The notes under the pieces were generated by a model. That model had not been told where the DNA came from and did not search any database. It saw only the letters and a program-made list of their open reading frames with translations. From the NCBI RefSeq assembly GCF_010550675.1, contig NZ_JAAGOA010000018.1, positions 1 to 64,000 of the forward strand: a stretch of 64,000 nt of DNA, read 5' to 3'. This stretch comes from Phytoactinopolyspora halotolerans. Its GTDB lineage: Bacteria > Actinomycetota > Actinomycetes > Jiangellales > Jiangellaceae. Made by a program: the position numbers and the translations under genes. Positions 1 to 64,000 of this stretch are shown here, piece by piece. Each line of letters starts with the position of its first letter. The first letter of the stretch is position 1.

Positions 1-667
1 GCCCGACGACGAGCTCGATGTATTCGGACCGTCGACGGGTCAACGCCGGCGTGGTCCACATCTCGGCGGCGGCTTCGCTGCCGATCTCCGGGCTGTCGCG
101 GTATTCCGGCGGCACGACATGCGCGCCCAGAAACGTCGTTTCGGCGGTCAGCGTCGTAGCGATCCGCAGCAGGCGGGCCTCGTCGTCGACGGACAGGCCG
201 TAGCCGCTCTTGATCTCCACCGTTGTCGTACCCTGACGGCGCATCTCCGACAGCAGCCGGTACCCGTGCGCGGTGAGTGTGGCGTCGTCGGCCGCACGGG
301 TGGCGGCCACCGTGGTCGCGATGCCACCACCGTCGTATCGCGCCCCCGCCATTCTGGCCTCGTACTCGTAGGCCCGGTCGCCGCCGAACAGGATGTGCGT
401 GTGCGAGTCGACGAACCCGGGGACCACCGCACGTCCCTCCACGTCGATCTGATGGTCCGCATCAGGCGCGGCGTGCTCCGGACCGGTCCACAGCACGGCG
501 TCGTCATCGACGACGATCGCCGCCCGCTCGATGATCCCCAGCGCCGGCACGAAACCGCGGCGGGTGACGGTGCGGCCGGCGTGGCCGGCGCCGGGCCGGG
601 GCGCTTCTCTGGCCGGGTCCATCGTCACCAGCTCGCCGATCCCGGTGACCAGGGTGGTGGTGCTCAC
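1..667 (-). CDS. hutI: Imidazolonepropionase, N-terminal part (runs off window)
   Basis: Converts 4-imidazolone-5-propionate to N-formimino-L-glutamate, the third step of histidine breakdown, in the cytoplasm. Reading the minus strand from the GTG at 667 gives [18 protein letters not shown] and later [20 protein letters not shown], the amidohydrolase metal-binding HxH motif (S-H-T-H) typical of HutI. The 3' end lies outside the window, so only about 222 codons are visible. The GTG overlaps the TGA of hutF (GTGA), and a GGGAG Shine-Dalgarno sits 7 nt upstream, which favours this start. It is the last visible gene of the hutU-amidohydrolase-hutF-hutI operon. Confidence 0.93.
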
Positions 668-2154
668 CGTTGCGCTCCCTTGCCTCCGCATACGTGATCA
701 TCGACGGTGGTGCCGGTCAATGGTAGGGCCGGCGATTGATGATCGTGGGGTAGTAGCCGGTGCTCGCCGCCGTCGACGACGATACGGCCGCCGACGACGA
801 CCGTCGCGACGTCGGCGGAGCTCGCCGTCAGTACCAGCTGTGCCGGATCGGCGCCGGCGGTGCGGACGGTATCCGTGCGTACCGCCACCAGGTCGGCAGC
901 GGCTCCGACAGCGATCCGCCCGTTCGCCGGCCACCCGAGTGCCGTGTGCCCGCGCGCGGTCAGCGTCGCCACCAGCTCGGCCGGCGAGAACCGGCCGCGC
1001 CGACCGGTGGCCAGCCGCTCGTGCATCTCCAGCAGCCGCGCCTCGGTCAGCAGGTCGATCACGGCGTGCTGGTCGCTGCCGAGGCAGACCGTCGAGCCGG
1101 CGGCGTCCAGCGCTCCCATCGGAGAGATGCCGTCGGCCAGGTCCTGCTCGGTGGTCGGGCAGGCGCATACCGCGGTGCCGGTGGAGCCCAGCAGCTGGAT
1201 GTCCTCCTCGCTGAGGTGGGTGGCGTGCACCGCCGTGGTCCCGGGACCGAGCGCCCCGGCGTCGGCGAGCACCCTGGCCGGGGTGCGGCCGTATTCGGCC
1301 AGGCAAGCGTCGTTCTCGGCGGGTTGCTCGGACAGGTGGACGTGCAACGGTGCGTGCGCCGATTCCGACCACGCCGCGACGGTGCCGATCGCCGTCTCCG
1401 GGACGGCTCGCACGGAATGGACGGCCGCTCCCACCAGCACGTCCGGGGTGGTGCCGCGATGGTGCCGGGCGGGCTGATCGTCCACGGTGCCCATTGGCGC
1501 GGCGACGACGTCCTTGAGTCGTTGCACCCGTTCCGCCCACCGTTCGGCCGTGCCGTCGCCGAAACGTCGCTGCGGCCCCGCCAGCGGGGTTCGGATCCCG
1601 CCCTGCAGGTAACACGTATCCACCAGGGTCAGCCGGATGCCGGCGTCGGCGGCAGCCTGGATCAGGGCCAGCCCCATCTCGTTCGGATCGGCATACGGCG
1701 AGCCGTCCGGCGCGTGGTGCAGGTAGTGGAACTCGCCGACGACGGTCGCCCCGGCCAGCACCATCTCCCGGTACACCGTGCGGGCCAGGCGGTGGTAACT
1801 CTCCGGCGTCAGTCCCTGCGCGACCGTGTACATGCTGTCCCGCCAGGTCCAGAAGGTGCCGCCGTCGCCGTGCGTCCGTCCGCGCAACGCCCGGTGGAAC
1901 GCGTGCGAGTGCGCGTTGGCGAAGCCGGGAAAGACCACACCCGGCAGCCGAACGTCGGCCGGCTCGGGGCCGACGCCGGTGCGGACCGCTGTGATCGCCC
2001 CGCCGCTTGTTTCGATCCGCACGCGTTCGGCGAGCTCGAGGCCGCTGCCCCGGCTGCCTCGGCTGTGCTGGTTGCGCTGCTCGCCGTGGCTGCCCGAGCC
2101 GCTCGCGGCGCTCACCCATGCCCGTTCCGCCCAGAACGTCATCGCCGCGTTCAC
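664..2154 (-). CDS. hutF: Formimidoylglutamate deiminase
   Basis: Deaminates N-formimino-L-glutamate to N-formyl-L-glutamate plus ammonia (amidohydrolase superfamily, zinc enzyme, cytoplasmic). Visible signatures: [14 protein letters not shown] (metal site), [32 protein letters not shown] and [12 protein letters not shown]. About 496 aa with a GTG start at 2154, whose TGA overlap with the upstream gene and GGAG 8 nt upstream favour it; ATG at 2142 is the alternative. The last 25 or so codons (from HDHQSP onward) are encoded by a palindromic element at 691-750 and look foreign to the family, so the normal C-terminus probably ended near HRLLP. Its product needs a deformylase, which the neighbouring M20 gene may supply. 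Confidence 0.92.
691..750. repeat. Palindromic element, family C, copy 1 (hutF 3' end)
   Basis: Imperfect inverted repeat of about 60 nt with GATCATC arms near both ends; the minus strand begins CCCCACGATCATCAA. The centre shares TGACCGG with the copies at 3315, 53698 and 55112. Here the centre reads CCATTGACCGG instead of CCATGACCGG, so it offers no ATG start, and hutF reads straight through it. Confidence 0.75.
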
Positions 2155-3344
2155 GCGACCAACTCCGCCAGGCACCGCGTGAGGGCCTCCACACCGGCGA
2201 GGCAGTCGGCGCGCTCAGCGTGTTCGTCAGGGGAGTGCGAGACCCCGGTCGGATTGCGGACGAACAGCATGGCGGCCGGGATCCCTGCCGCGCTCAGGAT
2301 CCCCGCATCGTGACCGGCTCCAGTGGAGAGCACCGGGGCGTCCAGGGTGCGGCTCAATTGTGCGACGAGCGCCTCGTCGAAGACCGTCACCGGCGTCCAG
2401 GACTCATTCGTCGATGTGAACTCCGCCAGCCCGGCCAGGACCCGCTCGACCCGCTCCGTTTCGGCGGCACGGCAGTCGACCCATGCGGTGACGTGCGACG
2501 GGATCGCGTTGACGCCGTTGGGTTCGATCTTCACCTTGCCGACGGTGGCCAGCGCATCGTGTCGCGCCGCACCCGCTCGGGCGCCTTCGATGAGTGCAGC
2601 GAGCCGGAGCATCGGGTCATCCCGGTCGGCCAGCGCCGTCGTTCCCGCGTGATCGGCGCGTCCGGCCAGCTCGACGCGCCAGCGCCCGTGCGGCCAGATC
2701 ATGTTCCCGACGGCGACCGGCCAGTCCAGGTCGGCGAGGCCCCGGCCCTGCTCGATGTGGAGCTCCAGGAACGTGCCGACGCGTCGCACGGTCTTCGGGT
2801 CGGGACCGATCAGCTCCGCGTCGTACCCGCTCTGGCGGACCGCATCGCTCAAGCTGGTGCCGTCGTCGTCGGTCAATCCCCGCGCTCGGTCGGCCGGCAG
2901 TGCCCCGGTGATGATGCGTGAGCCGGCGCAGGCGACGCCGAACCGGGCACCCTCCTCGTCGGCGAAGCAGGCGACGCCGATGGGACGGGACGGCCGGACA
3001 CCGCGGGCGCGCAGTGCGTCCACGGCCAGGAACGCCGAGACGACGCCCAGCGGCCCGTCGTACGCGCCGCCGCTGGGCACGGAATCCAGGTGGCTGCCGG
3101 TGACGACGCCGGGTCCGTCGGTGTCGGGATCACCCCACCACGCCCACTGGTTCCCGGCGCGATCGACGACGGTGCTCAGCCCGCGACGCCCGGCCTCCGC
3201 GACGAACCACTCCCGCAGCGTGTGGTCCGCCCGCGTCCAGGCGAACCGCCGGTACCCGCCGCCCGGTTCCCGCCCGACCGGTGCGAGGTCCGCCCACATC
3301 CGATCGAACTCCTTCCCATGGTCATCGAGGGTTGGGCCGGTCAT
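2151..3344 (-). CDS. M20-family amidohydrolase (allantoate amidohydrolase/N-carbamoylase type), possible formylglutamate hydrolase
   Basis: Metal-dependent amidase of the hydantoinase/carbamoylase group, 397 aa. Metal and substrate motifs are present in order: [36 protein letters not shown] and STGAGHDA. Homologues are usually annotated as allantoate amidohydrolase. No purine-degradation gene is nearby, whereas HutF makes N-formylglutamate and no hutG is seen, so a role as N-formyl-L-glutamate amidohydrolase is inferred; similar gene order occurs in Streptomyces hut clusters. The ATG at 3344 overlaps the hutU stop (ATGA) and lies inside a palindromic element. An alternative ATG at 3299 has AAGGAG 9 nt upstream and matches the usual family N-terminus ([10 protein letters not shown]). 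Confidence 0.88.
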
Positions 3345-3373
3345 GGCGCGTCCCGCCGTTGATGATCATGGGG
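3315..3373. repeat. Palindromic element, family C, copy 2 (hutU/amidohydrolase junction)
   Basis: On the minus strand it begins CCCCATGATCATCAACGG and ends CTCGATGACCATGGG, with CGCGCCATGACCGGCCC in the centre. It is clearly related to the copy at 55112-55172 in the pca operon. It encodes the hutU C-terminus (HDHQRRDAP, stop) and the [11 protein letters not shown]-terminus of the next gene. Confidence 0.88.
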
Positions 3374-5047
3374 AGCGTCGGCGGGGACCGGGATGGGCAG
3401 GCCGCGATCGCGGGCCACGACGGCGGCGGGGCCGTAGCCCGCGTCGACGTGGCGGAGCACGCCGGTTGCCGGGTCGTTGGTCAGCACTCGCTCCAGCTTG
3501 GCCGTCGCCAGGTCGGTACCGTCGGCGACGGTGACCTGGCCGGCGTGGATGGAGCGCCCCATGCCGACTCCGCCGCCATGGTGGATGGACACCCATGACG
3601 CGCCGGACGCGGTATTGACCAGCGCGTTCAGCAACGGCCAGTCGGCGATCGCGTCGGAGCCGTCGGCCATGCCCTCGGTCTCCCGGTACGGCGACGCGAC
3701 CGAACCGGCGTCGAGGTGGTCCCGGCCGATGACGATCGGGGCGCGGATCCGGCCGTCGGCGACCAGCTCGTTGAACCGCATCCCGGCCAGGTGCCGCTCG
3801 CCGTAACCGAGCCAGCAGATCCGCGCCGGGAGCCCCTGGAACGCGACCTTCTCCTGGGCGGCGCGGATCCAGCGGTGCAGGTGATCGTCGTCGAACAGGT
3901 CCAGGACCGCCTCATCGGTGACGGCGATATCCTGCGGGTCGCCGGAGAGCGCGGCCCACCGGAACGGGCCCTTGCCTTCACAGAACAGCGGCCTGATGTA
4001 GGCGGGCACGAAGCCGGGAAACGCGAATGCGCGCGCGAAGCCGCCCTGCCGGGCCTCATCCCGGATCGAGTTGCCGTAATCGAACACCTCGGCCCCGGCG
4101 TCGAGGAAGCCCACCATCGCCTCGACGTGCCGGGCCATCGAGGCCCGGGCGCGTTCGGTGAACTCGGCCGGCTTGGCCGCCGCCAGCTCGTGCCACTCCT
4201 CGACCGAGACCCCTTCCGGGAGATAGCTCAGCGGATCGTGCGCCGATGTCTGGTCGGTGACGACGTCGACCGCGACGCCGCGCCGCAGCAGCTCCGGCAG
4301 CACGGTGGCGCAGTTGCCGACCAGACCGACGGAGAGTGCCCGCCGGTCGAATCTCGCCTGCTCGGCCTGGTGCACGGCGTCGTCGAGGTCGGCGGTGTAG
4401 GTGTCCAGGTAGCGCTGGTCCACCCGGCGCGCCAGCCGGGTCTCGTCCACGTCGACGACGATGCAGGCGCCGCCGTTGAGCGTGACCGCCAGCGGCTGCG
4501 CTCCGCCCATGCCTCCGCAACCCCCGGTCACCGTGAGCGTGCCGCTCAGGCTGCCGTCGAACCGTTTGGCGGCGACGGCGGCGAACGTCTCGTAGGTGCC
4601 CTGCAGGATGCCCTGGGTGCCGATGTAGATCCAGGAGCCGGCCGTCATCTGCCCGTACATGGTCAGGCCGAGCTGCTCCAGCCGGCGGAACTCCGGCCAG
4701 TTGGCCCAGTCGCCCACCAGGTTGGAATTGGCGATGAGTACGCGTGGCGCCCACTCGTGTGTGCGCAGTACGCCGACCGGCTTGCCGGACTGGACCAGCA
4801 GCGTCTCGTCTCCGGCCAGGTCGGTAAGCGTGCGCACGATCGCGTCGTAGCTGGCCCAGTCCCGGGCCGCTCTTCCGGTGCCGCCGTAGACGACGAGGTC
4901 GTCCGGGCGCTCGGCCACCTCCGGGTCGAGGTTGTTCATCAGCATCCGCAGTGGTGCCTCGGTCTGCCAGCTGCGGGCCGTGAGATCGGTACCGCGTGGC
5001 GCGCGGATCGGACGGCGGCCGCCGCGGTCGGACGGTTCAGGTGTCAT
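3341..5047 (-). CDS. hutU: Urocanate hydratase
   Basis: Hydrates urocanate to 4-imidazolone-5-propionate, the second step of histidine catabolism, using tightly bound NAD+. 568 aa, the usual length. The NAD-binding glycine-rich stretch [10 protein letters not shown] is near residues 176-185. The urocanase signature [16 protein letters not shown] holds the active-site Cys at about residue 411. ATG at 5047 is chosen because GGAGGAG stands 7 nt upstream and the family N-terminus starts here; a longer ORF to 5116 adds only low-complexity residues. The tail HDHQRRDAP comes from the palindromic element that also carries the next gene's start. Confidence 0.96.
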
Positions 5048-5197
5048 CGCAGAGCTCCTCCGGGCAGATGGGGATCGCTTGTGCGGTTGGGGCGGGCGGG
5101 GCTGCGCGGCCGACACCGGAGAGTTGTACCCGCCATCGCGTGCACGATCCTCCGTGTTTCGTCGTCGTCGGGATGTTGTGTGGATCCATGGACGGCC

Positions 5198-6766
5198 CTA
5201 CCGCAGCTGACCGGCGACGGACGAGGCGGCGTCGGCGAGCGCCCCGGAGCGGACCTGCTGGACGACCGATTCGATCTCTGGGGCGAGGAAACGATCCGGG
5301 CCGGGGACGCCCGGTCCGGAAGGTTGCGTGGCGCTTCCGTGGTGCCTGACGGCCTCGCAGACGGCGGCGGTGGCCGGTGCCGGCCGCAGCGGACTGCGCA
5401 GCTGTAGCGCGCGGGTGGCGGTGAGCACCTCCACCGCCAGCGCCCGCGTCAGTCCGTCCACCGCTCGGCGCAGCTTGCGTGCCGCGGCCCAGCCCATCGA
5501 GACGTGGTCCTCCTGCATCGCCGACGACGGGATCGAATCCACCGACGACGGCACGGCGAGTCGTTTCAGCTCGGAGACGATTCCGGCCGCGGTGTACTGG
5601 GCGATCATGTGGCCGGAGTCGACGCCGGGGTCGTCCGCCAGGAACGCGGGCAGTCCCTGGCTGCGGCCCATGTCCAGCATCCGGTCGGTGCGCCGTTCGG
5701 AGATGCCGGCCACGTCGGCGACGGCGATGGCGAGGAAGTCGAGCACATAACCGATCGGAGCGCCGTGGAAGTTGCCGTTCGACTCGACTCGGCCGTCGAT
5801 GGTCACCACGGGGTTGTCGATGGCGGCCGCCAGCTCGCGGTCGGCGACGTCGGCGGCATGCCGGACGGTGTCGCGGGCGGCGCCGTGGACCTGGGGTGAG
5901 CAGCGCAGCGAGTAGGCGTCCTGCACCCGGGTGCACTCGGGCGTGCGGTGACTCTCCATGATCGCGGAACCGTGCAACAAGGCGCGCAGGTTGGCAGCGG
6001 AGTCGGCCTGACCGGGGTGCGGCCGCATCGCGATGAGGTCTTCGGCGAAGGCGGCGTCCGTGCCGAGCAACGCCTCGACGCTCATGGCGGCGGCGATGTC
6101 CGCCGCGGTCAACAGGCTCTTGAGGTCGTGCAGTGCGAGAACCAGTTGGCCGAGCATGCCATCGGTGCCGTTGATGAGGGCGAGCCCCTCCTTCTCGGCC
6201 AGCGTGATCGGCGTCAGCCCGGCGTCACGCAGCGCCTGACCGGCGGCGACACGTCGGCCGTCGGCGTCGTCGACCATGCCCTCGCCCAGCAGAGCCAGCG
6301 CGCAGTGCGCGAGCGGCGCGAGATCGCCCGAGCAGCCCAGCGATCCGTACTCGTGCACCACCGGGGTGATGCCGTGGTTGAGGAGGTCGACGTAGGCGCG
6401 GGCGGTCTCCAGCCGGATTCCGGTGCGTCCGGTCGCCAGCGTGGACAGCCGCAGCAGCATCAACGCCCTGACCACCTCGCGCTCCACCTCGGGCCCGGAA
6501 CCGGCGGCGTGTGAACGGATCAAGGACAGCTGCAGCTGGGCACGGCGTTCGGCGACGATGTGACGGGTGGCGAGGGCTCCGAAGCCGGTGGAGACGCCAT
6601 AGTGCGCCGAGTCGTCGGCGGCGAGCTCCGCGATCACCGCGCGGCTGGCCTGGATGGCCGCCTCCGCATCGCTGGTCAGCGCGACGGGTGCGTCGTGCCG
6701 GGCGACGGCGACGACGTCACCGACGCCGAGCGGACCCGTGCTGAGGGAGACCGGCGAGATGTTCAT
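5198..6766 (-). CDS. hutH: Histidine ammonia-lyase
   Basis: Non-oxidatively deaminates L-histidine to urocanate and opens the pathway. 522 aa. The catalytic YGVSTGFG is near residue 56. The MIO-forming region reads GSLGCSGDLAPLAH (Cys145-Ser146-Gly147), a Cys-Ser-Gly triad rather than the commoner Ala-Ser-Gly; the PROSITE HAL/PAL pattern allows Cys there. The start at 6766 (MNISPV) fits the family; ATG 6790 (MPERCNGH) is an in-frame alternative and neither has an ideal Shine-Dalgarno. It is separated from hutU by 150 nt and divergent from an IclR regulator across an operator-bearing gap. Confidence 0.95.
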   Translation of the reverse strand: MNISPVSLSTGPLGVGDVVAVARHDAPVALTSDAEAAIQASRAVIAELAADDSAHYGVSTGFGALATRHIVAERRAQLQLSLIRSHAAGSGPEVEREVVRALMLLRLSTLATGRTGIRLETARAYVDLLNHGITPVVHEYGSLGCSGDLAPLAHCALALLGEGMVDDADGRRVAAGQALRDAGLTPITLAEKEGLALINGTDGMLGQLVLALHDLKSLLTAADIAAAMSVEALLGTDAAFAEDLIAMRPHPGQADSAANLRALLHGSAIMESHRTPECTRVQDAYSLRCSPQVHGAARDTVRHAADVADRELAAAIDNPVVTIDGRVESNGNFHGAPIGYVLDFLAIAVADVAGISERRTDRMLDMGRSQGLPAFLADDPGVDSGHMIAQYTAAGIVSELKRLAVPSSVDSIPSSAMQEDHVSMGWAAARKLRRAVDGLTRALAVEVLTATRALQLRSPLRPAPATAAVCEAVRHHGSATQPSGPGVPGPDRFLAPEIESVVQQVRSGALADAASSVAGQLR

Positions 6767-6807
6767 ATGGCCATTGCATCGCTCGGGCATCTCCGGTGGA
6801 ACGAGAT

Positions 6808-6837
6808 TGTCTGAGATAATGTCTGGTATCTCAGACA
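6808..6837. promoter_or_regulatory. Candidate hut operator (11-bp perfect inverted repeat)
   Basis: TGTCTGAGATA (6808-6818), an 8-nt spacer, then TATCTCAGACA (6827-6837). It lies between divergent hutH and the IclR gene, about 42 nt from the hutH start and 63 nt from the iclR start. Size and position suit a site bound by the adjacent IclR protein; this is inference from position and symmetry. Confidence 0.7.
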
Positions 6838-6899
6838 GCTGGCGACGCCGGTCGGCCGGCGGACGGCCGCGTGGCATGTGACGAGGATGGCGTGCAGAG

Positions 6900-7709
6900 A
6901 TGGGAGAGAGCAGTCGGGTCCCGGCGCTCCGGCACGGCGTCGGGATCCTCCGGCATCTCGCGCGGCAGGGTGGTCCGGCGACGGCCGCCTCCATCGCGGG
7001 AGAGCTCGGCCTGCCTCGGTCGACCGTCTACCACCTGCTGAACGAGCTGGAGCGGGAGGGCTTGGTGGTCCATCTGCCCGAGGAGCGCCGCTATGGGCTG
7101 GGCATCGGTGTCTTCGAACTGGGCACCGCGTACAGCCGGCACGCGCCGCTGGCTCGGCTCGCGCGTCCGTTGCTGCACAGCCTGGTGGATGAGGTGGGAC
7201 ATGGGGCGCATCTTGCGGTATTGCACGGGCGGGAGGTGCTGTACCTGTTGGAGGAACGGGCGCCCGGCAGCCCGTCACTGGTGACCGACGTCGGTGTGCG
7301 GCTACCCGCCCATCTCACGGCAAGCGGCCGGGCCATGCTGGCCGGGCTACCGGCGGCACAGGTTCGTGCCCTGTTCCCGGACGCGTCGGCGTTCACCGAC
7401 CGGCACGGCGCGGGGCCACAACGGTTGTCGGAGCTGCGGGCGGTGTTAGCGGACGTGCGGCAGCGCGGCTACGCGACCGAGGACGGCGAGGTCACGCCAG
7501 GATTCGCCTCCGTCAGTGTGGCTGCGCGAGATCACACGGGTTATCCGGTCGCGGCCATGGCGGTGACATTCGACCGTAATGCTGTCGACGAGCGCGACTG
7601 GCGCGCGCTGGCCGCTCAGATCGACCCCGTCGCCGCCGAGTTGACCCGGCGGATCGGCGGCCCGGATGCCGTGGTTCCGCAGTTCGAAAGGCGTACGCCA
7701 CGGCCCTGA
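6900..7709 (+). CDS. IclR-family transcriptional regulator, probable hut regulator
   Basis: 269 aa with the two-domain IclR layout. The N-terminal winged helix-turn-helix (about residues 9-65) contains ATAASIAGELGLPRSTVYHL. The C-terminal effector domain (about 80-255) contains PAHLTASGRAMLAG and GYATEDGEVTPGFASVSV, typical of this family. It is divergent from hutH, with an 11-bp inverted repeat between, so it probably senses histidine or urocanate and controls hut genes. The ligand is not readable from sequence. No ideal Shine-Dalgarno precedes the ATG at 6900. Confidence 0.9.
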   Translation: MGESSRVPALRHGVGILRHLARQGGPATAASIAGELGLPRSTVYHLLNELEREGLVVHLPEERRYGLGIGVFELGTAYSRHAPLARLARPLLHSLVDEVGHGAHLAVLHGREVLYLLEERAPGSPSLVTDVGVRLPAHLTASGRAMLAGLPAAQVRALFPDASAFTDRHGAGPQRLSELRAVLADVRQRGYATEDGEVTPGFASVSVAARDHTGYPVAAMAVTFDRNAVDERDWRALAAQIDPVAAELTRRIGGPDAVVPQFERRTPRP

Positions 7710-7843
7710 ACGGGGTCGGATTCGTGGTGGACATGGACGGTGTGATCAGTTCGAAGCGCCATATTGCGGACGGGAGGCGATCACGTCAGGTACTCGAGCT
7801 GTCCGCGTGATCCAGGCATGGACGTGCGGGCTCTGCTGAACGC

Positions 7844-8116
7844 ATGGTCCGCGACTACATCGCAAGCGTTTACGACCTCGACGGGGTGACCGACGACGTC
7901 GTGATCGTGCCTGAACTCGGCAGTCTCGGCGCGCGCGCTGCGTCGGCGAGGAAACGTGTGGCGGAGGTCGAGAAGGCCAGGCGGGAGGCGGCGCGTGAAG
8001 CTCGCGAGGTCGCTCGCCAACTTCGTGCGAACGGTTTGTCACTATCTGACACCGCTGCCGTGCTTGGCGTCTCTCGCGGGCGTGTCTCACAGTTGGTGAA
8101 CTCGCGCGCGTCCTAG
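7844..8116 (+). CDS. HicB-like HTH protein, possibly N-terminally truncated
   Basis: 90 aa. The C-terminal half is a charged helix rich in Arg/Glu/Ala followed by a helix-turn-helix, LSLSDTAAVLGVSRGRVSQL (about residues 65-85). This matches a common actinobacterial HicB-type/antitoxin-like family whose N-terminal beta domain normally precedes MVRDYIAS. Upstream in the same frame, codons resembling that N-terminal domain (ending SAERMVRDY) are cut by a TGA at 7808-7810, and no Shine-Dalgarno precedes the ATG. It is either a decayed gene or one that now starts internally. No toxin partner is visible. Confidence 0.5.
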   Translation: MVRDYIASVYDLDGVTDDVVIVPELGSLGARAASARKRVAEVEKARREAAREAREVARQLRANGLSLSDTAAVLGVSRGRVSQLVNSRAS

Positions 8117-8196
8117 TGCCCCAGGAGCCCGGTCTGGAACCAGGTTCCACGGGGACACTAAACCATTGAGTCTGGCGTGCTGCCGGCCGATGGTGG

Positions 8197-9522
8197 TCAT
8201 CCAGCGGGAGCCTTTCCAGCCTGCGTGCGCGGGGCGCTGAGCAGTGAGACGGCGGTTGCGACGATGCCGACGCCCGCGAGCGCCAGAAACGCCGCCGTGT
8301 AGCCGCCGAGCAGGTCGGCGATCGCGCTGCCGAACCATGGCGACAGCGCCATGGTGACGGTGATCGGTGCCGAGAGCTGCCCGGTCAACCGGCCGTAGTG
8401 CGCGGTGCCCCACCGTTCGCTGACCGCCGTCGCCTGTAACAGTGGCACGAGTCCGCGGGCGATGCCGGCTGCGATCGATGCGCCGATCAGAGTGGTCACC
8501 GTCGTCAGCACCCCGAGCAGCGCCGTCGTCAGGGCGACGGCCAGCAGGATCAGGGCCGTCCGGAGCCGGACTCCGGTCCATCGGGTCAGGGCCGGAAAGC
8601 AGAGCCGACCGATCACCTGCCCGAACCCGCCCAGCCCCAGCGCCAGCGCGGCCGTCGACGTACTCATGCCACGCTCTTCCATCATCGGCACCAAGTTGAT
8701 GATCACGGCGAATGCGACGAGCGAGGTCAGCCCCAGCGCCGTGGCCAGCGCGAGGAACGGAAGGCTGCGGCTGATCCGCGCCGGATGGTCGTGCGGCCGC
8801 CGTTCTGCCCGGTCGTGCTGGTCGTGCTCATGCTGGTCGTGCCTACGCTGGCCGTCCTCGGCCCGGCCGCCCTGGCCGTGGACGGCGTCGACCGCGGCAC
8901 CCGGCCATCGCCCGCGCAATCCCCACCAGTGGGCGGGGACGGTGACCGCGGCGAGGATGGCGGCGAGAGCCAGGTAGGTTCGCCCCCACCCCAGGTGCTC
9001 CAGCAGGAACGCCGTGAGCGGTGCGAATATGGTGCTGGCCAGGCCTGCGGCCAGGGTGAGCATGGTGAGCGCCCGGACCCGTTCGCCCCGGCTGTACCAG
9101 CGGGTGAGTGTGGTGAACGCCGGCGGATAGAACACCGCCGCCATCGCGGCTCCGGCGACGACCCAGCCGGTCGCGAAGAGTGGGCGGTTCGGCGCCACGG
9201 CGATCAGGACCAGCGCGAGCGTCCCGATCACCGACCCGCCGGTCATGATCGTCCGTGGCCCGTGCCGATCCAACCACCGGCCGACCGGCACCCCGAGGAT
9301 GGCGGCGAGCAACAGTCCGCCCGAGAACGCGGCCGTCAGGAACGTCGTCGACCAGCCCGTCGTCGACGCGATGGAGGTGAGCAGTACCGGGAACGCGTAG
9401 TACAGGACGCCGTAGCTGACCGTGACCGTGATACACAGCGTGGCCAGCACCCGACGCAGCCCGGAACGGGAGAGCGTCTCGGGGTGCGCCGGGTGCAGGT
9501 CCTGCTGTGTATGTTCACTCAC
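8197..9522 (-). CDS. MFS transporter with His-rich central loop
   Basis: 441 aa with about 12 hydrophobic segments in two blocks of six, characteristic of the major facilitator superfamily. The loop-2/3 motif GVPVGRWLDRHGPR is present near residue 80. The central cytoplasmic loop (about residues 205-250) is unusually rich in His, Asp and Gln (HDQHEHDQHDRAERRPHDH), which suggests metal sensitivity or binding. It is followed on the same strand by a flavoprotein monooxygenase gene upstream and an ArsR regulator beyond, so export of an arsenic or other metalloid species is a reasonable guess. Substrate is unproven. Confidence 0.85.
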   Translation of the reverse strand: MSEHTQQDLHPAHPETLSRSGLRRVLATLCITVTVSYGVLYYAFPVLLTSIASTTGWSTTFLTAAFSGGLLLAAILGVPVGRWLDRHGPRTIMTGGSVIGTLALVLIAVAPNRPLFATGWVVAGAAMAAVFYPPAFTTLTRWYSRGERVRALTMLTLAAGLASTIFAPLTAFLLEHLGWGRTYLALAAILAAVTVPAHWWGLRGRWPGAAVDAVHGQGGRAEDGQRRHDQHEHDQHDRAERRPHDHPARISRSLPFLALATALGLTSLVAFAVIINLVPMMEERGMSTSTAALALGLGGFGQVIGRLCFPALTRWTGVRLRTALILLAVALTTALLGVLTTVTTLIGASIAAGIARGLVPLLQATAVSERWGTAHYGRLTGQLSAPITVTMALSPWFGSAIADLLGGYTAAFLALAGVGIVATAVSLLSAPRTQAGKAPAG

Positions 9523-9553
9523 GCTGAGCTCAGTCTCGCAGCATGCGGCGCCG

Positions 9554-10636
9554 TCACGTCACGATGGGGCCGGCGGAGATCTGACTGGCATGGGCCGCGA
9601 GCGGATCCATGACGTAGGCGGCGTCCCGGTGCACGCCGCGCAGCGTGTTCGACGAGAATGACCGCTGAAACTCCAGCCCCAGGTAGACCAGGCCGGGATG
9701 GGTGGTCGAGATGCCGGCGATGTGGTGCGGCATGCCTCGCTCGTCGAGCGCGCCGAGCCCGTCCAGGTAGCCGAGGCTGGGCAGATACCCGGTGGCGAGG
9801 ATGATGGCGTCCACCTGCTCGCGTGTACCGTCGGACCACACGACGCTGTCCCCATAGAGCGAGGAGAACATCGGCCGCCGGTCGATCATCCCGCTCTCGA
9901 TCGCGTGCCGGTAGCCGCCGGTGTCGATGACCAATCGGTGTGGGAAGAGCCGCTCGAGCCACGCCGGCGGAAGCATGTCCAGGCGGGTGACCTTCAGCCA
10001 GTAGTGCAGGTCGCGCCCGAGCTTGCGCTGGTCGGTGAAATGCAGCGGGGTGCGGCTGGCGAGGGTGACCGATGCGGTGTGGGCCAATTCATGGGCCACC
10101 TGTATCGCGGAGTTGCCGCCGCCCACAACGACGACGCGGCGGCCACGGTATGGGTCCGGGCGCCGGTAGTCGGCGACGTGCAGCACGTCACCGGTGAACC
10201 CGTCCGACCCGGGTAGCTCGGGTCGATGCGGGCGAGAGAACGAGCCGCTGGCGGCGACGACGCCGGATGCGGCGATCGCGTCCCCCGTCGATGTGTGCAC
10301 GACGAACCGCTGCCCGTCCTGTTCGACGTCGACGGCCCGGGTGCCGGTGCGGATGTCGACATCCAGCTTGTCGGCGTACCGGGTGAGGTAGCCGGCGACC
10401 TCGTCGCGGGTCGGATACCGGTCCGGGTCGCCGTCGAACGGGAAATCGGGGAAGGAGCTGTACTCGGCGGGCGAGAACAACGTGAGGCTCTCGTAGTAGT
10501 GCGGCCACGATCCGGCAGGTCGGCTACCGGCTTCGAGAACGACGGGCGTCAGGCCGACGTCCCGCGCGGCGCAGGCGGCGGCCAGGCCGGACTGGCCGCC
10601 GCCGATGACGATGACAGGTTCTGGCGGAGTGTTCAT
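9554..10636 (-). CDS. Flavin-containing monooxygenase-like NAD(P)/FAD oxidoreductase (ArsO-like)
   Basis: 360 aa with two dinucleotide-binding motifs: the FAD motif VIVIGGGQSGLAAACAARD at the N-terminus and the NADPH motif VVVVGGGNSAIQVAHELA near residue 165. Between them lies FSPAEYSSFPDFPFDG, typical of the ArsO/CzcO group of flavoproteins linked to metal resistance. The ATG at 10636 is chosen because a promoter (-35 TTGTCA, -10 TATCTT) ends 7 nt upstream, which suggests a leaderless transcript; a longer upstream ORF is low-complexity antisense of arsR. Divergent from an ArsR regulator with a palindrome between. Confidence 0.87.
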   Translation of the reverse strand: MNTPPEPVIVIGGGQSGLAAACAARDVGLTPVVLEAGSRPAGSWPHYYESLTLFSPAEYSSFPDFPFDGDPDRYPTRDEVAGYLTRYADKLDVDIRTGTRAVDVEQDGQRFVVHTSTGDAIAASGVVAASGSFSRPHRPELPGSDGFTGDVLHVADYRRPDPYRGRRVVVVGGGNSAIQVAHELAHTASVTLASRTPLHFTDQRKLGRDLHYWLKVTRLDMLPPAWLERLFPHRLVIDTGGYRHAIESGMIDRRPMFSSLYGDSVVWSDGTREQVDAIILATGYLPSLGYLDGLGALDERGMPHHIAGISTTHPGLVYLGLEFQRSFSSNTLRGVHRDAAYVMDPLAAHASQISAGPIVT

Positions 10637-10643
10637 GCAGGAG

Positions 10644-10671
10644 AAGATATCGTCATTTCCCGAAATGACAA
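10644..10671 (-). promoter_or_regulatory. Promoter of the flavoprotein gene, overlapping a palindromic operator
   Basis: On the minus strand, TTGTCA (10666-10671) and TATCTT (10644-10649) are 16 nt apart, with the ATG 7 nt past the -10 box. The perfect palindrome GTCATTTC-CC-GAAATGAC (10652-10669) fills the spacer and overlaps the -35 box, as expected for repression by the divergent ArsR-family protein. Confidence 0.7.
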
Positions 10672-10710
10672 AATGAGTCGGCGGGCTAGGGTGAAGGGGA
10701 GGAGGACGAC

Positions 10711-11124
10711 GTGACGCGGGAGCCGCTTGCGGTGGCCGCCGGCCGGGCGGACGCTGCCAATGAGACCGAACGCACCGACGACGCCGGCAGTGCCGATGCC
10801 GCCGACGGCGGTGGTGGCGGTGGTGGCGCGAGCGCGCCCGTTGAGCTGGCCTCCGAGACGCACGACTTTCTGAAGGCCTTGGCCAGTCCAACCCGGCAGC
10901 GGATCATGATGCTGTTCTTCCGCGGCGCCGAGCTGTCCGTCGGTGAAGTGGCCGAGCGTGCCGGTCTGAGCCAGTCCGCGGCGTCGGAGCAACTCTCTCT
11001 GATGCGACGGGGCGGCGTGGTGACCGCGCGCCGGGACGGGAAGACGATTCTGTACCGCGGCGATCGGGACGGTATCCGGAAGGCCCTCTCGGACCTCCAG
11101 GCGTACCTCGAAGTCTGCTGCTGA
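10711..11124 (+). CDS. ArsR-family transcriptional regulator
   Basis: 137 aa. The first 50 residues are an Ala/Gly/Asp-rich tail with a run of seven glycines. The winged HTH follows (about 52-125): FLKALASPTRQRIMMLFF, LSVGEVAERAGLSQSAASEQ, then the wing VVTARRDGKTILYR. The protein ends in Val-Cys-Cys, a possible soft-metal ligand pair. GTG at 10711 is preceded by GGAGGAGG. It probably represses the divergent flavoprotein/MFS genes through the GTCATTTC palindrome; the inducer (arsenite or another metal) is inferred from neighbours only. Confidence 0.88.
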   Translation: MTREPLAVAAGRADAANETERTDDAGSADAADGGGGGGGASAPVELASETHDFLKALASPTRQRIMMLFFRGAELSVGEVAERAGLSQSAASEQLSLMRRGGVVTARRDGKTILYRGDRDGIRKALSDLQAYLEVCC

Positions 11125-11249
11125 ACGGTCGAGAAAATCGAGGACCGAGGTGTCGATCCGGCGCACCGTCGTTCGACGCGTAGACATCAGCGGGTTGCGC
11201 GCTCGGCCACAGGGCCGGCCCCCGCCACGGTATGAGGGAGGCAGTGACG

Positions 11250-11690
11250 ATGCGAGTCACCGTATTCGTGAAGGCGAACCAGGACTCCGAGGCCGGCGTG
11301 CCGCCGAGCGAGGAGATGCTCACGGCGATGATGAAGTACAACGAGGAACTCGCCAAGGCGGGTGTCCTGCTGGCCGGCGATGGCCTGCGGCCCAGCTCCG
11401 ACGGCGCACGTGTGCATTTCTCCGGTGCGAAGCGGACCGTCGTCGATGGGCCATTCTCCGAGACCAAGGAGCTGGTCGCGGGGTACTGGCTGTGGCAGGT
11501 CACGTCGATGGACGAGGCCATCGAGTGGGCCAAGCGGTGCCCGAACCCGACCGGCGAAGAGGGAGTGTTGGAGATCCGGCCGGTGTATGAGGCCGACGAC
11601 TTCGACGAGGCGTGGACACCGGAGACGCGGGAGATCGATGCCCGGCTCCGCGGCAAGCTGCATCTCGACAGCCAGGCGAACGAGTCCTGA
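11250..11690 (+). CDS. YCII/DGPF-domain protein
   Basis: 146 aa, one YCII-related domain with the DGPF-type motif VVDGPFSETKELVAGYWLW near residue 70. Function in this family is unknown. It is characteristically encoded beside ECF42 sigma factors, exactly as here, where the sigma gene starts 103 nt downstream. ATG 11250 is chosen over ATG 11232 because GGGAGG lies 8 nt upstream. Confidence 0.88.
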   Translation: MRVTVFVKANQDSEAGVPPSEEMLTAMMKYNEELAKAGVLLAGDGLRPSSDGARVHFSGAKRTVVDGPFSETKELVAGYWLWQVTSMDEAIEWAKRCPNPTGEEGVLEIRPVYEADDFDEAWTPETREIDARLRGKLHLDSQANES

Positions 11691-11793
11691 CCGACGCCGC
11701 ACGGCACGCTCACACACAGCGCCCTGCACCCGGGTCTCCGGCGCTCGGAGTGCAGCACGCTGTGGAGTTGTGGGACCTGCGTAGCATGGGGAC

Positions 11794-13155
11794 GTGCCGA
11801 ACGCGGAAGTGCAGCGCACGGTGGACGCCGTCTGGCGGATCGAGTCCGCGAGGCTGATCGCCGGCCTGGCTCGGATGGTCCACGACATCGGTGTGGCGGA
11901 GGACCTCGCGCAGGATGCTCTGGTCGCGGCGATGGAGCAGTGGCCGGAGTCGGGAGTCCCGGAGAATCCTGGTGCCTGGCTGATGGCCGTCGGCAAACGT
12001 CGTGCCATCGATCAGTTCCGCCGGCAGGAACGGTTGGAACGCAAGGTCGGCCAGCTCGGACGTGACCTGGAGTTCCAGCAGCCGAACGTCGAAGATGAGC
12101 TGGTCGACGCTATCGACGACGATATCGGTGACGACCTGCTCCGGCTGATCTTCACGGCGTGTCATCCGGTGCTGTCCGTGGAAGCGCGGGTCGCCCTCAC
12201 GCTGCGCCTGCTCGGCGGACTGAGCACGGACGAGATCGCGCGTGCTTTCCTGGTTCCGGAGACGACCGTCGCGCAGCGCATCGTCCGGGCGAAGCGTACG
12301 CTCGCCGCGCGCAAGGTCGAGTTCGAGCTGCCGCGCGGAGAGGATCGGACCGCCCGGATGGGGTCGGTCCTGGAGGTCATCTACTTGATCTTCAATGAGG
12401 GTTATGCGGCCACGGCCGGGAAGGACTGGGTCCGCCCGGCGCTGTGTGAGGATGCTCTGCGGCTCGGCAGGATCCTGGCCGGCTTGGCGCCGGCCGACGC
12501 GGAGGTCCACGGTCTGGTGGCCTTGCTGGAGATTCAGGCGTCCCGGCTGCGTGCGCGCGTCGGCGCGGCAGGTGAGCCGGTACTGTTGCTCGACCAGAAC
12601 CGAGCCCTGTGGGACCGGCTACTGATCCGGCGTGGCTTGGCGGCGCTGGAGCGGGCGGAGAGCCTGGCCGCTGCACAGACCGATACGTCGTCCTCCGAAG
12701 CATCCGGGCAGGTGCCGTGCGGTGGGCGCGGGCCGTACACCCTGCAGGCGGCGATCGCCGCCTGCCATGCTCGTGCGGTCGTGCCGGAGGCCACCGACTG
12801 GGTGCGGATCGCCGCTCTGTACGCTGCGCTCATGCAGGTCGCACCGTCGCCCGTGGTGGAGTTGAACCGCGCGGTGGCGCTCGGTATGGCGTTCGGGCCG
12901 GAGGTCGGGCTGCAGGCCGTCGATGAGCTGGCGGCGGAGCAGACGCTGCAGAGCTACCACCTGCTGCCCAGCGTCCGCGGGGACCTGTTGGTGAAGCTCG
13001 GCCGCAAGGAGGAAGCGCGCGCCGAGTTCGAGCGGGCCGCGTCGTTGACGCGGAACGAGCGCGAGCGGACGCTGCTGCTCGACCGAGCCGCCGCCTGCCA
13101 TCCCGGACTCCATGATCATCAACATCTAGCCGATGATGGTAAATTCAACGGCTGA
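11794..13155 (+). CDS. ECF42-type RNA polymerase sigma factor with C-terminal extension
   Basis: 453 aa. The sigma-2 region (about 12-80) includes VAEDLAQDALVAAMEQWP, and the sigma-4 region (about 120-180) includes LGGLSTDEIARAFLVPETTV. A long helical TPR-like extension follows, containing LIFNEGYAATAGKDWVRP, diagnostic of the ECF42 group linked to DGPF proteins. These sigma factors have no dedicated anti-sigma gene, and their C-terminal domain is needed for activity in studied members. The last 14 codons (HDHQHLADDGKFNG) are contributed by a palindromic element, and the stop overlaps the next gene. Confidence 0.93.
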   Translation: MPNAEVQRTVDAVWRIESARLIAGLARMVHDIGVAEDLAQDALVAAMEQWPESGVPENPGAWLMAVGKRRAIDQFRRQERLERKVGQLGRDLEFQQPNVEDELVDAIDDDIGDDLLRLIFTACHPVLSVEARVALTLRLLGGLSTDEIARAFLVPETTVAQRIVRAKRTLAARKVEFELPRGEDRTARMGSVLEVIYLIFNEGYAATAGKDWVRPALCEDALRLGRILAGLAPADAEVHGLVALLEIQASRLRARVGAAGEPVLLLDQNRALWDRLLIRRGLAALERAESLAAAQTDTSSSEASGQVPCGGRGPYTLQAAIAACHARAVVPEATDWVRIAALYAALMQVAPSPVVELNRAVALGMAFGPEVGLQAVDELAAEQTLQSYHLLPSVRGDLLVKLGRKEEARAEFERAASLTRNERERTLLLDRAAACHPGLHDHQHLADDGKFNG

Positions 13156-13166
13156 TGACATGGGAG
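13109..13166. repeat. Palindromic element, family C variant (sigma/methyltransferase junction)
   Basis: Arms CTCCATGATCATCAACA and (reverse complement of the right end) CTCCCATGTCATCAGCCG frame a centre different from the other C copies. It supplies the sigma-factor tail and stop, the overlapping ATG of the methyltransferase ORF, and the GGGAGG at its right edge. Confidence 0.6.
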
Positions 13167-13829
13167 GAAATGACCGACATGAGGGTGGAGCACGCGGCGC
13201 CGGACGGCAGCCCGGTCGGGGTGTACCTGGCCATTCCGGCTGGGAAGGAACCGGAGATCATCCACAGCTCGATCGCTTCGGACGCGGACATCCTGGAGCT
13301 GGGATGTGGCGTCGGTCGGTTGACCCGCGTACTGCTGGCATACGGCCACGACGTGGTCGGTGTGGACAATGACCCGGTGATGCTGGCCCACGTGACCGGC
13401 GCCGAGACTGTCCACGCCGACTTCTACGACCTTGACCTGGGCCGCCGATTCGGGGCCGTCGTCGCCGCCAGCCACCTGGTCAACACGCCGGGTGAGGCCA
13501 ACCGGATCCGGCTGCTCGAGGTCTGCGCCCGCCACGTGCGCGACGACGGCGTGGTGCTCGTCGAACGGTATCCCCCGGCCTGGTCCGAGGACCCGCACGA
13601 CAGCTCCGGCATGACCGGGCCCGTGGCGTCCGCCGTGTCCGTTCACCGAAAGGGTCCCGACGGCTTCTCGGCGACCGTGGAGTACCGGCTCGGCGAGCGC
13701 CGCTGGCAGCACGACTTCACGGCGGAGCACGTCGACGACGCGATGATGATCGACGCCGCCGCCAAGGCCGGGCTGAGGTTCGCCGATTGGGTCGACGACG
13801 CGCAGACCTGGGCCCGCCTCCTCCCATGA
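13155..13829 (+). CDS. Class I SAM-dependent methyltransferase
   Basis: Up to 224 aa. The SAM-binding motif ILELGCGVGRLTRVLLAYG is near residue 47, followed by VVGVDNDPVMLAHV and a LVNTPGEANRIRLL segment. The substrate cannot be told. The longest ORF starts at an ATG overlapping the sigma stop (TGATG) inside a palindromic element; ATG 13182 with GGGAGG 11 nt upstream is a credible alternative. Its stop TGA lies inside the next palindrome at 13824. Confidence 0.85.
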   Translation: MTWEEMTDMRVEHAAPDGSPVGVYLAIPAGKEPEIIHSSIASDADILELGCGVGRLTRVLLAYGHDVVGVDNDPVMLAHVTGAETVHADFYDLDLGRRFGAVVAASHLVNTPGEANRIRLLEVCARHVRDDGVVLVERYPPAWSEDPHDSSGMTGPVASAVSVHRKGPDGFSATVEYRLGERRWQHDFTAEHVDDAMMIDAAAKAGLRFADWVDDAQTWARLLP

Positions 13830-13878
13830 TCATGAACACTAACCGTGCTATGTGAACGGTTAGTGTTCATGATCATGG
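13824..13878. repeat. Palindromic element, family A, copy 1 (between convergent genes)
   Basis: Perfect 23-bp arms, beginning CCATGATCATGAACACTAAC, around a 9-nt loop; 55 bp in all. Both convergent genes stop inside it: the methyltransferase with TGA at 13827-13829 and the GH5 gene with TAA at 13860-13862. In the minus-strand reading it is fully open and encodes MIMNTNRSHSTVSVHDHG. It may also act as a bidirectional terminator stem. Confidence 0.93.
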
Positions 13879-15284
13879 AGGTGGGAGCGGAGGACGTCGG
13901 CCAGTTCGGTGCGGGTGGTGCACGCCGACAGCGCAAAGCAGGCCGCGAGCTCTTCTGCCCGATCCGGTGTCACGCCATCGAAGCAGCGTCCGAACGCCTC
14001 CGCGGCCGGTTCGGCGAACATGATGTGCCGCACCAGCAGGGGTATCCACTGCCGCTGACCCCACGGGTACGGGTGGAAGTCGGGGAACTCCGTGGCGATG
14101 AGCTTCTCGATCGGCTCCATGACGGACCGGATCTCCGCATCCGAACCGCCCCACGAGTCGGTGCCGAGCCGGGTCTTCTGCGCGAGCGACGGCGCGATCT
14201 GCTGAATATACGGGCTGTCCGGCGGGACGTATGCCAACCCCTGGCGGCCGATGTCCTTGTAGGTCCACAATGACCAGCTGGCGCCGTGCTCGGCGTAGAT
14301 CTCCAGCTGGTCGCGGAGCAGCCGCAGGCAGGACTCGTCGCGCGCCTCGTCGCCGGTGTAGATCGGGCCGAACTCGCCGATCCAGATCGGCGTGCCGGTG
14401 CGACGCATGAATTCGGTGCGCCGCAGGAACGTCTGCTCCACCACGTCCCGGTCGAAGTACTCACCGCGTGCCATGCCGGGATACCGGCTGTCTCGGGCGA
14501 TGCCCGGCAGGGCGTAGTCGTGTGCGGTGTACACGGCGTTGTCGAACGGTTCGTCGAAGACGGAGAAGTCGCTGGCGTAGCGGTTGCCGTCCAGGAAGAG
14601 CACGTGCCGTGGGTCGATCGCCCGGATGGCCTTCTCCAGGCGTGCATAGAACGGTCCGATGACCTCGCCGCTGGCGTCGGCGGGCTCGTTGAGCGGGTTG
14701 TAGCCGGCCACGGCGGGATTGTCTCGGTAGCGTTCGGCCAGCGCCTCCCACAGGTGGACGACGCGGTCTTGGAAGTGCCGGTGCACCCAGAAGGACGCGA
14801 CGTGTGTCGGGTTGTCGCTGTGCCAATGGTGGTTCTGTGCCCCGGGGGCGGCGTGCAGGTCCAAGATCGTGTAGATCCCGTGCCGTGCGCATGTGTCGAT
14901 CAGCCGGTCGAGGAGCTCGAAGCCTTCCTGCTTGAGTTCGAACGGACGGTCGTCGTCCTCGAAATGCCGGTAGTTGAACGGCACGCGGAGGGCGTTGAGG
15001 CCGAGGGACGCCAGCAGGCGGGCGTCGTCGTCGGTGAAGAAGTCATGCAGGAAGCGGTCGAAGAACCTGGCATAGCCCTGCTCACCTAACGATCGCCGCA
15101 TGGCCTCGCGGACCTGGGACTCCGTACCGGGGTAGCCGGTGATGAAGTTCTCCATGTTCATCCAGCCGCCCAGGCCGAAACCCTTGAGCACGACGGTGCG
15201 ACCGGCGCCGTCCACGAGCCGGTCTCCGGCGACACGGACCCATGGCATCGCTGTGGTGTCGAGATGGTCGTGGGGAAGCGACAC
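13860..15284 (-). CDS. Glycoside hydrolase family 5 (cellulase/beta-glucosidase type)
   Basis: 474 aa without a visible signal peptide, so probably intracellular. TIM-barrel GH5 features: LGLNALRVPFNYRHFE, LDLHAAPGAQNHH, acid/base Glu in GYNPLNEP (about residue 200) and nucleophile Glu in PIWIGEFGP (about residue 304). It likely hydrolyses beta-linked oligosaccharides imported by the divergent ABC system. C-terminal residues HLHDHEH and the stop derive from the palindrome at 13824. The exact substrate (cello-, xylogluco- or manno-oligosaccharide) is not determined. Confidence 0.9.
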   Translation of the reverse strand: MSLPHDHLDTTAMPWVRVAGDRLVDGAGRTVVLKGFGLGGWMNMENFITGYPGTESQVREAMRRSLGEQGYARFFDRFLHDFFTDDDARLLASLGLNALRVPFNYRHFEDDDRPFELKQEGFELLDRLIDTCARHGIYTILDLHAAPGAQNHHWHSDNPTHVASFWVHRHFQDRVVHLWEALAERYRDNPAVAGYNPLNEPADASGEVIGPFYARLEKAIRAIDPRHVLFLDGNRYASDFSVFDEPFDNAVYTAHDYALPGIARDSRYPGMARGEYFDRDVVEQTFLRRTEFMRRTGTPIWIGEFGPIYTGDEARDESCLRLLRDQLEIYAEHGASWSLWTYKDIGRQGLAYVPPDSPYIQQIAPSLAQKTRLGTDSWGGSDAEIRSVMEPIEKLIATEFPDFHPYPWGQRQWIPLLVRHIMFAEPAAEAFGRCFDGVTPDRAEELAACFALSACTTRTELADVLRSHLHDHEH

Positions 15285-15356
15285 GGAGTCCTCCTTGGTG
15301 GGAATGCTGCCGGAAGCGCCGGGCAGGGCCGGCCGGGAACGGTCGTATAACGCTCA

Positions 15357-15466
15357 GAAACCGGTACCGTGCCCGAGGCTAGCCAGCGCGTGGCATCTGT
15401 GCAACTATGTGCTTTGAACGTTTCATTACCGCAGCTGCAACGCGAATGTCCTTTCCGGAAACCGGT
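15357..15466. promoter_or_regulatory. Candidate regulator sites between GH5 and the sugar ABC operon
   Basis: GAAACCGGT occurs twice in this divergent intergenic region (15357-15365 and 15458-15466), the second as TTTCCGGAAACCGGT. A related TTGGAAACC lies in the spacer of the permease promoter at 16932. Such short repeated half-sites could bind a LacI-type sugar repressor, but none is encoded nearby. Confidence 0.35.
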
Positions 15467-15504
15467 CACTCAAGGCCGGTCACACAGTGCAGAAAGGTAG
15501 CCAG

Positions 15505-16836
15505 ATGGTGCACATCGTGGGCAAAGGTGCCGCACGCTCCAGGCGGCCGGCAGTAGTCGCCACGGCGGCCGTAACGCTGCTGTTCGTCGCCGCGTGCGGG
15601 TCCGACGACAACGGCGGTGGCGGCGACGACGAAGCCACCGGCGACGTCTCGATCCGATTCGCCTGGTGGGGCAACCCCGAGCGGGATGAGATCACGAATC
15701 AGGCGATCGAGGCGTTCGAAGCAGAGCATCCGAACATCGACGTCGAGGGCGACAGCATCGACTTCGACGGATACTTCGATCGGCTGGCCACGGAGGTCGC
15801 CGCCGGCAACGCGCCCGACGTGATCACGCTCGGCGGCGCGTACCCGCGCGAGTACGGTGACCGGGGAGCGCTGCTCGATCTGTCCGAGGTGGAGGAGCAC
15901 TTGCCGACGGACAACATCGACGAGGCCGCGCTCAGCAACGGCTTCTTCAGCGGGGTGCAATACAGCATCCCGACCGGCGTCAACACCTACGCCATGGTGG
16001 TGAACCCGGACGTCTTCTCCGAGGCCGGGGTTCCGCTGCCGGACGACGAGACGTGGACGTGGGACGACTACGTGCGGATAGCCGAGGAGATCTCGGCCAA
16101 TACCCCGGACGGCACCTACGGAGCCGCGGACCGGACCGCACCGGACCTCATCGACCTGTACTCCCGGCAGAACACCGGGGACGGGCTTTACACCGAGGAC
16201 GGCCAGATCGCCATCGCCGCCGAGACCGCGGCCGAGTGGTGGCAACTGACCACGGACATGATGGAGTCCGGTGCCACGCCGCCGGCCTCCATCACGTCGG
16301 AACTGGCTGGTCAGCCCGGTCCGGAGCAGACACTCATGGGGCAAGGCCTCGCCGGCATGCAGTTCGACTGGAGCAATCAGCTGCCGGCGCTGCGCAGCGC
16401 TTCCGGCGCCGACTTGCAGTTGATGCGGGCGCCCGGCGAGTCGCATGGGGTAGCGTCCGGCATGTGGCTGCAGGCCTCGCAGTCGTACGGTATCTACTCC
16501 GGGTCGGACCATCCGGAGGAGGCAGCACAACTGATCGACTTCCTGGTCAACCACGAGGAAGCCGCGCAGTTCATCAAGGCGGATCGCGGTCTGCCGGCGA
16601 ACTCGGAGGTGCTCGCGGCCATCACGCCGGAGCTCGACGACGACACCGCCGCGCAGGCGGAGTTCATCGCCGAGGTCGAGGGCGAGGTCAACCCCGACCT
16701 CATCATCGGCCCGGAGGGCTCCACCGAGTCGGTCGGCATCGTGCAGAGGCTCAACGACGAGGTACTGTTCGGTCGCATCACACCGGAGGAAGCCGGGCAG
16801 CGGCTCGTCGACGAGCTCAACGCGGCGATCAGCTGA
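15505..16836 (+). CDS. ABC sugar-transporter substrate-binding lipoprotein (copy 1)
   Basis: 443 aa extracytoplasmic family-1 binding protein. A lipoprotein signal ends at the lipobox FVAACGSDD (Cys about residue 27), followed by a Gly/Asp linker. The mature part starts SIRFAWWGNPERDEITNQ and contains PTGVNTYAMVVNPDVFSEAG, typical of oligosaccharide binders. ATG 15505 has AAGG 7 nt upstream; the ORF extends to a GTG at 15487. It is followed by a strong hairpin, then the permeases. It is paralogous to the binding proteins at 19000 and 22573. Confidence 0.94.
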   Translation: MVHIVGKGAARSRRPAVVATAAVTLLFVAACGSDDNGGGGDDEATGDVSIRFAWWGNPERDEITNQAIEAFEAEHPNIDVEGDSIDFDGYFDRLATEVAAGNAPDVITLGGAYPREYGDRGALLDLSEVEEHLPTDNIDEAALSNGFFSGVQYSIPTGVNTYAMVVNPDVFSEAGVPLPDDETWTWDDYVRIAEEISANTPDGTYGAADRTAPDLIDLYSRQNTGDGLYTEDGQIAIAAETAAEWWQLTTDMMESGATPPASITSELAGQPGPEQTLMGQGLAGMQFDWSNQLPALRSASGADLQLMRAPGESHGVASGMWLQASQSYGIYSGSDHPEEAAQLIDFLVNHEEAAQFIKADRGLPANSEVLAAITPELDDDTAAQAEFIAEVEGEVNPDLIIGPEGSTESVGIVQRLNDEVLFGRITPEEAGQRLVDELNAAIS

Positions 16837-16857
16837 GTGGTGGTCGGACCTGGTGCG

Positions 16858-16898
16858 AGGTCTGGTAACCGGTATCTCACGGAACGGTTGCCAGACCT
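16858..16898 (+). terminator. Intercistronic stem-loop after the first binding-protein gene
   Basis: AGGTCTGGTAACCG pairs with CGGTTGCCAGACCT (14 pairs including one G-U) around a 13-nt loop. There is no U-tract. Its place between binding protein and permeases fits partial termination or 3'-end protection that raises binding-protein mRNA. Confidence 0.7.
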
Positions 16899-16931
16899 AC
16901 CAGGCATTTCATCGTGTGGACATCCGCACCG

Positions 16932-16960
16932 TTGACAGCGTTTGGAAACCTTGTTAGAAA
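16932..16960 (+). promoter_or_regulatory. Promoter for permease operon
   Basis: TTGACA (16932-16937) and TAGAAA (16955-16960) with exactly 17 nt between, close to the sigma-70-type consensus. The spacer holds TTTGGAAACC, akin to the GAAACC sites upstream of the first binding protein. Transcription from here would leave a leader of about 125 nt before the first permease. Confidence 0.65.
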
Positions 16961-17018
16961 TCGCTATCTCACCAGAGTCGTTCGATTGCGAGCGGCCCGC
17001 AGTGCGAGGAGGTCATCG

Positions 17019-17093
17019 ATGATCAACGCGAGGGGCCGCGCGGCCTCGACGTCGGCATGGAGATGCCGGGGGACCTCCGGTGATCGCTCATGA
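17019..17093 (+). CDS. Possible 24-aa leader peptide translationally coupled to the permease
   Basis: The ORF starts ATGATCAACGCG, with GAGGAGG 6 nt upstream, and encodes MINARGRAASTSAWRCRGTS plus four residues. It ends in a TGA overlapping the permease ATG (ATGA). The strong ribosome site here and the weak one before the permease suggest coupled translation. No homologue is recognised, so this rests on layout alone. Confidence 0.4.
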   Translation: MINARGRAASTSAWRCRGTSGDRS

Positions 17094-18049
17094 ATGGCAC
17101 GGTCAAAGAGTCCGCGACCGAGCAGCAGCCGGACGCCGCCGGTAACAGCGGCCGCAGATCGCAGCGGAACACGCTGGCCAAACGTGAGGGCCGAGCGGCG
17201 TATCTGTTCCTCGCGCCGTGGTTCATCGGCATGCTGGTCATCACCATCGGCCCGATCCTCGGGTCGCTGTACCTCTCGTTCACCGACTACAGCCTCCTGC
17301 AGCCGCCGGAGTGGGTCGGGTTGGACAACTTCCGGCGCATGTTGGAAGACTCCCGGCTGCATTCGGCGATCGTCGTCACCGTCACGTACGTGTTCGTCTC
17401 GGTGCCGCTGCAGCTGGCCCTTGCGCTGGCACTGGCGTTCTTCCTCGATCGCGGTGTACGCGGGCTCGCGATCTACCGCTCGGTCTACTACCTGCCGTCG
17501 CTCCTCGGCAGCAGTGTGGCGATCGCCATCCTGTGGCGGCAGATCTTCGGCACCGAAGGCCTGATCAACCAGATCCTCGACGTGTTCGGCATCCAGGGCG
17601 AAGGGTGGGTCTCCCATCCCGACTACGCGCTCTCGACGCTGATCGTGCTCAACGTCTGGACGTTCGGGTCGCCGATGGTGATCTTCCTGGCGGGCCTGAG
17701 GCAGATCCCGACGATGTACTACGAAGCCGCAGAGGTCGACGGCGCCGGCGGGTGGACGAGGTTCTGGCGGATCACCATCCCGCTGCTGACCCCGATCATC
17801 TTCTTCAATCTCGTCCTGCAGCTGATCGGCGCGTTCCAGACCTTCACGCAGGCGTTCATCGTCAGTGGCGGAACCGGCGGCCCGGCTGACTCGACCCTGT
17901 TCTACACGCTCTACGTCTACCAGCGTGGATTCGGATCGTTCGACATGGGCTACGCGTCCGCTCTGGCGTGGTTCCTGCTGGTGGTCATCGCGGGATTCAC
18001 GGCGATCAACTTCCTGGCTGCGAAGCGGTGGGTGCACTATGGCGACTAG
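17090..18049 (+). CDS. ABC sugar permease, MalF type
   Basis: 319 aa, six predicted membrane segments beginning AAYLFLAPWFIGMLVITIGP (residue 36 on). The cytoplasmic EAA loop reads YYEAAEVDGAGGWTRFWRIT, which docks the ATPase. It forms an inner-membrane importer with the next gene. No ATPase is encoded in the cluster, so a shared MsiK-like ATPase elsewhere is likely, as is common for actinobacterial sugar transporters. Confidence 0.93.
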   Translation: MNGTVKESATEQQPDAAGNSGRRSQRNTLAKREGRAAYLFLAPWFIGMLVITIGPILGSLYLSFTDYSLLQPPEWVGLDNFRRMLEDSRLHSAIVVTVTYVFVSVPLQLALALALAFFLDRGVRGLAIYRSVYYLPSLLGSSVAIAILWRQIFGTEGLINQILDVFGIQGEGWVSHPDYALSTLIVLNVWTFGSPMVIFLAGLRQIPTMYYEAAEVDGAGGWTRFWRITIPLLTPIIFFNLVLQLIGAFQTFTQAFIVSGGTGGPADSTLFYTLYVYQRGFGSFDMGYASALAWFLLVVIAGFTAINFLAAKRWVHYGD

Positions 18050-18944
18050 TCTTGACCAGCTCTCCGACGACCCGACGAGGACGGTGCGCGACGAGCCCGG
18101 CGGCAGCCCGCGCACGCCCAGCCGGCGCCGGCGCCTCTACAAACACGTGATCCTGATCGTCTTCGGCTTCGCGATGCTGTATCCGCTGCTGTGGATGCTC
18201 TCCAGCTCGATCAAGCCGTCCGACGTGATCTTCCGTGAGCCGTCGCTGATCCCGAGCGCCTTCGACTTCAGCAACTACACGGAAGGCTGGAACGCACTGG
18301 CACGTCCGTTCCACCACTATCTGTTCAACTCGCTGATCATCGTGGTCGCCTCGGTCATCGGGAACCTGCTGACCTGTTCGATGGCCGCATACGCCTTCGC
18401 CCGGCTGCAGTTCCGTGGCAAGAAGTGGTTCTTCGCGGCGATGCTTGCGACCATCATGCTGCCGATCCACGTGGTGATCGTGCCGCAGTACATCCTGTTC
18501 AACGAGTTGGACTGGATCAACACGTACTACCCGTTGATCGTCCCGAAGTTCCTGGCCACGGATGCCTTCTTCATCTTCCTCATGGTCCAGTTCATCCGGG
18601 GGCTGCCGCGCGAGCTCGACGACGCGGCCAGGATCGACGGGTGCGGGCATTTCCGCATCTATGCGCGGGTGATCATGCCGCTGTGCGTGCCCGCTCTGGC
18701 GACGACCGCGATCTTCACCTTCATCTGGGTGTGGAACGACTTCTACAGCCAGCTGATCTTCCTGACCGATCCGGACCTGTACACGGTCCCGGTCGCGCTG
18801 CGGACGTTCGTCGACTCGCAGGGTGAGTCCGCTTGGGGGCCGCTGTTCGCGATGTCGATCGTGGCGCTCGGACCGATCTTCGGGTTCTTCCTGGCCGGGC
18901 AGCGGTATCTGGTCCGCGGCATCGCGACGACGGGAATCAAATGA
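18039..18944 (+). CDS. ABC sugar permease, MalG type
   Basis: 301 aa, six membrane segments; the EAA loop is LDDAARIDGCGHFRIYARVI. The start ATG at 18039 overlaps the end of the MalF-type gene by 11 nt, indicating coupled expression. Partner of the preceding permease; probable substrate is a plant-derived oligosaccharide judged from flanking glycosidases. Confidence 0.93.
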   Translation: MATSLDQLSDDPTRTVRDEPGGSPRTPSRRRRLYKHVILIVFGFAMLYPLLWMLSSSIKPSDVIFREPSLIPSAFDFSNYTEGWNALARPFHHYLFNSLIIVVASVIGNLLTCSMAAYAFARLQFRGKKWFFAAMLATIMLPIHVVIVPQYILFNELDWINTYYPLIVPKFLATDAFFIFLMVQFIRGLPRELDDAARIDGCGHFRIYARVIMPLCVPALATTAIFTFIWVWNDFYSQLIFLTDPDLYTVPVALRTFVDSQGESAWGPLFAMSIVALGPIFGFFLAGQRYLVRGIATTGIK

Positions 18945-18999
18945 TCCGGACACATCGGACACCGACCGGCGCCGGCCCAACACTGCGGAGGTGTGCGCG

Positions 19000-20298
19000 A
19001 TGCGCCAGATGACCCGACGGCAGACCCTGAAGGCCGCGGCCGTGGCGGCTCCGACACTCGGTTTGTGGGCGTGCGGGAACGATGACTCGACCGGCGGCGA
19101 CGGCGGCCCGGTGGAGCTGCGTTACGCCTTCTGGGGCGGGGACAGCCGAGCCCAGATGACACAGGAGATGATCGACGAGTTCGAGGCGGAGAACGCCGAC
19201 ATCGACGTCAGACCCGACTATTCCGATTTCGGTGCCTACTGGGACAAGTTGGCCACCAGTGTCGCCTCCGGTGACGCGCCGGACATCATCACCATGGGCG
19301 GCGCCTATCCGAGCGAGTACGCCGGCCGCGGGAGCCTGCTGGACCTCGGCCAGGTGAGCGACATCATCGACACCGACCGGATCGACGCGGCCGTCCTGGA
19401 CAACGGGATGATCGACGGCTCGCTCTATGCGCTGCCGACCGGTGTGAACACCTATGCGGTGGTGGCGAACCGGGCGCTGTTCGACGAGGCAGGGGTCGAC
19501 TTCCCGGATGACCGAACCTGGACCTGGGATGATTTCCTGCAGATCTGCGTCGCGCTGAGCGAGTCGCTCGGTGACGACCGGTTCGGCACCCAGGACGCGA
19601 CCAACCACAACACCCTGATGCTGTGGGCGCGGCAACGCGGTGAATCGTTGTACACCGCTGACGGCGGGCTGGGGATATCCGCCGAGTCGGTCGCCGAGTG
19701 GTGGGAGCTGGCGCTGCAGCTGCGGGATCGGGGCGGCGCTCCGTCGGCGACCCTGACGGCCGAGCTGGAGAGCCAGAACGCGCCCGAGCAGACCCTGATC
19801 GGGACCAACTCGGCGGGGCTGTCGCTGATCTGGTCCAACGTCCTCGATGTTCTCCGGCAAGCGTCCGGTGAGGAACTCGTCCTGCTCAAACCTCCGGGCG
19901 AGAGCGAGGGCCAGCCGGGCACGTGGCTGGGGCCGTCGATGTTCTACACCATCTCCGCGGACAGCGACCATCCAGAGGAAGCGGCGGAGCTGGTCGACTT
20001 CATGCTGAACGATCCGGATGCGGCTGAGGCGTTCCTGACCGACCGTGGTCTCCCGGTGAACCCGGAGGTCCGTGAGGAGATCCTGGACGAGCTGACCCCC
20101 GGGCAACGGGTCGAGGCCGAGTTCCTGACCCGGATGGAGAGCGAAGTCGGTGAGGCTCCGCCCCCGCCGCCGGTGGGGTCGAGTGAGACCGCGCTGATCG
20201 TGTCCAGACTTAACAGCGAGGTGCTCTTCGACCGGCTGACCCCGCAGGAAGCGGCCGAGCAGTTCGTCGCCGAGACCGAGGCGGCATTGGGCGTATGA
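19000..20298 (+). CDS. ABC sugar-transporter substrate-binding lipoprotein (copy 2)
   Basis: 432 aa. The N-terminus MTRRQTLKAAAVAAPTLGLW contains a twin-arginine-like RRQTLK and a lipobox ending at Cys, so it may be a Tat-exported lipoprotein. The mature part LRYAFWGGDSRAQMTQEMID and the PTGVNTYAVVANRALFDEAG segment mirror copy 1. ATG 19000 follows CGGAGG. Its stop overlaps the glycosidase start (ATGA), tying the two. Confidence 0.93.
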   Translation: MRQMTRRQTLKAAAVAAPTLGLWACGNDDSTGGDGGPVELRYAFWGGDSRAQMTQEMIDEFEAENADIDVRPDYSDFGAYWDKLATSVASGDAPDIITMGGAYPSEYAGRGSLLDLGQVSDIIDTDRIDAAVLDNGMIDGSLYALPTGVNTYAVVANRALFDEAGVDFPDDRTWTWDDFLQICVALSESLGDDRFGTQDATNHNTLMLWARQRGESLYTADGGLGISAESVAEWWELALQLRDRGGAPSATLTAELESQNAPEQTLIGTNSAGLSLIWSNVLDVLRQASGEELVLLKPPGESEGQPGTWLGPSMFYTISADSDHPEEAAELVDFMLNDPDAAEAFLTDRGLPVNPEVREEILDELTPGQRVEAEFLTRMESEVGEAPPPPPVGSSETALIVSRLNSEVLFDRLTPQEAAEQFVAETEAALGV

Positions 20299-22517
20299 CA
20301 GCCGAACCGGCCCGGGACAGCGGAAATCTCGGCGAGGGGATCGACCGGCAGGCGCTGGTCGAGCGGCACACTGTGGTGTTGCGAGAAGCGGACGTCCGCT
20401 CGCCTCTGTCCGTCGGCAACGGTGAGTTCTGCTTCACCGCGGACATCACCGGCCTGCAGACCTTTCCCGACCACTATCCCGTGGAGTCCCGGGACGGCAC
20501 CGGACCCGGGACACTGCTGGGCACGCAGGCGCAATGGGGATGGCACTCGACGCCTGGTGGGGCGAGCTACCGGGTGGACGACATGTGTGTCGGATACCAG
20601 ACACCCGGCCGTGCCGAGCCGGTGCCGTATGTCGATATGTCGGGCACGATCGGCGGGACCGGGGATCGCAGTGACTCCGCCGCCGAACTGTGGCTGCGCG
20701 CCAACCCGCACCGGCTGGATCTGGGCCGGATCGGGTTTCGGCTACTCGATTCGGATGGGCGCGTGCGGCGTCTGACGTTGGCAGACGTCGAAGACGCGGT
20801 TCAGCGGCTCGATCTGTGGCGGGGCATCCTGCACAGCTCGTTCACCATCGCCGGGTACGCCGTGAACGTGGAGACGGTCTGCCACCCGGAGCGGGATGTG
20901 CTGGCGGTGCGGATCCGTTCGGATGCCTTGCGTGAATCTCGGGCGGCGGTGGGGATAGCGTTTTCCTACGGCGCGGAGCGCTGGCATGACGCCGCCGACT
21001 GGTCTCGCCCGGACGCGCACCGCACCACGGTCCGTCGTCGCGACGGCGGCTGGCAGGTGGACCGCGAGCTGGACGCCACCGGTTATCAGGTCGAGATCGC
21101 CGCATCGCCGGGTGTGGCGCTGGACCAGGTGGGGCCGCATGAGCTGCGCGTGACCTCGTCGTCGGCAGCCATGGAGCTGGTCGTGGGCTTCACCGACGGC
21201 GGCGGGCCGGACCGCGCGGCTTCGGCGTCCGCACCGCTCGTGCTGCCGTCGTCGTTCGACGACGTCCGCTCCGCCGCGGCCGAACACTGGCGACGGTTCT
21301 GGACTGAGGGTGCGGCCGTAGACCTGGACGGCAGCACCGACGACCGGGCGCCGGAGCTGGAGCGGCGCGTCGTGCTGTCGCAGTACCTGACGGCGATCAA
21401 CGGGGCGGGGTCGGTGCCGCCGCAGGAGACCGGATTGGTCTGCAACTCGTGGTTCGGCAAGTTCCACCTGGAGATGGTGTGGTGGCACGTCGCCCACTTC
21501 GGCCTGTGGAACCGGCCCGGATCGCTGGAGCGAGTGCTGCGCTGGTACCGGCGAGCGTCCGAGTCCGGACGGGAGACGGCCAAGCGCCAGGGTTACGCGG
21601 GTGTCCGCTGGCCGAAGATGGTGGGCCCGGACGGCAGGGAGAGCCCCAGCCCGATCGGCCCGTTCCTGATCTGGCAGCAGCCGCATCCGATCTATCTCGC
21701 AGAGCTCCTCTACCGAAACCAATCCATGATCATGAACAGTAACCGTGCACATAGCACGGAAAGTGTTCATGATCATGGAAGTGGGCGTGTGCTGGAGGAG
21801 TACGCCGGCATCGTCTTCGAGACGGCGGAGTTCATGGCGAGCTTCGCGAGACCGACCTCCCGCGGCTACGAGCTGGGCCCGCCGGTGATCCCCGCGCAGG
21901 AGTCGTACGGATCGATGCGGGCGCGGGCCAGCAACCCGACCTTCGAGTTGGCCTACTGGCAGTGGGCACTCGGCGTCGCCCAGCAGTGGCGTCGTCGCCT
22001 GGGGCTGGCGCCGGACCCGCATTGGGACGCCGTCGCGCACGGCCTGGTGCGGCCACACGTCCGGGACGGCGTGTATGCGGCGATCGACGTCGAACCATAC
22101 ACGATCCGCACCGATCACCCGTCGATGCTGTGCGGGTTGGGCTTTCTGCCCCGCACGCCGTTGATCGAGCCGGAGACGATGCGGGCCACGCTGCGTGACG
22201 TGCTCGACGACTGGGACTGGGACAGCACCTGGGGATGGGACTATCCCGTGCTGGCGATGTGTGCTGCCCGGCTGGAGGAGCCGGAGCTGGCGGTGTCAGC
22301 GCTGACGATGGAGGTGGGCAAGAACACATATCTGGCGAGCGGGCACAACCGGCAGACGGACTCGCTGCCGCTGTACTTGCCAGGAAACGGAGGTGTTCTG
22401 GCTGCCGTGGCCCTCATGGCGGCCGGATGGGATGGCATGCCGGACCGGCATGCTCCCGGATTTCCACACGATGGGCGGTGGACCGTCCGGCACGAAGGGC
22501 TGATCCGTAGCCCATAA
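20295..22517 (+). CDS. Six-hairpin glycosidase-like enzyme with in-frame palindromic insert
   Basis: 740 aa, no signal peptide. An N-terminal beta-sandwich-like half begins VRSPLSVGNGEFCFTADITG; the C-terminal (alpha/alpha)6-type half includes CNSWFGKFHLEMVWWHVAHF and YLASGHNRQTDSLPLYLPGN, resembling GH65/GH95-type and uncharacterised six-hairpin glycosidases. Residues 477-495 (from SMIMNSNRAHSTESVHDHG) are encoded by a 55-bp palindromic element lying between LLYRNQ and RVLEEYAG, where relatives would be expected to have a short loop between helices. The frame is kept and both halves look intact, so the enzyme may still fold. Probable intracellular processing of imported sugar. Confidence 0.88.
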   Translation: MTAEPARDSGNLGEGIDRQALVERHTVVLREADVRSPLSVGNGEFCFTADITGLQTFPDHYPVESRDGTGPGTLLGTQAQWGWHSTPGGASYRVDDMCVGYQTPGRAEPVPYVDMSGTIGGTGDRSDSAAELWLRANPHRLDLGRIGFRLLDSDGRVRRLTLADVEDAVQRLDLWRGILHSSFTIAGYAVNVETVCHPERDVLAVRIRSDALRESRAAVGIAFSYGAERWHDAADWSRPDAHRTTVRRRDGGWQVDRELDATGYQVEIAASPGVALDQVGPHELRVTSSSAAMELVVGFTDGGGPDRAASASAPLVLPSSFDDVRSAAAEHWRRFWTEGAAVDLDGSTDDRAPELERRVVLSQYLTAINGAGSVPPQETGLVCNSWFGKFHLEMVWWHVAHFGLWNRPGSLERVLRWYRRASESGRETAKRQGYAGVRWPKMVGPDGRESPSPIGPFLIWQQPHPIYLAELLYRNQSMIMNSNRAHSTESVHDHGSGRVLEEYAGIVFETAEFMASFARPTSRGYELGPPVIPAQESYGSMRARASNPTFELAYWQWALGVAQQWRRRLGLAPDPHWDAVAHGLVRPHVRDGVYAAIDVEPYTIRTDHPSMLCGLGFLPRTPLIEPETMRATLRDVLDDWDWDSTWGWDYPVLAMCAARLEEPELAVSALTMEVGKNTYLASGHNRQTDSLPLYLPGNGGVLAAVALMAAGWDGMPDRHAPGFPHDGRWTVRHEGLIRSP
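21724..21778 (+). repeat. Palindromic element, family A, copy 2 (inside a gene, in frame)
   Basis: 55 bp, same length as copies at 13824 and 45433. Arms CCATGATCATGAACAGTAAC and, read on the other strand, CCATGATCATGAACACTTTC. It has diverged by several bases and is open in the host frame (MIMNSNRAHSTESVHDHG). The peptide aligns with those of the other copies. Confidence 0.93.
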
Positions 22518-22521
22518 CACT

Positions 22522-22552
22522 GTCGCCGTGTGCCTGTTGTGCAGGCGGCGAC
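22522..22552 (+). terminator. Intercistronic hairpin before the third binding-protein gene
   Basis: GTCGCCG pairs with CGGCGAC, with an inner GCCTG/CAGGC stem and short loop. No U-run follows. A likely RNA-stability or partial-termination element between the glycosidase and the next gene. Confidence 0.55.
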
Positions 22553-22572
22553 GCCGGTGAAGGAGTGGTGAG

Positions 22573-23910
22573 ATGAGACGCAGGACATGGACGGCGGCCA
22601 AGGTGAGTGCCGCGGGACTCGCGGCGGTGATGCTGGCCGCAGCATGTGGCGGTGACGACGACTCGAATGGTGACAGCTCGAGCGACGACGGGGCCGCCGC
22701 GGGCTCTGACGAGCAGGTCGAGCTCCGCTTCACCTGGTGGGGGAACGAAGGCCGGGCCGAACTGACCCAGAACGCGATCGATGCGTTCGAGGAGCAGTAT
22801 CCGCACATCACGATCGCCGGCGATTACGTCGAGTGGGGCGACTACTGGGATCGGCTGGCCACCCAGACCGCAGCCGGCGACGCGGCGGACATCATGGCTC
22901 AGGAGGAACGGTTCCTGCGGGAATACGCGAGCCGCGGGGCGCTGCTGGACCTCTCCGAATACATCGGAGACACCATCGACACTTCTGAGCTGGACCAGCT
23001 GGTGCTGGGCAGCGGCGAGGTCGACGGTGGGATGTACGGCATCCCGACCGGCGTCAACTCGTTCGCGGTGATGGCCGACCCGCAGGCGTTCCAGGACGCC
23101 GGCGTCGAGATGCCGGACGACCAGACCTGGACGTGGGACGACTACGTGGCCACCGCCACGGCGGTCTCGGAAGGCACGGACGGCGAGGTCTACGGCGCAC
23201 AGGATTACGGTGGCAACGAGGCCGGGCTCAACATCTTCTCCCGGCAGCGCGGGGAATCCCTGTATACCCCGGACGGCGAGCTGGGTTTCTCGGCGGAGAC
23301 CGCCGCCCAGTGGTGGGGCTACTCGCTGCAGATGCAGGAGTCCGGGGGACAACCCAATGCCTCGCTGTCCGCCGAGGTCCAAGAGCTGGGCAGCCCGGAG
23401 CAGACCCTTCTGGGCACGAACAAGGCGGCGATGTACTGGGCCTGGACCAACGCGCTCGAGGCGCTGTCCACGGCGTCCGGGCGCGACATCGAACTGCTTC
23501 GTCCGCCGGGGGAAACGGAGAACGAGCGCGGCGGTATGTACCTCAAGCCGGCGATGCACTACGCCGTGTCGTCGCAGACCGAGCACCCGGAGGAGGCGGC
23601 GATGTTCCTCGACTTCCTGCTGAACGATCCGGCTGCCGTGGACGCGATCGGTTCCGACCGCGGCCTTCCGGTCAACGTGGAACAGCGGGAACGGATCGCG
23701 GCCGACCTCAACGAGTTTCAGCAGGCCGAGGCCGCGTACTTGGAGGACATCGCCGACGAGGTGGTCGACTCGCCGCCCGCGCCGCCGGTGGGCGCCGGCG
23801 AATCGGTCGACATCATCAAGCGGCTCAACGTCGAGGTGCTCTTCGAACGGAAGAACCCGCAGGAAGCGGCCGAACAGCTGATCAGCGAGATGGAAGCCGC
23901 CACCGGCTGA
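22573..23910 (+). CDS. ABC sugar-transporter substrate-binding lipoprotein (copy 3)
   Basis: 445 aa, lipobox LAAACGG (Cys about residue 25). The mature sequence LRFTWWGNEGRAELTQNAID and PTGVNSFAVMADPQAFQDAG match the two other binding proteins of this locus. GGAGTGGTGAG precedes the ATG. Three paralogous binders for one permease pair suggest that the transporter serves several related ligands. Confidence 0.93.
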   Translation: MRRRTWTAAKVSAAGLAAVMLAAACGGDDDSNGDSSSDDGAAAGSDEQVELRFTWWGNEGRAELTQNAIDAFEEQYPHITIAGDYVEWGDYWDRLATQTAAGDAADIMAQEERFLREYASRGALLDLSEYIGDTIDTSELDQLVLGSGEVDGGMYGIPTGVNSFAVMADPQAFQDAGVEMPDDQTWTWDDYVATATAVSEGTDGEVYGAQDYGGNEAGLNIFSRQRGESLYTPDGELGFSAETAAQWWGYSLQMQESGGQPNASLSAEVQELGSPEQTLLGTNKAAMYWAWTNALEALSTASGRDIELLRPPGETENERGGMYLKPAMHYAVSSQTEHPEEAAMFLDFLLNDPAAVDAIGSDRGLPVNVEQRERIAADLNEFQQAEAAYLEDIADEVVDSPPAPPVGAGESVDIIKRLNVEVLFERKNPQEAAEQLISEMEAATG

Positions 23911-23936
23911 GATCCGCGTCGACCCGGCATGTCCCT

Positions 23937-23977
23937 GGGGCAGCCGCGGGCCGCCGTGCGTGACCGGCGGCTGCCCC
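23937..23977 (+). terminator. Hairpin terminator after the sugar ABC operon
   Basis: GGGGCAGCCGC and GCGGCTGCCCC form an 11-bp perfect stem 27 nt after the last stop. The downstream tract is not T-rich, as usual in actinomycetes. Confidence 0.7.
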
Positions 23978-24102
23978 ATCATCACGTCGTGCAAATATGA
24001 TCGAAGGTATGTGCCACACGCGGGCACCGGCCGTGATGAAATCGACCGGCCTGGCGTCCGCTGTCCGTACTATGCACGGCGGAGACGGGGCGGCGGTCTG
24101 AC

Positions 24103-24516
24103 ATGCGCACGGTTCTTCTGATCTTGGGCATCTGGACGGGTGTCGCATTCGCGCTCGTCGGTGGATGGGTGCTCGTGATCAATCTGGCTCGGCGGCACCG
24201 GTGGCGGCGGGATACGGGCTACACGCGCGACGCGGCCGCCGCTGGGCACTCGGTGCGGCCTGAGCGAGACGAGGATGCATTGCCGTCCGCGCCCGGCCCC
24301 ACGTCCGCGGCCGGCCACGCGCCCGCGCCGTCGACTTCGTGGGAAGCCGAGCCCCACGTGCCGCCGACGCAGGCGGTGGTGCGCGCGTGGACCGAACCGG
24401 GCGTGGACCCGCAGCGACACACCGAGGCACAGTTGGTCGTGCGCCGGGCCATACCGGACCTGGCTCATGCACTCGATCGGCTGGCCGAGGAGTCGCGACA
24501 TCGCCGTAGCTCATAG
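24103..24516 (+). CDS. Hypothetical single-span membrane protein
   Basis: 137 aa. One N-terminal membrane segment (VLLILGIWTGVAFALVGGWV, residues 4-23) followed by a basic stretch RRHRWRR, so the C-terminal part is probably cytoplasmic. It continues as a Pro/Ala-rich linker and a short helical end (TEAQLVVRRAIPDLAHALDR). No family is recognised. Confidence 0.6.
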   Translation: MRTVLLILGIWTGVAFALVGGWVLVINLARRHRWRRDTGYTRDAAAAGHSVRPERDEDALPSAPGPTSAAGHAPAPSTSWEAEPHVPPTQAVVRAWTEPGVDPQRHTEAQLVVRRAIPDLAHALDRLAEESRHRRSS

Positions 24517-24742
24517 TGTCGGACGTCCCGTTGCGCCGCGGCCCGGAGCGCTCGGGAGCAGAATCCGCGCGATACTGCTGGCAAGGTGAACGGTACGGGC
24601 ACCGGATGGATCGGCGGCGGCGTCGTCGTCGGTGTGAAACCGGAATGACTGTGTCAGTGAGGGGCATCATGGGGATGTGGCGCGACGATGCGCGTCGCAG
24701 CCTTACGGACGTTCCGTCGCACGGGTGACATGGGAGGTAGCG

Positions 24743-25081
24743 GTGGAGACACGGCGGTTCGGCGATCACGTCATGTATCTGGATCTTGACCGCGGCGTCG
24801 GGCTCTTCGTCGAGTCCGCCAGCCACTGGGGAGATGCGCACGTGGACGCGTGGGACGACGCGCTGGAATGGATCGTGCACAACGGCTGGGACATCCTGGA
24901 GAACGAGACGAAGACGGACCTGCTGCGAGTCGGTTACACCGAGGACGAGCGCGCGGCGTACCCGCTCAGCGCACGGCCGTGGTCCGACATCGATGTGTCC
25001 ACGCTGGTGCCGCTCGCCAACGAGATCGGCGTGATCTTGATGGAAACCCACCTGCCGATCCCTGCCGATGGGGACCTCTAG
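24743..25081 (+). CDS. Hypothetical acidic protein
   Basis: 112 aa. GTG 24743 is chosen because GGGAGG lies 5 nt upstream; the open frame extends to 24677. The sequence has regular alternating hydrophobic and charged residues (RRFGDHVMYLDLDRGVGLF, ALEWIVHNGWDILENE) that suggest a small folded domain. I do not recognise the family. It lies 69 nt upstream of a Gfo/Idh/MocA gene on the same strand. Confidence 0.6.
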   Translation: METRRFGDHVMYLDLDRGVGLFVESASHWGDAHVDAWDDALEWIVHNGWDILENETKTDLLRVGYTEDERAAYPLSARPWSDIDVSTLVPLANEIGVILMETHLPIPADGDL

Positions 25082-25149
25082 GCACGGCATTCGTCAACGG
25101 CTGATACCACGGATGTGAACGACTGTCTTGACGGAGCGGAGTTGACGCG

Positions 25150-26091
25150 ATGAGTGCGGCGTCGTCCAATGCCCGCGGAGATGTCCTGCGGGTCGGTGTG
25201 ATCGGGGCTGAACACATTCACCACCCCGACCATGTTCGCGCCATCCGTGAGCATCCTCGCTCGGAGCTGGCGGGCGTCGTCGGCGGGGAAGAATCCTCGG
25301 AGGCGGCACGGCGGCTCCTCGACTCGGTGGACGCCGTCGTCGTCAATGGCCGAACCCGTGACCACAGCGCGGTCATCGAAGCGATTCTCTCGTGGCGACT
25401 ACCGCTGTTCGTGGAGAAGCCGCTCGCGCCGAGTCCCGCCGAGGCTCGCCGGCTGGCGGACCGCATCGACGCCGCCGGCGTCCCGTTCTCTACCGGGTAC
25501 TTCCTGCGTCAGCAGCCGGCGGTGCGTCGTCTGAAAGATATAGTCCGCGACGCTGAGACGCGGCAACCGGCGGCGTCGATGATGCTGACGCTTGCCCATC
25601 CGCTTGAGCTGGGCGACACGTTCGACAAGCCGCCATACGACTGGATGCGGGATCCCGGATCCGGGGGGACCGGGGCGTTCGAGGACCTGGCGATCCATCT
25701 GGTCGACCTGTTGCACTGGGTGGACCCGGGCAAGCCGGTGCAACCCGGTTCCGTCAGCCTGAACGCGCCGCCGTCGCGGACGGTCGATGTGGGCGGGCGT
25801 GCCGAGCTGACCTGGGGATTAACCCCGGTGATCCTGCAGGCGTCATCCGTTTCCGCGCCCGGCGGTCTGCACGTCCGCGCGGTCACCGCCGCGGGTCGGC
25901 TCACGCTCCGCGACGGCGAACTGCGGGTGGGCGACACGGTGGAGGTCGACGCTCCCTCGCCGGATGCGGCCGACGCCGTCACACAATTCCTCGATGACTT
26001 GACCGGATTCCCTTCCGGGGACGGCCCGTCCACCGGCGACTGCGTCCGATCCATCTCGACCCTCGCCGACCTGATGAACACCCGGCGCTGA
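25150..26091 (+). CDS. Gfo/Idh/MocA-family oxidoreductase
   Basis: 313 aa. The N-terminal Rossmann domain starts VLRVGVIGAEHIHHPDHVRA; the family EKP motif is in LPLFVEKPLAPSPAEARRL (about residue 85). The C-terminal alpha/beta domain has GAFEDLAIHLVDLLHWV, with the His typical of the catalytic region. Such enzymes act on sugars, inositols or related alcohols with NAD(P). The nearby oligosaccharide locus makes a sugar-derived substrate plausible. GGAG precedes the ATG. Confidence 0.88.
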   Translation: MSAASSNARGDVLRVGVIGAEHIHHPDHVRAIREHPRSELAGVVGGEESSEAARRLLDSVDAVVVNGRTRDHSAVIEAILSWRLPLFVEKPLAPSPAEARRLADRIDAAGVPFSTGYFLRQQPAVRRLKDIVRDAETRQPAASMMLTLAHPLELGDTFDKPPYDWMRDPGSGGTGAFEDLAIHLVDLLHWVDPGKPVQPGSVSLNAPPSRTVDVGGRAELTWGLTPVILQASSVSAPGGLHVRAVTAAGRLTLRDGELRVGDTVEVDAPSPDAADAVTQFLDDLTGFPSGDGPSTGDCVRSISTLADLMNTRR

Positions 26092-26320
26092 CGCACTGCC
26101 CGGGCGTCGGGTGTGGGCGTCGGGGCGAGCACTCGATCATGCACACCGGCCGCATCGACGTCGGTCACCTCGCCGCGGCGGACGCGCCGTCCTGGAGGAG
26201 ATCCGGCGATGATCGGGAGCACTGAGCGGCGGCCGAGGCGGCGATGTGTCCGACGTGCCCGCTAGGCTCCGCCGGACACGGAAGGGACGCGGGGGTTCTC
26301 TACGCACAAGGGGGGTTTCA

Positions 26321-26602
26321 TTGCAGGACGCGGCAAACCAGCTTCACATGCAGCTGAATCCGGCAGACGATGTGGAGAGAAAGCATGTGGATCGGGTCAT
26401 CGAGGCGTGCGGGGAGGACACCGTGCGGGCGCTCGTGGCCATGCTGGAGCGGGAGCTCAGGCGTCCGATCATCATGTTCGGGGTGAGCGATGAGCAGGTG
26501 GCCGGGCACGACTACGAGGTCGACGAGGATGACGAAGACGACGACGATGAGGATTTCCTGCCCGCCAGATCACCGCGAGCCGCGATAGACGAGGACGAGT
26601 AG
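26321..26602 (+). CDS. Hypothetical small acidic protein
   Basis: 93 aa from a TTG start with AGGGGGG 5 nt upstream; the same frame is open from ATG 26246. Predicted helical segment DVERKHVDRVIEACGEDTVRA and LVAMLERELRRPIIMFGV, then a highly acidic tail (VDEDDEDDDDEDF) and DEDE end. The acidic tail suggests nucleic-acid mimicry or metal binding, but nothing firmer. No family recognised. Confidence 0.5.
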   Translation: MQDAANQLHMQLNPADDVERKHVDRVIEACGEDTVRALVAMLERELRRPIIMFGVSDEQVAGHDYEVDEDDEDDDDEDFLPARSPRAAIDEDE

Positions 26603-26995
26603 CCCATGTACGGGCGACCCGCCGCGATCCCGTCATTCTTGACGAGCTGGATGCGCGAGCCCACGTGTGCCAGGCCGTGTGTCGATGATCGACTACCTGA
26701 ACCGCAGCGCTGGTGGCCTCCCGAAGCCGCCTCGCCCACCCGGATGGGGAAGACTCGGGAGGTACGTCATGGCCGTGCGCGACCATTTCATGCACGGCGG
26801 CCCCCGCGGTCGCACACCGTGGTCACGGCAAGCGGAAGCCCAAAGTGACCTAGACGAAGGTACCCGGCGATGTTCCAACGGAAGCCCACGGTGACGTGAC
26901 CTTACGACGGCCGATCTCGGGCCTACTGGCGGGCAGACCTCACAGGCGCGAGGGCTGAAGTCCGTCCGACTTCTTGATCGATCAGTGGAGCTGCC
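26603..26995. other. Intergenic stretch without a convincing gene
   Basis: About 390 nt. A 75-codon open frame (26667-26894, containing MIDYLNRSAGG) lacks a ribosome site and recognisable similarity. A short direct repeat, CGGAAGCCCA followed two bases later by GTGAC, occurs at about 26831 and 26878. No strong promoter was picked out. Confidence 0.4.
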
Positions 26996-27691
26996 GTGTA
27001 CCAGACTGGGCCGATGGCCAAACCACGTGCATCAAGCCCTCTTCGTGCCGTTTTGTTCGACTCGGGCGGTGTTCTCATACGGCCGATCGGCGGCCGTTGG
27101 AACCCGAGAGCGGACTTCGAGCAGACTGTCCTCGCTCACGACCCGTCGATCACACCGCAGCAGTTCACAGCGGCCATCAACGCAGGCGACCACTTCTTCG
27201 CCACCTCCTCATCGACACCCGACTACGACGATTACCATCGGGTGATGCTGCGCCACCTCGGCGTGGAGGCGACCTCCCAACTCCTGGCCGACTTGCGAGG
27301 CGACGTACCTGCAGCGGCCATCCTTGAGACATACCCTGACGTCGAGCCGACCCTTCAAGAGCTGAGCCGACGAAGAGTACGAATGGCCGTGGTGTCGGAT
27401 GCCTGGCCCGACCTGCCCGAGCTTCACGCCGGCCTCGGGATCGGGCAGTTCTTTGAGGCGTATGCAATCTCCGCCGAGCTTGGCTGCAACAAGCCGGATC
27501 CGCGCATGTACCACGCGGCAAGCGCCGCGCTCGGTCTTGCGCCTGCTCAGTGTCTGTTCGTTGACGACGACCCGGAGCTCGTGGCGGCGGCGATCAGGCT
27601 CGGCTATGCAGGACGTGCGCTGTGTCGAGACTCGGGACGCGCCGACGTGCCTTCCATAGCCTCTCTGACTGAACTGCTGGACTTCTTCTGA
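26996..27691 (+). CDS. HAD-superfamily hydrolase (subfamily IA)
   Basis: 231 aa. Motif I is VLFDSGGVLI, with the nucleophile Asp but Gly where the DxD general acid usually stands; this DxGGVL form recurs in HAD-IA proteins. Motif II is MAVVSDAW, motif III is the Lys in GCNKPDPRMYH, motif IV is CLFVDDDPELVAAA. Likely acts on a small phosphorylated or halogenated metabolite. GTG 26996 has GGAG 5 nt upstream; ATG 27014 is the alternative. Codon use is less GC-biased than in neighbours. Confidence 0.85.
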   Translation: MYQTGPMAKPRASSPLRAVLFDSGGVLIRPIGGRWNPRADFEQTVLAHDPSITPQQFTAAINAGDHFFATSSSTPDYDDYHRVMLRHLGVEATSQLLADLRGDVPAAAILETYPDVEPTLQELSRRRVRMAVVSDAWPDLPELHAGLGIGQFFEAYAISAELGCNKPDPRMYHAASAALGLAPAQCLFVDDDPELVAAAIRLGYAGRALCRDSGRADVPSIASLTELLDFF

Positions 27692-28058
27692 CGGACGAAC
27701 CCAGCGGGTCTGGCACCTTCCGAGATGTCGCAGGGGCGCGCCCGGACTCGTCAAGTACTGGGTGTCCATCGGCGCCATCGGTCGCGCCCTCCAGGAACTG
27801 CGTGCACGCGGCCTCGTGGTGACGATGTCCGCGACGAGCGCAACGGGCGGGTTACACAGATGATCTCTTCACCAAGCTTGTTATGGCAGGGCGCATTGCA
27901 GCTGCGAAGATTGAATACCGCGAGCGTGTACGCCTGCGACACCTCTACGCTCCTACGCTGCTTGGACAGGGTGTCCGGCGGCCTGACACGTCAGACGGCC
28001 TCACGGCGGCCTGATCATGGACAAGAGCGCAGGTCTGAGCTGTTATGTCAAGATCAAT
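27692..28058. pseudogene. Decayed stretch with a GntR-like fragment
   Basis: About 370 nt, lower in GC than its surroundings. At 27738-27866 one frame reads APGLVKYWVSIGAIGRALQE and LRARGLVVT before a stop, resembling the recognition helix and wing start of a GntR regulator with no N- or C-terminal remainder. Further on, AGRIAAAKIEYRERVRLRHL is open but unrecognised. It is best explained as remnants of lost genes; confidence is low. Confidence 0.3.
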
Positions 28059-29216
28059 CTAGCCCTTGAGCAGTTGGCGGGCCATGACCATGCGCTGGAT
28101 CTGGTTGGTGCCCTCGTAGATCTGGGTGATCTTCGCGTCGCGCATCATTCGTTCGACGGGGTAGTCGCGCGTGTAGCCGTACCCGCCGAAGAGCTGCACC
28201 GCGTCGGTGGTGACCTCCATGGCGACGTCGGAGGCGAAACACTTGGCGGCAGCGCCTAGGAAGGACAGCCGGGGTTCGTTGCGCTCACTGGCTGCTGCCG
28301 CGCGGTAGACCATCTGGCGGGCGGCCTCGACCTTCATGGCCATGTCGGCGAGCATGAACTGGACGCCCTGGAAATCGGCGATGGCCCTGCCGAACTGTTG
28401 CCGCTCGCGGACGTAGCCGGTGGCGGCGGCCAGCGCGCCGTCGGCGATGCCGACCGCTTGAGCGCCGATGGTCACCCTGGTGTGGTCGAGTGTGCGCAGG
28501 GCGATCTTCAGCCCGTCGCCCGGCTCTCCAACCAGCCGGTCCCCGGGAATGTAGCAGTTGTCGAACAGTAGCTCCCGGGTCGGCGACCCCTTGATGCCGA
28601 GCTTGCGCTCCAGGGCCCCGACGGAGAAGCCGTCGTCGCCGTCCTCCACGACGAACGCGCTGATGCCCTTGGTGCCGGCGGCCTGGTCGGTCACCGCCAT
28701 CACGGTGTAGTACGTCGACGTTCCCGCGTTGGTGATCCACGACTTCTGGCCGTTGAGCACCCAGCCGTCGCCGTCGGGCGTCGCACGCGTCTTCATCGAC
28801 GCGGTGTCGGACCCGGCCTCGCGTTCGGAGAGGCCGTAGGAGAACATCGCCTCGCCACGGGCGACCGGCGGTAGGTACCGGGCCTTCACGTCGTCCGAAC
28901 CGGCGAGCAACAAGGGCATCGTGCCGAGTTTGTTCACTGCCGGGATCAGCGAACTGGACGCACAGGCGCGAGCCACCTCTTCGATGACGATGCAGGTGGC
29001 CAGTGCATCGGCGCCGGCGCCGCCGTACTTCTCCGGGATGTGCGGGGCATGGAAGTCGGTGGCGCGGAGCGCATCGTAGGCGGCCTGCGGGAACTGCGCG
29101 GTCTCGTCCACCTCGGCCGCGTGCGGAGCGACTTTGCTGGTGCACATCTCGCGCGCGGCTTCTCGGATCGCCTCGTGCTCGTCAGAGAGCCGGTAGAGAT
29201 CGAAGTCGGCATCCAT
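28059..29216 (-). CDS. Acyl-CoA dehydrogenase
   Basis: 385 aa FAD flavoprotein that introduces the alpha,beta double bond in acyl-CoA thioesters. Signatures: [40 protein letters not shown], and the C-terminal [20 protein letters not shown]. The catalytic Glu is at about residue 368 in [11 protein letters not shown]. Standard length. It stands alone on its strand with no clear partner, so chain-length preference is unknown. Confidence 0.95.
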
Positions 29217-29275
29217 GGCCTTATGTTACTGGCAAGTAGCGACACGCCCGCGCGCGGGACCTCGATCGAGGGTGC

Positions 29276-30245
29276 TCAGGCAAAGCGCTCGCAGATGTCG
29301 TCGGGCGTGACAAGGTGGCAGCGCTCGTCATTGGCGGCGTAAGCCCGCAGGCGTTCACTGAAGCCGTTGCGGGAGAAGAGGTAGCGATCCTCCGCTCCGG
29401 TGCTGCCCTTGACGTGCTGAGCAAGCCGATCAAGCGGGTTGAGGTCGTCGAAGTCGACGTGGTTGTTGGTCCATTTGCACATGCCGAACACGAGCGGTGT
29501 GCGGTTTCCGTTGATGCCGACGACGTCGATCTCGCGTTCTTCGGTCCTGCGGTCGACACCCGTGGGTGCCTGCCCCCACCAACGGCCTACGTCGCTGACG
29601 CCCTCGGCAGTGTGGAGGATGTACACACGGCAGATCTCCTCCCATGCCAGCGATGCATGATGATCCAGCTGCGGCAGCACGGTTTCGTCAACGTACGCGG
29701 CAGCGAGCCGACTCGTGCGGAGCTGGCTTCTGGGTCGGGTATCGACTGGCGGAACATCAGTTCTGCCTCCTGGTGAAGGAGACCTGTGCGTTCGAAGATC
29801 TCGGAGACGAGGTGTTCGGCTAGCGGGCGGGCGTCGTTGAATCGTTCGAGGTAATAGGGTATTCCGCCGCAAACGGAGTACGCGCGGACATGATCCTCGG
29901 GGGTATATCCGAGGTACTGAAACTCGTCGAAGACGACGAGTGTCCGCTCGTTGCCGACGTGTTGAGCTATCGCGGTGAGCACCGCTTCCCAGGTCGTCAG
30001 CGGCTGTGCGGCGAGTAGCTCATTGCCGGATACGCGGGCGAGTTCTGCGGATACGTCACGTAGCTGCTCTGCCTTCACGGTATCCGTCGCCTCGAAGTAC
30101 AGAGCCCGGTTGTCGGCCGCCAGGTGGGACAGCAACTCGGTCTTCCGATCCGTCGGCGACCGTACAGAACGAGAAGTTCTGCCTGGCTGCTGCCAATGCG
30201 GTCGTGCAGCAAGGCAAGTTCGTCGGTTCTGTTGAGGAATTGCAC
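29276..30245 (-). pseudogene. Frameshifted archaeal-type AAA ATPase (DUF234 family)
   Basis: Three minus-strand pieces make one gene. From GTG 30245 the frame reads VQFLNRTDELALLHDR and LLVLYGRRRIG; a one-base loss within Walker A (about 30150) shifts it. The next frame gives TELLSHLAADNRALYF, Walker B-like LVVFDEFQYLGY and CGGIPYYLERFNDARPL. A second shift near 29750 joins the C-terminal frame SLAWEEICRVYILHTAEG and EREIDVVGINGNRTPLVFG. The middle is also shorter than usual. Restoring one base would rebuild GRRRIGKTEL. Lower GC suggests acquired DNA. Confidence 0.8.
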
Positions 30246-30369
30246 GTGAATGTCTTACAGCGGATACTCCTGTGCAGTGATCGACAGTGGAGGATATTTT
30301 TCTTCAATCATGTGATGTGCGGTGCATGTGCGCCCGCGCCGAGCGGATGCCGCGGGAGGTCACGGTCTT

Positions 30370-31368
30370 TCAGGCGACCGGGCGGCGGAAGAGGTCGTGT
30401 ATCAGCTTGACGAATTGATCGTGCTCGTCGACCTCGTCGGGATACTCGGCGTGGCCCGCGCTGAAGACGAAGACCTCCTTCTCGCCGGCCACCGCATTGC
30501 ATACGGCGAACTGACCAGGCGGTGGAACGGCAGGGTCCCACAGCGCCGGCGCCAGAACGGTCGGTATCCGGATGTGGCGCGCCGCGGTGGCGGCGTCGAA
30601 AAAGGCCAGGACGTCACGGACCTCCGGATGCTCGGCGGCGTACGTCCGCACCGACTCGCCGCTGCCGGTGCAGGGCATGGTGAGCCGTAGCGGATGGTTG
30701 CCGAAGCTCGGCACATGCAGCGCCGCCGCCGTGAAGCGCGCATCCCACGGCAGCGCGAGCGAGCCGATGCCACCGCCGAAGCTGCCGCCGATGTAACCCA
30801 GGGTTGCGGGCGCCTGCGGCAGAAGCTCCAGCAGTGCACTGGCCGCGCACCAGATATCGGCCGCGCAGCCGCCGTGCACGTATGTGTCGGGCGATTCGAT
30901 TCCGACGAGCACATGGCCGGCCCCGTGTTCTGGCACCTCAGACATCAGACTGCGTGTCGGCAGGCCGCGGGAGACCGGGAAGATGACGGCTGTCCCGGCC
31001 GGCACCACCTCCAGGTCCGGCTCGGAGCGGCCACCGTAACCGTGGCTGACCACCGCCGCATGCTCGATCCGGCCATCGCTGGGTAACGCGACCCATCCCC
31101 CGAGCCGCACGTCGCCCAGCGAGGCGAATGTGAGGTCATAGAGATCCCAACCCAACGCCGCGGCGGCGGCCGTTTCGGCTGCGGACCCGGCCGGCGTCAG
31201 CTGCGGATCCGGATCGACCTGCCGCGCCCGGACATACAGCTCACGCCAGAAGCGCTCGAAGCCGGCCGGCTCATCGGGTGCGCCGATCTGCCGCAGGGCG
31301 TGCTCGTCGTATCCGTAGGTGGCGTCGAAGGCGTCCGGTCCGAACCAATCGTCATAAGGTGCGCGCAT
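30370..31368 (-). CDS. Acetylxylan esterase / cephalosporin-C deacetylase-like alpha/beta hydrolase
   Basis: 332 aa. Alpha/beta hydrolase of the CE7-like group: the nucleophile Ser is in GYIGGSFGGGIGSLALPWD, HGYGGRSEPD lies near the oxyanion region, and the catalytic His is in FSAGHAEYPDEVDEH. The N-terminus FDATYGYDEHALRQIGAPDE matches this family. No signal peptide, so it would remove acetyl groups from imported oligosaccharides inside the cell, in keeping with the GH5/ABC locus upstream. Confidence 0.85.
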   Translation of the reverse strand: MRAPYDDWFGPDAFDATYGYDEHALRQIGAPDEPAGFERFWRELYVRARQVDPDPQLTPAGSAAETAAAAALGWDLYDLTFASLGDVRLGGWVALPSDGRIEHAAVVSHGYGGRSEPDLEVVPAGTAVIFPVSRGLPTRSLMSEVPEHGAGHVLVGIESPDTYVHGGCAADIWCAASALLELLPQAPATLGYIGGSFGGGIGSLALPWDARFTAAALHVPSFGNHPLRLTMPCTGSGESVRTYAAEHPEVRDVLAFFDAATAARHIRIPTVLAPALWDPAVPPPGQFAVCNAVAGEKEVFVFSAGHAEYPDEVDEHDQFVKLIHDLFRRPVA

Positions 31369-31478
31369 AGGGCAAGTCCATCATGGCCCGGCCAGGACCG
31401 TCGTCGGGCTCTGCGGTCGTGTGCCGTTGCGCCGTTGCGTTCATGATGAGCGACGATGACGGCGTATCGTAAGGGATC

Positions 31479-32174
31479 ATGCTGCTGTTGGCTATGGACA
31501 CTTCGACTCCCGCTGTGACGGTTGCGCTTCACGACGGCGACCGCACCGTCGCCGAGACGACGACGGTCGACGCCCGCCGGCACACGGAGCTGCTCGCGCC
31601 GGCGCTCGTCGGGCTGCTCGCCGAGGCCGGAGCAGACCGGCGCGACCTCACTGACATCGCCGTGGGGGTGGGGCCGGGGCCGTTCACCGGCCTGCGCGTG
31701 GGACTCGCCGCCGCGCGCACCTTGGGGGCCGCGCTCGACATCCCGGTCATCGGCGTATGCAGCCAGGACATCATCGCCCACGGGGTGCGCGCCGCGGGTG
31801 CCGACGCGGGCATGCCGTTCATCGTGGCGACCGACGCCCGCCGTCGGGAGGTGTACTGGGCCTACTACGCGCCCACCGGTGAGCGGTTAGCCGGGCCCCA
31901 GGTCGGGCCTGCCGCCGATATCGCGTCGTCGCTGCCCGCGGAGGTGAAGTCCGCCCCGCTACGAGCCGCCGGCGCGGGCGCGCTGCTGTACGCGGAAGCG
32001 TTCGCGGCCGTCCTCGAACCCGAGTATCCGTCCGCCGGAGATCTCGCGTCGGCGGTGGTATCGAAGGCTGTTCCGATCGTCAGCCCGGAGCCGATGTATC
32101 TGCGCCGGCCGGACGTCGCTCCGCCGTCACCGCGCAAGAGCGTATTGACCTCCATGCGTAGTACGGCGCACTGA
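31479..32174 (+). CDS. tsaB: tRNA threonylcarbamoyladenosine biosynthesis protein TsaB
   Basis: 231 aa, ASKHA fold, starts MLLLAMDTSTPAVTVALHDG and contains VGVGPGPFTGLRVGLAAART, the TsaB hallmark. With TsaD and TsaE it transfers the threonylcarbamoyl group to A37 of ANN-reading tRNAs. Followed 5 nt later by rimI and then tsaD. The usual tsaE upstream is missing here, where the neighbour is a divergent esterase. Confidence 0.95.
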   Translation: MLLLAMDTSTPAVTVALHDGDRTVAETTTVDARRHTELLAPALVGLLAEAGADRRDLTDIAVGVGPGPFTGLRVGLAAARTLGAALDIPVIGVCSQDIIAHGVRAAGADAGMPFIVATDARRREVYWAYYAPTGERLAGPQVGPAADIASSLPAEVKSAPLRAAGAGALLYAEAFAAVLEPEYPSAGDLASAVVSKAVPIVSPEPMYLRRPDVAPPSPRKSVLTSMRSTAH

Positions 32175-32179
32175 GGCAC

Positions 32180-32671
32180 ATGGCGCGCGCTCCGCAGGAC
32201 GCAGTGGTCCGCCCCATGCGGAGCGTGGACGTCGAGGCACTGCTGCCGGTTGAGCGGCTGCTCTTCGCCGGCGACCCGCCGTGGACGGAGGCGCAGTTCC
32301 ACGACGAGCTGGCTCGGATGCCGGAGACCCGCTGGTACATCGTCGCCGAGCTCGCGACGACCCAGACCGAGAGACGGATCGTCGGATACGCCGGACTGCG
32401 CGCTCCCGGTATCCCGGGCGAGCCGGCGGACATCCAGACGATCGCCGTCACGCCCGAGCATCAGCGCCGCGGTATCGGATCGGTGCTGATGGACGCGTTG
32501 ATCCGGGAGGCCCATGCGCGCCAGGCAGACTCGATCATGCTCGAGGTACGTTCCGACAACGACGCCGCGATCGCGTTCTACACCGAGTACGGCTTCGAGC
32601 GCATCGCCGTCCGTCGTGGCTACTACGGTGGCGGACGGGACGGGCTGGTGATGCGGAAGAGCCTGCCATGA
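32180..32671 (+). CDS. rimI: Ribosomal-protein-alanine N-acetyltransferase-like GNAT
   Basis: 163 aa GNAT acetyltransferase. The acetyl-CoA loop is IAVTPEHQRRGIGSVLMDAL, and the C-terminal SDNDAAIAFYTEYGFERIAV is characteristic of RimI. It is placed between tsaB and tsaD, the conserved arrangement in actinobacteria, with close spacing indicating one operon. Confidence 0.92.
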   Translation: MARAPQDAVVRPMRSVDVEALLPVERLLFAGDPPWTEAQFHDELARMPETRWYIVAELATTQTERRIVGYAGLRAPGIPGEPADIQTIAVTPEHQRRGIGSVLMDALIREAHARQADSIMLEVRSDNDAAIAFYTEYGFERIAVRRGYYGGGRDGLVMRKSLP

Positions 32672-32694
32672 CGACTGTCGGGATGCGACGTCCA

Positions 32695-32724
32695 TCGGGA
32701 TACATGGTGTCGGGATACATTGTT
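32695..32724 (+). repeat. 15-bp tandem duplication just before tsaD
   Basis: Two adjacent copies of TCGGGATACAT plus four variable bases; the second runs to within 5 nt of the tsaD GTG. The second copy supplies TACATT, 7 nt before that GTG, a possible -10 box for a leaderless tsaD transcript. Confidence 0.5.
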
Positions 32725-32728
32725 GGGT

Positions 32729-33775
32729 GTGGCTGAGCAACCGCTGATTCTGGGCATCGAGACCTCGTGCGACGAGACCGGCGTCGGCCTCGTCCGTGGC
32801 ACCACGCTGCTGGCCAATGCGGTCGCCAGCAGCGTCGACGAGCACGTACGATTCGGCGGCGTGGTACCGGAGGTGGCCAGCCGGGCGCACCTGCAGGCGA
32901 TCGTGCCGACGTTGGAACGGGCGCTGACCGAGGCCGAGGTCACGCTGGACGACGTCGACGCCATCGCGGTCACCGCCGGACCCGGCCTGGCCGGCGCGCT
33001 GATGGTCGGCGTGTCCGCGGCGAAGTCACTGGCTCTCGCGCTGGACAAGCCGCTGTACGGGGTGAACCACCTGGTCGGGCACGTGGCCGCCGAGCAACTC
33101 GAGAACGGTCCGCTGACCGAGCCCGTGGTGGCCCTGCTCGTCTCCGGCGGGCATACGGAGATCCTGCACGTCACCGAGATCGCCACGGCGGCGGAGATGC
33201 TCGGGCAGACGCTGGACGACGCCGCCGGGGAGGCCTTCGACAAGGTCGCCCGGCTGATCGGGCTGAAGTATCCGGGCGGGCCGCACATTCAGCGGGCTGC
33301 CGCCGAGGGTGACCCCGCCGCGATCCGCTTTCCGCGCGGCCTGACCAGTCAGCGTGACATGAGCCGGCATCGATACGACTTCTCCTTCTCCGGGTTGAAG
33401 ACGGCGGTCGCCCGGTGGGTGGAGACGGCCGAACGGGAGGGCCGGACGGTGCCGGTTCCGGATGTCGCGGCCGCGTTCCAGGAGGCCGTCGCCGATGTTC
33501 TCACTCACAAAGCTGTGCTCGCGTGCACCGAGCGAGGTGTGCGCACCATGGTCTTGGCCGGCGGCGTCGCGGCCAATGCGCGGATCCGCGACCTGACCCG
33601 GGAGCGGTGCGCTGCGGCGGGGATCGAGCTGCGTCAGCCCCGCCTCTCGTTGTGCACGGACAACGGCGCCATGATCGCGGCGCTCGGTGCTGCCGTCGTG
33701 GAGCACGGTCTGCCGCCCAGTTCGCTCGATTTCGCCACCGATTCGTCGCTGCCGGTGACCCAGGTGGCGGTCTGA
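32729..33775 (+). CDS. tsaD: tRNA N6-adenosine threonylcarbamoyltransferase
   Basis: 348 aa Kae1/Qri7/TsaD family protein. [17 protein letters not shown] opens the first domain; metal ligands His114 and His118 are in [13 protein letters not shown]; the family segment [20 protein letters not shown] and C-terminal [14 protein letters not shown] are present. GTG 32729 fits the family N-terminus; the ORF reaches a TTG at 32720. Catalyses the last step of t6A formation. Confidence 0.96.
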
Positions 33776-33944
33776 ACGACCGGCGTGGCGTAGGGCACCG
33801 GGCGCACCTGCGACGCCGGCGCGGAGGTCGTGGCAGACTTCTTCGGGTGGGTTCGACGGTTCTTCAGCGACGGAGCGGGTGGCAGAGGCGTGTGGCCGGA
33901 TGGGCCATGACATCGACGACGACATCGACGACGGTGATGACCAG

Positions 33945-35699
33945 GTGACCGCAGCACGACATGGTTCGACGGACGTTCGCCGACGACTGTTGGCGTCGCT
34001 CGCGGGCATCGGCCTGGTCGCGGCCGCGTGCGGTTCGGACGATCAGCCGTCGAGCGCCAATCCGCCTGCGACGACGTCGGCGGCGACCACGCCAGCCGAG
34101 ACCGCGCCGGAGAGCTCCCCCGCCGATCAGACCGGCAGCCCGAGCGGCCACGACACCGGTTCGTCGCCCTCGGTCGAGCCGGAGGGGCTGCCGTGGGGCC
34201 CCACCGAGGAGCAGTTCGCCGAGGCCGAGTCGATCGTGGCCGACATGACCGTCGAGGAACTGGCTGGGCAGGTGATCATGGCCGGCTATGCAGGCCTGGA
34301 CGCCCCGGTCGACCTCGTCACCGAACTGAACCTCGGCGGTGTGATCGTCATGGGGGACAACATCGACGACCCGGACCAGCTGCGCGACGTCACGCAGGAG
34401 GTGCAGGAAGCCGACGGCCGCCCGTATCCGGTGATGGTCGGCGTCGACCAGGAGGGTGGGACCGTCGCCCGGGTGCGTTCTCCGGCGACCGAGTTCCCGA
34501 CCTACATGGCCCTGGGTGCGGCTCGGGACGCGGAACTGGCCACCGACGTGGCACGGGCCAGCGGTGAGGAACTCCGAGCGATGGGGTTCACGATGGTCTT
34601 CGCCCCGGTCGCCGATGTCACGTCGGGGCCGGACGATCCGACCATCGGCAGCCGCTCGGCGTCGTCGGATCCGGGTGTGGTGGGCGAGATGGTCACGGCC
34701 TCGCTGCGCGGGTACGCCGATGCCGGTATCGTCGCGGTGGCGAAGCACTTCCCCGGGCACGGTTCCGTTCCGGCGGACAGCCATGAAGAGCTACCCGTGC
34801 AGGAAGCGCCGTTGGCCCGGCTACGCGAGCATGACTTCGTCCCGTTTCAAGCTGCCGTGGACGACGGAGCGCCGGCGGTCATGGTGGGGCACATCGACGT
34901 TCAGGCCGTAGACCCCGGTGTCCCGTCGTCGCTGTCCGCGGACGTCGTCGACCTGCTCCGATCGGATCTCGGGTTCGACGGGCTGGTGGTCACCGACGCG
35001 CAGGACATGGCGGCGATCACGGAGGAGTACGGCGCCGGCGACGCGGCCGTCCGGGCACTGGAGGCCGGGGCGGACCTGGTCCTGATGCCCGCCGACGTGC
35101 GAGCGGCGCACGCGGCCATCGTGGACGCCGTCGACGATGGCCGGCTTGCCGAACGGGTAGTGGAACGGGCGGCGACGCGTGGAGTGGCGACCATGCTGCA
35201 TCAGCAGGCGGGCGGCGACGCGCCAGGCGAGGACAGCATCGGTGCGCACGAGCAGTTGTCCTACCGCGCATCGTTGGAAGCGATCACGGTCGCGACGGGG
35301 CGCTGCGATGGACCGTACGTCGGGGACTCGATCCGGGTGGTCGGCGCCGAGGAGCAGGATCGCGCGCGGCTGACCGAGGCGGCTCAGGCGGCGGGACTCA
35401 CGGTGAGCGACGATGGCGATGTGGTGCGGCTGCTCGGCGCGGGCGCCGACGGCAGTGGTGCCGGGGACGTCGTCGTCGCTCTCGATACCCCGTACGTGCT
35501 GGGACGGAGCGACGCGTCGACGAAGATCGCGCTCTACGGGCGGACCCCGGCGGCGTTCCGCGCGCTGGTCGACGTTCTGCGCGGAGCCGAGACGGCGCAC
35601 GGGCGGTTGCCTACCGACGTCGACGGCGTCGACCAGCTCGGCTGCCCCAGCGCCCCACGCGGCACAGAGACCCCGTCCGCCCCGCCCGACGCCCCCTAA
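33945..35699 (+). CDS. Glycoside hydrolase family 3 lipoprotein (beta-N-acetylhexosaminidase type)
   Basis: 584 aa from GTG 33945: VTAARHGSTDVRRRLLASLA leads to the lipobox VAAACGSDD, so a surface lipoprotein. A Ser/Thr/Pro linker follows (about residues 32-85). The GH3 barrel has MVGVDQEGGTVARV, the NagZ-type AKHFPGHGSVPADSHEELP, with the catalytic His, and the nucleophile Asp in GLVVTDAQDMAAI. The C-terminal domain (about 440 on) is less typical. Likely trims N-acetylglucosamine from cell-wall or chitin fragments. The open frame extends upstream to 33879 without support. Confidence 0.9.
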   Translation: MTAARHGSTDVRRRLLASLAGIGLVAAACGSDDQPSSANPPATTSAATTPAETAPESSPADQTGSPSGHDTGSSPSVEPEGLPWGPTEEQFAEAESIVADMTVEELAGQVIMAGYAGLDAPVDLVTELNLGGVIVMGDNIDDPDQLRDVTQEVQEADGRPYPVMVGVDQEGGTVARVRSPATEFPTYMALGAARDAELATDVARASGEELRAMGFTMVFAPVADVTSGPDDPTIGSRSASSDPGVVGEMVTASLRGYADAGIVAVAKHFPGHGSVPADSHEELPVQEAPLARLREHDFVPFQAAVDDGAPAVMVGHIDVQAVDPGVPSSLSADVVDLLRSDLGFDGLVVTDAQDMAAITEEYGAGDAAVRALEAGADLVLMPADVRAAHAAIVDAVDDGRLAERVVERAATRGVATMLHQQAGGDAPGEDSIGAHEQLSYRASLEAITVATGRCDGPYVGDSIRVVGAEEQDRARLTEAAQAAGLTVSDDGDVVRLLGAGADGSGAGDVVVALDTPYVLGRSDASTKIALYGRTPAAFRALVDVLRGAETAHGRLPTDVDGVDQLGCPSAPRGTETPSAPPDAP

Positions 35700-35706
35700 C
35701 CCGAGC

Positions 35707-35800
35707 CCTAAATGATCATGTGAAGTAGGTTTTCGCCAGCACCCCCATGTCTGCAGGCATGGTAGTGCACGAAGAAACCTACTTCACATGATCATTTAGG
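35707..35800. repeat. Palindromic element, family B, copy 1
   Basis: 94 bp. Arms begin CCTAAATGATCATGTGAAGT on both strands and stay perfect for 26 bp. The centre holds a second small palindrome, CCATGTCTGCAGGCATGG. It lies between the convergent GH3 and GTPase genes and ends just before the GTPase stop, so may serve as a bidirectional terminator stem. Confidence 0.93.
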
Positions 35801-35816
35801 CGTCGGTCGGTGGGTG

Positions 35817-36467
35817 TTATTGGCGGAGGGGGCGTTTCGGGAGTGCGCCGCCGGGCTGTTGGGCGGCGGCCACCGGCTCCGGCTGCGGATAGCGTTCACT
35901 GACGTGCTCGACGAGCCTGATGAGCACCTGCTTGCCGGAGTCTCGTTCGCGTGCGTCGAACAGTACGACGGGCGTTCCGTCGTCCAAGTCGAGCGCGCTG
36001 CTCACCTGATCAGGCTGGTACCGGCGCGATCCCTCGAAGCAGTTCACACCCACCACGAACGGGATGTCCCGGTGCTCGAAGTAGTCCACGGCCGGAAAAC
36101 AGTCCGCCAGCCGGCGGGTGTCGGCCAGTACCACCGCGCCCAGTGCTCCCTGGGTCAGTTCGTCCCACATGAACCAGAAACGATCCTGGCCCGGCGTGCC
36201 GAACAGGTACAGGCACAGCCCGTCCCGGATGGTGATCCGGCCGAAGTCCATGGCGACGGTCGTCGTGGTCTTCTGTTCCACGCCGTTGATGTTGTCGACG
36301 GGCTGGCTCGCCCCGGTCAGCGCCTCCTCGGTGTGCAGGGGGCGGATCTCGCTGACGGAGCCGACCAAGGTGGTCTTCCCCACGCCGAACCCCCCGGCGA
36401 CAAGGATCTTCAACGCCACCAGGGGATTAGCGCCGTTGGTAGCTGGCTTAGAGTGCACGGAGGCCAT
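35817..36467 (-). CDS. Conservon small GTPase (CvnD-like)
   Basis: 216 aa. P-loop KILVAGGFGVGKTTLVGSVS (G1), G3 GTPGQDRFWFMWDEL and VVGVNCFEG near G4 identify the MglA/Ras-like GTP-binding protein of actinobacterial conservons. It is the last gene of the operon MHYT-sensor-roadblock-DUF742-GTPase, overlapping the DUF742 gene by 20 nt. Such GTPases work with the roadblock protein at the membrane in signalling tied to development or metabolism. Confidence 0.93.
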   Translation of the reverse strand: MASVHSKPATNGANPLVALKILVAGGFGVGKTTLVGSVSEIRPLHTEEALTGASQPVDNINGVEQKTTTTVAMDFGRITIRDGLCLYLFGTPGQDRFWFMWDELTQGALGAVVLADTRRLADCFPAVDYFEHRDIPFVVGVNCFEGSRRYQPDQVSSALDLDDGTPVVLFDARERDSGKQVLIRLVEHVSERYPQPEPVAAAQQPGGALPKRPLRQ

Positions 36468-36825
36468 CGAGGACTTCCTTGAGAATATGGCTGTCGGGCA
36501 GCTGTGTGGGCTGGATCGGGCGGCTGACAGTGATGTACCCGGCGCCGATCAGGTCACCGAGCAGGACTCGCACCACGCCCAAGGGCAGGTTCGACTCCGA
36601 CGCGATGTCCGTGACCGTCTGGGGCTGGCGCTGACAGATCCGTAGCAGGGTCAACTTCTCCGGGGAGAGCATCGGGTTGTCCGGCACCATCGGGCTGGCC
36701 TCGATGGTCGCCATCAGATCAAGCGCCGTTTCGCCGACACTCCTCGCACGTCCGGCCGTCATGGCGTAGAGACGCACGAGGGGTCCGGCCTCGTCGTCGT
36801 ACCACTGTGGAGTCGAGTCAGTCAT
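36448..36825 (-). CDS. DUF742 protein (CvnC-like)
   Basis: 125 aa, winged-helix-like DUF742. Core: LVRLYAMTAGRARSVGETAL, LLRICQRQPQTVTDIASESN, LPLGVVRVLLGDLIGAGYIT. The ATG at 36825 (MTDSTPQWYDDE) matches the family start; an ORF reading further upstream is antisense noise. It sits between roadblock and GTPase genes as in other conservons. Confidence 0.93.
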   Translation of the reverse strand: MTDSTPQWYDDEAGPLVRLYAMTAGRARSVGETALDLMATIEASPMVPDNPMLSPEKLTLLRICQRQPQTVTDIASESNLPLGVVRVLLGDLIGAGYITVSRPIQPTQLPDSHILKEVLDGLRAL

Positions 36826-36835
36826 CTCAAGCGCT

Positions 36836-37264
36836 TCACTTCGGAGCTGAGGCGGAATCCAACTGATCCGGCCGCGACGGCACGTAAAGGTGCTCGTGGA
36901 CCTGCTTGACCAATCTGGCCATCTCGTACGCGATGAGTCCGATGTCTGCGTTCGAGTCGCAGAAGACCGAGAGGCAGGAGCGATCCCCGGCGGCGACGAC
37001 GAACAGGAAGCCACCTTCGAGTTCGACCATCGTCTGGACCACGCTTCCGGCCTCGAAATGCTGCGCGGTGCCCTTCGCCAGGCTGTGGAAGCCAGAGGCG
37101 ATAGCCGCGAAGCGTTCCCGGTTCTCCCTGGTCAGCTGGCTCGACGCGCCGACCGGCAGGCCATCGCCCGACAGCACGACCGCGTGCCGGATCTGCGCCA
37201 CGCGACCCACGAGTTCATCGAGCAGCCAGTTGAGCTCACCCGATGTCTGCGTCGGCTCGGTCAT
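36836..37264 (-). CDS. Roadblock/LC7 protein (CvnB-like)
   Basis: 142 aa roadblock fold: LNWLLDELVGRVAQIRHAVV, LSGDGLPVGASSQLTRENRE, then FLFVVAAGDRSCLSVFCDSN. In conservons it binds or regulates the GTPase and receives input from the sensor kinase-like protein. ATG 37264 has GGGAG 7 nt upstream; 10 nt separate it from DUF742. Confidence 0.94.
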   Translation of the reverse strand: MTEPTQTSGELNWLLDELVGRVAQIRHAVVLSGDGLPVGASSQLTRENRERFAAIASGFHSLAKGTAQHFEAGSVVQTMVELEGGFLFVVAAGDRSCLSVFCDSNADIGLIAYEMARLVKQVHEHLYVPSRPDQLDSASAPK

Positions 37265-37284
37265 CAGTTTTCTCCCTTGTATGG

Positions 37285-40047
37285 TCACTGTTGATCCGTC
37301 TCAGACTGCCCGCGGAGCCACCCGTTCCGCAGCGCTGAGAGTGTCGCACGTGCCTCCTCGGGGGAACGAGAGAGGTTGACGTTATCGCTTCCGCCCGTGC
37401 CCGGCGGTGGTGGCGGCGGCGAGTTGCGCAGCTCGGGCCGGAGGCTGGCCTTCCGGACCCGTCGCGGCAGGTCATTCAACTCGCCGTCCGCCGCTTGCTG
37501 CGCAACCGGGCGTTGCGCCGCGTAACTGGGCTCGTGCGGGGGCTGATCCGGATGCGAGGCCGGAGCCGAACCAGGGCCCACGTCGCGCCCGCCGGGATCG
37601 GAAGGTCCGGACGGAACCGCATGGCCGGGCCGACCGGCGGGGCCTGGCTGGCCGGCGGGGCCCGGCTGACCGGCGCGGCCCGGCTTACCCCCGTAGTTGG
37701 GCTGACCAGCGGGGCCGGGCTGACCCGCGTAGTTGGGCTGGCCTGCATGGTTGGGTTGGCCCGCGTGGTTCGGCTGCATGGCCGGTTCGGCCGCATGGTC
37801 GGGCTCGTCCGGGTGCACCGGCTGGTCAGAGCCGTTGGTCCGCGGTGCGGGCAGGGCGCCGACGGCCGCGAGTTGCGTCTGCTCGATGGTGACCGTCGGC
37901 TCCGGGCCCTGCAGCCCTTCTGGCGTCGGCGCGGTCCGATCCAGCAGATGGTTCGGGATCAGCACGATGGCCGTCACCCCGCCGTACGGAGAGCGCTGCA
38001 GCGTCACCTCGATGTTGTGTCGCCGGGAGAGCCGGTTGACCACGAACAACCCGAGCTGGTCGGCTTCCAACAGGTCGACCTGGTCGGTCTCCCGGATCCT
38101 GCGGTTCGCGTCCTTCATCGCCTGCTTGCTCATGCCCAGGCCGCGGTCCTCGATCTCCAGCGCCAGACCGGTGCCGACCAGTTCACCGCGGACGGTCGCG
38201 TGCGTGTGCGGCGGGGAGAAGATGACGGCGTTCTCCACCAGCTCGGCGATCAGGTGCGTGAGGTCGGCGACGGCCGTGCCGGCGATCTTCACCTCGGGCA
38301 CCGCCGTGACGTCGACCCGGGTGAAGTCCTCCACCTCGGCGACGGCCGCGCGGACCACGTCCATCATCGGCACCGGGTTGCGCCACCCGCGGGCCGGTGC
38401 CACACCAGAGAGAATGATCAGGCTCTCCGCTTGCCGGCGCATGCGGGTGGTGAGGTGATCCAGCCGGAACAGATCCTCCAGCTGGTCCGGGTCCTCGATC
38501 CGCCGCTCCATGCTGTCCAGCAGGGAGAGCTGCCGGTGCAGCAGCACCTGGCTGCGGCGGGCGAGGTAGACGTAAACACCGGAGATGCCCTTCAGGACGT
38601 CGGAACGCTCGATCGCCGCCTGTACCGCGGACCGGTGCAGCGCGTTGAGCGATTCCGCCACCTGGCTGATCTCGTCGTCGCGGAGCTGCACCACCGGAGC
38701 CTCGGTCTCGAGATCGACCTTCTTGCCCGAGTTCAGCTTGCGCAGGGTCGCGGGCAGCTTCCGGCGTGCGATGTCCATGGCGGAGTTGTGCAGGCCGGCG
38801 AGCTCGACGACGAGTCCACGACCGATCAGCACCGAGATCAGCAGCGACAGGATGACACCGACCAGACCGATGACGACCGCGATGCCTGCGGTGCCGAGGA
38901 CGTCGTAGCCGAACAGGTTCGCGTCCTGCGCGGCGATCGTGGTGACGCGGGCCTCGCCGGCCGCGAGCTCGCGCTGCACGATGGCGGAGTCCGACGTCCA
39001 CTCGTCCTGGGAGACCAGCCCGACGATCGTGTATCCGGCCTGGGAGAGCAGCAGCTCGTCTTGCATGGCCAGCAGGTCCTGGTACGCGTCGCTGTCCAGG
39101 ATGTCGCGGTATGCCTGCTCGGCGGACGGGCGCGGGTCGTCGACCTCGGTCCAGAGCATCGCCCGGGAGTTCTGGATCGCGTCGGTCAGCGCCGAGAACT
39201 GTGCCTGGGTCATGACCTCGGCGTCGAAGGTGGAGAGCATCACGGCGTCCTGCTGGGCGACCATCTCACGCGCGAGCGAGAGCTCCAGCACGACGCGGGG
39301 GTCGAAGTCGACGCCGGGCGCGTCCATCTGGGTGAGGACGCCGGTGACGTCGAAGGCGTTGCCGACCGTCTCCGTGTACGCGTCGAAGGCGGCGATCCAG
39401 CTGACCTGGCCGTCGACGACGGACTGCCGGATGGTGGGTAGATAATCGGCGGTGGCCACCAGGGCCTCGATCCGGCCGGGCAGGCGTGGGTCGAGCTCGG
39501 CCGCGTCCGTGCTGCTGTCGGCGATCCCGGCGCGGAGGGCGTTGACGGCGGTGTCGGTCTCCTGGCCGGCGGCCTCCAGCGACTCGGCACCCTCGTCCGG
39601 CGCGGTCAGGTATCGTGCCGCCGCCACCCGCTCGGCCTGGACGGCCGTCACGTACTCGTTGATCGGCCGCAGCAGCGTGTCGTTGACGTCCTTCAGCTGT
39701 TGCAGCTCGGAGACGTTCTGCGCGGTGGTGACGGTGGCGAACCCCCACAGCGCCATCAGGGAGATGACCGGGACCATCAGCACCATGACGATCTTCGCGC
39801 GGATGGAGCGAGGCCCGCGCGAGCCGGACGGCTTCTCCCGCGCGGCCGCCGCACGGCGCGACGCGTGCCGGCCGGATCGCGGCGTCACATCGTCGTCGGA
39901 ATCCGCCTCGTCACCGTCCGGGCCGGACCCGATCTGATCGAACTCGCCGGTGACCGCCGGGGCCTCTTCGGTCGGCTGATCTGCATCGCCACGGCCCCTG
40001 CCGTCGCCGGCACGCTGGTCGTACGCCTCGTCATGGCGTTCAGTCAT
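37285..40047 (-). CDS. Conservon nitrate-sensor/histidine-kinase-like protein (CvnA-like)
   Basis: 920 aa. Charged cytoplasmic N-terminus (1-82), TM1 (IVMVLMVPVISLMALWGFAT, about 86-105), an extracellular helical NIT-like sensor (about 106-375), TM2 (about 383-405), a HAMP-like linker, a kinase dimerisation-like region, and a HATPase_c domain with ELVENAVIFSPPHTHATVR and DRGLGM. A canonical H-box His is not obvious. The C-terminal 200 residues are disordered, with about eight hexapeptides of N-H-A-G-Q-P type (37627-37770) and a polyproline run. First of the roadblock-DUF742-GTPase set. Confidence 0.93.
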   Translation of the reverse strand: MTERHDEAYDQRAGDGRGRGDADQPTEEAPAVTGEFDQIGSGPDGDEADSDDDVTPRSGRHASRRAAAAREKPSGSRGPRSIRAKIVMVLMVPVISLMALWGFATVTTAQNVSELQQLKDVNDTLLRPINEYVTAVQAERVAAARYLTAPDEGAESLEAAGQETDTAVNALRAGIADSSTDAAELDPRLPGRIEALVATADYLPTIRQSVVDGQVSWIAAFDAYTETVGNAFDVTGVLTQMDAPGVDFDPRVVLELSLAREMVAQQDAVMLSTFDAEVMTQAQFSALTDAIQNSRAMLWTEVDDPRPSAEQAYRDILDSDAYQDLLAMQDELLLSQAGYTIVGLVSQDEWTSDSAIVQRELAAGEARVTTIAAQDANLFGYDVLGTAGIAVVIGLVGVILSLLISVLIGRGLVVELAGLHNSAMDIARRKLPATLRKLNSGKKVDLETEAPVVQLRDDEISQVAESLNALHRSAVQAAIERSDVLKGISGVYVYLARRSQVLLHRQLSLLDSMERRIEDPDQLEDLFRLDHLTTRMRRQAESLIILSGVAPARGWRNPVPMMDVVRAAVAEVEDFTRVDVTAVPEVKIAGTAVADLTHLIAELVENAVIFSPPHTHATVRGELVGTGLALEIEDRGLGMSKQAMKDANRRIRETDQVDLLEADQLGLFVVNRLSRRHNIEVTLQRSPYGGVTAIVLIPNHLLDRTAPTPEGLQGPEPTVTIEQTQLAAVGALPAPRTNGSDQPVHPDEPDHAAEPAMQPNHAGQPNHAGQPNYAGQPGPAGQPNYGGKPGRAGQPGPAGQPGPAGRPGHAVPSGPSDPGGRDVGPGSAPASHPDQPPHEPSYAAQRPVAQQAADGELNDLPRRVRKASLRPELRNSPPPPPPGTGGSDNVNLSRSPEEARATLSALRNGWLRGQSETDQQ
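37627..37770 (-). repeat. 18-bp tandem repeats coding for Gly/Pro hexapeptides
   Basis: Eight imperfect 18-bp units encode NHAGQP, NHAGQP, NYAGQP, GPAGQP, NYGGKP, GRAGQP, GPAGQP and GPAGRP in the disordered tail of the sensor. Copy number probably varies between strains. Confidence 0.8.
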
Positions 40048-40066
40048 AGGTTGCCTCGTTCAGTTG

Positions 40067-40843
40067 CTAGTTGGATCCTCGTCCCGGCGCGGCTGCTGGG
40101 GCGCCGGCGGCGACCCCTGTCTGCCGGATCGGGGAGAGGGCGACGAAAGCCGAGCTCAGGAACAGGAATGAACCGAATACAACAATGAACGGGAAGATGA
40201 ACTCTTCCGCACTCGCGCCAGGAAGGACGGACGTCCCCGGGGTGATCTCGAGCTCGAGGCCGAAGAATCCGGTGTATTCCGCCGCGGTCGCGGCGAGCCC
40301 CAGCAGGATCGCCGCCAGCGCGGTGCCGCGGACGCTGCTCATCAGGAAGCCTGCGGCCAGCGCCAGGGTCGACACGCTGATGGCGATCACCACGGCGACC
40401 GCTATCGGCACGGGGTCGTAGCTCAACGTGCCGTGGATCTCGGTGGCGCGCATACCGACGACGTGCATCCCGGAGATGGCGAGTCCGATGGCCATGCCGC
40501 CGAGCAGCACACCTCGAGTCCGGGACGAGTCGCGGCCGACGACGAAGACACCTGCCGCGACGACGACGACGGCGACGAGCAGGCTGAGCAACGTCAGCGG
40601 GATGTCGAACCGCACCGGTGTCCCGTCGACGGCGAAGCCGAGGATCGCGATCAGGTGCATCGTCCAGATCCCGGCGCCTATCGCGACGGCGGCGGTGAGC
40701 AGCCATCGGACACCCGTCAGCCCGCGCGTCTCGACGGCTCGCACCAAGCAGCGAAAGCCCAGGCCAGCGCCGACGCACGCCATGACAAACGCGACAATGG
40801 CGGTCACGGGGCCGTATTGAAAGAAATCGTCCAGTTGCTCCAC
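40067..40843 (-). CDS. MHYT-domain membrane sensor protein
   Basis: 258 aa, seven hydrophobic segments. MHYT motifs: IWTMHLIAILGF and ISGMHVVGM are clear, while the third (AAEYTGFFG) is degenerate. MHYT domains are thought to bind copper and sense diatomic gases. It lies 19 nt before the sensor gene on the same strand and probably is the first gene of the conservon. No output domain follows, so it may signal through its neighbour. Confidence 0.88.
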   Translation of the reverse strand: MEQLDDFFQYGPVTAIVAFVMACVGAGLGFRCLVRAVETRGLTGVRWLLTAAVAIGAGIWTMHLIAILGFAVDGTPVRFDIPLTLLSLLVAVVVVAAGVFVVGRDSSRTRGVLLGGMAIGLAISGMHVVGMRATEIHGTLSYDPVPIAVAVVIAISVSTLALAAGFLMSSVRGTALAAILLGLAATAAEYTGFFGLELEITPGTSVLPGASAEEFIFPFIVVFGSFLFLSSAFVALSPIRQTGVAAGAPAAAPGRGSN

Positions 40844-41159
40844 GCGTAGCCCTTTACCTCGCGAACCCCCGTGTTTTAGCCGGACACACTATGACAAATC
40901 CGCTCGTCACGATCAAGGTCTGGGTGTAAATCTTCGGTTCGCCGATGTGTGCTAGACAGGATCCCGGCGAGCGGGGGCGCTGGTCCACTGTGAGCAGGTG
41001 GTCCGTTTCGCAATCGGGAAGGTTTGGCTCGTTCGGCCGACGTTCGGCTGATGGTTGACACCGGAAGGGGGCGGCCCTAGGGTCGAGCATTCTGGGGTCA
41101 ATTGGGACGTTTCTCGCGATTGCGAAATTTGGGTTTACCTGTGCCAACAAGGAGGTAAA
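40844..41159. promoter_or_regulatory. Divergent intergenic region with ABC-operon promoter and far-spaced inverted sites
   Basis: For the plus operon, TTGACA (41055-41060) and TAGGGT (41078-41083) are 17 nt apart. TTTCGCAATCG at 41006-41016 and its exact reverse complement CGATTGCGAAA at 41117-41127 flank the promoter about 50 nt upstream and 34 nt downstream, a layout suiting a regulator that loops DNA or binds two half-sites. AGGAGG precedes the transporter GTG. Confidence 0.6.
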
Positions 41160-42395
41160 GTGTCTCGTTCTGCGCGGTTACGGACAGCGCTCGCGGGCAG
41201 CGCTGCAGTGATGATGCTCGCTGCGGCGTGTGGGTCTGACGATGATTCGTCCGATGAGGACGCATCGACTCAGGAGGAGAACGGCGGCGCCGACGAGGGC
41301 GACGCCGAGGGGGAAGACGACAGCACCGACGACGGCGACGGCGAAGAGGGCGGCGATCTGCCCGCACTCCCGGAGCTGACCGAGGTCAACGTCGGGTATG
41401 TCTCGGCGGTGGACCAGATGGGCGTCGCCATCGCTCAGGATCTCGGTTTCTACGACGAACTCAATCTCGACGTGACGCTCGCCGACCCGTTCCCCACCGG
41501 CGTGGACGCACTGACCGCGCTCGACGCCGGCGACGTCGACTTCGTACAGGTCGGTACCCCGAGCATCAACGCGGTGCTGGAGGGGATGGACCTGGTCTAC
41601 CTCGGGAACTACTCGGGAAGCTCCAGCCAGCTCGGCATCGACGAGACGATGGCCATGGTGGCCACCGCCGAGTCCGAGATCGACCCGGACGACCTGACCA
41701 CGCTGGCCGGTAAGAGCGTCGGTGTGTCGATCGGATCGATCAACCACATGTACCTGCTGGGTCTCCTGGAGGAGAACGGCATGTCGGCGGATGATGTGGA
41801 GATCGTGAACACGCCTCCGCCGGAGATGGCAGTGGCGATGGAGACCGGCAGCCTGGACGCGGCGATCGCGTGGGACCCGTGGCCGATCACGATCCGGAAC
41901 GACGTGGACGGCGTCTTCGAGGCGGTACGCGGTGGCGGCTACATCGCGTACATCGGTTACATCGTCTCTACCAGGGAGTACGCCGAGAGCAACCCGGAGA
42001 CGGTGGAGGCGTTCCTGACGGCGCGTGCCGCAGCCGACCACTGGATGCGCGAGACCCCGGACGAGGCGGCCGAGGTCACCACGCGGTGGGTTCCGGACAC
42101 CGAGATCGAGGTGGCCGAGGAAGCCATGCAGTACAACGTCATCCAGCTGGACCCGAGGTTCTCGGCCTGTAACTACCTGGCGCTGGACACCACCATCCAG
42201 CTGTTCAACGACATGGAAGCGATCGACGGCACGTACGACGTCAACGATCACTTCATGCCGGGACCGATCCTCAGCGTCATGGAGAGGAACCCGGAGCTCT
42301 TCGATGACCTGCCGGAGATCCCGCAGGAGGCGCAGATCACACCGGACTACACCTTCGTCCGTGGAGAAGCCGAGAGTGCTTGCCCGCAGGGCTGA
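41160..42395 (+). CDS. ABC transporter substrate-binding lipoprotein, SsuA/TauA/NMT1-like
   Basis: 411 aa. Lipobox LAAACGSDD, then about 45 acidic residues (linker). The mature domain LTEVNVGYVSAVDQMGVAIA resembles NMT1/SsuA binders of sulfonates, nitrate or pyrimidines; AWDPWPITIRNDVDGVFEAV is the usual ligand-pocket segment. GTG 41160 has AGGAGG 4 nt upstream. Heads an operon with two permeases, an ATPase and a small membrane protein. Ligand not determinable. Confidence 0.92.
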   Translation: MSRSARLRTALAGSAAVMMLAAACGSDDDSSDEDASTQEENGGADEGDAEGEDDSTDDGDGEEGGDLPALPELTEVNVGYVSAVDQMGVAIAQDLGFYDELNLDVTLADPFPTGVDALTALDAGDVDFVQVGTPSINAVLEGMDLVYLGNYSGSSSQLGIDETMAMVATAESEIDPDDLTTLAGKSVGVSIGSINHMYLLGLLEENGMSADDVEIVNTPPPEMAVAMETGSLDAAIAWDPWPITIRNDVDGVFEAVRGGGYIAYIGYIVSTREYAESNPETVEAFLTARAAADHWMRETPDEAAEVTTRWVPDTEIEVAEEAMQYNVIQLDPRFSACNYLALDTTIQLFNDMEAIDGTYDVNDHFMPGPILSVMERNPELFDDLPEIPQEAQITPDYTFVRGEAESACPQG

Positions 42396-42434
42396 CCTCG
42401 TCTCGAGCCGGGCCGTCGTCGTAGGAGGACGGCC

Positions 42435-43247
42435 GTGACGGCGACGCCGGCGAGCCGACGGGGCGGTCACCTGCCCCGCCGGCTCTCGGCGGCCTTCTGG
42501 TTCGCCGTTCCGTTCGTGGCGCTGGCCGTGATCTGGGCGATCGCGGTCGAGCTGTCCGGGGTGGAACGGCGGATCTTTCCCCAGGTGACCGACGTCGCAT
42601 CGGCGTTCGCGGAGATGTGGCGCTCCGGCGACCTGTTCACACACACCGGCGCCAGCCTGCGCCGGATGGGCCTCGGCGTGATCGCGGCGCTGCTGACCGG
42701 CATCCCGTTCGGTGTGCTGCTCGGTTCCAGCCGGGTGGCGGCGGCCTTCTTCGCACCGTTGCTGAGGTTCTCGGTGGCGCTGGCCGGAATCGCGTGGATA
42801 CCGTTTGCCACGCTCTGGCTCGGCTACGGGGAACGCGCCGTCGTCTTCATCGTCTGGAACGCCATGTTCTTCGCTCTGGCGTACAACACGATGCTCGGTG
42901 TGCAACGCATCCCCACTCAGCTCATCCGCGCCGCGCGCAGCATGGGCACGCCGCGGCATCGGATGTTCGTCGAGGTGCTGCTGCCGGGGGCGTTGCCGAA
43001 CATCGTCACCGGCCTTCGAGTCGGCCTCGGCTACGGCTGGCGCGGGCTGGTCGCGGCGGAGATCATCGCGGCCAGCGCCGGCCTCGGTTATTCGATCTTC
43101 CTGGCTCAGAAGTACTTCCGCACCGACATCATCATCGCCGGCATGATCATCATCGGGGCGTTGTGGCTGGTGATCGACCGCGCTCTGCTCGCGCCGCTGG
43201 AGCGCAGGACCGTCGAGCGGTGGGGCATGAAGGCGGTGAACCTGTAA
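42435..43247 (+). CDS. ABC permease (SsuC/TauC type), first copy
   Basis: 270 aa with about six membrane segments and the EAA-loop region LIRAARSMGTPRHRMFVEVL followed by LPGALPNIVTGLRVGLGYGW. It starts at a GTG 39 nt after the binding protein and is partnered with a second permease 2 nt downstream, so the importer is probably a heterodimer. Confidence 0.92.
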   Translation: MTATPASRRGGHLPRRLSAAFWFAVPFVALAVIWAIAVELSGVERRIFPQVTDVASAFAEMWRSGDLFTHTGASLRRMGLGVIAALLTGIPFGVLLGSSRVAAAFFAPLLRFSVALAGIAWIPFATLWLGYGERAVVFIVWNAMFFALAYNTMLGVQRIPTQLIRAARSMGTPRHRMFVEVLLPGALPNIVTGLRVGLGYGWRGLVAAEIIAASAGLGYSIFLAQKYFRTDIIIAGMIIIGALWLVIDRALLAPLERRTVERWGMKAVNL

Positions 43248-43249
43248 CT

Positions 43250-44122
43250 ATGACGAACATCACACCGTCGACGTCCGGTGCCGGACAGCCGCATCCGAAA
43301 CCCGGTCCGCCGAAGGCGCGGTTCAGGCCCTGGCTGGTGCGCATGGGCGAGAACCGGGTCGTGCGCACCTTCGGGCCGTTCGTGCCCGTGATCCTGCTGT
43401 GGTGGATCATCGCCGAGTTGGAGGTCTTCCCGTCGGCGTTCTTCGTCGGCCCGGGTACCGTCTTCGAGAAGTTCGATGAACTGATCGCGAAGGGGATCCT
43501 CCCTGCGTATCTGGGCGACTCGCTGGAACGGCTCTTCTACGGTGTCCTCTTCGGCATGCTGATCGGCGTCCCGGCCGGGTTCATCGTCGCCATGTCGGCC
43601 TGGGCGAGGAAACTCACCTGGCCGTTGCTGATGTTCTTCCAGGCCATCGCCGACATCGCCTGGCTGCCGATCGTGATCGTCTGGTTCGGTTTCAGCCTGA
43701 CCGCGGTCACGTTCGTGATCGTCTACACCATCGTCTTCCCGTTGATGATCAGCATCGTGTCCGGCGTCGAACAGGTACCGCGAGATGTCGTACGTGCGGC
43801 CCGCAGCCTCGGTGCCGGGCGGCTGCAGGTGTTCACCGAGGTGATCTTGCCGGGGGCGCTGCCCGCCGTGGCCACCGGCATCCGCACCGGCCTCGGCTAC
43901 GGCTGGCGGGCGCTGATCGCGGCGGAGATCATCGTGGGAACCAGCGGCGTAGGGTTCCTCATGTTCGATTCCCGCAGAGCGCAGGAGGTGACCGGCGTGT
44001 TCGTCGGGATGATCGTGCTGGGCGTGTTGTGGTTCGCCCTGGATGCCCTGGTCCTGGCGCCGTTCGAACGACGCACCATCGAGCGCTGGGGCATGATCCG
44101 GACCGCGGAGGCAGGCCGATGA
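43250..44122 (+). CDS. ABC permease (SsuC/TauC type), second copy
   Basis: 290 aa; the EAA-type loop is VVRAARSLGAGRLQVFTEVI, followed by LPGALPAVATGIRTGLGYGW, close to the first permease. The two share the C-terminal pattern RRT(V/I)ERWGM, so they arose by duplication. Its stop overlaps the ATPase start (ATGA). Confidence 0.92.
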   Translation: MTNITPSTSGAGQPHPKPGPPKARFRPWLVRMGENRVVRTFGPFVPVILLWWIIAELEVFPSAFFVGPGTVFEKFDELIAKGILPAYLGDSLERLFYGVLFGMLIGVPAGFIVAMSAWARKLTWPLLMFFQAIADIAWLPIVIVWFGFSLTAVTFVIVYTIVFPLMISIVSGVEQVPRDVVRAARSLGAGRLQVFTEVILPGALPAVATGIRTGLGYGWRALIAAEIIVGTSGVGFLMFDSRRAQEVTGVFVGMIVLGVLWFALDALVLAPFERRTIERWGMIRTAEAGR

Positions 44123-44952
44123 GGACACTCGAGATCAGCAACCTGCACAAGGAGTTCGTCGACGCCTACACCGGGCAGACCGTGGTCGCGGTCGGCGACG
44201 TGTCCTTCAGCATCGAGCAGGGCGAGTTCGTTTCGGTGCTGGGTCCGAGCGGTTGCGGGAAGACCACCGTGCTCAACATCGTCGCGGGGTTCGACACACA
44301 GACCAGCGGGAGCGTGCTGGTCGGCGGGAAGCAGGTGGACGGGCCGTCGCCGGAGCGTGGCGTCGTCTTCCAGAGCTTCGCGCTGTTCCCGTGGAAGACG
44401 GTGCTGGGCAACGTCACCTTCGGACTGCGCATGCGCGGCGTCCCACGCGCCGACCGGGAGGCCGTCGCACACCAGTACCTGGAGTTGGTCGGCCTGCAGG
44501 GGTTCGAGGCCAAGTACCCGCACGAACTGTCCGGGGGCATGCAGCAGCGGCTCGGCGTCGCACGCGTGCTGGCCAACGAGCCCGAGGTCATGCTCATGGA
44601 CGAGCCGTTCGCGAGCGTGGACGCGCAGACCCGTCGCAAGCTCCAGGAGGAGCTCACCGGCATCTTCGAGACGAAGCGGCCGACTGTCTTCTTCGTCACC
44701 CACGACGTGGACGAGGCGGTGTTCCTGGCCGATCGCGTGGTCGTTCTCAGCTCCCGGCCCAGTCAGGTGGCCGAGATCGTGACGGTTCCTTTGGAGCGCC
44801 CACGGCATTGGCGTTCGGCCCTCGACAACCCCGACTTCCGGCACACCGTCACCTACCTCACGGATCTGCTCGCCGCAGGGGAGCCGAACGCCGACGAGTC
44901 CGAGGACGCTCCCGAGACGTCGGCGGCCGCCGGAGCCGTAGGTGAGGGCTGA
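44119..44952 (+). CDS. ABC transporter ATP-binding protein (SsuB/TauB type)
   Basis: 277 aa. Walker A GPSGCGKTTVLNIVAG, Q-loop FQSFALFPW, signature LSGGMQQRLGVARVL, Walker B VMLMDEPFASVD and switch His FFVTHDVDEA are intact. The tail is Ala/Glu-rich. Energises uptake by the two preceding permeases. Confidence 0.95.
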   Translation: MRTLEISNLHKEFVDAYTGQTVVAVGDVSFSIEQGEFVSVLGPSGCGKTTVLNIVAGFDTQTSGSVLVGGKQVDGPSPERGVVFQSFALFPWKTVLGNVTFGLRMRGVPRADREAVAHQYLELVGLQGFEAKYPHELSGGMQQRLGVARVLANEPEVMLMDEPFASVDAQTRRKLQEELTGIFETKRPTVFFVTHDVDEAVFLADRVVVLSSRPSQVAEIVTVPLERPRHWRSALDNPDFRHTVTYLTDLLAAGEPNADESEDAPETSAAAGAVGEG

Positions 44953-45048
44953 GGCGCACATGCATCGCTGCGCGATGGACGTGGAGCCGCCGAGGATGGC
45001 CGCGACGACGATGGGCGCGGCGATGAGCGCGGCGACGGTGGAGGTGCC

Positions 45049-45432
45049 ATGGTGATGCTGCTGGCGCGGATCGGTCGCACGTTGATCGGCACCATCGGCG
45101 GTCGAACCCTGATCGGACTGATCGTGCTGATCGTCGGTTACCAGGTGTGGCTCACGGCCAGCGCGGGCGGGAAGATCGCCGACGGGGTCACGGACGAGCC
45201 GGACCGGCGCGGCCAGTACTCCATCGACGTCGAACTCGGCTTCCCGCCGGAGCGGTTCCACATCCTCGAGATGCAGAGCTACGGCCGGATCCGCGGCACC
45301 ACCGAGAACGTCATCCACCTGAACGGTGTCATGGAGGACGAGATCGACGCCATCGCCCGCAAGTACTGGGTCGAGGAGATCCGCCCCGGCGAGGACTCGG
45401 TCTCGCTCTCCGACATCCTCGGCGGCGACTGA
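45049..45432 (+). CDS. Small membrane protein linked to the ABC operon
   Basis: 127 aa. One N-terminal membrane span (TLIGLIVLIVGYQVWLTAS, about residues 20-38), then a roughly 85-residue soluble domain beginning DEPDRRGQYSIDVELGFPPE, with a conserved-looking EMQSYGRIRGTTENVIHLNG. Family not recognised. Same strand and 96 nt after the ATPase gene, so possibly an accessory of the transporter. Confidence 0.7.
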   Translation: MVMLLARIGRTLIGTIGGRTLIGLIVLIVGYQVWLTASAGGKIADGVTDEPDRRGQYSIDVELGFPPERFHILEMQSYGRIRGTTENVIHLNGVMEDEIDAIARKYWVEEIRPGEDSVSLSDILGGD

Positions 45433-45487
45433 CCATGATCATGAACACTTACCGTTCACATAGCACGGTAAGTGTTCATGATCATGG
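45433..45487. repeat. Palindromic element, family A, copy 3 (between convergent genes)
   Basis: 55 bp, arms beginning CCATGATCATGAACACTTAC and ending GTAAGTGTTCATGATCATGG. It starts one base after the membrane-protein stop and contains the amidohydrolase stop (TGA at 45482-45484). The plus reading is open and encodes MIMNTYRSHSTVSVHDHG. Confidence 0.93.
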
Positions 45488-46651
45488 GTGTGGCGCCGCG
45501 CAGGCGTTCAGGGCGGTGCGAGTCAGGGTCTGTACGCCGACGCCGAGCGCGCGTTCGTCGATGTCGAAGCTGCCCTGGTGGATGTCGTGCATCTCACCGT
45601 CGGAGTGGACGCCGAGCCGGGCCATGGCCAGCGGTGCATGCTCGCCGTACCAGGCGAAGTCCTCGCCGCCCATGCTCGTGTTGGTCCGGGCCACGGCGTC
45701 CGCGCCAAGTTCAGACGTGACAGCGTCGCGCATCAGCTGCACGCACGTGTCGTCGTTGATCACCGGCGGGACTCCGCGCTCGTAGTTCACCTCGACGGTG
45801 GCGCCACAGGCGGCCGCGACGTCGGAGACGATGGAGTGGAAGTTCTTCTCCGCCTCCGCCCACGCGGCGTGGTCCAAGACCCGCAACGTGCCCTTGAGCA
45901 CGCCTTCCCCGGGGATCGCGTTCGGTGCGTCGCCGGCCTGGATGGCGCCCCACGTCAGCAGCAGCCGAGCGCGCACGTCTGCGCGGCGCGCCAGCAGCGT
46001 GGGCGTGTCCACGGCGATCCGGGCGAGCGCGTCCACCACGTCGACGGTCAGATGCGGGCGGGCGGTGTGGCCGCCCGGGCCGAGCACGCGCACGTCGATC
46101 AGATCGCAGGCCGCGGTGATCGGGCCCAGCTTGATCCCCACCTGACCGACTTTCAGCCGGGGATCGCAGTGCAGGGCGAACACGCGGTCGACGCCGTCCA
46201 TCTCCCCGGCGGCGATCACCTCGCGCGCGCCGCCCATCTTCTCCTCGGCCGGTTGGAAGATCACCCGTACCCGCCCCGGCAGATCCGGGGCGTCGGCCAG
46301 GGCCAGCGCCGTCCCGAGGGCGATCGTGGTGTGCGCGTCGTGCCCGCAGGCGTGGCACACGCCGTCGACGGTGGACCGGTACGGCACGTCCTTGAGATCG
46401 GCGAGCGGCAGTGCGTCCATGTCCGCCCGTACGGCGACGGTGCGCGGCCCGGAGCCGACGTCCACCACCAGGCCGGTGCCACGCGGCAGCACACGCGGCT
46501 GCAGCCCGGCCTTGATCAGCCGCTCGCGGACCAGGTCTGTCGTCGCGTGTTCGTTGAATCCGAGCTCGGGGTACGCGTGGATCTGGCGGCGCACGGCTAC
46601 CAGTTCGTCATGATGAGAACGCACCCAGCTCGCGAGCCAGTTGTCGGTCAC
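45482..46651 (-). CDS. M20-family amidohydrolase (N-acyl-amino-acid/hippurate type)
   Basis: 389 aa. Motifs: RRQIHAYPELGFNEH, VAVRADMDALPL, HACGHDAHTTIALG and FQPAEEKMGGAREVI, with GGEDFAWY later; these are the metal site of the amidohydrolase branch of peptidase M20. Probably hydrolyses N-acylated amino acids or related amides in the cytoplasm. The last residues and stop lie in the family-A palindrome. Separate from the M20 enzyme in the hut operon, which belongs to a different subgroup. Confidence 0.92.
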   Translation of the reverse strand: MTDNWLASWVRSHHDELVAVRRQIHAYPELGFNEHATTDLVRERLIKAGLQPRVLPRGTGLVVDVGSGPRTVAVRADMDALPLADLKDVPYRSTVDGVCHACGHDAHTTIALGTALALADAPDLPGRVRVIFQPAEEKMGGAREVIAAGEMDGVDRVFALHCDPRLKVGQVGIKLGPITAACDLIDVRVLGPGGHTARPHLTVDVVDALARIAVDTPTLLARRADVRARLLLTWGAIQAGDAPNAIPGEGVLKGTLRVLDHAAWAEAEKNFHSIVSDVAAACGATVEVNYERGVPPVINDDTCVQLMRDAVTSELGADAVARTNTSMGGEDFAWYGEHAPLAMARLGVHSDGEMHDIHQGSFDIDERALGVGVQTLTRTALNACAAPHP

Positions 46652-46696
46652 GTATGTATGCCTCGTTGTCCTGCCGGTGAGGTGCCCCCACGGCGC

Positions 46697-47914
46697 TCAG
46701 GCCAGCGCGTCTCGCCCGAGGTCGCTTGTGGCGTACCGCGGAAACGGGACCTGCGCCGGCCGCGGCTGCCCGTCAGACGGCACGATCAGTCCAGTGGTCA
46801 TCTCTTCGAGGAGGCTGTCGACGACCTTGGTCAGGTCTCCGTCGTTGGCCTCCGCTATCGCTCGTTGGCGCTGATAGCTCGCGCCGATCCGCAACAGGTG
46901 CTCGACCCGCGCGAGCTCATCAGCGCAGCCGAGTCTACGCGCAATCGGCGCAAGATCGTCGGTCAAATCGAGAATCGCTTGCCGCAGCGGGACAGTGCTG
47001 CCGGTTTCGTCGATGATGATCTCGGCGTCGACGCCGAAGCGGGCCGCCCGCCACTTGTTCTCCCGCACCACCCAGCTCTGCGGATTGGGCAGCGTGTAGC
47101 CGCGGTCGAGTTCGTGATCGAGCCGGTGGACCAGGCATTGTGCCAGGGCGGCGATGATGGTCACCTCGTCCAGGGTCGGCGAACCGTCGCAGACGCGGAG
47201 CTCGACGGTGCCGAAGTCGGGGTGCGGCCGGACGTCCCACCACACCTCCCGGACCGATTCGACGGTCTGTGCGGAGATCAGCGTCTGCATGAAGCTCTCG
47301 AACTGGTCCCAGCCGGAGAGCTGGTACGGCAGGCCCGCTGTCGGCAGCGTCTCGAAGACCTTGCTCCGCGACGACGCGAGCCCGGTATCGTGCCCGACCC
47401 AGTACGGCGACGATGCGGACAGCGCCAGGAAATGCGGCAGGTAGAAGGTGAGCGCGTTGACGATGGGGATCGCCTTCTGTGGCGACCGGATACCGACATG
47501 GACGTGTACGCCGAAGATCTGCAGCCTGCGGGCGAGCCATTGCAGCTGCTCGACGAGTTGCCGATAACGCGGCTTCGGGGTGATGTCCTGGGTGGCCCAG
47601 CTGGTGACCGGATGAGTTCCGGCGCAGATGACGCCGAGCCCGCGCCGGGCGGCTGCCCGGCTGACCGTGTCGACGGTCTCGGCCAGATCGGCCCGCGCCT
47701 CGGCGACATCGGCGCAGACGCCCGTGATCACCTCGATGGTGGACTGGAAGAGTTCGTGTTTGGCTTTGGGGTGCTCGTCAGCGTCCGCCGGGCAGATGTC
47801 CGCGAGGATCTCCACGGCTCCGGAGGTCAGCTCACGGCTCTCCGGATCGATCAGCTGCAGTTCCCACTCGACGCCCAGACTTGCTCGATCTGACGGCGTA
47901 AATGGGATCCCCAT
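46697..47914 (-). CDS. ybdK: Carboxylate-amine ligase, glutamate-cysteine ligase family 2 (YbdK-like)
   Basis: 405 aa GCS2 protein. LGVEWELQLIDPESRELTSG at the start and GVHVHVGIRSPQKAIPIVNA are the ATP/metal-binding signatures. YbdK-type enzymes have weak glutamate-cysteine ligase activity; in actinomycetes the true physiological product is uncertain. 45 nt upstream of the amidohydrolase gene on the same strand, possibly co-transcribed. Confidence 0.92.
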   Translation of the reverse strand: MGIPFTPSDRASLGVEWELQLIDPESRELTSGAVEILADICPADADEHPKAKHELFQSTIEVITGVCADVAEARADLAETVDTVSRAAARRGLGVICAGTHPVTSWATQDITPKPRYRQLVEQLQWLARRLQIFGVHVHVGIRSPQKAIPIVNALTFYLPHFLALSASSPYWVGHDTGLASSRSKVFETLPTAGLPYQLSGWDQFESFMQTLISAQTVESVREVWWDVRPHPDFGTVELRVCDGSPTLDEVTIIAALAQCLVHRLDHELDRGYTLPNPQSWVVRENKWRAARFGVDAEIIIDETGSTVPLRQAILDLTDDLAPIARRLGCADELARVEHLLRIGASYQRQRAIAEANDGDLTKVVDSLLEEMTTGLIVPSDGQPRPAQVPFPRYATSDLGRDALA

Positions 47915-47965
47915 CTTTGGAGTGTGACATGGAGAAAGGGATCATGGAATAGCAAACCGGAAAGA

Positions 47966-49126
47966 TCACCCGACGTAGTTCTCCGACAGTGCGGTCGCGT
48001 AAGCGGTCGACTCGACGACGTTGTTCAGCTGGGCGATCTGCAGCCGGAGCTCGTACGGGTCGTCGCCGAACCGATGCAGCATCGACGTCATCCACCAGGA
48101 GAAATGTTGTGCCCGCCAGACTCGTCGCAGCGCATCGCGGCTGTAGTGGTGCAGCGGCTCGTCGTCGCCGTGATTGAACCAGGCATCCAGTGCGCGGGCC
48201 ATGATCCAGACGTCGTTCACCGCGAGGTTGAGCCCTTTCGCCCCGGTGGGCGGGACGATGTGCACGGCATCACCGGCCAGTAGCAGCCGCCCGTACTGCA
48301 TGGGTTCGGTGACGAAGCTGCGCATTCCGGTGATGCCCTTATCGAAGATGGGGCCCTCGTTCGGACGCCAGTCCGAGCCGGCCAGCCGGAATCGGGTGGC
48401 GAGTTCGGACCAGATCCGCTCGTCCGGCCACGCAGCGATGTCTTCGTCGGCGGACACCTGCAGGTAGAGCCGGGAGACATGGTCCGAGCGCATGCTGTAG
48501 AGGGCGAAGCCCTCGTCGTGCAGGCAGTAGATCAGCTCGTCGATGGCGGGCTTCGCCTCGGCCAGGATGCCCAGCCATCCGAACGGATATTCGCGCTCGT
48601 AGACGGTGAGTTCACCGGCCGGCACGGACGGCCGGCACACGCCGTGGAAGCCGTCGCAGCCGGCGATCACGTCGCAGCTCAGCTCCTGCTCGGTGGCACC
48701 GTGCCGGAATCTGATGGTGGGGCGGTCACCGGTGAGACCGTCGATCCGGACGTCGGCGACCTCGAATCGGATGTCCGCACCGTCATCGAGCCTCCGCGCC
48801 ACCAGGTCCTTGACGACCTCCTGCTGCCCGTAGACGGTGATAGCGCGGCCGGTCAGCTCGGTCATCGGAATCCGATGGGGCTCGCCGTCGAAGCGGAGCT
48901 CGATGCCCTCGTGGCGCTTGCCCTCCGCGTCCATCCGGGCGCTCACCCCCGCCTCGCGGAGGATGTCGACGGTGCCCTGTTCGAGTACGCCGGCGCGCAC
49001 CCGATGCTCGATGTGGTCGCGGGTACGCGCCTCCAGCACCACCGACGAGATGCCGTGCAGATGGAGCAGGTGGGAGAGGAGCAGTCCTGCGGGACCCGCG
49101 CCGACGATGCCGACGTGTGTATGCAT
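47966..49126 (-). CDS. pobA: 4-hydroxybenzoate 3-monooxygenase
   Basis: 386 aa class A flavoprotein hydroxylase: 4-hydroxybenzoate + NAD(P)H + O2 to protocatechuate. FAD motif VGIVGAGPAGLLLSHLLHLH at the N-terminus, ARTRDHIEHRVRAGVLEQGT, the DG fold CDVIAGCDGFHG and second FAD motif LLLAGDAVHIVPPTGAKGLN. Divergent from pcaI across a 146-nt gap holding two GTTC-N7-GAAC sites, so co-regulated with the pca genes. Confidence 0.95.
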   Translation of the reverse strand: MHTHVGIVGAGPAGLLLSHLLHLHGISSVVLEARTRDHIEHRVRAGVLEQGTVDILREAGVSARMDAEGKRHEGIELRFDGEPHRIPMTELTGRAITVYGQQEVVKDLVARRLDDGADIRFEVADVRIDGLTGDRPTIRFRHGATEQELSCDVIAGCDGFHGVCRPSVPAGELTVYEREYPFGWLGILAEAKPAIDELIYCLHDEGFALYSMRSDHVSRLYLQVSADEDIAAWPDERIWSELATRFRLAGSDWRPNEGPIFDKGITGMRSFVTEPMQYGRLLLAGDAVHIVPPTGAKGLNLAVNDVWIMARALDAWFNHGDDEPLHHYSRDALRRVWRAQHFSWWMTSMLHRFGDDPYELRLQIAQLNNVVESTAYATALSENYVG

Positions 49127-49150
49127 AGACCGACGGTAGCGCCGCCGTGT

Positions 49151-49165
49151 GTTCGAATCAAGAAC
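49151..49165. promoter_or_regulatory. Operator-like site GTTC-N7-GAAC, pobA side
   Basis: GTTC (49151-49154), 7 nt, GAAC (49162-49165). It lies just downstream of a weak minus-strand -10 candidate, TATAGC (49174-49179). Identical in spacing to the site at 49238. Confidence 0.55.
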
Positions 49166-49211
49166 GAAAGTGCGCTATACGTACGACGATCGGTGAAGCG
49201 ACGCGGGTGAG

Positions 49212-49252
49212 TTGACGCGCACGTGGTCTCCGTCTATGTTCGTTCAGAGAAC
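49212..49252 (+). promoter_or_regulatory. pca promoter with overlapping operator-like site
   Basis: TTGACG (49212-49217) and TATGTT (49235-49240) are 17 nt apart. GTTC-N7-GAAC at 49238-49252 overlaps the -10 box and start point, the position expected for a repressor; the IclR-type gene at the operon end is the natural candidate. TGTTCGTT...AACGAACA also forms a wider inverted repeat. Confidence 0.65.
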
Positions 49253-49272
49253 GGGCGTACGAATAACGAACA

Positions 49273-50088
49273 ATGGGAGCGGCCGTGGCTGAAGTGGTGG
49301 CGTTGGGCGAGGCCGTCGCGTCGGCGGTGCACGACGGCGACACGGTGGCCCTGGAGGGCTTCACACACCTGATTCCGGTCGCGGCCGGCCAGGAGATCAT
49401 CCGACAGGGCCGACGGGACCTCACCCTGGTGCGGATGACCCCGGATATCGTCTATGACCAGCTCATCGGTGCCGGGTGTGCACGCAAGCTGGTCTTCTCG
49501 TGGGGCGGCAACCCGGGTGTCGGCTCGTTGCACCGGTTCCGGGATGCCGTCGAAAACGCCTGGCCGGTGCCGCTGGAGCTGGAAGAGCACAGCCACGCCG
49601 GCATGGCCAACCGCTACGTGGCGGGTGCGTCCGGGCTGCCGTTCGCGGTCTTGCGAGGGTATGCCGGCACGGACCTTCCCACAGTGACCGGCACCATCAC
49701 ACACATCACCTGCCCGTTCACGTCCGAGCGGCTGGCGGCGGTGCCGGCGCTCAACCCGGACGTGGCGGTCATCCACGCCCAGCGCGCCGATCGTGCCGGA
49801 AACGTGCAGATGTGGGGGCTCGTCGGGGTGCAGAAGGAAGCCGTCCTGGCGTCGGCCCGCAGCATCGTCACGGTCGAAGAGGTCGTCGACGAGCTCAGCC
49901 CCGTCCCGGGAGAGCTGGTACTGCCGTCGTGGGCCGTCACCTATGTCGCCGAGGTCCCGGGCGGGGCGCATCCGTCGTACGCGCAGGGATACTCGGATCG
50001 GGACAACGCGTACTACCAGGAGTGGGACGCCATCAGCCGGGACCGGGACACGTTCGAGGCCTGGATAGGCCGGGAGGTGCGGGTATGA
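49273..50088 (+). CDS. pcaI: 3-oxoadipate CoA-transferase, subunit A
   Basis: 271 aa. Transfers CoA from succinyl-CoA to beta-ketoadipate together with PcaJ. Contains VHDGDTVALEGFTHLIPVAA, VFSWGGNPGVGSLHRFRDAV and HAQRADRAGNVQMWG, typical of class I CoA-transferase alpha subunits. First gene of the pca operon; its TGA overlaps the pcaJ ATG. Confidence 0.93.
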   Translation: MGAAVAEVVALGEAVASAVHDGDTVALEGFTHLIPVAAGQEIIRQGRRDLTLVRMTPDIVYDQLIGAGCARKLVFSWGGNPGVGSLHRFRDAVENAWPVPLELEEHSHAGMANRYVAGASGLPFAVLRGYAGTDLPTVTGTITHITCPFTSERLAAVPALNPDVAVIHAQRADRAGNVQMWGLVGVQKEAVLASARSIVTVEEVVDELSPVPGELVLPSWAVTYVAEVPGGAHPSYAQGYSDRDNAYYQEWDAISRDRDTFEAWIGREVRV

Positions 50089-50864
50089 CGGGCACGGACA
50101 CCACCTACAGCACGGACGAGATGATGTCCGTCGCCGCTGCGCGGGCGTTGCGCGACGGCGCGTCGTGCTTCGTCGGTATCGGCCTGCCCTCCACCGCGGC
50201 GAACCTCGCGCGCCGCACCCGCGCGCCCAACCTGAACCTGATCTACGAGGCCGGCGCGCTCGGTGCCAAACCGGATCGGCTGCCACTGTCCATCGGTGAC
50301 GGCGTCCTCGGTGAGACGGCGGACGCCGTCGTCAGCGTGCCGGAGGTGTTCAACTACTGGCTGCAGCCGGGGCGGATCGACGTGGGGTTCCTCGGCGCGG
50401 CGCAGCTGGACCGATTCGCCAACATCAACACCACGGTCATCGGCGAGTACGGCAACCCCAAGGTGCGGCTGCCCGGGGCGGGCGGCGCGCCGGAGATCGC
50501 GGCCTCGTGCCGGGAGGTGTTCGTCGTCGTGCGGCAGAGCCGGCGCAGCTTCGTGGAGAAGGTCGACTTCGTGACGTCCGTGGGACACGGCCGGGACGGC
50601 GCCGAACGGGCCCGCCTCGGCCTTCCCGGCGCAGGCCCGACCCTGGTCGTCACCGACCTCGGCATGTTGCGGCCCGACCCGGAGACGAAGGAGTTGGTGC
50701 TGACCGGCGTCCATCCGGGCGTGGAGGTTGAGCAGGTGCGGGAGGCGACCGGCTGGGAGCTGCGCGTCTCGCCGGACCTGGAGACCACACCGCCGCCGAC
50801 GGACGTGGAGCTGCGTACGCTCCGGGCGTTGCAGTCCACCATCGGCACGAACGCGGGGAGATAG
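50085..50864 (+). CDS. pcaJ: 3-oxoadipate CoA-transferase, subunit B
   Basis: 259 aa beta subunit. FVGIGLPSTAANLARRTRAP and the putative catalytic Glu at about residue 55 in LIYEAGALG (class I enzymes carry an E in a related E-x-G motif). The RIDVGFLGAAQLDRFANINT segment is family-typical. Start ATG overlaps the pcaI stop (ATGA), so the subunits are translationally coupled. Confidence 0.93.
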   Translation: MTGTDTTYSTDEMMSVAAARALRDGASCFVGIGLPSTAANLARRTRAPNLNLIYEAGALGAKPDRLPLSIGDGVLGETADAVVSVPEVFNYWLQPGRIDVGFLGAAQLDRFANINTTVIGEYGNPKVRLPGAGGAPEIAASCREVFVVVRQSRRSFVEKVDFVTSVGHGRDGAERARLGLPGAGPTLVVTDLGMLRPDPETKELVLTGVHPGVEVEQVREATGWELRVSPDLETTPPPTDVELRTLRALQSTIGTNAGR

Positions 50865-50900
50865 GCATGCGTCGCACGCGTCGTCGGCCGGAACGCCCGG

Positions 50901-50952
50901 CGATGGGATGCGGGTTTGGTGCGCCAGGACGCACCAAACCCGCATCCCATCG
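50901..50952. repeat. Palindrome, 23-bp perfect arms (family D) between pcaJ and pcaF
   Basis: Arms beginning CGATGGGATGCGGGTTTGGT around the 6-nt loop CCAGGA. There is no T-run and no ATGATCAT core. It begins 36 nt after the pcaJ stop and ends 45 nt before pcaF. Could stabilise or partly terminate the mRNA, or be a separate repeat family. Confidence 0.9.
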
Positions 50953-50997
50953 GGGACGCTGTGCGAACGTGGAGGGTCATCGGGCGAGGGAGATACG

Positions 50998-52173
50998 GTG
51001 AACGACGCGTACATCCTGGATGCGGTGCGTACACCGTTCGGCCGGTACGGCAAAGGGCTGGCCGACGTCCGCCCGGACGATCTGGCCGCGCACGTGCTGC
51101 GTACGGTCGGCGTGCGGACGGGTCTGGATCCGGCCGACGTCGACGACGTCGTGTTCGGTGCGGCCAACCAGGCGGGCGAGGACAACCGGAACGTGGGCCG
51201 GATGGCGGCGCTGCTGGCCGGCTGGCCCACCACCGTGCCGGGCACCACGGTGAACCGGCTCTGCGGATCGAGCCTGGATGCGGCGATGCAGGCATCCCGG
51301 ATGATCATGGTCGGCGACGCGTCGCTCGTCGTCGTCGGCGGCGTGGAGTCGATGAGCCGGGCGCCGTGGGTGCTGCCCAAGCCGTCGAAGGCCTTCCCGG
51401 CCGGGGCGGAGACGCTGCACTCGACCACCCTCGGGTGGCGGTTGACGAATCCGGCGATGCCGAAGGAATGGACGGTCTCGCTCGGCGAGAGTACCGAGAT
51501 CCTCGCCGAGCGATACGGCATCGGCCGCGACGAGCAGGACCGGTTCGCGCTCCGCAGCCACCAGCTCGCCGACGCCGCCTGGAACGCCGGCTTCTACGAC
51601 ACCCATGTGACGCCGGTGCCCGGCACCGACCTCGTCCGGGACGAGGGCATCCGCACCGACACGTCGCTGGAGAAGCTGGCCAAGCTGGCGCCCGCGTTCC
51701 GGCCGGATGGCACCGTGACCGCCGGCAACGCGTCGCCGCTGAACGACGGTGCGTCGGCGCTGCTGCTCGGCGACCAGACCGCGGCCGACCGGCTCGGAGC
51801 GACGCCGCTGGCGCGGATCGCGGCGCGCGGTGCCGCCGGTGTCGATCCGGACGTGTTCGGCATCGGCCCGGTGCGGGCAGCCGAGACCGCGCTGAAGCGG
51901 GCCGGGATCGGCTGGGCGGACCTCGGCGTCGTCGAGCTGAACGAGGCCTACGCCGCCCAATCCCTCGCCTGCCTGGCCGAGTGGCCGGAGCTGGACCCCG
52001 AGATCGTCAACGTCAACGGCGGCGCGATCGCCATCGGCCATCCGCTCGGCGCCTCCGGCGGCCGGATCCTCGCCCAGCTCGCCCATGAGCTGCGCCGGCG
52101 GGGAGGCGGCTGGGGATTGGCGGTGCTGTGCATCGGCGTGGGCCAAGGACTCGCCGTCGTCCTAGAGGCATGA
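50998..52173 (+). CDS. pcaF: 3-oxoadipyl-CoA thiolase
   Basis: 391 aa thiolase that cleaves beta-ketoadipyl-CoA to succinyl-CoA and acetyl-CoA, the end of the pathway. Nucleophile Cys89 in TVNRLCGSSLDAAMQA, His348 in IGHPLGASGG, and Cys378 in CIGVGQG. GTG 50998 is chosen at VNDAYILDAVRTPFGRYGKG, the family N-terminus, with GGGAG upstream; longer frames run into the palindrome. Confidence 0.95.
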   Translation: MNDAYILDAVRTPFGRYGKGLADVRPDDLAAHVLRTVGVRTGLDPADVDDVVFGAANQAGEDNRNVGRMAALLAGWPTTVPGTTVNRLCGSSLDAAMQASRMIMVGDASLVVVGGVESMSRAPWVLPKPSKAFPAGAETLHSTTLGWRLTNPAMPKEWTVSLGESTEILAERYGIGRDEQDRFALRSHQLADAAWNAGFYDTHVTPVPGTDLVRDEGIRTDTSLEKLAKLAPAFRPDGTVTAGNASPLNDGASALLLGDQTAADRLGATPLARIAARGAAGVDPDVFGIGPVRAAETALKRAGIGWADLGVVELNEAYAAQSLACLAEWPELDPEIVNVNGGAIAIGHPLGASGGRILAQLAHELRRRGGGWGLAVLCIGVGQGLAVVLEA

Positions 52174-52310
52174 AGCATGAGGCATGAGGAATGAGGCATG
52201 ACGTGGAACGCGGGCGGACCGCGGACGGACGCCGACAGACCGCAGATAGACACCGCAGACGGACCGTACACAGATCGCAGACAGACCGCCGGCAACACTG
52301 ATACCGCGAA
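52174..52310. repeat. Degenerate short tandem repeats between pcaF and pcaH
   Basis: Starts with copies of GCATGAGG/GAATGAGG-like octamers (about 52170-52200), then irregular ACCGCAGACAGAC-like units (about 52215-52310). No gene or clear promoter is seen; the pcaH Shine-Dalgarno follows. Confidence 0.5.
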
Positions 52311-52322
52311 GGGCCTGACGAC

Positions 52323-53090
52323 ATGACCGGACTGGACGACATCCGCGCCCCGGGCGCCGTGACCCGCGGCGGACTGGTGCTCCCGCATTATCCGATCCCG
52401 AAGGACGTCCACCCGTCGCTCGACTCACCGGAGTACCGGTCCACCGCGCTGCGGCATCCGACGCAGCCGTTGCAGCTCATGCCGCAGCGGCTGACCGAGG
52501 TGACCGGGCCGCTGCTCGGCGAGGAACGGGTCGGCGAACTCGACCACGACCTCACCCGTCAGCACGACGGCGAGCCGCAGGGGCAGCGGATCATCGTGCA
52601 CGGCCGGGTCCTGGAGGAGGACGGACGGCCGGTGCCGAACACGCTGGTGGAGGTCTGGCAGGCCAACGCGGCCGGCCGGTACCGCCACACCGGCGACAAC
52701 TGGCCGGCGCCGCTGGATCCGAACTTCACCGGAGTGGGCCGCTGCATGACCGACGCCGACGGCCACTACCGGTTCGTGACGGTCAAGCCGGGCATCTATC
52801 CGTGGCGCAACCATGACAACGCGTGGCGCCCCTCGCACATCCACTTCTCCCTGTTCGGCCGCGCGTTCACCCAGCGGCTGATCACCCAGATGTACTTTCC
52901 CGACGATCCGCTGTTCTTCCAGGACCCGATGTGGAACTCGGTGCGCGACGAGAACGCGCGGCAGCGGATGCTGTGCCACTACGACCACAGTGCCACGGAG
53001 GCGGAGTGGGCCTTGGGGTTCCGCTTCGACATCGTCCTGCGCGGTCCGCAGGCCAGCGTCTTCGAAGAGGAGGACGACGACGATGAGTGA
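52323..53090 (+). CDS. pcaH: Protocatechuate 3,4-dioxygenase, beta subunit
   Basis: 255 aa intradiol dioxygenase subunit that holds the catalytic Fe(III). Expected ligands: Tyr120 in GRYRHTGDNWPAPLDP, Tyr159 in GIYPWRNHDN, His172 and His174 in RPSHIHFS. Opens protocatechuate to 3-carboxy-cis,cis-muconate with PcaG. The C-terminus is a run of acidic residues. The 3' end overlaps pcaG by 8 nt. Confidence 0.96.
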   Translation: MTGLDDIRAPGAVTRGGLVLPHYPIPKDVHPSLDSPEYRSTALRHPTQPLQLMPQRLTEVTGPLLGEERVGELDHDLTRQHDGEPQGQRIIVHGRVLEEDGRPVPNTLVEVWQANAAGRYRHTGDNWPAPLDPNFTGVGRCMTDADGHYRFVTVKPGIYPWRNHDNAWRPSHIHFSLFGRAFTQRLITQMYFPDDPLFFQDPMWNSVRDENARQRMLCHYDHSATEAEWALGFRFDIVLRGPQASVFEEEDDDDE

Positions 53091-53685
53091 TCAGAACGCG
53101 GCGGTGGGCGCGGGCGGCCGGTTGGGCGTCACCCCGTCCCAGACCGTCGGGCCGTTCTTGCACATCGGCCTGCCCTGGCCGGACGGACCGTATGTGGTGC
53201 CGGAGGGCACGGCGGGGGCGGTGTGGATCACCGGCACCGTGTACGACGGCGCCGGGCAACCGGTGCCGGACGCCGTGGTCGAGACCTGGCAGGCGGACCC
53301 CGACGGCCGATTCGACCACCCGGACGATCCGCGCGGCGCGGCGAAGCCGTCGATACCGGGGTTCCGCGGTTTCGCGCGCTGCGACACCGACGCGGACGGG
53401 CGGTACCGGGTGCTGACGGTGAAACCCGGTCCGTTGCCGTGCCCGGACGGCGGGACGGAGGCGCCGCACCTGGACGTCACCGTGCTGGCGCGTGGCCTGC
53501 TCGACCGGGTGGTGACCCGGATCTACTTCCCGGACGAGGACGCCGCCAACGCGGCGGATCCGGTGATGTCCGCGGTTCCGCCGGATCGGCGTGGCACGCT
53601 GGTGGCGGAGCCGGACGGCGACGGCGGGCTCCGGTTCGACATCCGGCTCCAGGGCGACGGGGAGACGATCTTCTTCGAGGTCTGA
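53083..53685 (+). CDS. pcaG: Protocatechuate 3,4-dioxygenase, alpha subunit
   Basis: 200 aa. TPSQTVGPFLHIGLPWPDGP near the start and VVETWQADPDGRFDHPDDPR follow the alpha-subunit pattern. It lacks the full Fe ligand set, as usual for this subunit (PHLDVTVLARGLLDRVVTRI in place of the HIH site). ATG 53083 lies within pcaH, showing coupled translation. Confidence 0.95.
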   Translation: MSDQNAAVGAGGRLGVTPSQTVGPFLHIGLPWPDGPYVVPEGTAGAVWITGTVYDGAGQPVPDAVVETWQADPDGRFDHPDDPRGAAKPSIPGFRGFARCDTDADGRYRVLTVKPGPLPCPDGGTEAPHLDVTVLARGLLDRVVTRIYFPDEDAANAADPVMSAVPPDRRGTLVAEPDGDGGLRFDIRLQGDGETIFFEV

Positions 53686-53697
53686 CGAGCCGGACTG

Positions 53698-53755
53698 CCC
53701 GTGATCATCGACCGATCGACCGTCTCTGACCGGTCCAACGGTTGGTGATCACGGG
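53698..53755. repeat. Palindromic element, family C, copy 4 (pcaG/pcaB gap)
   Basis: 58 nt; arms CCCGTGATCATCGACC and (opposite strand) CCCGTGATCACCAACC. The centre has CTCTGACCGGTCCAACGG, related to the hut and pcaB/pcaD copies, but no ATG. It falls wholly between genes; the pcaB ribosome site GGAGGAGGAGGTGAG starts at its right edge. Confidence 0.88.
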
Positions 53756-53768
53756 AGGAGGAGGTGAG

Positions 53769-55145
53769 ATGGCGGGGCTGCTGGAGGCGCTGGACGGCGA
53801 CCCGGCGGTCGACCGCGAGGTCGGCGACGGGGCGCTGGTGCGCGCGCTGCTCGACGTCGAGGCCGCGCTGGCTCGTGCGCTCGCCCGGGCCGGGCTGGTC
53901 TCCGACGACGCCGCGGCGGCCGTCGCGGAGGCGGCGTCGACACTGGACGTGGACGCCGAGGAGTTGGGCCGACGAGCGGTCGCGGCGGGCAACCCCGTGG
54001 TTCCGCTCGTGCGAGACCTCGCCGCGGCCGTGCCGGAGCATGCCCAAGACGCCGTCCATCGAGGAGCCACCAGCCAAGACATCCTCGACACCGCCTTGCA
54101 GCTGCTGGCGAGGCGGGCATTGGAGCCAGTGCTGCAGTACCTGCGCGCGGCCGGCGACGCCGCTGCTCGCCTCGCCAGGGATCACCGGCGGACGGTGATG
54201 GTCGCGCGCACGCTCGGCCAACCGGCACAACCGACGACGTTCGGCCTGCGGGCAGCGAACTGGCTGGCCGGTCTGGACGCGGCGAACGCTGAGCTGACGA
54301 GGATCCGGGACGAGGTGCTCGCGGTTCAGCTCGGTGGCGCCGCCGGCACCCTGGCCGGATACGACGCCGGGCCCGCAGACGGGCGGGGGAGCGAGCCGCT
54401 GGCCGCCGGGGTGCAGGTGATGGCACATCTGGCCGACGAGCTGGGACTGGCGGACCCCGGGGTGCCGTGGCACACCGAACGATCGCGGGTGCAGACTCTC
54501 GGTTCGGCGCTCGGCGTCGCCGTCGCCGCGTGCGGCAAGGTGGCCACCGACGTCATCCTGCAGTCGCAGGGCGAGATCGCAGAGGTCGCGGAGGGAGCGC
54601 CGGGCGGTTCCTCGGCCATGCCGCATAAGCGCAACCCGGTCGCCTCCGTGCTGGTCGTGGCGGCGGCCCGGCGGAGCCCGGGACTGGTCGGCACGCTGCT
54701 CGCCAGCGGGTTGCACGAACAGGACCGCGCCACCGGTTCCTGGCACGCCGAATGGGCTCCGTTGCGTGAGTTGCTCCGGCTGTCCGGCGGCGCCGCGGCG
54801 CATACCGCGTCGGTGCTGGACGGCTTGGACGTGGACCCGGTGGTGATGCGTCGCAACCTCGATGCCGCGGCTCCCGGCGTCTTCTCTGAGTCGCTGGCCG
54901 CCCCGCTGATTCCGGTGCTCGGCCGGGCCGCGGCACAGGACGCGGTGCGCGCGGCGCTGGACGAGGCGCCTGGCGGCGGCCTCGAGCTGGTGGCGGTCCT
55001 CCGTCACGACCCGGCCGTCGCCGACGCCGTCGACGAGGGCGAACTGGCCGCCCGGCTCGATCCTGTACACGCACTGGGTGCGGCCGATGCCGTCATCGAC
55101 CGGCACCTTCGCGCCCATGATCGTCAACGGGTGGTCGCACCATGA
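53769..55145 (+). CDS. pcaB: 3-carboxy-cis,cis-muconate cycloisomerase
   Basis: 458 aa fumarase/aspartase-superfamily enzyme. RGATSQDILDTALQLL, and the superfamily signature GGSSAMPHKRNPVASV. Converts 3-carboxymuconate to 4-carboxymuconolactone. ATG 53769 follows a strong GGAGGAGGAGG site; the upstream TTG at 53742 in a palindrome is not needed. The final residues HDRQRVVAP and stop lie in the next palindrome, echoing HDHQRRDAP at the end of hutU. Confidence 0.95.
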   Translation: MAGLLEALDGDPAVDREVGDGALVRALLDVEAALARALARAGLVSDDAAAAVAEAASTLDVDAEELGRRAVAAGNPVVPLVRDLAAAVPEHAQDAVHRGATSQDILDTALQLLARRALEPVLQYLRAAGDAAARLARDHRRTVMVARTLGQPAQPTTFGLRAANWLAGLDAANAELTRIRDEVLAVQLGGAAGTLAGYDAGPADGRGSEPLAAGVQVMAHLADELGLADPGVPWHTERSRVQTLGSALGVAVAACGKVATDVILQSQGEIAEVAEGAPGGSSAMPHKRNPVASVLVVAAARRSPGLVGTLLASGLHEQDRATGSWHAEWAPLRELLRLSGGAAAHTASVLDGLDVDPVVMRRNLDAAAPGVFSESLAAPLIPVLGRAAAQDAVRAALDEAPGGGLELVAVLRHDPAVADAVDEGELAARLDPVHALGAADAVIDRHLRAHDRQRVVAP

Positions 55146-55172
55146 CCGGGCCGATGGTTGATGATCACGGCG
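55112..55172. repeat. Palindromic element, family C, copy 5 (pcaB/pcaD junction)
   Basis: 61 nt; left arm CGCCCATGATCGTCAACGG, right arm GGTTGATGATCACGGCG, centre GTGGTCGCACCATGACCGGG. It closely matches the hutU junction copy. It contains the pcaB stop (TGA 55143-55145), an ATGA overlap and both usable pcaD start codons (55142, 55154). Confidence 0.92.
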
Positions 55173-55972
55173 TCGGACGTCGGGAGCGGCATCGGCTCGG
55201 GTACGACATTCATGGACCGGCGGACGCGCCGGTAGTGGTGCTGGGCAGCTCGCTGGGAACCACGCGTGCCATGTGGGATCCGCAGCTGGACGCCCTGAGC
55301 GCGTCGTTCCGGGTGATCCGTTACGACCATCTGGGACACGGCGCGTCCGAGGTGCCGCCGGGGCCGTACTCGATCGAAGGGTTGGCGGCGGACCTGATAG
55401 GCCTGCTGGACGAGCTCGGTGTGCGCCGGGCCCATCTCGGCGGCCTCTCGCTCGGTGGCATGGTCGCGCTGCAGGCCGCGGCCGCCTTTCCGGAGCGCGT
55501 CGACCGGTTGGCCGTGATCTGCTCCTCGGCACACCTGCCCCCGGCGGACGGGTGGCGCGAGCGCGCGGCGACCGTCCGCGACGGCGGGATGGCGGCGGTG
55601 GCGGACCGCGTCGTCGCGCGCTGGTTCACGTCGGCGTTCGCGGAGACAGCCGCGGCGAAGGCGCTCTACGACGACCTGCTGCGGACACCGGCGGAAGGAT
55701 ATGCGGGCTGTTGCGAGGCGATCGCCGCGATGGATCTGCGGCCGGTGCTGTCCCAGGTACGCAGCCCGACGCTCGTCGTCGCCGGCGAGCAGGATCCGGC
55801 GACGCCGATCGAGCACGCGCGGACCGTCGCCGACGGGGTGGCTCAGGGCGGTGCACCGGTCCGGGTGGAGACGGTCCGGCCGGCAGCACATCTCGGTAGT
55901 GTGGAACGTCCGGAGGAGGTCAGCGGGCTGCTCCTGGACCACCTGCGGACCTCTGCCGGTGAATCGGCTTAG
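55142..55972 (+). CDS. pcaD: 3-oxoadipate enol-lactonase
   Basis: 276 aa alpha/beta hydrolase: nucleophile Ser103 in LGGLSLGGMVALQ, oxyanion-side LGSSLGTTRAMWDPQ, and catalytic His in RPAAHLGSVERPEEV. Hydrolyses beta-ketoadipate enol-lactone. The first 10-12 residues (MTGPMVDDHGVG) come from the palindromic element. Between the upstream in-frame stop at 55118 and the core domain, the only start codons (55142, 55154) lie within it, with SD-like GGGTGG 7 nt before 55142. pcaC is separate, not fused as pcaL. Confidence 0.94.
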   Translation: MTGPMVDDHGVGRRERHRLGYDIHGPADAPVVVLGSSLGTTRAMWDPQLDALSASFRVIRYDHLGHGASEVPPGPYSIEGLAADLIGLLDELGVRRAHLGGLSLGGMVALQAAAAFPERVDRLAVICSSAHLPPADGWRERAATVRDGGMAAVADRVVARWFTSAFAETAAAKALYDDLLRTPAEGYAGCCEAIAAMDLRPVLSQVRSPTLVVAGEQDPATPIEHARTVADGVAQGGAPVRVETVRPAAHLGSVERPEEVSGLLLDHLRTSAGESA

Positions 55973-56045
55973 GCCGCAGCCTTGCGATCGTGCGGTGCGA
56001 ACGGCGTGCAACGCGGCGCGGAGACGGGAAGAACGGGGTGAGAGC

Positions 56046-56429
56046 GTGACCGACGACGAACGCTACGACGGGGGCATGGCGGTACGGCGAGCGGTGCTCG
56101 GCGACGAGCATGTCGACCGCGCCGGCGCGCGCACCACTGACTTCACCGCCGACTTCCAGAACCTGATCACTCGTTACGCCTGGGGCGACATCTGGTCTCG
56201 GCCCGGCCTGGATCGTCGTACGCGTAGCTGCATCACCCTGGCGATGCTGGCCACGCTCCACCACGACCAGGAGCTGGGCATGCATGTACGCGCCGCGTTG
56301 CGGAACGGACTGACGGCGGACGAGATCAAGGAGATCCTGTTGCAGGTGGCGGTCTATGCTGGCGTCCCGGCCGCGAACCGTGCATTCGCGGCCGCGCAGC
56401 AGGTCTTGAGCGAGGAAGGGCTGAGCTGA
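56046..56429 (+). CDS. pcaC: 4-carboxymuconolactone decarboxylase
   Basis: 127 aa carboxymuconolactone-decarboxylase fold: YDGGMAVRRAVLGDEHVDRA, RYAWGDIWSRPGLDRRTRSC and the helix LHHDQELGMHVRAALRNGLT with the catalytic His region. Makes the enol-lactone used by PcaD. The GTG at 56046 is preceded by GGGGTGAG; the open frame extends far upstream antisense-free but is pcaD in another frame. Confidence 0.94.
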   Translation: MTDDERYDGGMAVRRAVLGDEHVDRAGARTTDFTADFQNLITRYAWGDIWSRPGLDRRTRSCITLAMLATLHHDQELGMHVRAALRNGLTADEIKEILLQVAVYAGVPAANRAFAAAQQVLSEEGLS

Positions 56430-56475
56430 TGCGTGCAGGAGGCTTCGTCCCGCCACGGCCAGTAGCGTGGTCGGC

Positions 56476-57255
56476 ATGAACGAGGAGCGGGGCGCCGACT
56501 TCGTCCAGTCCCTGGAACGAGGGCTCGCGGTCATCCGGGCGTTCGACGCCGACCACCCGCAACTCACGCTCAGCGACGTCGCGAGAGCGACCGGGCTGAC
56601 GCGGGCGGCCGCGCGACGATTCCTGCATACGCTCGTGGAGCTCGGCTACGTCGGCACCGACGGTCGGCTGTTCTCCCTCCGCCCACGCATCCTGGAGCTG
56701 GGCTACGCGTACCTGTCCAGCCTGTCGCTGCCGGAACTGGCCATGCCCTCGATGGAGCGGCTGGTGGAGCGGATCCGGGAGTCCTGCTCGATGGCGGTGC
56801 TCGACGGCGACGACGTCGTCTACGTCGCCCGGGTCCCGACCAAACGGATCATGAGCGTGGTGATCAGCGTGGGCACCCGGTTCCCCGCCTACGCCACCTC
56901 GATGGGGCGGGTTCTGCTCAGCCACCAGGATCCGGCCCGTCTCGACGACTACCTGTCCCGGGTCAAGCTGGACCCGCTCACGCCGAAGACCATCACGGAT
57001 CGGGAGGAACTGCGTGCGGTGCTCGATCGGGTGCGTACCGACGGCTATTGCCTGGTCGACGAGGAGCTGGAGGAGGGCCTGCGCTCGATGGCGGTGCCGG
57101 TTCGGGACCGGGACGGACACGTCGTGGCCGCATTGAACGTGTCCGCGCACACCAGCCGCGGCTCGGCCAGCGCGATCCGTCGTGACCTGCTGCCACCGCT
57201 GCGGGAGACCGCGGAGGCGATCTCGGCCGACATCGCCCGCGCCCATCATCCGTGA
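56476..57255 (+). CDS. pcaR: IclR-family regulator of the pca genes (PcaR-like)
   Basis: 259 aa. N-terminal FVQSLERGLAVIRAFDADHP and wHTH LTLSDVARATGLTRAAARRF match the PcaR/PobR/PcaU branch of IclR; the C-terminal effector domain has FPAYATSMGRVLLS and GYCLVDEELEEGLRSMAVPV. Ligand is likely beta-ketoadipate or protocatechuate by family. Encoded directly after pcaC and probably acting on the GTTC-N7-GAAC sites between pobA and pcaI. ATG 56476 preferred to GTG 56467. Confidence 0.9.
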   Translation: MNEERGADFVQSLERGLAVIRAFDADHPQLTLSDVARATGLTRAAARRFLHTLVELGYVGTDGRLFSLRPRILELGYAYLSSLSLPELAMPSMERLVERIRESCSMAVLDGDDVVYVARVPTKRIMSVVISVGTRFPAYATSMGRVLLSHQDPARLDDYLSRVKLDPLTPKTITDREELRAVLDRVRTDGYCLVDEELEEGLRSMAVPVRDRDGHVVAALNVSAHTSRGSASAIRRDLLPPLRETAEAISADIARAHHP

Positions 57256-57266
57256 CCGGCTCACGC

Positions 57267-58100
57267 TCAACTGCGGCGCTCGGCGTCGAAGCCGGAGAGC
57301 AGGTGCGACAGCAGCTGGGCGGGCGCGTCTTCCTGCAGCAGGTGACCCGCGTCGTCCACCCAGTGCAGTTCGGCGTGGGGAATCCGTTCGTGTAGCCACG
57401 TGCCGTATTCCGGGGGCAGTATGCGATCCTCGCGGCCCCAGAGGACCTTCACCGGCACCTCGATACGCGGGAGCCGGGCCTCGTACGGCGCAGTGTCGGA
57501 CTCGGAGAGCTGCCGATACTGCCGATAGTAGGCGGCTTGCCCGTGGGGACCGCGCCACGGGGCCAGATGCGCTGTGAGTACGTCGGGCCGGAACCCGAGG
57601 TGAGTGGCGTTGTTGAGGTGACTGACCACAAGTGACTCGTGGGCGTAGTCGGGCAGGTGATCGAAGGCCCCGGGGTGGTCGCGGATGAGCTTGAACAGGC
57701 CACGTTCCCATGCGCCCCCACTGACCGCGTCGAAGATGGTGAGATCGCGGTAGGCGGCGCCCTCGAGAAGCATGGCTCGCAAGGCGATGGCGCCGCCGAT
57801 GTCATTGGCGACCACACTGGGGCTGCCGATGTCCCAATGTGCGAGAAGATCCACGAACCGGCGTGTCTGCGCGGCCAACGTGAGGTCTTGGCCTTCGCGC
57901 TGATCGGACTGCCCGTAGCCGAGGAGGTCGAAGACGAAGACGGTGCGGGTGAGCGCGAGCGCCGGCGCGATGTCGCGCCACAGATACGAGGAGTACGGCG
58001 TGCCGTGCACCAAAACGATCGGGTCCAGCGAGCCGCCGAGCCGAGCCCAACGTATGACTCCGCCATCCGTCCCAAACTCTTCGGGCAATATCCAGGTCAC
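57267..58100 (-). CDS. Alpha/beta hydrolase with Asp nucleophile (haloalkane dehalogenase/epoxide hydrolase-like)
   Basis: 277 aa. HGTPYSSYLWRD carries the oxyanion-hole HG-x-P. The nucleophile elbow is VVANDIGGAIALR, so Asp100 replaces Ser, as in haloalkane and fluoroacetate dehalogenases and epoxide hydrolases. The acid is in GREDRILPP and the base His in DDAGHLLQED. GTG 58100 has AAGGAA 5 nt upstream. Downstream of an IclR gene on the same strand. Substrate unknown. Confidence 0.86.
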   Translation of the reverse strand: MTWILPEEFGTDGGVIRWARLGGSLDPIVLVHGTPYSSYLWRDIAPALALTRTVFVFDLLGYGQSDQREGQDLTLAAQTRRFVDLLAHWDIGSPSVVANDIGGAIALRAMLLEGAAYRDLTIFDAVSGGAWERGLFKLIRDHPGAFDHLPDYAHESLVVSHLNNATHLGFRPDVLTAHLAPWRGPHGQAAYYRQYRQLSESDTAPYEARLPRIEVPVKVLWGREDRILPPEYGTWLHERIPHAELHWVDDAGHLLQEDAPAQLLSHLLSGFDAERRS

Positions 58101-58211
58101 CGTAGTTCCTTTCGCCTGCACGGCAGGTGAGCGGGGCACTCCTCGCCGATCAGGTACCCCCGGCGGCCCCGCATGACACTGTCGGTGTGGGCGTCCGGTC
58201 ATGGGTAGGCA

Positions 58212-59006
58212 CTAGCGCGGTATGGGACTGTCCGGACGTCGGCGGGCCGACGGCGAACCGAGCGCGCGGGAGATGCCGCGGGCTGCGGTACGGACGGCCG
58301 GGGCCAGCGCGACCGGGTCAGCGTCGTCGGCGTGTACGACGACGGAGAGCGCCGCGACCACCCCGTCGTCGGCACCCAGAATCGGCGCGGCCACCGAGAC
58401 GGCGTCCATGGTGACCTGGCGATCGCTGACCGCGATTCCGGTCCGGCGCACGTCGGCGAGGACGCGGCGCAGCATCTCCGGGTCGGCGATGGTCTTCTCC
58501 GTCCAGCTCTCCAGCGGGCTGGCGAGGATCTGTTCCTGCACGTCGTGCGGGGCGAACGCGAGCAGGACGAGTCCCACGCCGGTGGCGTGCAGCGCGAACC
58601 GTCCGCCCACCCGGGTGCGGACGGGCACGGCGTGCCGGCCGGTGAGCCGTTCCACGAAGACCAGTTCCACGTTCTCCCGGACAGCCAGCTGCACGTTCTC
58701 CTGGGTCACACCGTAGAGATCCTCCATGTAGGGCAGTGCCACCTCGCGCAGTCCCAATCCGCGCGGAGCCAGTGCGGCGACCTCCCATAGGTGCAATCCG
58801 ATGTGGTACCGGCCGTCGTCGTTCCGTTCCAGCGCACCCCAAGCGGTGAGGTCTTTCACGATGCGGTGGGTCGTGGTGAGGGGGAGACCGCTGCGGCTGC
58901 TGATGTCGGAGAGGGTGAGTGCGGGATGCTCCGGCGAGAACGCGTCGAGGACGTCGAGCGTCTTGCTGACCAGCGACCGCGGCGGACGCGTGTTCCTACT
59001 CCCCAT
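58212..59006 (-). CDS. IclR-family transcriptional regulator
   Basis: 264 aa. wHTH with ALTLSDISSRSGLPLTTTHR near residue 30; effector domain with RFALHATGVGLVLLAF and GIAVSDRQVTMDAVSVAAPI. It precedes the Asp-nucleophile hydrolase on the same strand by 111 nt and may control it. Target and ligand unknown. Confidence 0.88.
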   Translation of the reverse strand: MGSRNTRPPRSLVSKTLDVLDAFSPEHPALTLSDISSRSGLPLTTTHRIVKDLTAWGALERNDDGRYHIGLHLWEVAALAPRGLGLREVALPYMEDLYGVTQENVQLAVRENVELVFVERLTGRHAVPVRTRVGGRFALHATGVGLVLLAFAPHDVQEQILASPLESWTEKTIADPEMLRRVLADVRRTGIAVSDRQVTMDAVSVAAPILGADDGVVAALSVVVHADDADPVALAPAVRTAARGISRALGSPSARRRPDSPIPR

Positions 59007-59104
59007 GCCGCGTGAACTCCCTCGTCGCGTATCCGATCGCCTCAGGTTACCGGGGCATGGCGGAGCGGCCGCAGGTTGCCGGTGCGCTGCGGGCCGGCCC
59101 GCGG

Positions 59105-59965
59105 TTACCGGGGCGTCGCGGTGCGGCTGCGGTCTTCGAGCGGCATCCAGGACAGCGACGCGTCGGCGAGCCGGCGGGCCGGACGGTCGAGCTGCCGGCG
59201 AAGAGACCAGAACACCTCCTCAGACCGGACACCCGGCCAGCCCTCTGGGAGCAGTTCCAGCGGTAGCCGTGGATCTTCACGGATCAGCAAGAGCCACTCG
59301 GTCTCGAGCAGCACCTGGCGGCAGAGCTCGTCGTGGTGTTCCGGACCGCCGTCCGTCCAGCGCCGCAGAAACGCCGCATAGCCGTCTGCGAGAGAGGTGA
59401 GATCCCACGCCTCGGCCGCGATACTGCGTGGATCGGTGCTGGTGGCCTCGACGCGGAAGATCTTGACGTAATTGAGCAGGCCCAGTTCGGCCAGCGTGGG
59501 TGAGATGTCGAGCGGGGACGGCGAAATCCAGAGTCCGTTCTGGAGCAGGCCGAAACCGGCCCAGCCGAGGTGGGTGCGGAGGGTATGCCGTTCGGCGCGG
59601 CGGCTCTCCGGTACCGAGAAGGCGAGCAGGGTCCACGTCCCGTCCCACTCGCGCCGCACCGTCTCCGATTCCAGCCGGACGCCGCCGTCCCGGAGGATGG
59701 TCTCGGCCTGGGTGGTGAGCCTCAGATAGACATGCCGTCCCTGCCGGACGCTGTGGAACAGGCCGCGCTTGGTCATGCGGTTGAGCGCGGCACGAGTGGC
59801 CGGCTCGCTGACATCGAGGCGGGCGAGCAGCTCGATGACACTGCCGACGGCGACACATCGGTCGTGGTCCAACAGATGAGCGCCGCAGAACGCGAGAAGC
59901 AACGACTCCGGCCGGGGCGGACGCGGATCTGCGTCGACGTCTGGTGCGGAGCCGTCACCAGGCAT
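59105..59965 (-). CDS. PaaX-family transcriptional regulator
   Basis: 286 aa. N-terminal wHTH SVIELLARLDVSEPATRAAL with NRMTKRGLFHSVRQGRHVYL, then the PaaX middle domain WDGTWTLLAFSVPESRRAER and C-terminal part HLGWAGFGLLQNGLWISPSP. PaaX binds aryl-CoA such as phenylacetyl-CoA; here it faces an amidohydrolase and an acyl-CoA ligase gene. ATG 59965 has GGAGG upstream; the longer frame upstream overlaps the opposite gene. Confidence 0.9.
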   Translation of the reverse strand: MPGDGSAPDVDADPRPPRPESLLLAFCGAHLLDHDRCVAVGSVIELLARLDVSEPATRAALNRMTKRGLFHSVRQGRHVYLRLTTQAETILRDGGVRLESETVRREWDGTWTLLAFSVPESRRAERHTLRTHLGWAGFGLLQNGLWISPSPLDISPTLAELGLLNYVKIFRVEATSTDPRSIAAEAWDLTSLADGYAAFLRRWTDGGPEHHDELCRQVLLETEWLLLIREDPRLPLELLPEGWPGVRSEEVFWSLRRQLDRPARRLADASLSWMPLEDRSRTATPR

Positions 59966-60043
59966 CCTGTGACCTCCGTGGGTGCGTATGGGCGCGTCGA
60001 TCGCGCGACCAGTCTGTCTCCACCAGTGTAAATGTGCAAGCTG

Positions 60044-60072
60044 TTGACGGTCGTCATGAAACAGCCTAAAGT
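60044..60072 (+). promoter_or_regulatory. Promoter before the amidohydrolase gene
   Basis: TTGACG (60044-60049) and TAAAGT (60067-60072) separated by 17 nt, in the gap between the divergent paaX-like gene and the amidohydrolase. A leader of about 85 nt follows before GTG 60165. Confidence 0.6.
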
Positions 60073-60164
60073 CGGCGCCACGGTTGCCCATCGGCCCGTG
60101 GCCGGGGTCCGCATCCTTGCCGGCCACGGGCGCAACCGCCGGCTGTGCGATCAGGGAGGTGGAC

Positions 60165-61058
60165 GTGTCCGAGCCCGGCACCTTCGACGTAGCAGACCTG
60201 GTCGCCGTCGACGTGCACACGCACGCGGAGATCTCAGCAGATGGCCACCCATCGCTCAGCCCGGAGCTCGAGGCCGCCAAGGGCGCGTACTTCAAGGCGT
60301 CGGGTCCGCCTCCCACCATCGCGCAGATGGCCGAGTACTACCGGGAGCGACGTATCGCCGCGGTGGTCTTCACCGTCGATGCGGAGGCGGCGACCGGACA
60401 TCCGCCCATCCGGAACGAGGAGGTCGCGGCCGCGTGCGCGGAGCATGCGGACATCCTGATCCCGTTCGCCAGCATCGACCCGTGGAGAGGGCGGGCAGCG
60501 GCCCGTCGTGCTCGGGTGCTGGCGCGCGATCACGGCGTCCGCGGGTTCAAGTTCCACCCGTCGTTGCAGGAGTTCTTCCCGAACGACAGGATGGCGTATC
60601 CGCTCTACGAGGCGCTCGAGGAGCTCGGATTGCCGGCGCTGTTCCATACCGGGCAGACCGGGATCGGCGCGGGTGTCCGCGGCGGCGCCGGTATCCGGCT
60701 GAAGTACTCGAACCCGTTGCACGTGGACGATGTGGCGGCGGATTTCCCCGAGCTGCCGATCATCCTGGCTCACCCGTCGTTCCCGTGGCAGGACGAAGCG
60801 TTGGCGATCGCCACCCACAAACCGCAGGTCCACATCGACCTGTCCGGGTGGTCGCCGAAGTACTTCCCGCCGCAGCTGGTCCGCTACGCCAACTCGCTGC
60901 TGAAGGAGAAGGTGTTGTTCGGATCGGACTACCCGGCGATCACCCCGGACCGGTGGCTCGCCGACTTCGAGAAGCTGGACATCAAGCCCGAGGTGCGGCC
61001 ACTGATCCTCAAGGAGAACGCAGCCCGCCTTCTGCACCTAGACACCCGACCTAAATGA
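60165..61058 (+). CDS. Amidohydrolase family 2 (ACMSD-like metal-dependent hydrolase)
   Basis: 297 aa TIM-barrel. VAVDVHTHAEISADG holds the HxH metal site, FKFHPSLQEFFPND and ALFHTGQTG the next His ligands, and VLFGSDYPAITPDRWLADF the Asp. Related enzymes are decarboxylases or hydrolases of aromatic or carboxylic ring-cleavage products. GTG 60165 has GGGAGG 5 nt upstream. The C-terminal Arg-Pro-Lys and stop run into the palindrome at 61050. Likely co-expressed with the ligase downstream and controlled by the PaaX-like protein. Confidence 0.88.
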   Translation: MSEPGTFDVADLVAVDVHTHAEISADGHPSLSPELEAAKGAYFKASGPPPTIAQMAEYYRERRIAAVVFTVDAEAATGHPPIRNEEVAAACAEHADILIPFASIDPWRGRAAARRARVLARDHGVRGFKFHPSLQEFFPNDRMAYPLYEALEELGLPALFHTGQTGIGAGVRGGAGIRLKYSNPLHVDDVAADFPELPIILAHPSFPWQDEALAIATHKPQVHIDLSGWSPKYFPPQLVRYANSLLKEKVLFGSDYPAITPDRWLADFEKLDIKPEVRPLILKENAARLLHLDTRPK

Positions 61059-61143
61059 TCATGTGAAGTAGGTTTTCTCGTGCGCTAACAGGTCTGCAGA
61101 CATGGTTGGGCACGAGAAAACCTACTTCACATGATCATTTAGG
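61050..61143. repeat. Palindromic element, family B, copy 2 (34-bp perfect arms)
   Basis: 94 bp: arms beginning CCTAAATGATCATGTGAAGT and identical over 34 bp, loop of 26 nt with GGTCTGCAGACATGG. It contains the amidohydrolase stop TGA (61056-61058). Same length and boundaries as the copy at 35707. Confidence 0.96.
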
Positions 61144-61193
61144 TGCGGCGAAGGCGACACGACGCGAGGCGAGGCGAAGGCGAGGAGGCGGCG

Positions 61194-62750
61194 ATGCGAA
61201 ACCAGGGAGTGGGGTCGTGGCCGGCGCGGCGCGCCCGGATGACGCCGCACCGTGCCGCGATCGTGCACGAATCGACATCGATCACCTACGGCGAGTTGCA
61301 GCAGCGGGTGACCCGGCTGGCGCATGCGCTCCGCGGCCTCGGCGTGCGCCGCGGTGACCGGGTCGCCTACCTCGGGTTGAACCGCCCGGAGCTGGCCGAG
61401 ACGTTGTTCGCCACGGGCGTGATCGGTGCGATCTTCGTCCCGCTCAACACCCGGCTGGCGGCGCCGGAGCTGGCCTTCATCCTCAAGGACGCCGGTGCCG
61501 AAGTACTGCTCTGGGACTCCGCGCTTGCGGAGACGGTGTCCGCCCTCCGTGCCGAGGCGGATGTCCGTCACCAGATCAGGGTCGGTGCGCGGAACGGCCA
61601 GAGCGGCGACGACGGAGGTGACAGCGGGGCGCTGATCTACGACGAGCTGCTCGCCGAAGCCCCGGCTGACCCTATCGACGACGACGTCGAGCTCGACGAC
61701 GTGTGCATGATCCAATACACCTCCGGCACCAGCGGCCGGCCGAAGGGTGTGATGCTCACCCACGCCAACATCACCTGGAACTGCTACAACATCCTGCTCG
61801 ACGTCGACGTGGCACAGGATGAGGTGAGCCTGGTCAGCGCCCCGATGTTCCACACCGCTGCACTGAACCAGCTGTTCCTGCCCACCGTGCTCAAGGGCGG
61901 TACGTCGGTGCTGATGTCCCGCTTCGATCCGGATCGAGCGTTCGACCTGATCGTCGAGCATCGGGTGACGTGGATGTTCGGCGTCACGGCGATGTTCCTC
62001 GCGATGGTCCAATCGCCGCGCTGGCCGGATGCCGACCTGTCGTCCGTGCGGACCCTGATGTGTGGTGGGGCTCCCGTCCCGGAGGCGTTGATCCGGACCT
62101 ACCAGGACCGAGGATTGGTGTTCCTCCAGGGTTACGGCCTCACCGAGACCTCACCGGGGGCGCTCTTCCTGCGCGCCGCCGAAAGCACGGAGAAGATCGG
62201 TTCGGCCGGCACGGCATGCTTCTTCACCGATGTCCGGGTTGTCCGTCCCGACCTGTCCGACGTCAGCGCCGGATCCGGCGAGGTGGGGGAGATCTTGGTC
62301 CAGGGCCCCAACGTCATGGCCGGCTATTGGGGTCTTCCCGAAGCGACCAGTGCGGCCTTCGCTGAGGGGGACTGGCTGCGCACCGGCGACGCCGCGACGG
62401 TGGACGACGACGGGCACACCTACGTGGTGGACCGGGTGAAGGACATGTTCATCTCCGGCGGAGAGAACGTCTATCCGGCCGAGGTGGAGCAGGTGCTCTA
62501 CCAGTATCCGGCGGTCGCGGAGTGTGCGGTGATCGGCGTCGCCGACGAACGCTGGGGTGAGGTCGGCCGCGCCGTCGTGGTACTCCGTGCCGGGCGGGAG
62601 GCGACGGAGCGAGAGATCCTGGACTTCCTGGACGGCAAGCTCGCTCGGTACAAGTTGCCCAAGTCGGTCGTTTTCGCCGATGGGCTGCCGCGCAACGCGG
62701 CCGGCAAGCTGCTCAAACGGCGCTTGCGCGAAACGTACACACGGCCCTGA
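61194..62750 (+). CDS. Acyl-CoA synthetase (AMP-forming)
   Basis: 518 aa ANL-superfamily ligase. P-loop YTSGTSGRPKGVMLTHANIT (about residues 182-201), GYGLTETSPG motif, and C-terminal DRVKDMFISGGENVYPAEVE, with the catalytic Lys in NAAGKLLKRRL. Activates a fatty or aromatic acid to its CoA thioester. Following a PaaX-regulated-looking amidohydrolase, an aryl or aliphatic acid from aromatic breakdown is plausible. ATG 61194 follows GGAGG. Confidence 0.94.
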   Translation: MRNQGVGSWPARRARMTPHRAAIVHESTSITYGELQQRVTRLAHALRGLGVRRGDRVAYLGLNRPELAETLFATGVIGAIFVPLNTRLAAPELAFILKDAGAEVLLWDSALAETVSALRAEADVRHQIRVGARNGQSGDDGGDSGALIYDELLAEAPADPIDDDVELDDVCMIQYTSGTSGRPKGVMLTHANITWNCYNILLDVDVAQDEVSLVSAPMFHTAALNQLFLPTVLKGGTSVLMSRFDPDRAFDLIVEHRVTWMFGVTAMFLAMVQSPRWPDADLSSVRTLMCGGAPVPEALIRTYQDRGLVFLQGYGLTETSPGALFLRAAESTEKIGSAGTACFFTDVRVVRPDLSDVSAGSGEVGEILVQGPNVMAGYWGLPEATSAAFAEGDWLRTGDAATVDDDGHTYVVDRVKDMFISGGENVYPAEVEQVLYQYPAVAECAVIGVADERWGEVGRAVVVLRAGREATEREILDFLDGKLARYKLPKSVVFADGLPRNAAGKLLKRRLRETYTRP

Positions 62751-62758
62751 CCTTACCG

Positions 62759-62831
62759 GGCTTTCTCGTGCACCAACAGGTCTGCAGGCATGGTAGAGCA
62801 CGCGAAAACCCACTTCACATGATCATTTAGG
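62759..62831 (+). repeat. Palindromic element, family B, truncated copy 3
   Basis: 73 nt matching the right-hand three-quarters of the copy at 61050, from CTTTCTCGTGC through GGTCTGCAGGCATGG to CACTTCACATGATCATTTAG. The first 21 nt of the left arm are missing, so it can no longer form the outer stem. It starts 9 nt after the ligase stop. Confidence 0.88.
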
Positions 62832-62869
62832 ACTTGGGGGGGCGGTCGGGGGCCGCGCAGATGCGAAAA

Positions 62870-62930
62870 GGATCATCGTGAAGTGCGCGAAACCACGGCA
62901 AGCAGCTGCGCTGATGTGGCACGATGATCC
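62870..62930. repeat. Palindrome with 11-bp arms upstream of the nicotianamine-synthase-like gene
   Basis: GGATCATCGTG (62870-62880) and CACGATGATCC (62920-62930) flank 39 nt. It shares the GATCATC arm core with family C but not the centre. Could be another element copy or a regulatory hairpin. Confidence 0.6.
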
Positions 62931-62940
62931 GCGATGAACA

Positions 62941-62955
62941 TGAATCTCATAACCA
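62941..62955 (+). promoter_or_regulatory. Weak candidate zinc-uptake-regulator (Zur) site
   Basis: TGAATCTCATAACCA in an AT-rich island matches 10 of 15 positions of the textbook actinobacterial Zur box (TGAAAATCATTTTCA) by my own count. It lies 134 nt before the metallophore-type gene, where metal regulation would be expected. Weak. Confidence 0.25.
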
Positions 62956-63088
62956 AAATTGAACTGAATTGCCTGCTTCGTTCCAGATATGCCGCGGATT
63001 CGATGGCCACCCTGCACCGACAGTGTGCCGGTGCGGGTGCCCGCCACGTCTGCCGTGAGCACCGCTCGGTGCGGAACGGGGTGCTCCG

Positions 63089-63976
63089 ATGACCCTGCTC
63101 GACACCCGGATTCCCGCCACGACGGATGCCGACGTCGCGGCCGCGGTGTGCTCGATCTACCGAGCCCTGGACAGTTGCCCCGACCTGACGCCCGGTCCGC
63201 ATGTCGACGGCCTCTTCGGCCGGCTGGTCCAGCTCGTGCTCAACACGCCGGAGCCGGTCGCGCTCAGCGTTCTCGAGGATCCGGCGGTGCGGGCATCGAC
63301 CCCTCATCTACGCCGCCTATGCGCGCGCGGGGAGACCGAGCTGGAACGCCGCTGGGCCGAACGCATATGCCGTAGCGCCGACCCGCAGGGTGAGCTGCAC
63401 CGCTTCCCTTACCTGGACAATTACCGGCGGCTGATCCGGATGGAGGCCGCGGCGCTCGACCATGCATGGTTCCGTGCGGCACGCGCGGACCAGCGAGCTC
63501 CGCGCACCGTGGCCTTCGTCGGCTCCGGGCCGCTTCCGCTGAGCTCGTTCTTTCTCGCGGATCATCTCGAGGTTCCGGTGCACAACATCGACCGCGACGC
63601 CGACGTGGTCGCCGGCTCGCGCATGCTGGCGGAGGCCCTGGGCCGGACGGATGTCCGCTTCCGCCACGCCGACGCGGCGTCGGTGGATCTGCGCGGCTAC
63701 GACGTGGTGGTACTCGCCGCCCTGGTCGGAGAGACGGCCGCGGACAAGGATGCGTTGCTGTGTCACCTGGCCACGGCGATGGATCCGGGCGCGCTGTTGT
63801 TGTTGCGCAGTGCGCGCGGCATGCGGACGTTGCTCTACCCGGAGGTGACCCCGAGCGCCTCCGCGGGGTTCGAGGTGCTGGCCACCGTGCATCCGGACGA
63901 CGAGGTGATCAACTCGGCGATCGTGCTGCGCGCCGATGGCGTCGGACGCCGTCGTGACCAGGGTGAGGAGGGCTGA
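63089..63976 (+). CDS. Nicotianamine-synthase family protein (opine-metallophore aminobutyryltransferase)
   Basis: 295 aa. SAM-binding core TVAFVGSGPLPLSSFFLADH (about residues 141-160) with NIDRDADVVAGSRMLA and the aminobutyryl-transfer fold of plant nicotianamine synthases and bacterial CntL. The N-terminal helical part (SIYRALDSCPDLTPGP, FPYLDNYRRLIRMEAAALDH) also matches. It would transfer an aminobutyrate unit from SAM to an amino acid to build a zinc/nickel/copper-binding opine such as staphylopine. The next gene starts 1 nt later, indicating an operon; opine dehydrogenase, racemase or transport genes may follow outside the window. Confidence 0.88.
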   Translation: MTLLDTRIPATTDADVAAAVCSIYRALDSCPDLTPGPHVDGLFGRLVQLVLNTPEPVALSVLEDPAVRASTPHLRRLCARGETELERRWAERICRSADPQGELHRFPYLDNYRRLIRMEAAALDHAWFRAARADQRAPRTVAFVGSGPLPLSSFFLADHLEVPVHNIDRDADVVAGSRMLAEALGRTDVRFRHADAASVDLRGYDVVVLAALVGETAADKDALLCHLATAMDPGALLLLRSARGMRTLLYPEVTPSASAGFEVLATVHPDDEVINSAIVLRADGVGRRRDQGEEG

Positions 63977-63977
63977 C

Positions 63978-64000
63978 ATGGCGACCTTGCTCATGGTGGA
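63978..64000 (+). CDS. Start of next gene (cut by window edge)
   Basis: ATG at 63978 with GAGGAGGG 5 nt upstream reads MATLLMV and then leaves the window. Spacing of 1 nt from the preceding stop shows co-translation with the nicotianamine-synthase-like gene. Too short to identify. Confidence 0.6.

Follow-up and report, generated by a model that had tools for sequence, protein, structure and literature searches.

An in-frame 55-bp palindrome in an actinobacterial glycosidase gene belongs to a dispersed family associated with genes for a predicted AbiEi–nuclease fusion protein

A 55-bp palindrome lies in frame within an intact glycosidase gene of the soil actinobacterium Phytoactinopolyspora halotolerans and belongs to a dispersed family, here called family A, whose association with a gene for a predicted AbiEi–nuclease fusion protein is well supported. 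The window, i.e., the whole 64,000-nucleotide stretch analysed, comes from an actinobacterial genome of 7.3 Mb whose nearest named relatives are Phytoactinopolyspora species, and the palindrome is shared by species of this genus. The explanation that we favour, with moderate confidence, is that the palindrome is the dispersed cognate site of the AbiEi-nuclease and has been spread by this protein in the manner of REPs and REPtrons; we infer that the protein likely binds the palindrome and would also cut and copy it.

The palindrome in the glycosidase gene (CCATGATCATGAACAGTAACCGTGCACATAGCACGGAAAGTGTTCATGATCATGG; Table 1) has a folding energy of −35.2 kcal/mol, compared with −10.1 for shuffled sequences (z −9.9). 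Twelve homologous glycosidases from the same genus and family, at 43–75% identity by tblastn and 45–78% in multiple alignment, lack the insert and its residues, which bears out the preliminary description of an intact gene that has taken up a palindrome without loss of frame. The gap in these homologues is exactly 18 residues (17 in the two most distant of the 12 compared), and the DNA alignment shows a clean net gain of 54 bp, a multiple of three. Thus, the insertion at residues 477–495 stands, while the length of 19 residues first given for it becomes a net 18. The enzyme had rightly been called a six-hairpin glycosidase, since a Foldseek search with its predicted model found GH95/GH65 (alpha/alpha)6 enzymes (E 1.5e-14) despite the lack of a Pfam match for the gene. 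The overall pLDDT of this model is 59, with values below 50 at residues 483–494, so that the position of the insert between two helices is the sole feature used; it lends slight support to the suggestion that the insert forms a surface loop. P. endophytica, the nearest relative in the glycosidase tree, carries no insert, which suggests that the insertion probably took place after the split from this species. No Rfam match was found within the window, and a search of phages, plasmids, and viral contigs returned no match.

Table 1. Palindromes and the interrupted gene in the window (positions within the 64,000 nucleotides)
Feature	Position	Strand	Remarks
Family-A palindrome	13824..13878	.	Convergent-gene junction; holds both stop codons; orthologous site occupied in P. 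endophytica
Six-hairpin (alpha/alpha)6 glycosidase gene	20295..22517	+	GH65/GH95-like fold; 740-aa ORF; carries palindrome insertion
Family-A palindrome	21724..21778	.	In-frame insert, glycosidase residues 477-495; core 21727-21775, 49 nt
Family-A palindrome	45433..45487	.	Between convergent genes; holds stop of minus-strand gene; orthologous site occupied in P. endophytica
Second palindrome family, ~94 nt, CCTAAATGATCATGTGAAGTAGG...	35681-35806		Gene 3′ end; ATGATCATG motif near end
Second palindrome family, ~94 nt, CCTAAATGATCATGTGAAGTAGG...	61024-61150		Gene 3′ end; ATGATCATG motif near end
Second palindrome family, ~94 nt, CCTAAATGATCATGTGAAGTAGG...	62712-62860		Gene 3′ end; ATGATCATG motif near end

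Searched with exact arms (TGATCATGAACA N14-44 TGTTCATGATCA), family A numbers 99 copies in the P. halotolerans genome, 43, 34, and 91 in three congeners, and 119 in P. halophila (genome G005), which is placed in another genus by the taxonomy used. Exact-arm copies are absent from G004, a fourth congener, and from Jiangella-like genomes, and the reversed control pattern gave no match in any genome searched. Among 254 sampled copies, 10 lie inside genes, 99 between convergent, 121 between tandem, and 21 between divergent genes, with three at locus edges, as determined with a home-made gene caller in fetched DNA that is about 88% coding. Convergent placement stands at 41%, versus 18% for background gene gaps. 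Of 319 gene 3′ ends next to a copy, 300 are found between −40 and +60 nt from it, the median distance being −3 nt, and at 162 of the 319 the stop codon falls inside the element, being most often the TGA of TGATCA. Some sites are polymorphic between species, with the palindrome present in one and absent in another, and no target-site duplication was resolvable at the empty sites, where flanks have diverged. A few copies at empty sites may represent a third palindrome family. The distant Bacillus renqingensis has one perfect palindrome whose 12-base arms are the same (L142:7465), with no family seen, perhaps by chance.

The two sister copies in the window had been read as open frames encoding near-identical peptides. 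An open frame is indeed present in each, a property that is uninformative because nearly any family-A copy has one of its three frames open; the peptides are not translated, because both copies occupy convergent gene 3′ ends and each contains the stop codon of an adjacent gene. The search for further in-frame copies did recover other in-gene cases in the genus, but the emphasis on coding copies does not hold, since about 95% of the 254 sampled copies are extragenic, at gene 3′ ends, and about 4% are in genes. All of these approximately 10 in-gene copies are in the one open phase, a regularity partly built into the gene caller, and one of the 10 calls (L283) adjoins an assembly gap and is doubtful. 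Gene-breaking copies showed no excess in a flank-phase test, the seven same-phase cases in closed phases being about what is expected by chance from neighbouring gene ends.

The hosts of these inserts bear names that we take from Pfam matches and general knowledge of the families. GlcE, an FAD-linked oxidase, carries the insert at the same codon in P. halotolerans and P. endophytica, and P. halophila GlcE carries one in the same loop, while the GlcE proteins of G001, P. limicola, and more distant homologues are free of it. The P. halophila insertion is probably independent, because its sequence groups with insert-free ones, with weak tree support. An acyl-CoA ligase shares its insert between P. 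halotolerans and P. endophytica, and further hosts are a urea carboxylase in P. endophytica and, in P. halophila, PaaD and an ABC exporter. In all four of these proteins, the ligase included, the insert separates one Pfam domain from the next. The copies of P. limicola have a 50-nt core, which would probably shift a reading frame, and none of 25 was seen inside a gene.

The association with a particular gene became apparent outside the window, on contig C11 of the P. halotolerans genome (L218), where two palindromes spaced by 1117 bp enclose one gene, whose stop codon is provided by the second palindrome. This gene, encoding about 320 residues, is bracketed by family-A palindromes in four species, namely P. 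halotolerans, P. endophytica, G001, and P. limicola, and its neighbours differ. In Jiangella, two palindromes are located 1.04 kb apart, and a 65%-identical homologue, predicted beforehand, was then found exactly between them. Matching palindromes upstream and at the stop codon were found in 16 of 22 homologues at 55% identity or more, from Jiangellaceae and one other family; three have the upstream palindrome only, and three have none, one of them near a contig end. The outer edge of the upstream palindrome is located at about −110 to −260 relative to the gene. Under strict automatic criteria, the pair is present in 13 of 29 homologues versus 3 of 763 background genes taken from palindrome-enriched DNA (Fisher p 5e-18), a p value that overstates independence, since the homologues are related to each other. 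Between non-syntenic loci, homology spans the palindrome–gene–palindrome unit and ends there (e.g., at −157/+53 for L354 vs. L352).

Palindrome type tracks protein clade, with the exception of P. limicola, where the protein flanked by family A falls in another clade and may have switched partner. P. halophila is the case that fits the favoured explanation least: despite its many copies, it has only a distant homologue with another palindrome. The gene may have been lost, may lie in an assembly gap, or may not be needed; the copies of P. halophila show the lowest uniformity among the four species measured (inner identity 0.66), which fits loss but does not prove it. Distant homologues at about 30% identity include one with a matched pair lacking TGATCA (L370, G005:C59:121565) and two with an upstream palindrome only (L369 and L371), which suggests that the pairing of gene and palindrome is older and broader. 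In P. endophytica, a block with the bracketed gene is bounded by palindromes on both sides, at a place where P. halotolerans has one solo palindrome and another gene. Comparison of P. endophytica L280:6789-9419 with L197:7485-8040 revealed a 2.6-kb non-homologous block, including an unrelated gene, with palindromes at both sides. Palindromes may therefore also carry or exchange cargo genes.

The bracketed gene product matches AbiEi_4 in Pfam (39.6 bits, cut-off 25) and, weakly and below the cut-off, DUF559; no NCBIfam model for it was found. In its AlphaFold2 model (pLDDT 87), residues 4–197, with an N-terminal winged helix-turn-helix, match the AbiEi antitoxin (6y8q, Z 12.9), and residues 200–305 match the endonuclease-like NGO0050 (3hrl, Z 10.7), I-Bth0305I (3r3p, Z 8.9), and DNA-bound Vsr (1cw0, Z 7.5). 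D236, E247, and D262 are invariant, and D249 and H254 nearly so. As modelled, the protein joins two folds, an AbiEi fold, which comprises a winged helix-turn-helix and a nucleotidyltransferase-like domain, and a nuclease fold of Vsr/EDxHD type, the nuclease part being assigned from fold and conserved residues because the DUF559 score lies below the cut-off. No AbiEii-like gene was recognised by eye among the neighbours of four copies of the gene. AbiEi, from the type IV toxin–antitoxin system AbiE, binds two 23-bp inverted repeats with a 3-bp spacer, 49 bp in total, upstream of its own gene (PMC3985639), and the core of the family-A palindrome, with CCCATGATCATG at both ends in the flank and core profile and a nested ATGATCAT cap, is likewise 49 bp. 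The present protein shares the fold and the upstream palindromic site with AbiEi, but has a fused nuclease domain, and its site is also found at the gene 3′ end and dispersed genome-wide. The modelled C-terminal fold is that of I-Bth0305I, which forms a dimer on a target nearly 60 bp long (PMC3943268), and of Vsr, whereas here the gene is freestanding, the N-terminal part is AbiEi, and the presumed target is a repeated palindrome.

Variation among copies bears on whether the palindromes are mobile, are sites used by the host, or act as RNA. Orthologous copies keep their outer arms, whereas inner stems are species-specific (ACCG..CGGT in P. halotolerans, GACC..GGTC in G001, and GCCG..CGGC in P. 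limicola). Dispersed copies are nearer to the copy that flanks the gene in their own species (inner identity 0.77–0.85) than to that of other species (0.37–0.73). Orthologous copies may or may not retain an individual identity: their inner parts are 0.70 identical, permuted pairs reach 0.67, and 197 of 2000 permutations gave a value as high. Co-variation was seen at some stem positions, with position 13 showing it in all four species tested. It is conceivable, but unlikely, that the dispersed palindromes are operators or chromosomal marks used by the host and bound by the AbiEi-type protein, kept at gene ends by selection and moved by no activity of the protein. The near identity of outer arms in 15 orthologous pairs from P. 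halotolerans and P. endophytica (99.7%, with inner parts at about 70%) would agree with such a role, although this identity is partly ascertained by the search pattern, and so would the scarcity of decayed copies and the operator-sized core. However, the clean, recent glycosidase insertion and the polymorphic sites show gain, operators would not be expected at 3′ ends or within coding sequence, and the fact that homology ends at the palindromes where neighbourhoods are unrelated implies that the unit moves. We give still less credit to the idea that these are ordinary REP-like hairpins acting in RNA, as bidirectional terminators or stabilisers of mRNA 3′ ends, with the in-gene copies being accidental. 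Strong hairpins and crowding at gene 3′ ends and convergent junctions are what it would lead one to expect, but stem mismatches on the transcribed strand comprise 40 G.U and 40 A.C, and no loop-orientation bias was found among the copies tested. This equality and lack of bias led us to reject selection at the RNA level and point to DNA as the constrained form, with a side role as terminator possible. Moreover, a terminator needs no sequence-invariant arms, and the bracketing of a gene would go unexplained.

REP-like palindromes are present in many bacteria and, to our knowledge, HUH-type RAYT is the enzyme with which they have been linked to date. Family A resembles REPs and REPINs with their RAYTs in being a short palindrome with about 100 copies, which are found outside genes, next to gene 3′ ends and at convergent junctions, and rarely within genes, and also in having loops that serve as targets of insertion sequences (ISs) and a gene bracketed by the repeats. 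REPs, however, are defined by a GTAG or CGTC tag at one end (PMC3733652), while family A has neither this tag nor a Y1/HUH transposase, being a 49–55-bp full palindrome with the nested cap, and it is not filed under REP/RAYT because its partner, the AbiEi plus Vsr/EDxHD-like protein, is unrelated to RAYT. A Y1/HUH transposase (PF01797) was found in 0 of 22 genomes, with control genomes positive. ISs are also described as inserting into REPs (PMC1525189). A MITE whose transposase comes from a DDE insertion sequence is a very improbable source of family A: inverted arms, clean insertion, and the IS30-like sequence in loops of at least nine P. halophila copies are compatible with it, yet the unit is a full palindrome and not two terminal repeats, no target duplication was resolvable at the diverged empty sites, and entry of the IS30-like element into the loop is the relation of an element to its target. 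Unpaired arms, considered as ends of a larger transposon, proved to be mostly slightly mutated copies or, in P. halophila, copies with this element in the loop, and no IS ending in the CATGATCATGAACA arm was found among them. At the P. halophila contig ends L338–L346, a repeated sequence, probably an IS30-like element targeting loops, interrupts the loop of at least nine family-A palindromes, and an adjoining fragment encodes an HTH_38 domain. Similarity to Rickettsia palindromic elements (RPEs) had been proposed from the in-frame insertion in an open gene with an encoded peptide, and this feature, shared with RPEs and the Wolbachia WPEs found in genes for functional proteins, does hold. RPEs, however, measure 100–150 bp, and in R. 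conorii nearly half of them fall within ORFs (PMC3767692, PMC10969869), in comparison with approximately 55 bp and 4% for family A, which has no sequence relation to them, occurs in a different phylum, and has its own associated gene; true RPE membership was thus rejected on length and genic share, and we grant it next to no credence.

Palindromes of other kinds were also observed. The second family in Table 1 has about 17 copies in 1.1 Mb of the P. halotolerans genome and has probably spread recently, since it is nearly absent in relatives; its gene partner may be one of two further homologues of the bracketed gene in this genome (C23:62505 and C45:171776). Palindromes of 51–59 nt capped by ATGATCATG, with lineage-specific inner sequence, occur in the class-level genomes G026, G065, and G234 and in a Jiangella-like genome (g3), and the capped pattern matches 24 of 393 class genomes. 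A wider palindrome superfamily probably exists.

In the preferred explanation, i.e., spread by the AbiEi-nuclease, the palindrome in the promoter region would act as operator of the bracketed gene, by analogy with AbiEi, with a second copy at the stop codon. The protein would bind the palindrome and cut it or a related structure, and repair would copy the palindrome, sometimes together with the gene, into new sites, as has been proposed for REPs with RAYTs and as homing genes enter their targets. Gene 3′ ends would be the sole places where most landings survive. Within a gene, a landing would survive in the stop-free phase, where it lengthens the protein by 18 codons that a loop or interdomain linker can accommodate, the glycosidase insertion being one such survivor. 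It appears slightly more probable than an even chance that these are an undescribed class of mobile DNA, in which AbiEi-nuclease genes with an operator palindrome at both ends spread non-autonomous copies, some as in-frame inserts, and in which the palindrome is lineage-specific and enzyme and site co-evolve. Within a literature search that lay outside most subscription journals, no description of such a pairing was found.

The shared GlcE insertions, the recurrent one in P. halophila GlcE, and the fresh one in the glycosidase are natural tests of protein tolerance to an 18-residue insert. We know of no mover of RPEs and, if the proposed explanation is true, the origin of RPE-like coding inserts would become testable. 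Moreover, a second, unrelated protein family would have its own palindromes, representing a new route of palindrome movement, and one mobile unit would bring together AbiEi, a DNA-binding fold of the defence type, and a nuclease fold of the homing type.

Follow-up and report, generated by a model that had tools for sequence, protein, structure and literature searches.

A short REP-like repeat that elsewhere marks gene 3′ ends lies over the pcaB/pcaD junction of Phytoactinopolyspora halotolerans, where it provides the stop codon of the first gene and the start codon of the second and, on what we regard as the probable reading, couples translation of PcaD to that of PcaB. The junction lies in a stretch of 64,000 nucleotides that was analysed as a whole (the window) and that belongs to an actinobacterial genome of 7.3 Mb.

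Predicted gene ends within the junction element

The following features, all on the plus strand, make up the junction.

53769..55145, +: pcaB, with HDRQRVVAP (the last ~8 residues) and the stop codon within the element
55112..55172, +: the element, a copy of a dispersed imperfect palindrome of ~61 bp lying over the pcaB/pcaD junction (homology search, covariance model and fold)
55129..55134, +: GGGTGG, a weak stretch resembling a Shine-Dalgarno (SD) sequence, mostly inside the predicted stem; putative SD role
55142..55972, +: pcaD, with MTGPMVDDHG (the first 10 residues) within the element and the conserved family beginning at residue 19
55142..55145, +: ATGA, the pcaD start over the pcaB stop, in the predicted hairpin loop
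55154..55156, +: second in-frame pcaD ATG, the sole other one upstream of the conserved domain

A preliminary description of this DNA had placed a 61-nt inverted repeat over the junction; its coordinates are right, although the palindrome is imperfect and the repeat is one copy of many. The same description had read the HDRQRVVAP end of PcaB with its stop and the MTGPMVDDHG head of PcaD out of the repeat, joined by an ATGA overlap, and translation confirmed this, with PcaB ending in ...AHDRQRVVAP at the stop codon 55143–55145. Its account of the pcaD frame also holds: the preceding stop (TGA 55118) and both usable ATG codons (55142 and 55154) are in the repeat, no further ATG, GTG or TTG codon occurs ahead of residue 32, and GGGTGG is found 7 nt before the first of the two. 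Read in this way, the element is the source of the PcaB C-terminal residues and stop as well as of the predicted PcaD start and first 10 residues, and pcaD is left without any other plausible start codon. Both proteins exceed the cut-offs of their NCBIfam models, TIGR02426 for PcaB and TIGR02427 for PcaD; since the TIGR02427 model starts at residue 19, residues 1–18 of PcaD lie outside the conserved protein.

The junction element belongs to a dispersed repeat family

Taken as a lone palindrome, the junction element constitutes weak evidence. The 61 nt fold with a minimum free energy of −28.4 kcal/mol (z −1.86; 7 of 200 shuffles were equally good), the z-score is −0.25 in a 111-nt context, the ungapped palindrome score of 10 is matched by 127 centres in the window, and by fold energy the copy ranks 51st of 78, weaker than most. 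Such weakness is what one would expect of a chance palindrome within ordinary coding sequence. What takes the element beyond chance is the existence of homologous full-length copies elsewhere: a 78-nt query against its own genome gave 47 matches at E ≤ 10 and found many other full-length copies (E 3.6e-12, 4.4e-11, 1.8e-9 and so on). With dozens of homologous copies, mostly at gene ends, the chance explanation was ruled out, and we assign it a probability close to nil.

The family consensus is an imperfect palindrome of ~61 bp, CCCnTGATCATCAAC...CACCATGACCGG...GTTGATGATCACGGG. Using a covariance model built from 23 copies (150 candidates scored over both strands; copy counts are lower bounds), we located it at no fewer than about 78 non-redundant places in the P. 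halotolerans genome (G000) and obtained matches in 21 of 22 Jiangellaceae genomes. Outside the Jiangellaceae, a class-wide sample of 198 genomes yielded three genomes with one weak match each; the repeat family is essentially confined to the Jiangellaceae. Copies have the termini CCC-RTGATCA and TGATCAY-GGG, and RTGATCA provides ready-made TGA stops on both strands, while the inner arms are variable and the loop is frequently CACCATGACC and often carries ATGA. Across 42 equal-length copies the inner stem displays 12 kinds of Watson-Crick pair versus 6.7 ± 1.2, above all 500 shuffles, and pairs far better than in slid registers. The stem therefore covaries, with the relatedness of the copies only partly controlled and gene conversion possible.

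The inner arms differ by lineage (CAAGRGTTG in G011, GAACACTTTGCCG in G019, CAACGAT in G001), and one genome, G019 (L216–L233), has about 66 copies with one exact palindrome arm; taken together, these two observations point to lineage-specific amplification of the family. The G019 copies that have this arm in common also suggest recent spread or gene conversion there.

No Rfam family reached the gathering score in the window. We found no account of the repeat family in the open-access literature and no repeat description in the listed titles and abstracts of Jiangellaceae papers, and a literature text search with the arm sequences returned only papers unrelated by title. The family, which is order-specific and marks the 3′ ends of Jiangellaceae genes, has apparently not been described before.

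Placement of the family at gene 3′ ends

Genes were called with a purpose-written simple codon-usage gene caller. By these calls, 77 of the 78 copies have two flanking genes, arranged in tandem (50), convergently (20) or divergently (7). Within tandem pairs the element is closer to the upstream stop than to the downstream start in 44 of 50 cases (p 3e-8), and 74 of 90 neighbouring stops fall within −9 to +21 nt of the element edge. For 27 of these 90 the stop is the TGA of the element's own terminal RTGATCA; genes stopping there mostly end in Pro-stop or Ser-stop, which fits the element itself supplying CCR-TGA, and a MIRU-like rule of insertion at native RTGA stops was considered but seems less likely on these grounds. 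Convergent gene pairs can have one element in common, with one stop per arm. The same tendency was observed in G018 (27 copies, 10 convergent and 1 divergent) and in the G011, G019 and G001 samples. Because the copies sit at gene 3′ ends, the general role of the family is most likely that of a gene-3′-end hairpin, either an RNA terminator or an mRNA-end element.

The strong bias to gene 3′ ends, the convergent pairs and the stem covariation would also suit a reading in which the junction copy serves chiefly as a transcription terminator, attenuator or mRNA-stability hairpin that lowers or separates pcaD expression, the stop/start overlap being incidental. It could also draw on work cited in PMC12306157, according to which E. 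coli REPs ≤15 nt from a stop codon stall ribosomes. We nevertheless consider this reading less likely: the pca operon contains two copies, and the one at the junction is translated through, provides the only pcaD start and has one of the weaker hairpins. Furthermore, 53000–56500 contains no intrinsic terminator (a stem followed by a T run), and a U-tract terminator was rejected for that reason.

Element-free relatives and the polarity of the change

By PcaD, the nearest named relative is Phytoactinopolyspora endophytica (Jiangellaceae; 76% identity), whose pcaB/pcaD junction is without the element (CCCATGATCGGAAGGAACGGCGATGACGCATCGG). Here PcaB ends in ...HDRKERR-stop, PcaD begins with MTHRLGYDVHGP, the two genes overlap by ATGA, and an SD-like GGAAGGAA is present. 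Planosporangium, Kineosporia and Micromonospora likewise have a pcaB/pcaD stop/start overlap and a short PcaD head. The N-terminal extension of PcaD is missing in five relatives, and the comparison proposed in the preliminary description, of the HDRQ tail and the MTGP..DDHG head, found both missing in P. endophytica and other relatives.

Because the element-free P. endophytica and the outgroups already overlap at this junction, the element appears to have replaced an existing overlap and not to have created it; the earlier suggestion that the insertion made the coupling is not borne out. The pcaB/pcaD overlap is thus old. The native pcaD start appears to have been lost, so that the element holds the pcaB stop and the only plausible pcaD starts, with the ATGA of its loop serving in place of the native ATG.

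Insertion of the element at pcaB/pcaD in the P. halotolerans lineage is likely on this comparison. The polarity is likely rather than certain, because CCCATGATCG, found at the element's left edge, also occurs in P. endophytica, where it could mark a preferred target or be the remnant of a lost copy. If it is a relic, the element would be ancestral at pcaB/pcaD and would have been lost in P. endophytica, a history that could also accommodate the different palindrome found at the same junction in a sister genus. In that genus (G021, also Jiangellaceae) a near-perfect 93-nt hairpin (L097:1444-1536, −84.4 kcal/mol) contains the pcaB stop and in-frame ATGs for pcaD, the true PcaD start being ambiguous. 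We consider an ancestral element unlikely, as the short PcaD head, the SD-like GGAAGGAA and the ATGA of P. endophytica match the outgroups, and the G021 palindrome comes from another sequence family.

Other copies and junctions of the same layout

Further copies in the window are as follows.

53696..53756, +: second copy in the pca operon, between the pcaG stop (10 nt off) and the pcaB start (12 nt off, strong SD); fold z −6.4
3313..3373, −: copy with the urocanase stop and the M20 peptidase start inside, laid out as at pcaB/pcaD
690..751, −: weaker copy at the 3′ end of gene 664-2154 (−)
13107..13165, +: weak copy over the junction of genes 11794-13155 and 13155-13829, missing in P. endophytica

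At the counterpart of the pcaG-pcaB site, the spacer of P. endophytica is longer and unrelated. At the urocanase/M20 junction this species has kept both the element and the ATGA. In P. halotolerans urocanase ends in HDHQRRDAP-stop, and M20 peptidase orthologues elsewhere in the family align only from residue 6–12 on. At the same junction, G017 has an element in a different phase, with a −4 overlap here too, G021 has a decayed element, and G020 has a native overlap and no element. The M20 peptidase shares the element-encoded N-terminal peptide of PcaD, as does an APH-family gene after ProRS, which starts at a loop ATG (N-terminus MTGLTVDDHG). Among the copies inspected, those with both stop and start within the loop are rare: two in G000 (pcaB/pcaD and urocanase/M20) and one in the G018 sample. 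The layout persists across species at 3313, C34:273502, C34:91023 and C34:322298.

Two of these cases, pcaB/pcaD in two genera (with different palindromes) and urocanase/M20 in several lineages, would fit a more speculative proposal, which we offer tentatively. The family may act as a portable gene-end cassette, a still-spreading palindrome with stops in its arms on both strands and an ATGA loop, that repeatedly lands on operon overlaps and gives new C-termini, a new overlap and the shared N-terminal peptide MTG..VDDHG.

Proposed origin and mechanism

In the model we favour, a REP-like Jiangellaceae palindrome, as a rule found immediately after stop codons and there probably forming a 3′-end RNA hairpin, would have come onto the native pcaB/pcaD overlap in the P. 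halotolerans lineage, with loss of the native pcaD start. Ribosomes translating pcaB would open the left arm of the element, terminate at the loop TGA and reinitiate at the overlapping ATG, which would make PcaD translation dependent on that of PcaB. This mechanism is in line with both the RNA-unfolding and the reinitiation models of coupling reviewed in PMC12548453. That urocanase/M20 has the layout of pcaB/pcaD and keeps it in P. endophytica argues for the model as a whole; the weak SD, the poorer fold of the junction copy compared to most others and the rarity of copies spanning both stop and start argue against it.

The preliminary description had spoken of a mobile repeat that inserted and became a coupling device. 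That the repeat is dispersed is established and its insertion is likely; we infer its coupling role from the layout of the junction, and its mobility is suggested by dispersal, lineage-specific amplification and presence/absence differences. Y1/RAYT transposase (PF01797) was absent from all 22 family genomes, control genomes being positive, and mobilisation as a RAYT-dependent REP was rejected. A target site duplication was not clear at either of two empty sites inspected. Solitary arms gave no convincing sign of a full-length insertion sequence that ends as the element does, and no IS-like arm pair was seen in the parts inspected.

The near-identical, lineage-specific amplification in G019 and the presence/absence differences between species would also be expected of a selfish, functionless repeat whose stops and loop ATGA are harmless enough for it to be tolerated at gene ends; MIRU offers a precedent of minimal-impact insertion (PMC12548453). 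We regard this as possible but less likely, given that the layout at the four sites named above persists across species and that the stem covaries, with the reservation as to relatedness and gene conversion already given.

Comparison with known systems

REPs are short palindromes with a high copy number that for the most part follow closely after coding regions and probably form RNA hairpins (PMC3733652; PMC12306157). Similar to REPs of the GTAG/CGTC superfamilies, the Jiangellaceae element is short, multi-copy, close to gene 3′ ends and a probable hairpin. Unlike them, it has no conserved unpaired GTAG/CGTC tag in the alignment and flanks, its ends being RTGATCA, it is unaccompanied by a Y1/RAYT transposase in the 22 genomes, and it often provides the stop codon itself. 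MIRU is a repeat found at an operon junction with a −4 nt stop/start overlap (PMC12548453). The −4 overlap at an operon junction is common to both, though in G000 it occurs at pcaB/pcaD and urocanase/M20 only and is rare in the family; compared by description rather than by sequence, the Jiangellaceae element differs in being palindromic and in lying mostly behind stops instead of at starts. It also has no small ORF of its own, the ends of neighbouring genes extending into it. Rickettsia palindromic elements (RPEs) are palindromic repeats translated within host proteins (PMC2229807), and they and translated MITEs resemble the present element in becoming part of a host protein; however, RPEs are 105–146 bp long and lie in-frame within ORFs, whereas the 61-bp element makes up the C-terminus of one protein and the N-terminus of its neighbour. 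ATGA-coupled gene pairs share the −4 nt spacing and the hairpin that covers the downstream start, as in the RNA-unfolding model, but at pcaB/pcaD the overlap is provided by a dispersed repeat in place of the native one. The Jiangellaceae element is a REP-like hairpin with a MIRU-like start/stop overlap.

The junction offers a natural case, with element-free and element-bearing relatives, of a catabolic-operon start/stop overlap that appears to have been replaced by a repeat, and urocanase/M20 peptidase gives a second, conserved example within the window. The case illustrates how ready-made gene ends can come from a repeat, and it allows a direct test of whether repeats give rise to gene ends, N-terminal extensions and overlap coupling.

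The window holds other palindromes as well. Sister palindrome copies (ATGATCATGAACACT...) at 13824-13878 and 45433-45487 lie at convergent gene ends, and a ATGATCATGAACA palindrome copy at 21723-21779 lies inside the called gene 20295-22517 (+) and may be translated through. A third palindrome family of ~100 nt, with AAATGATCATGTGAAGTAGGTTTT arms, is present at 35701-35806, 61049-61144 and 62758-62811 (partial), each ~10 nt or less from a stop codon. Finally, a perfect 23-nt inverted repeat of unrelated sequence (50901-50952) is located between a gene end at 50864 and a gene start at 50998.
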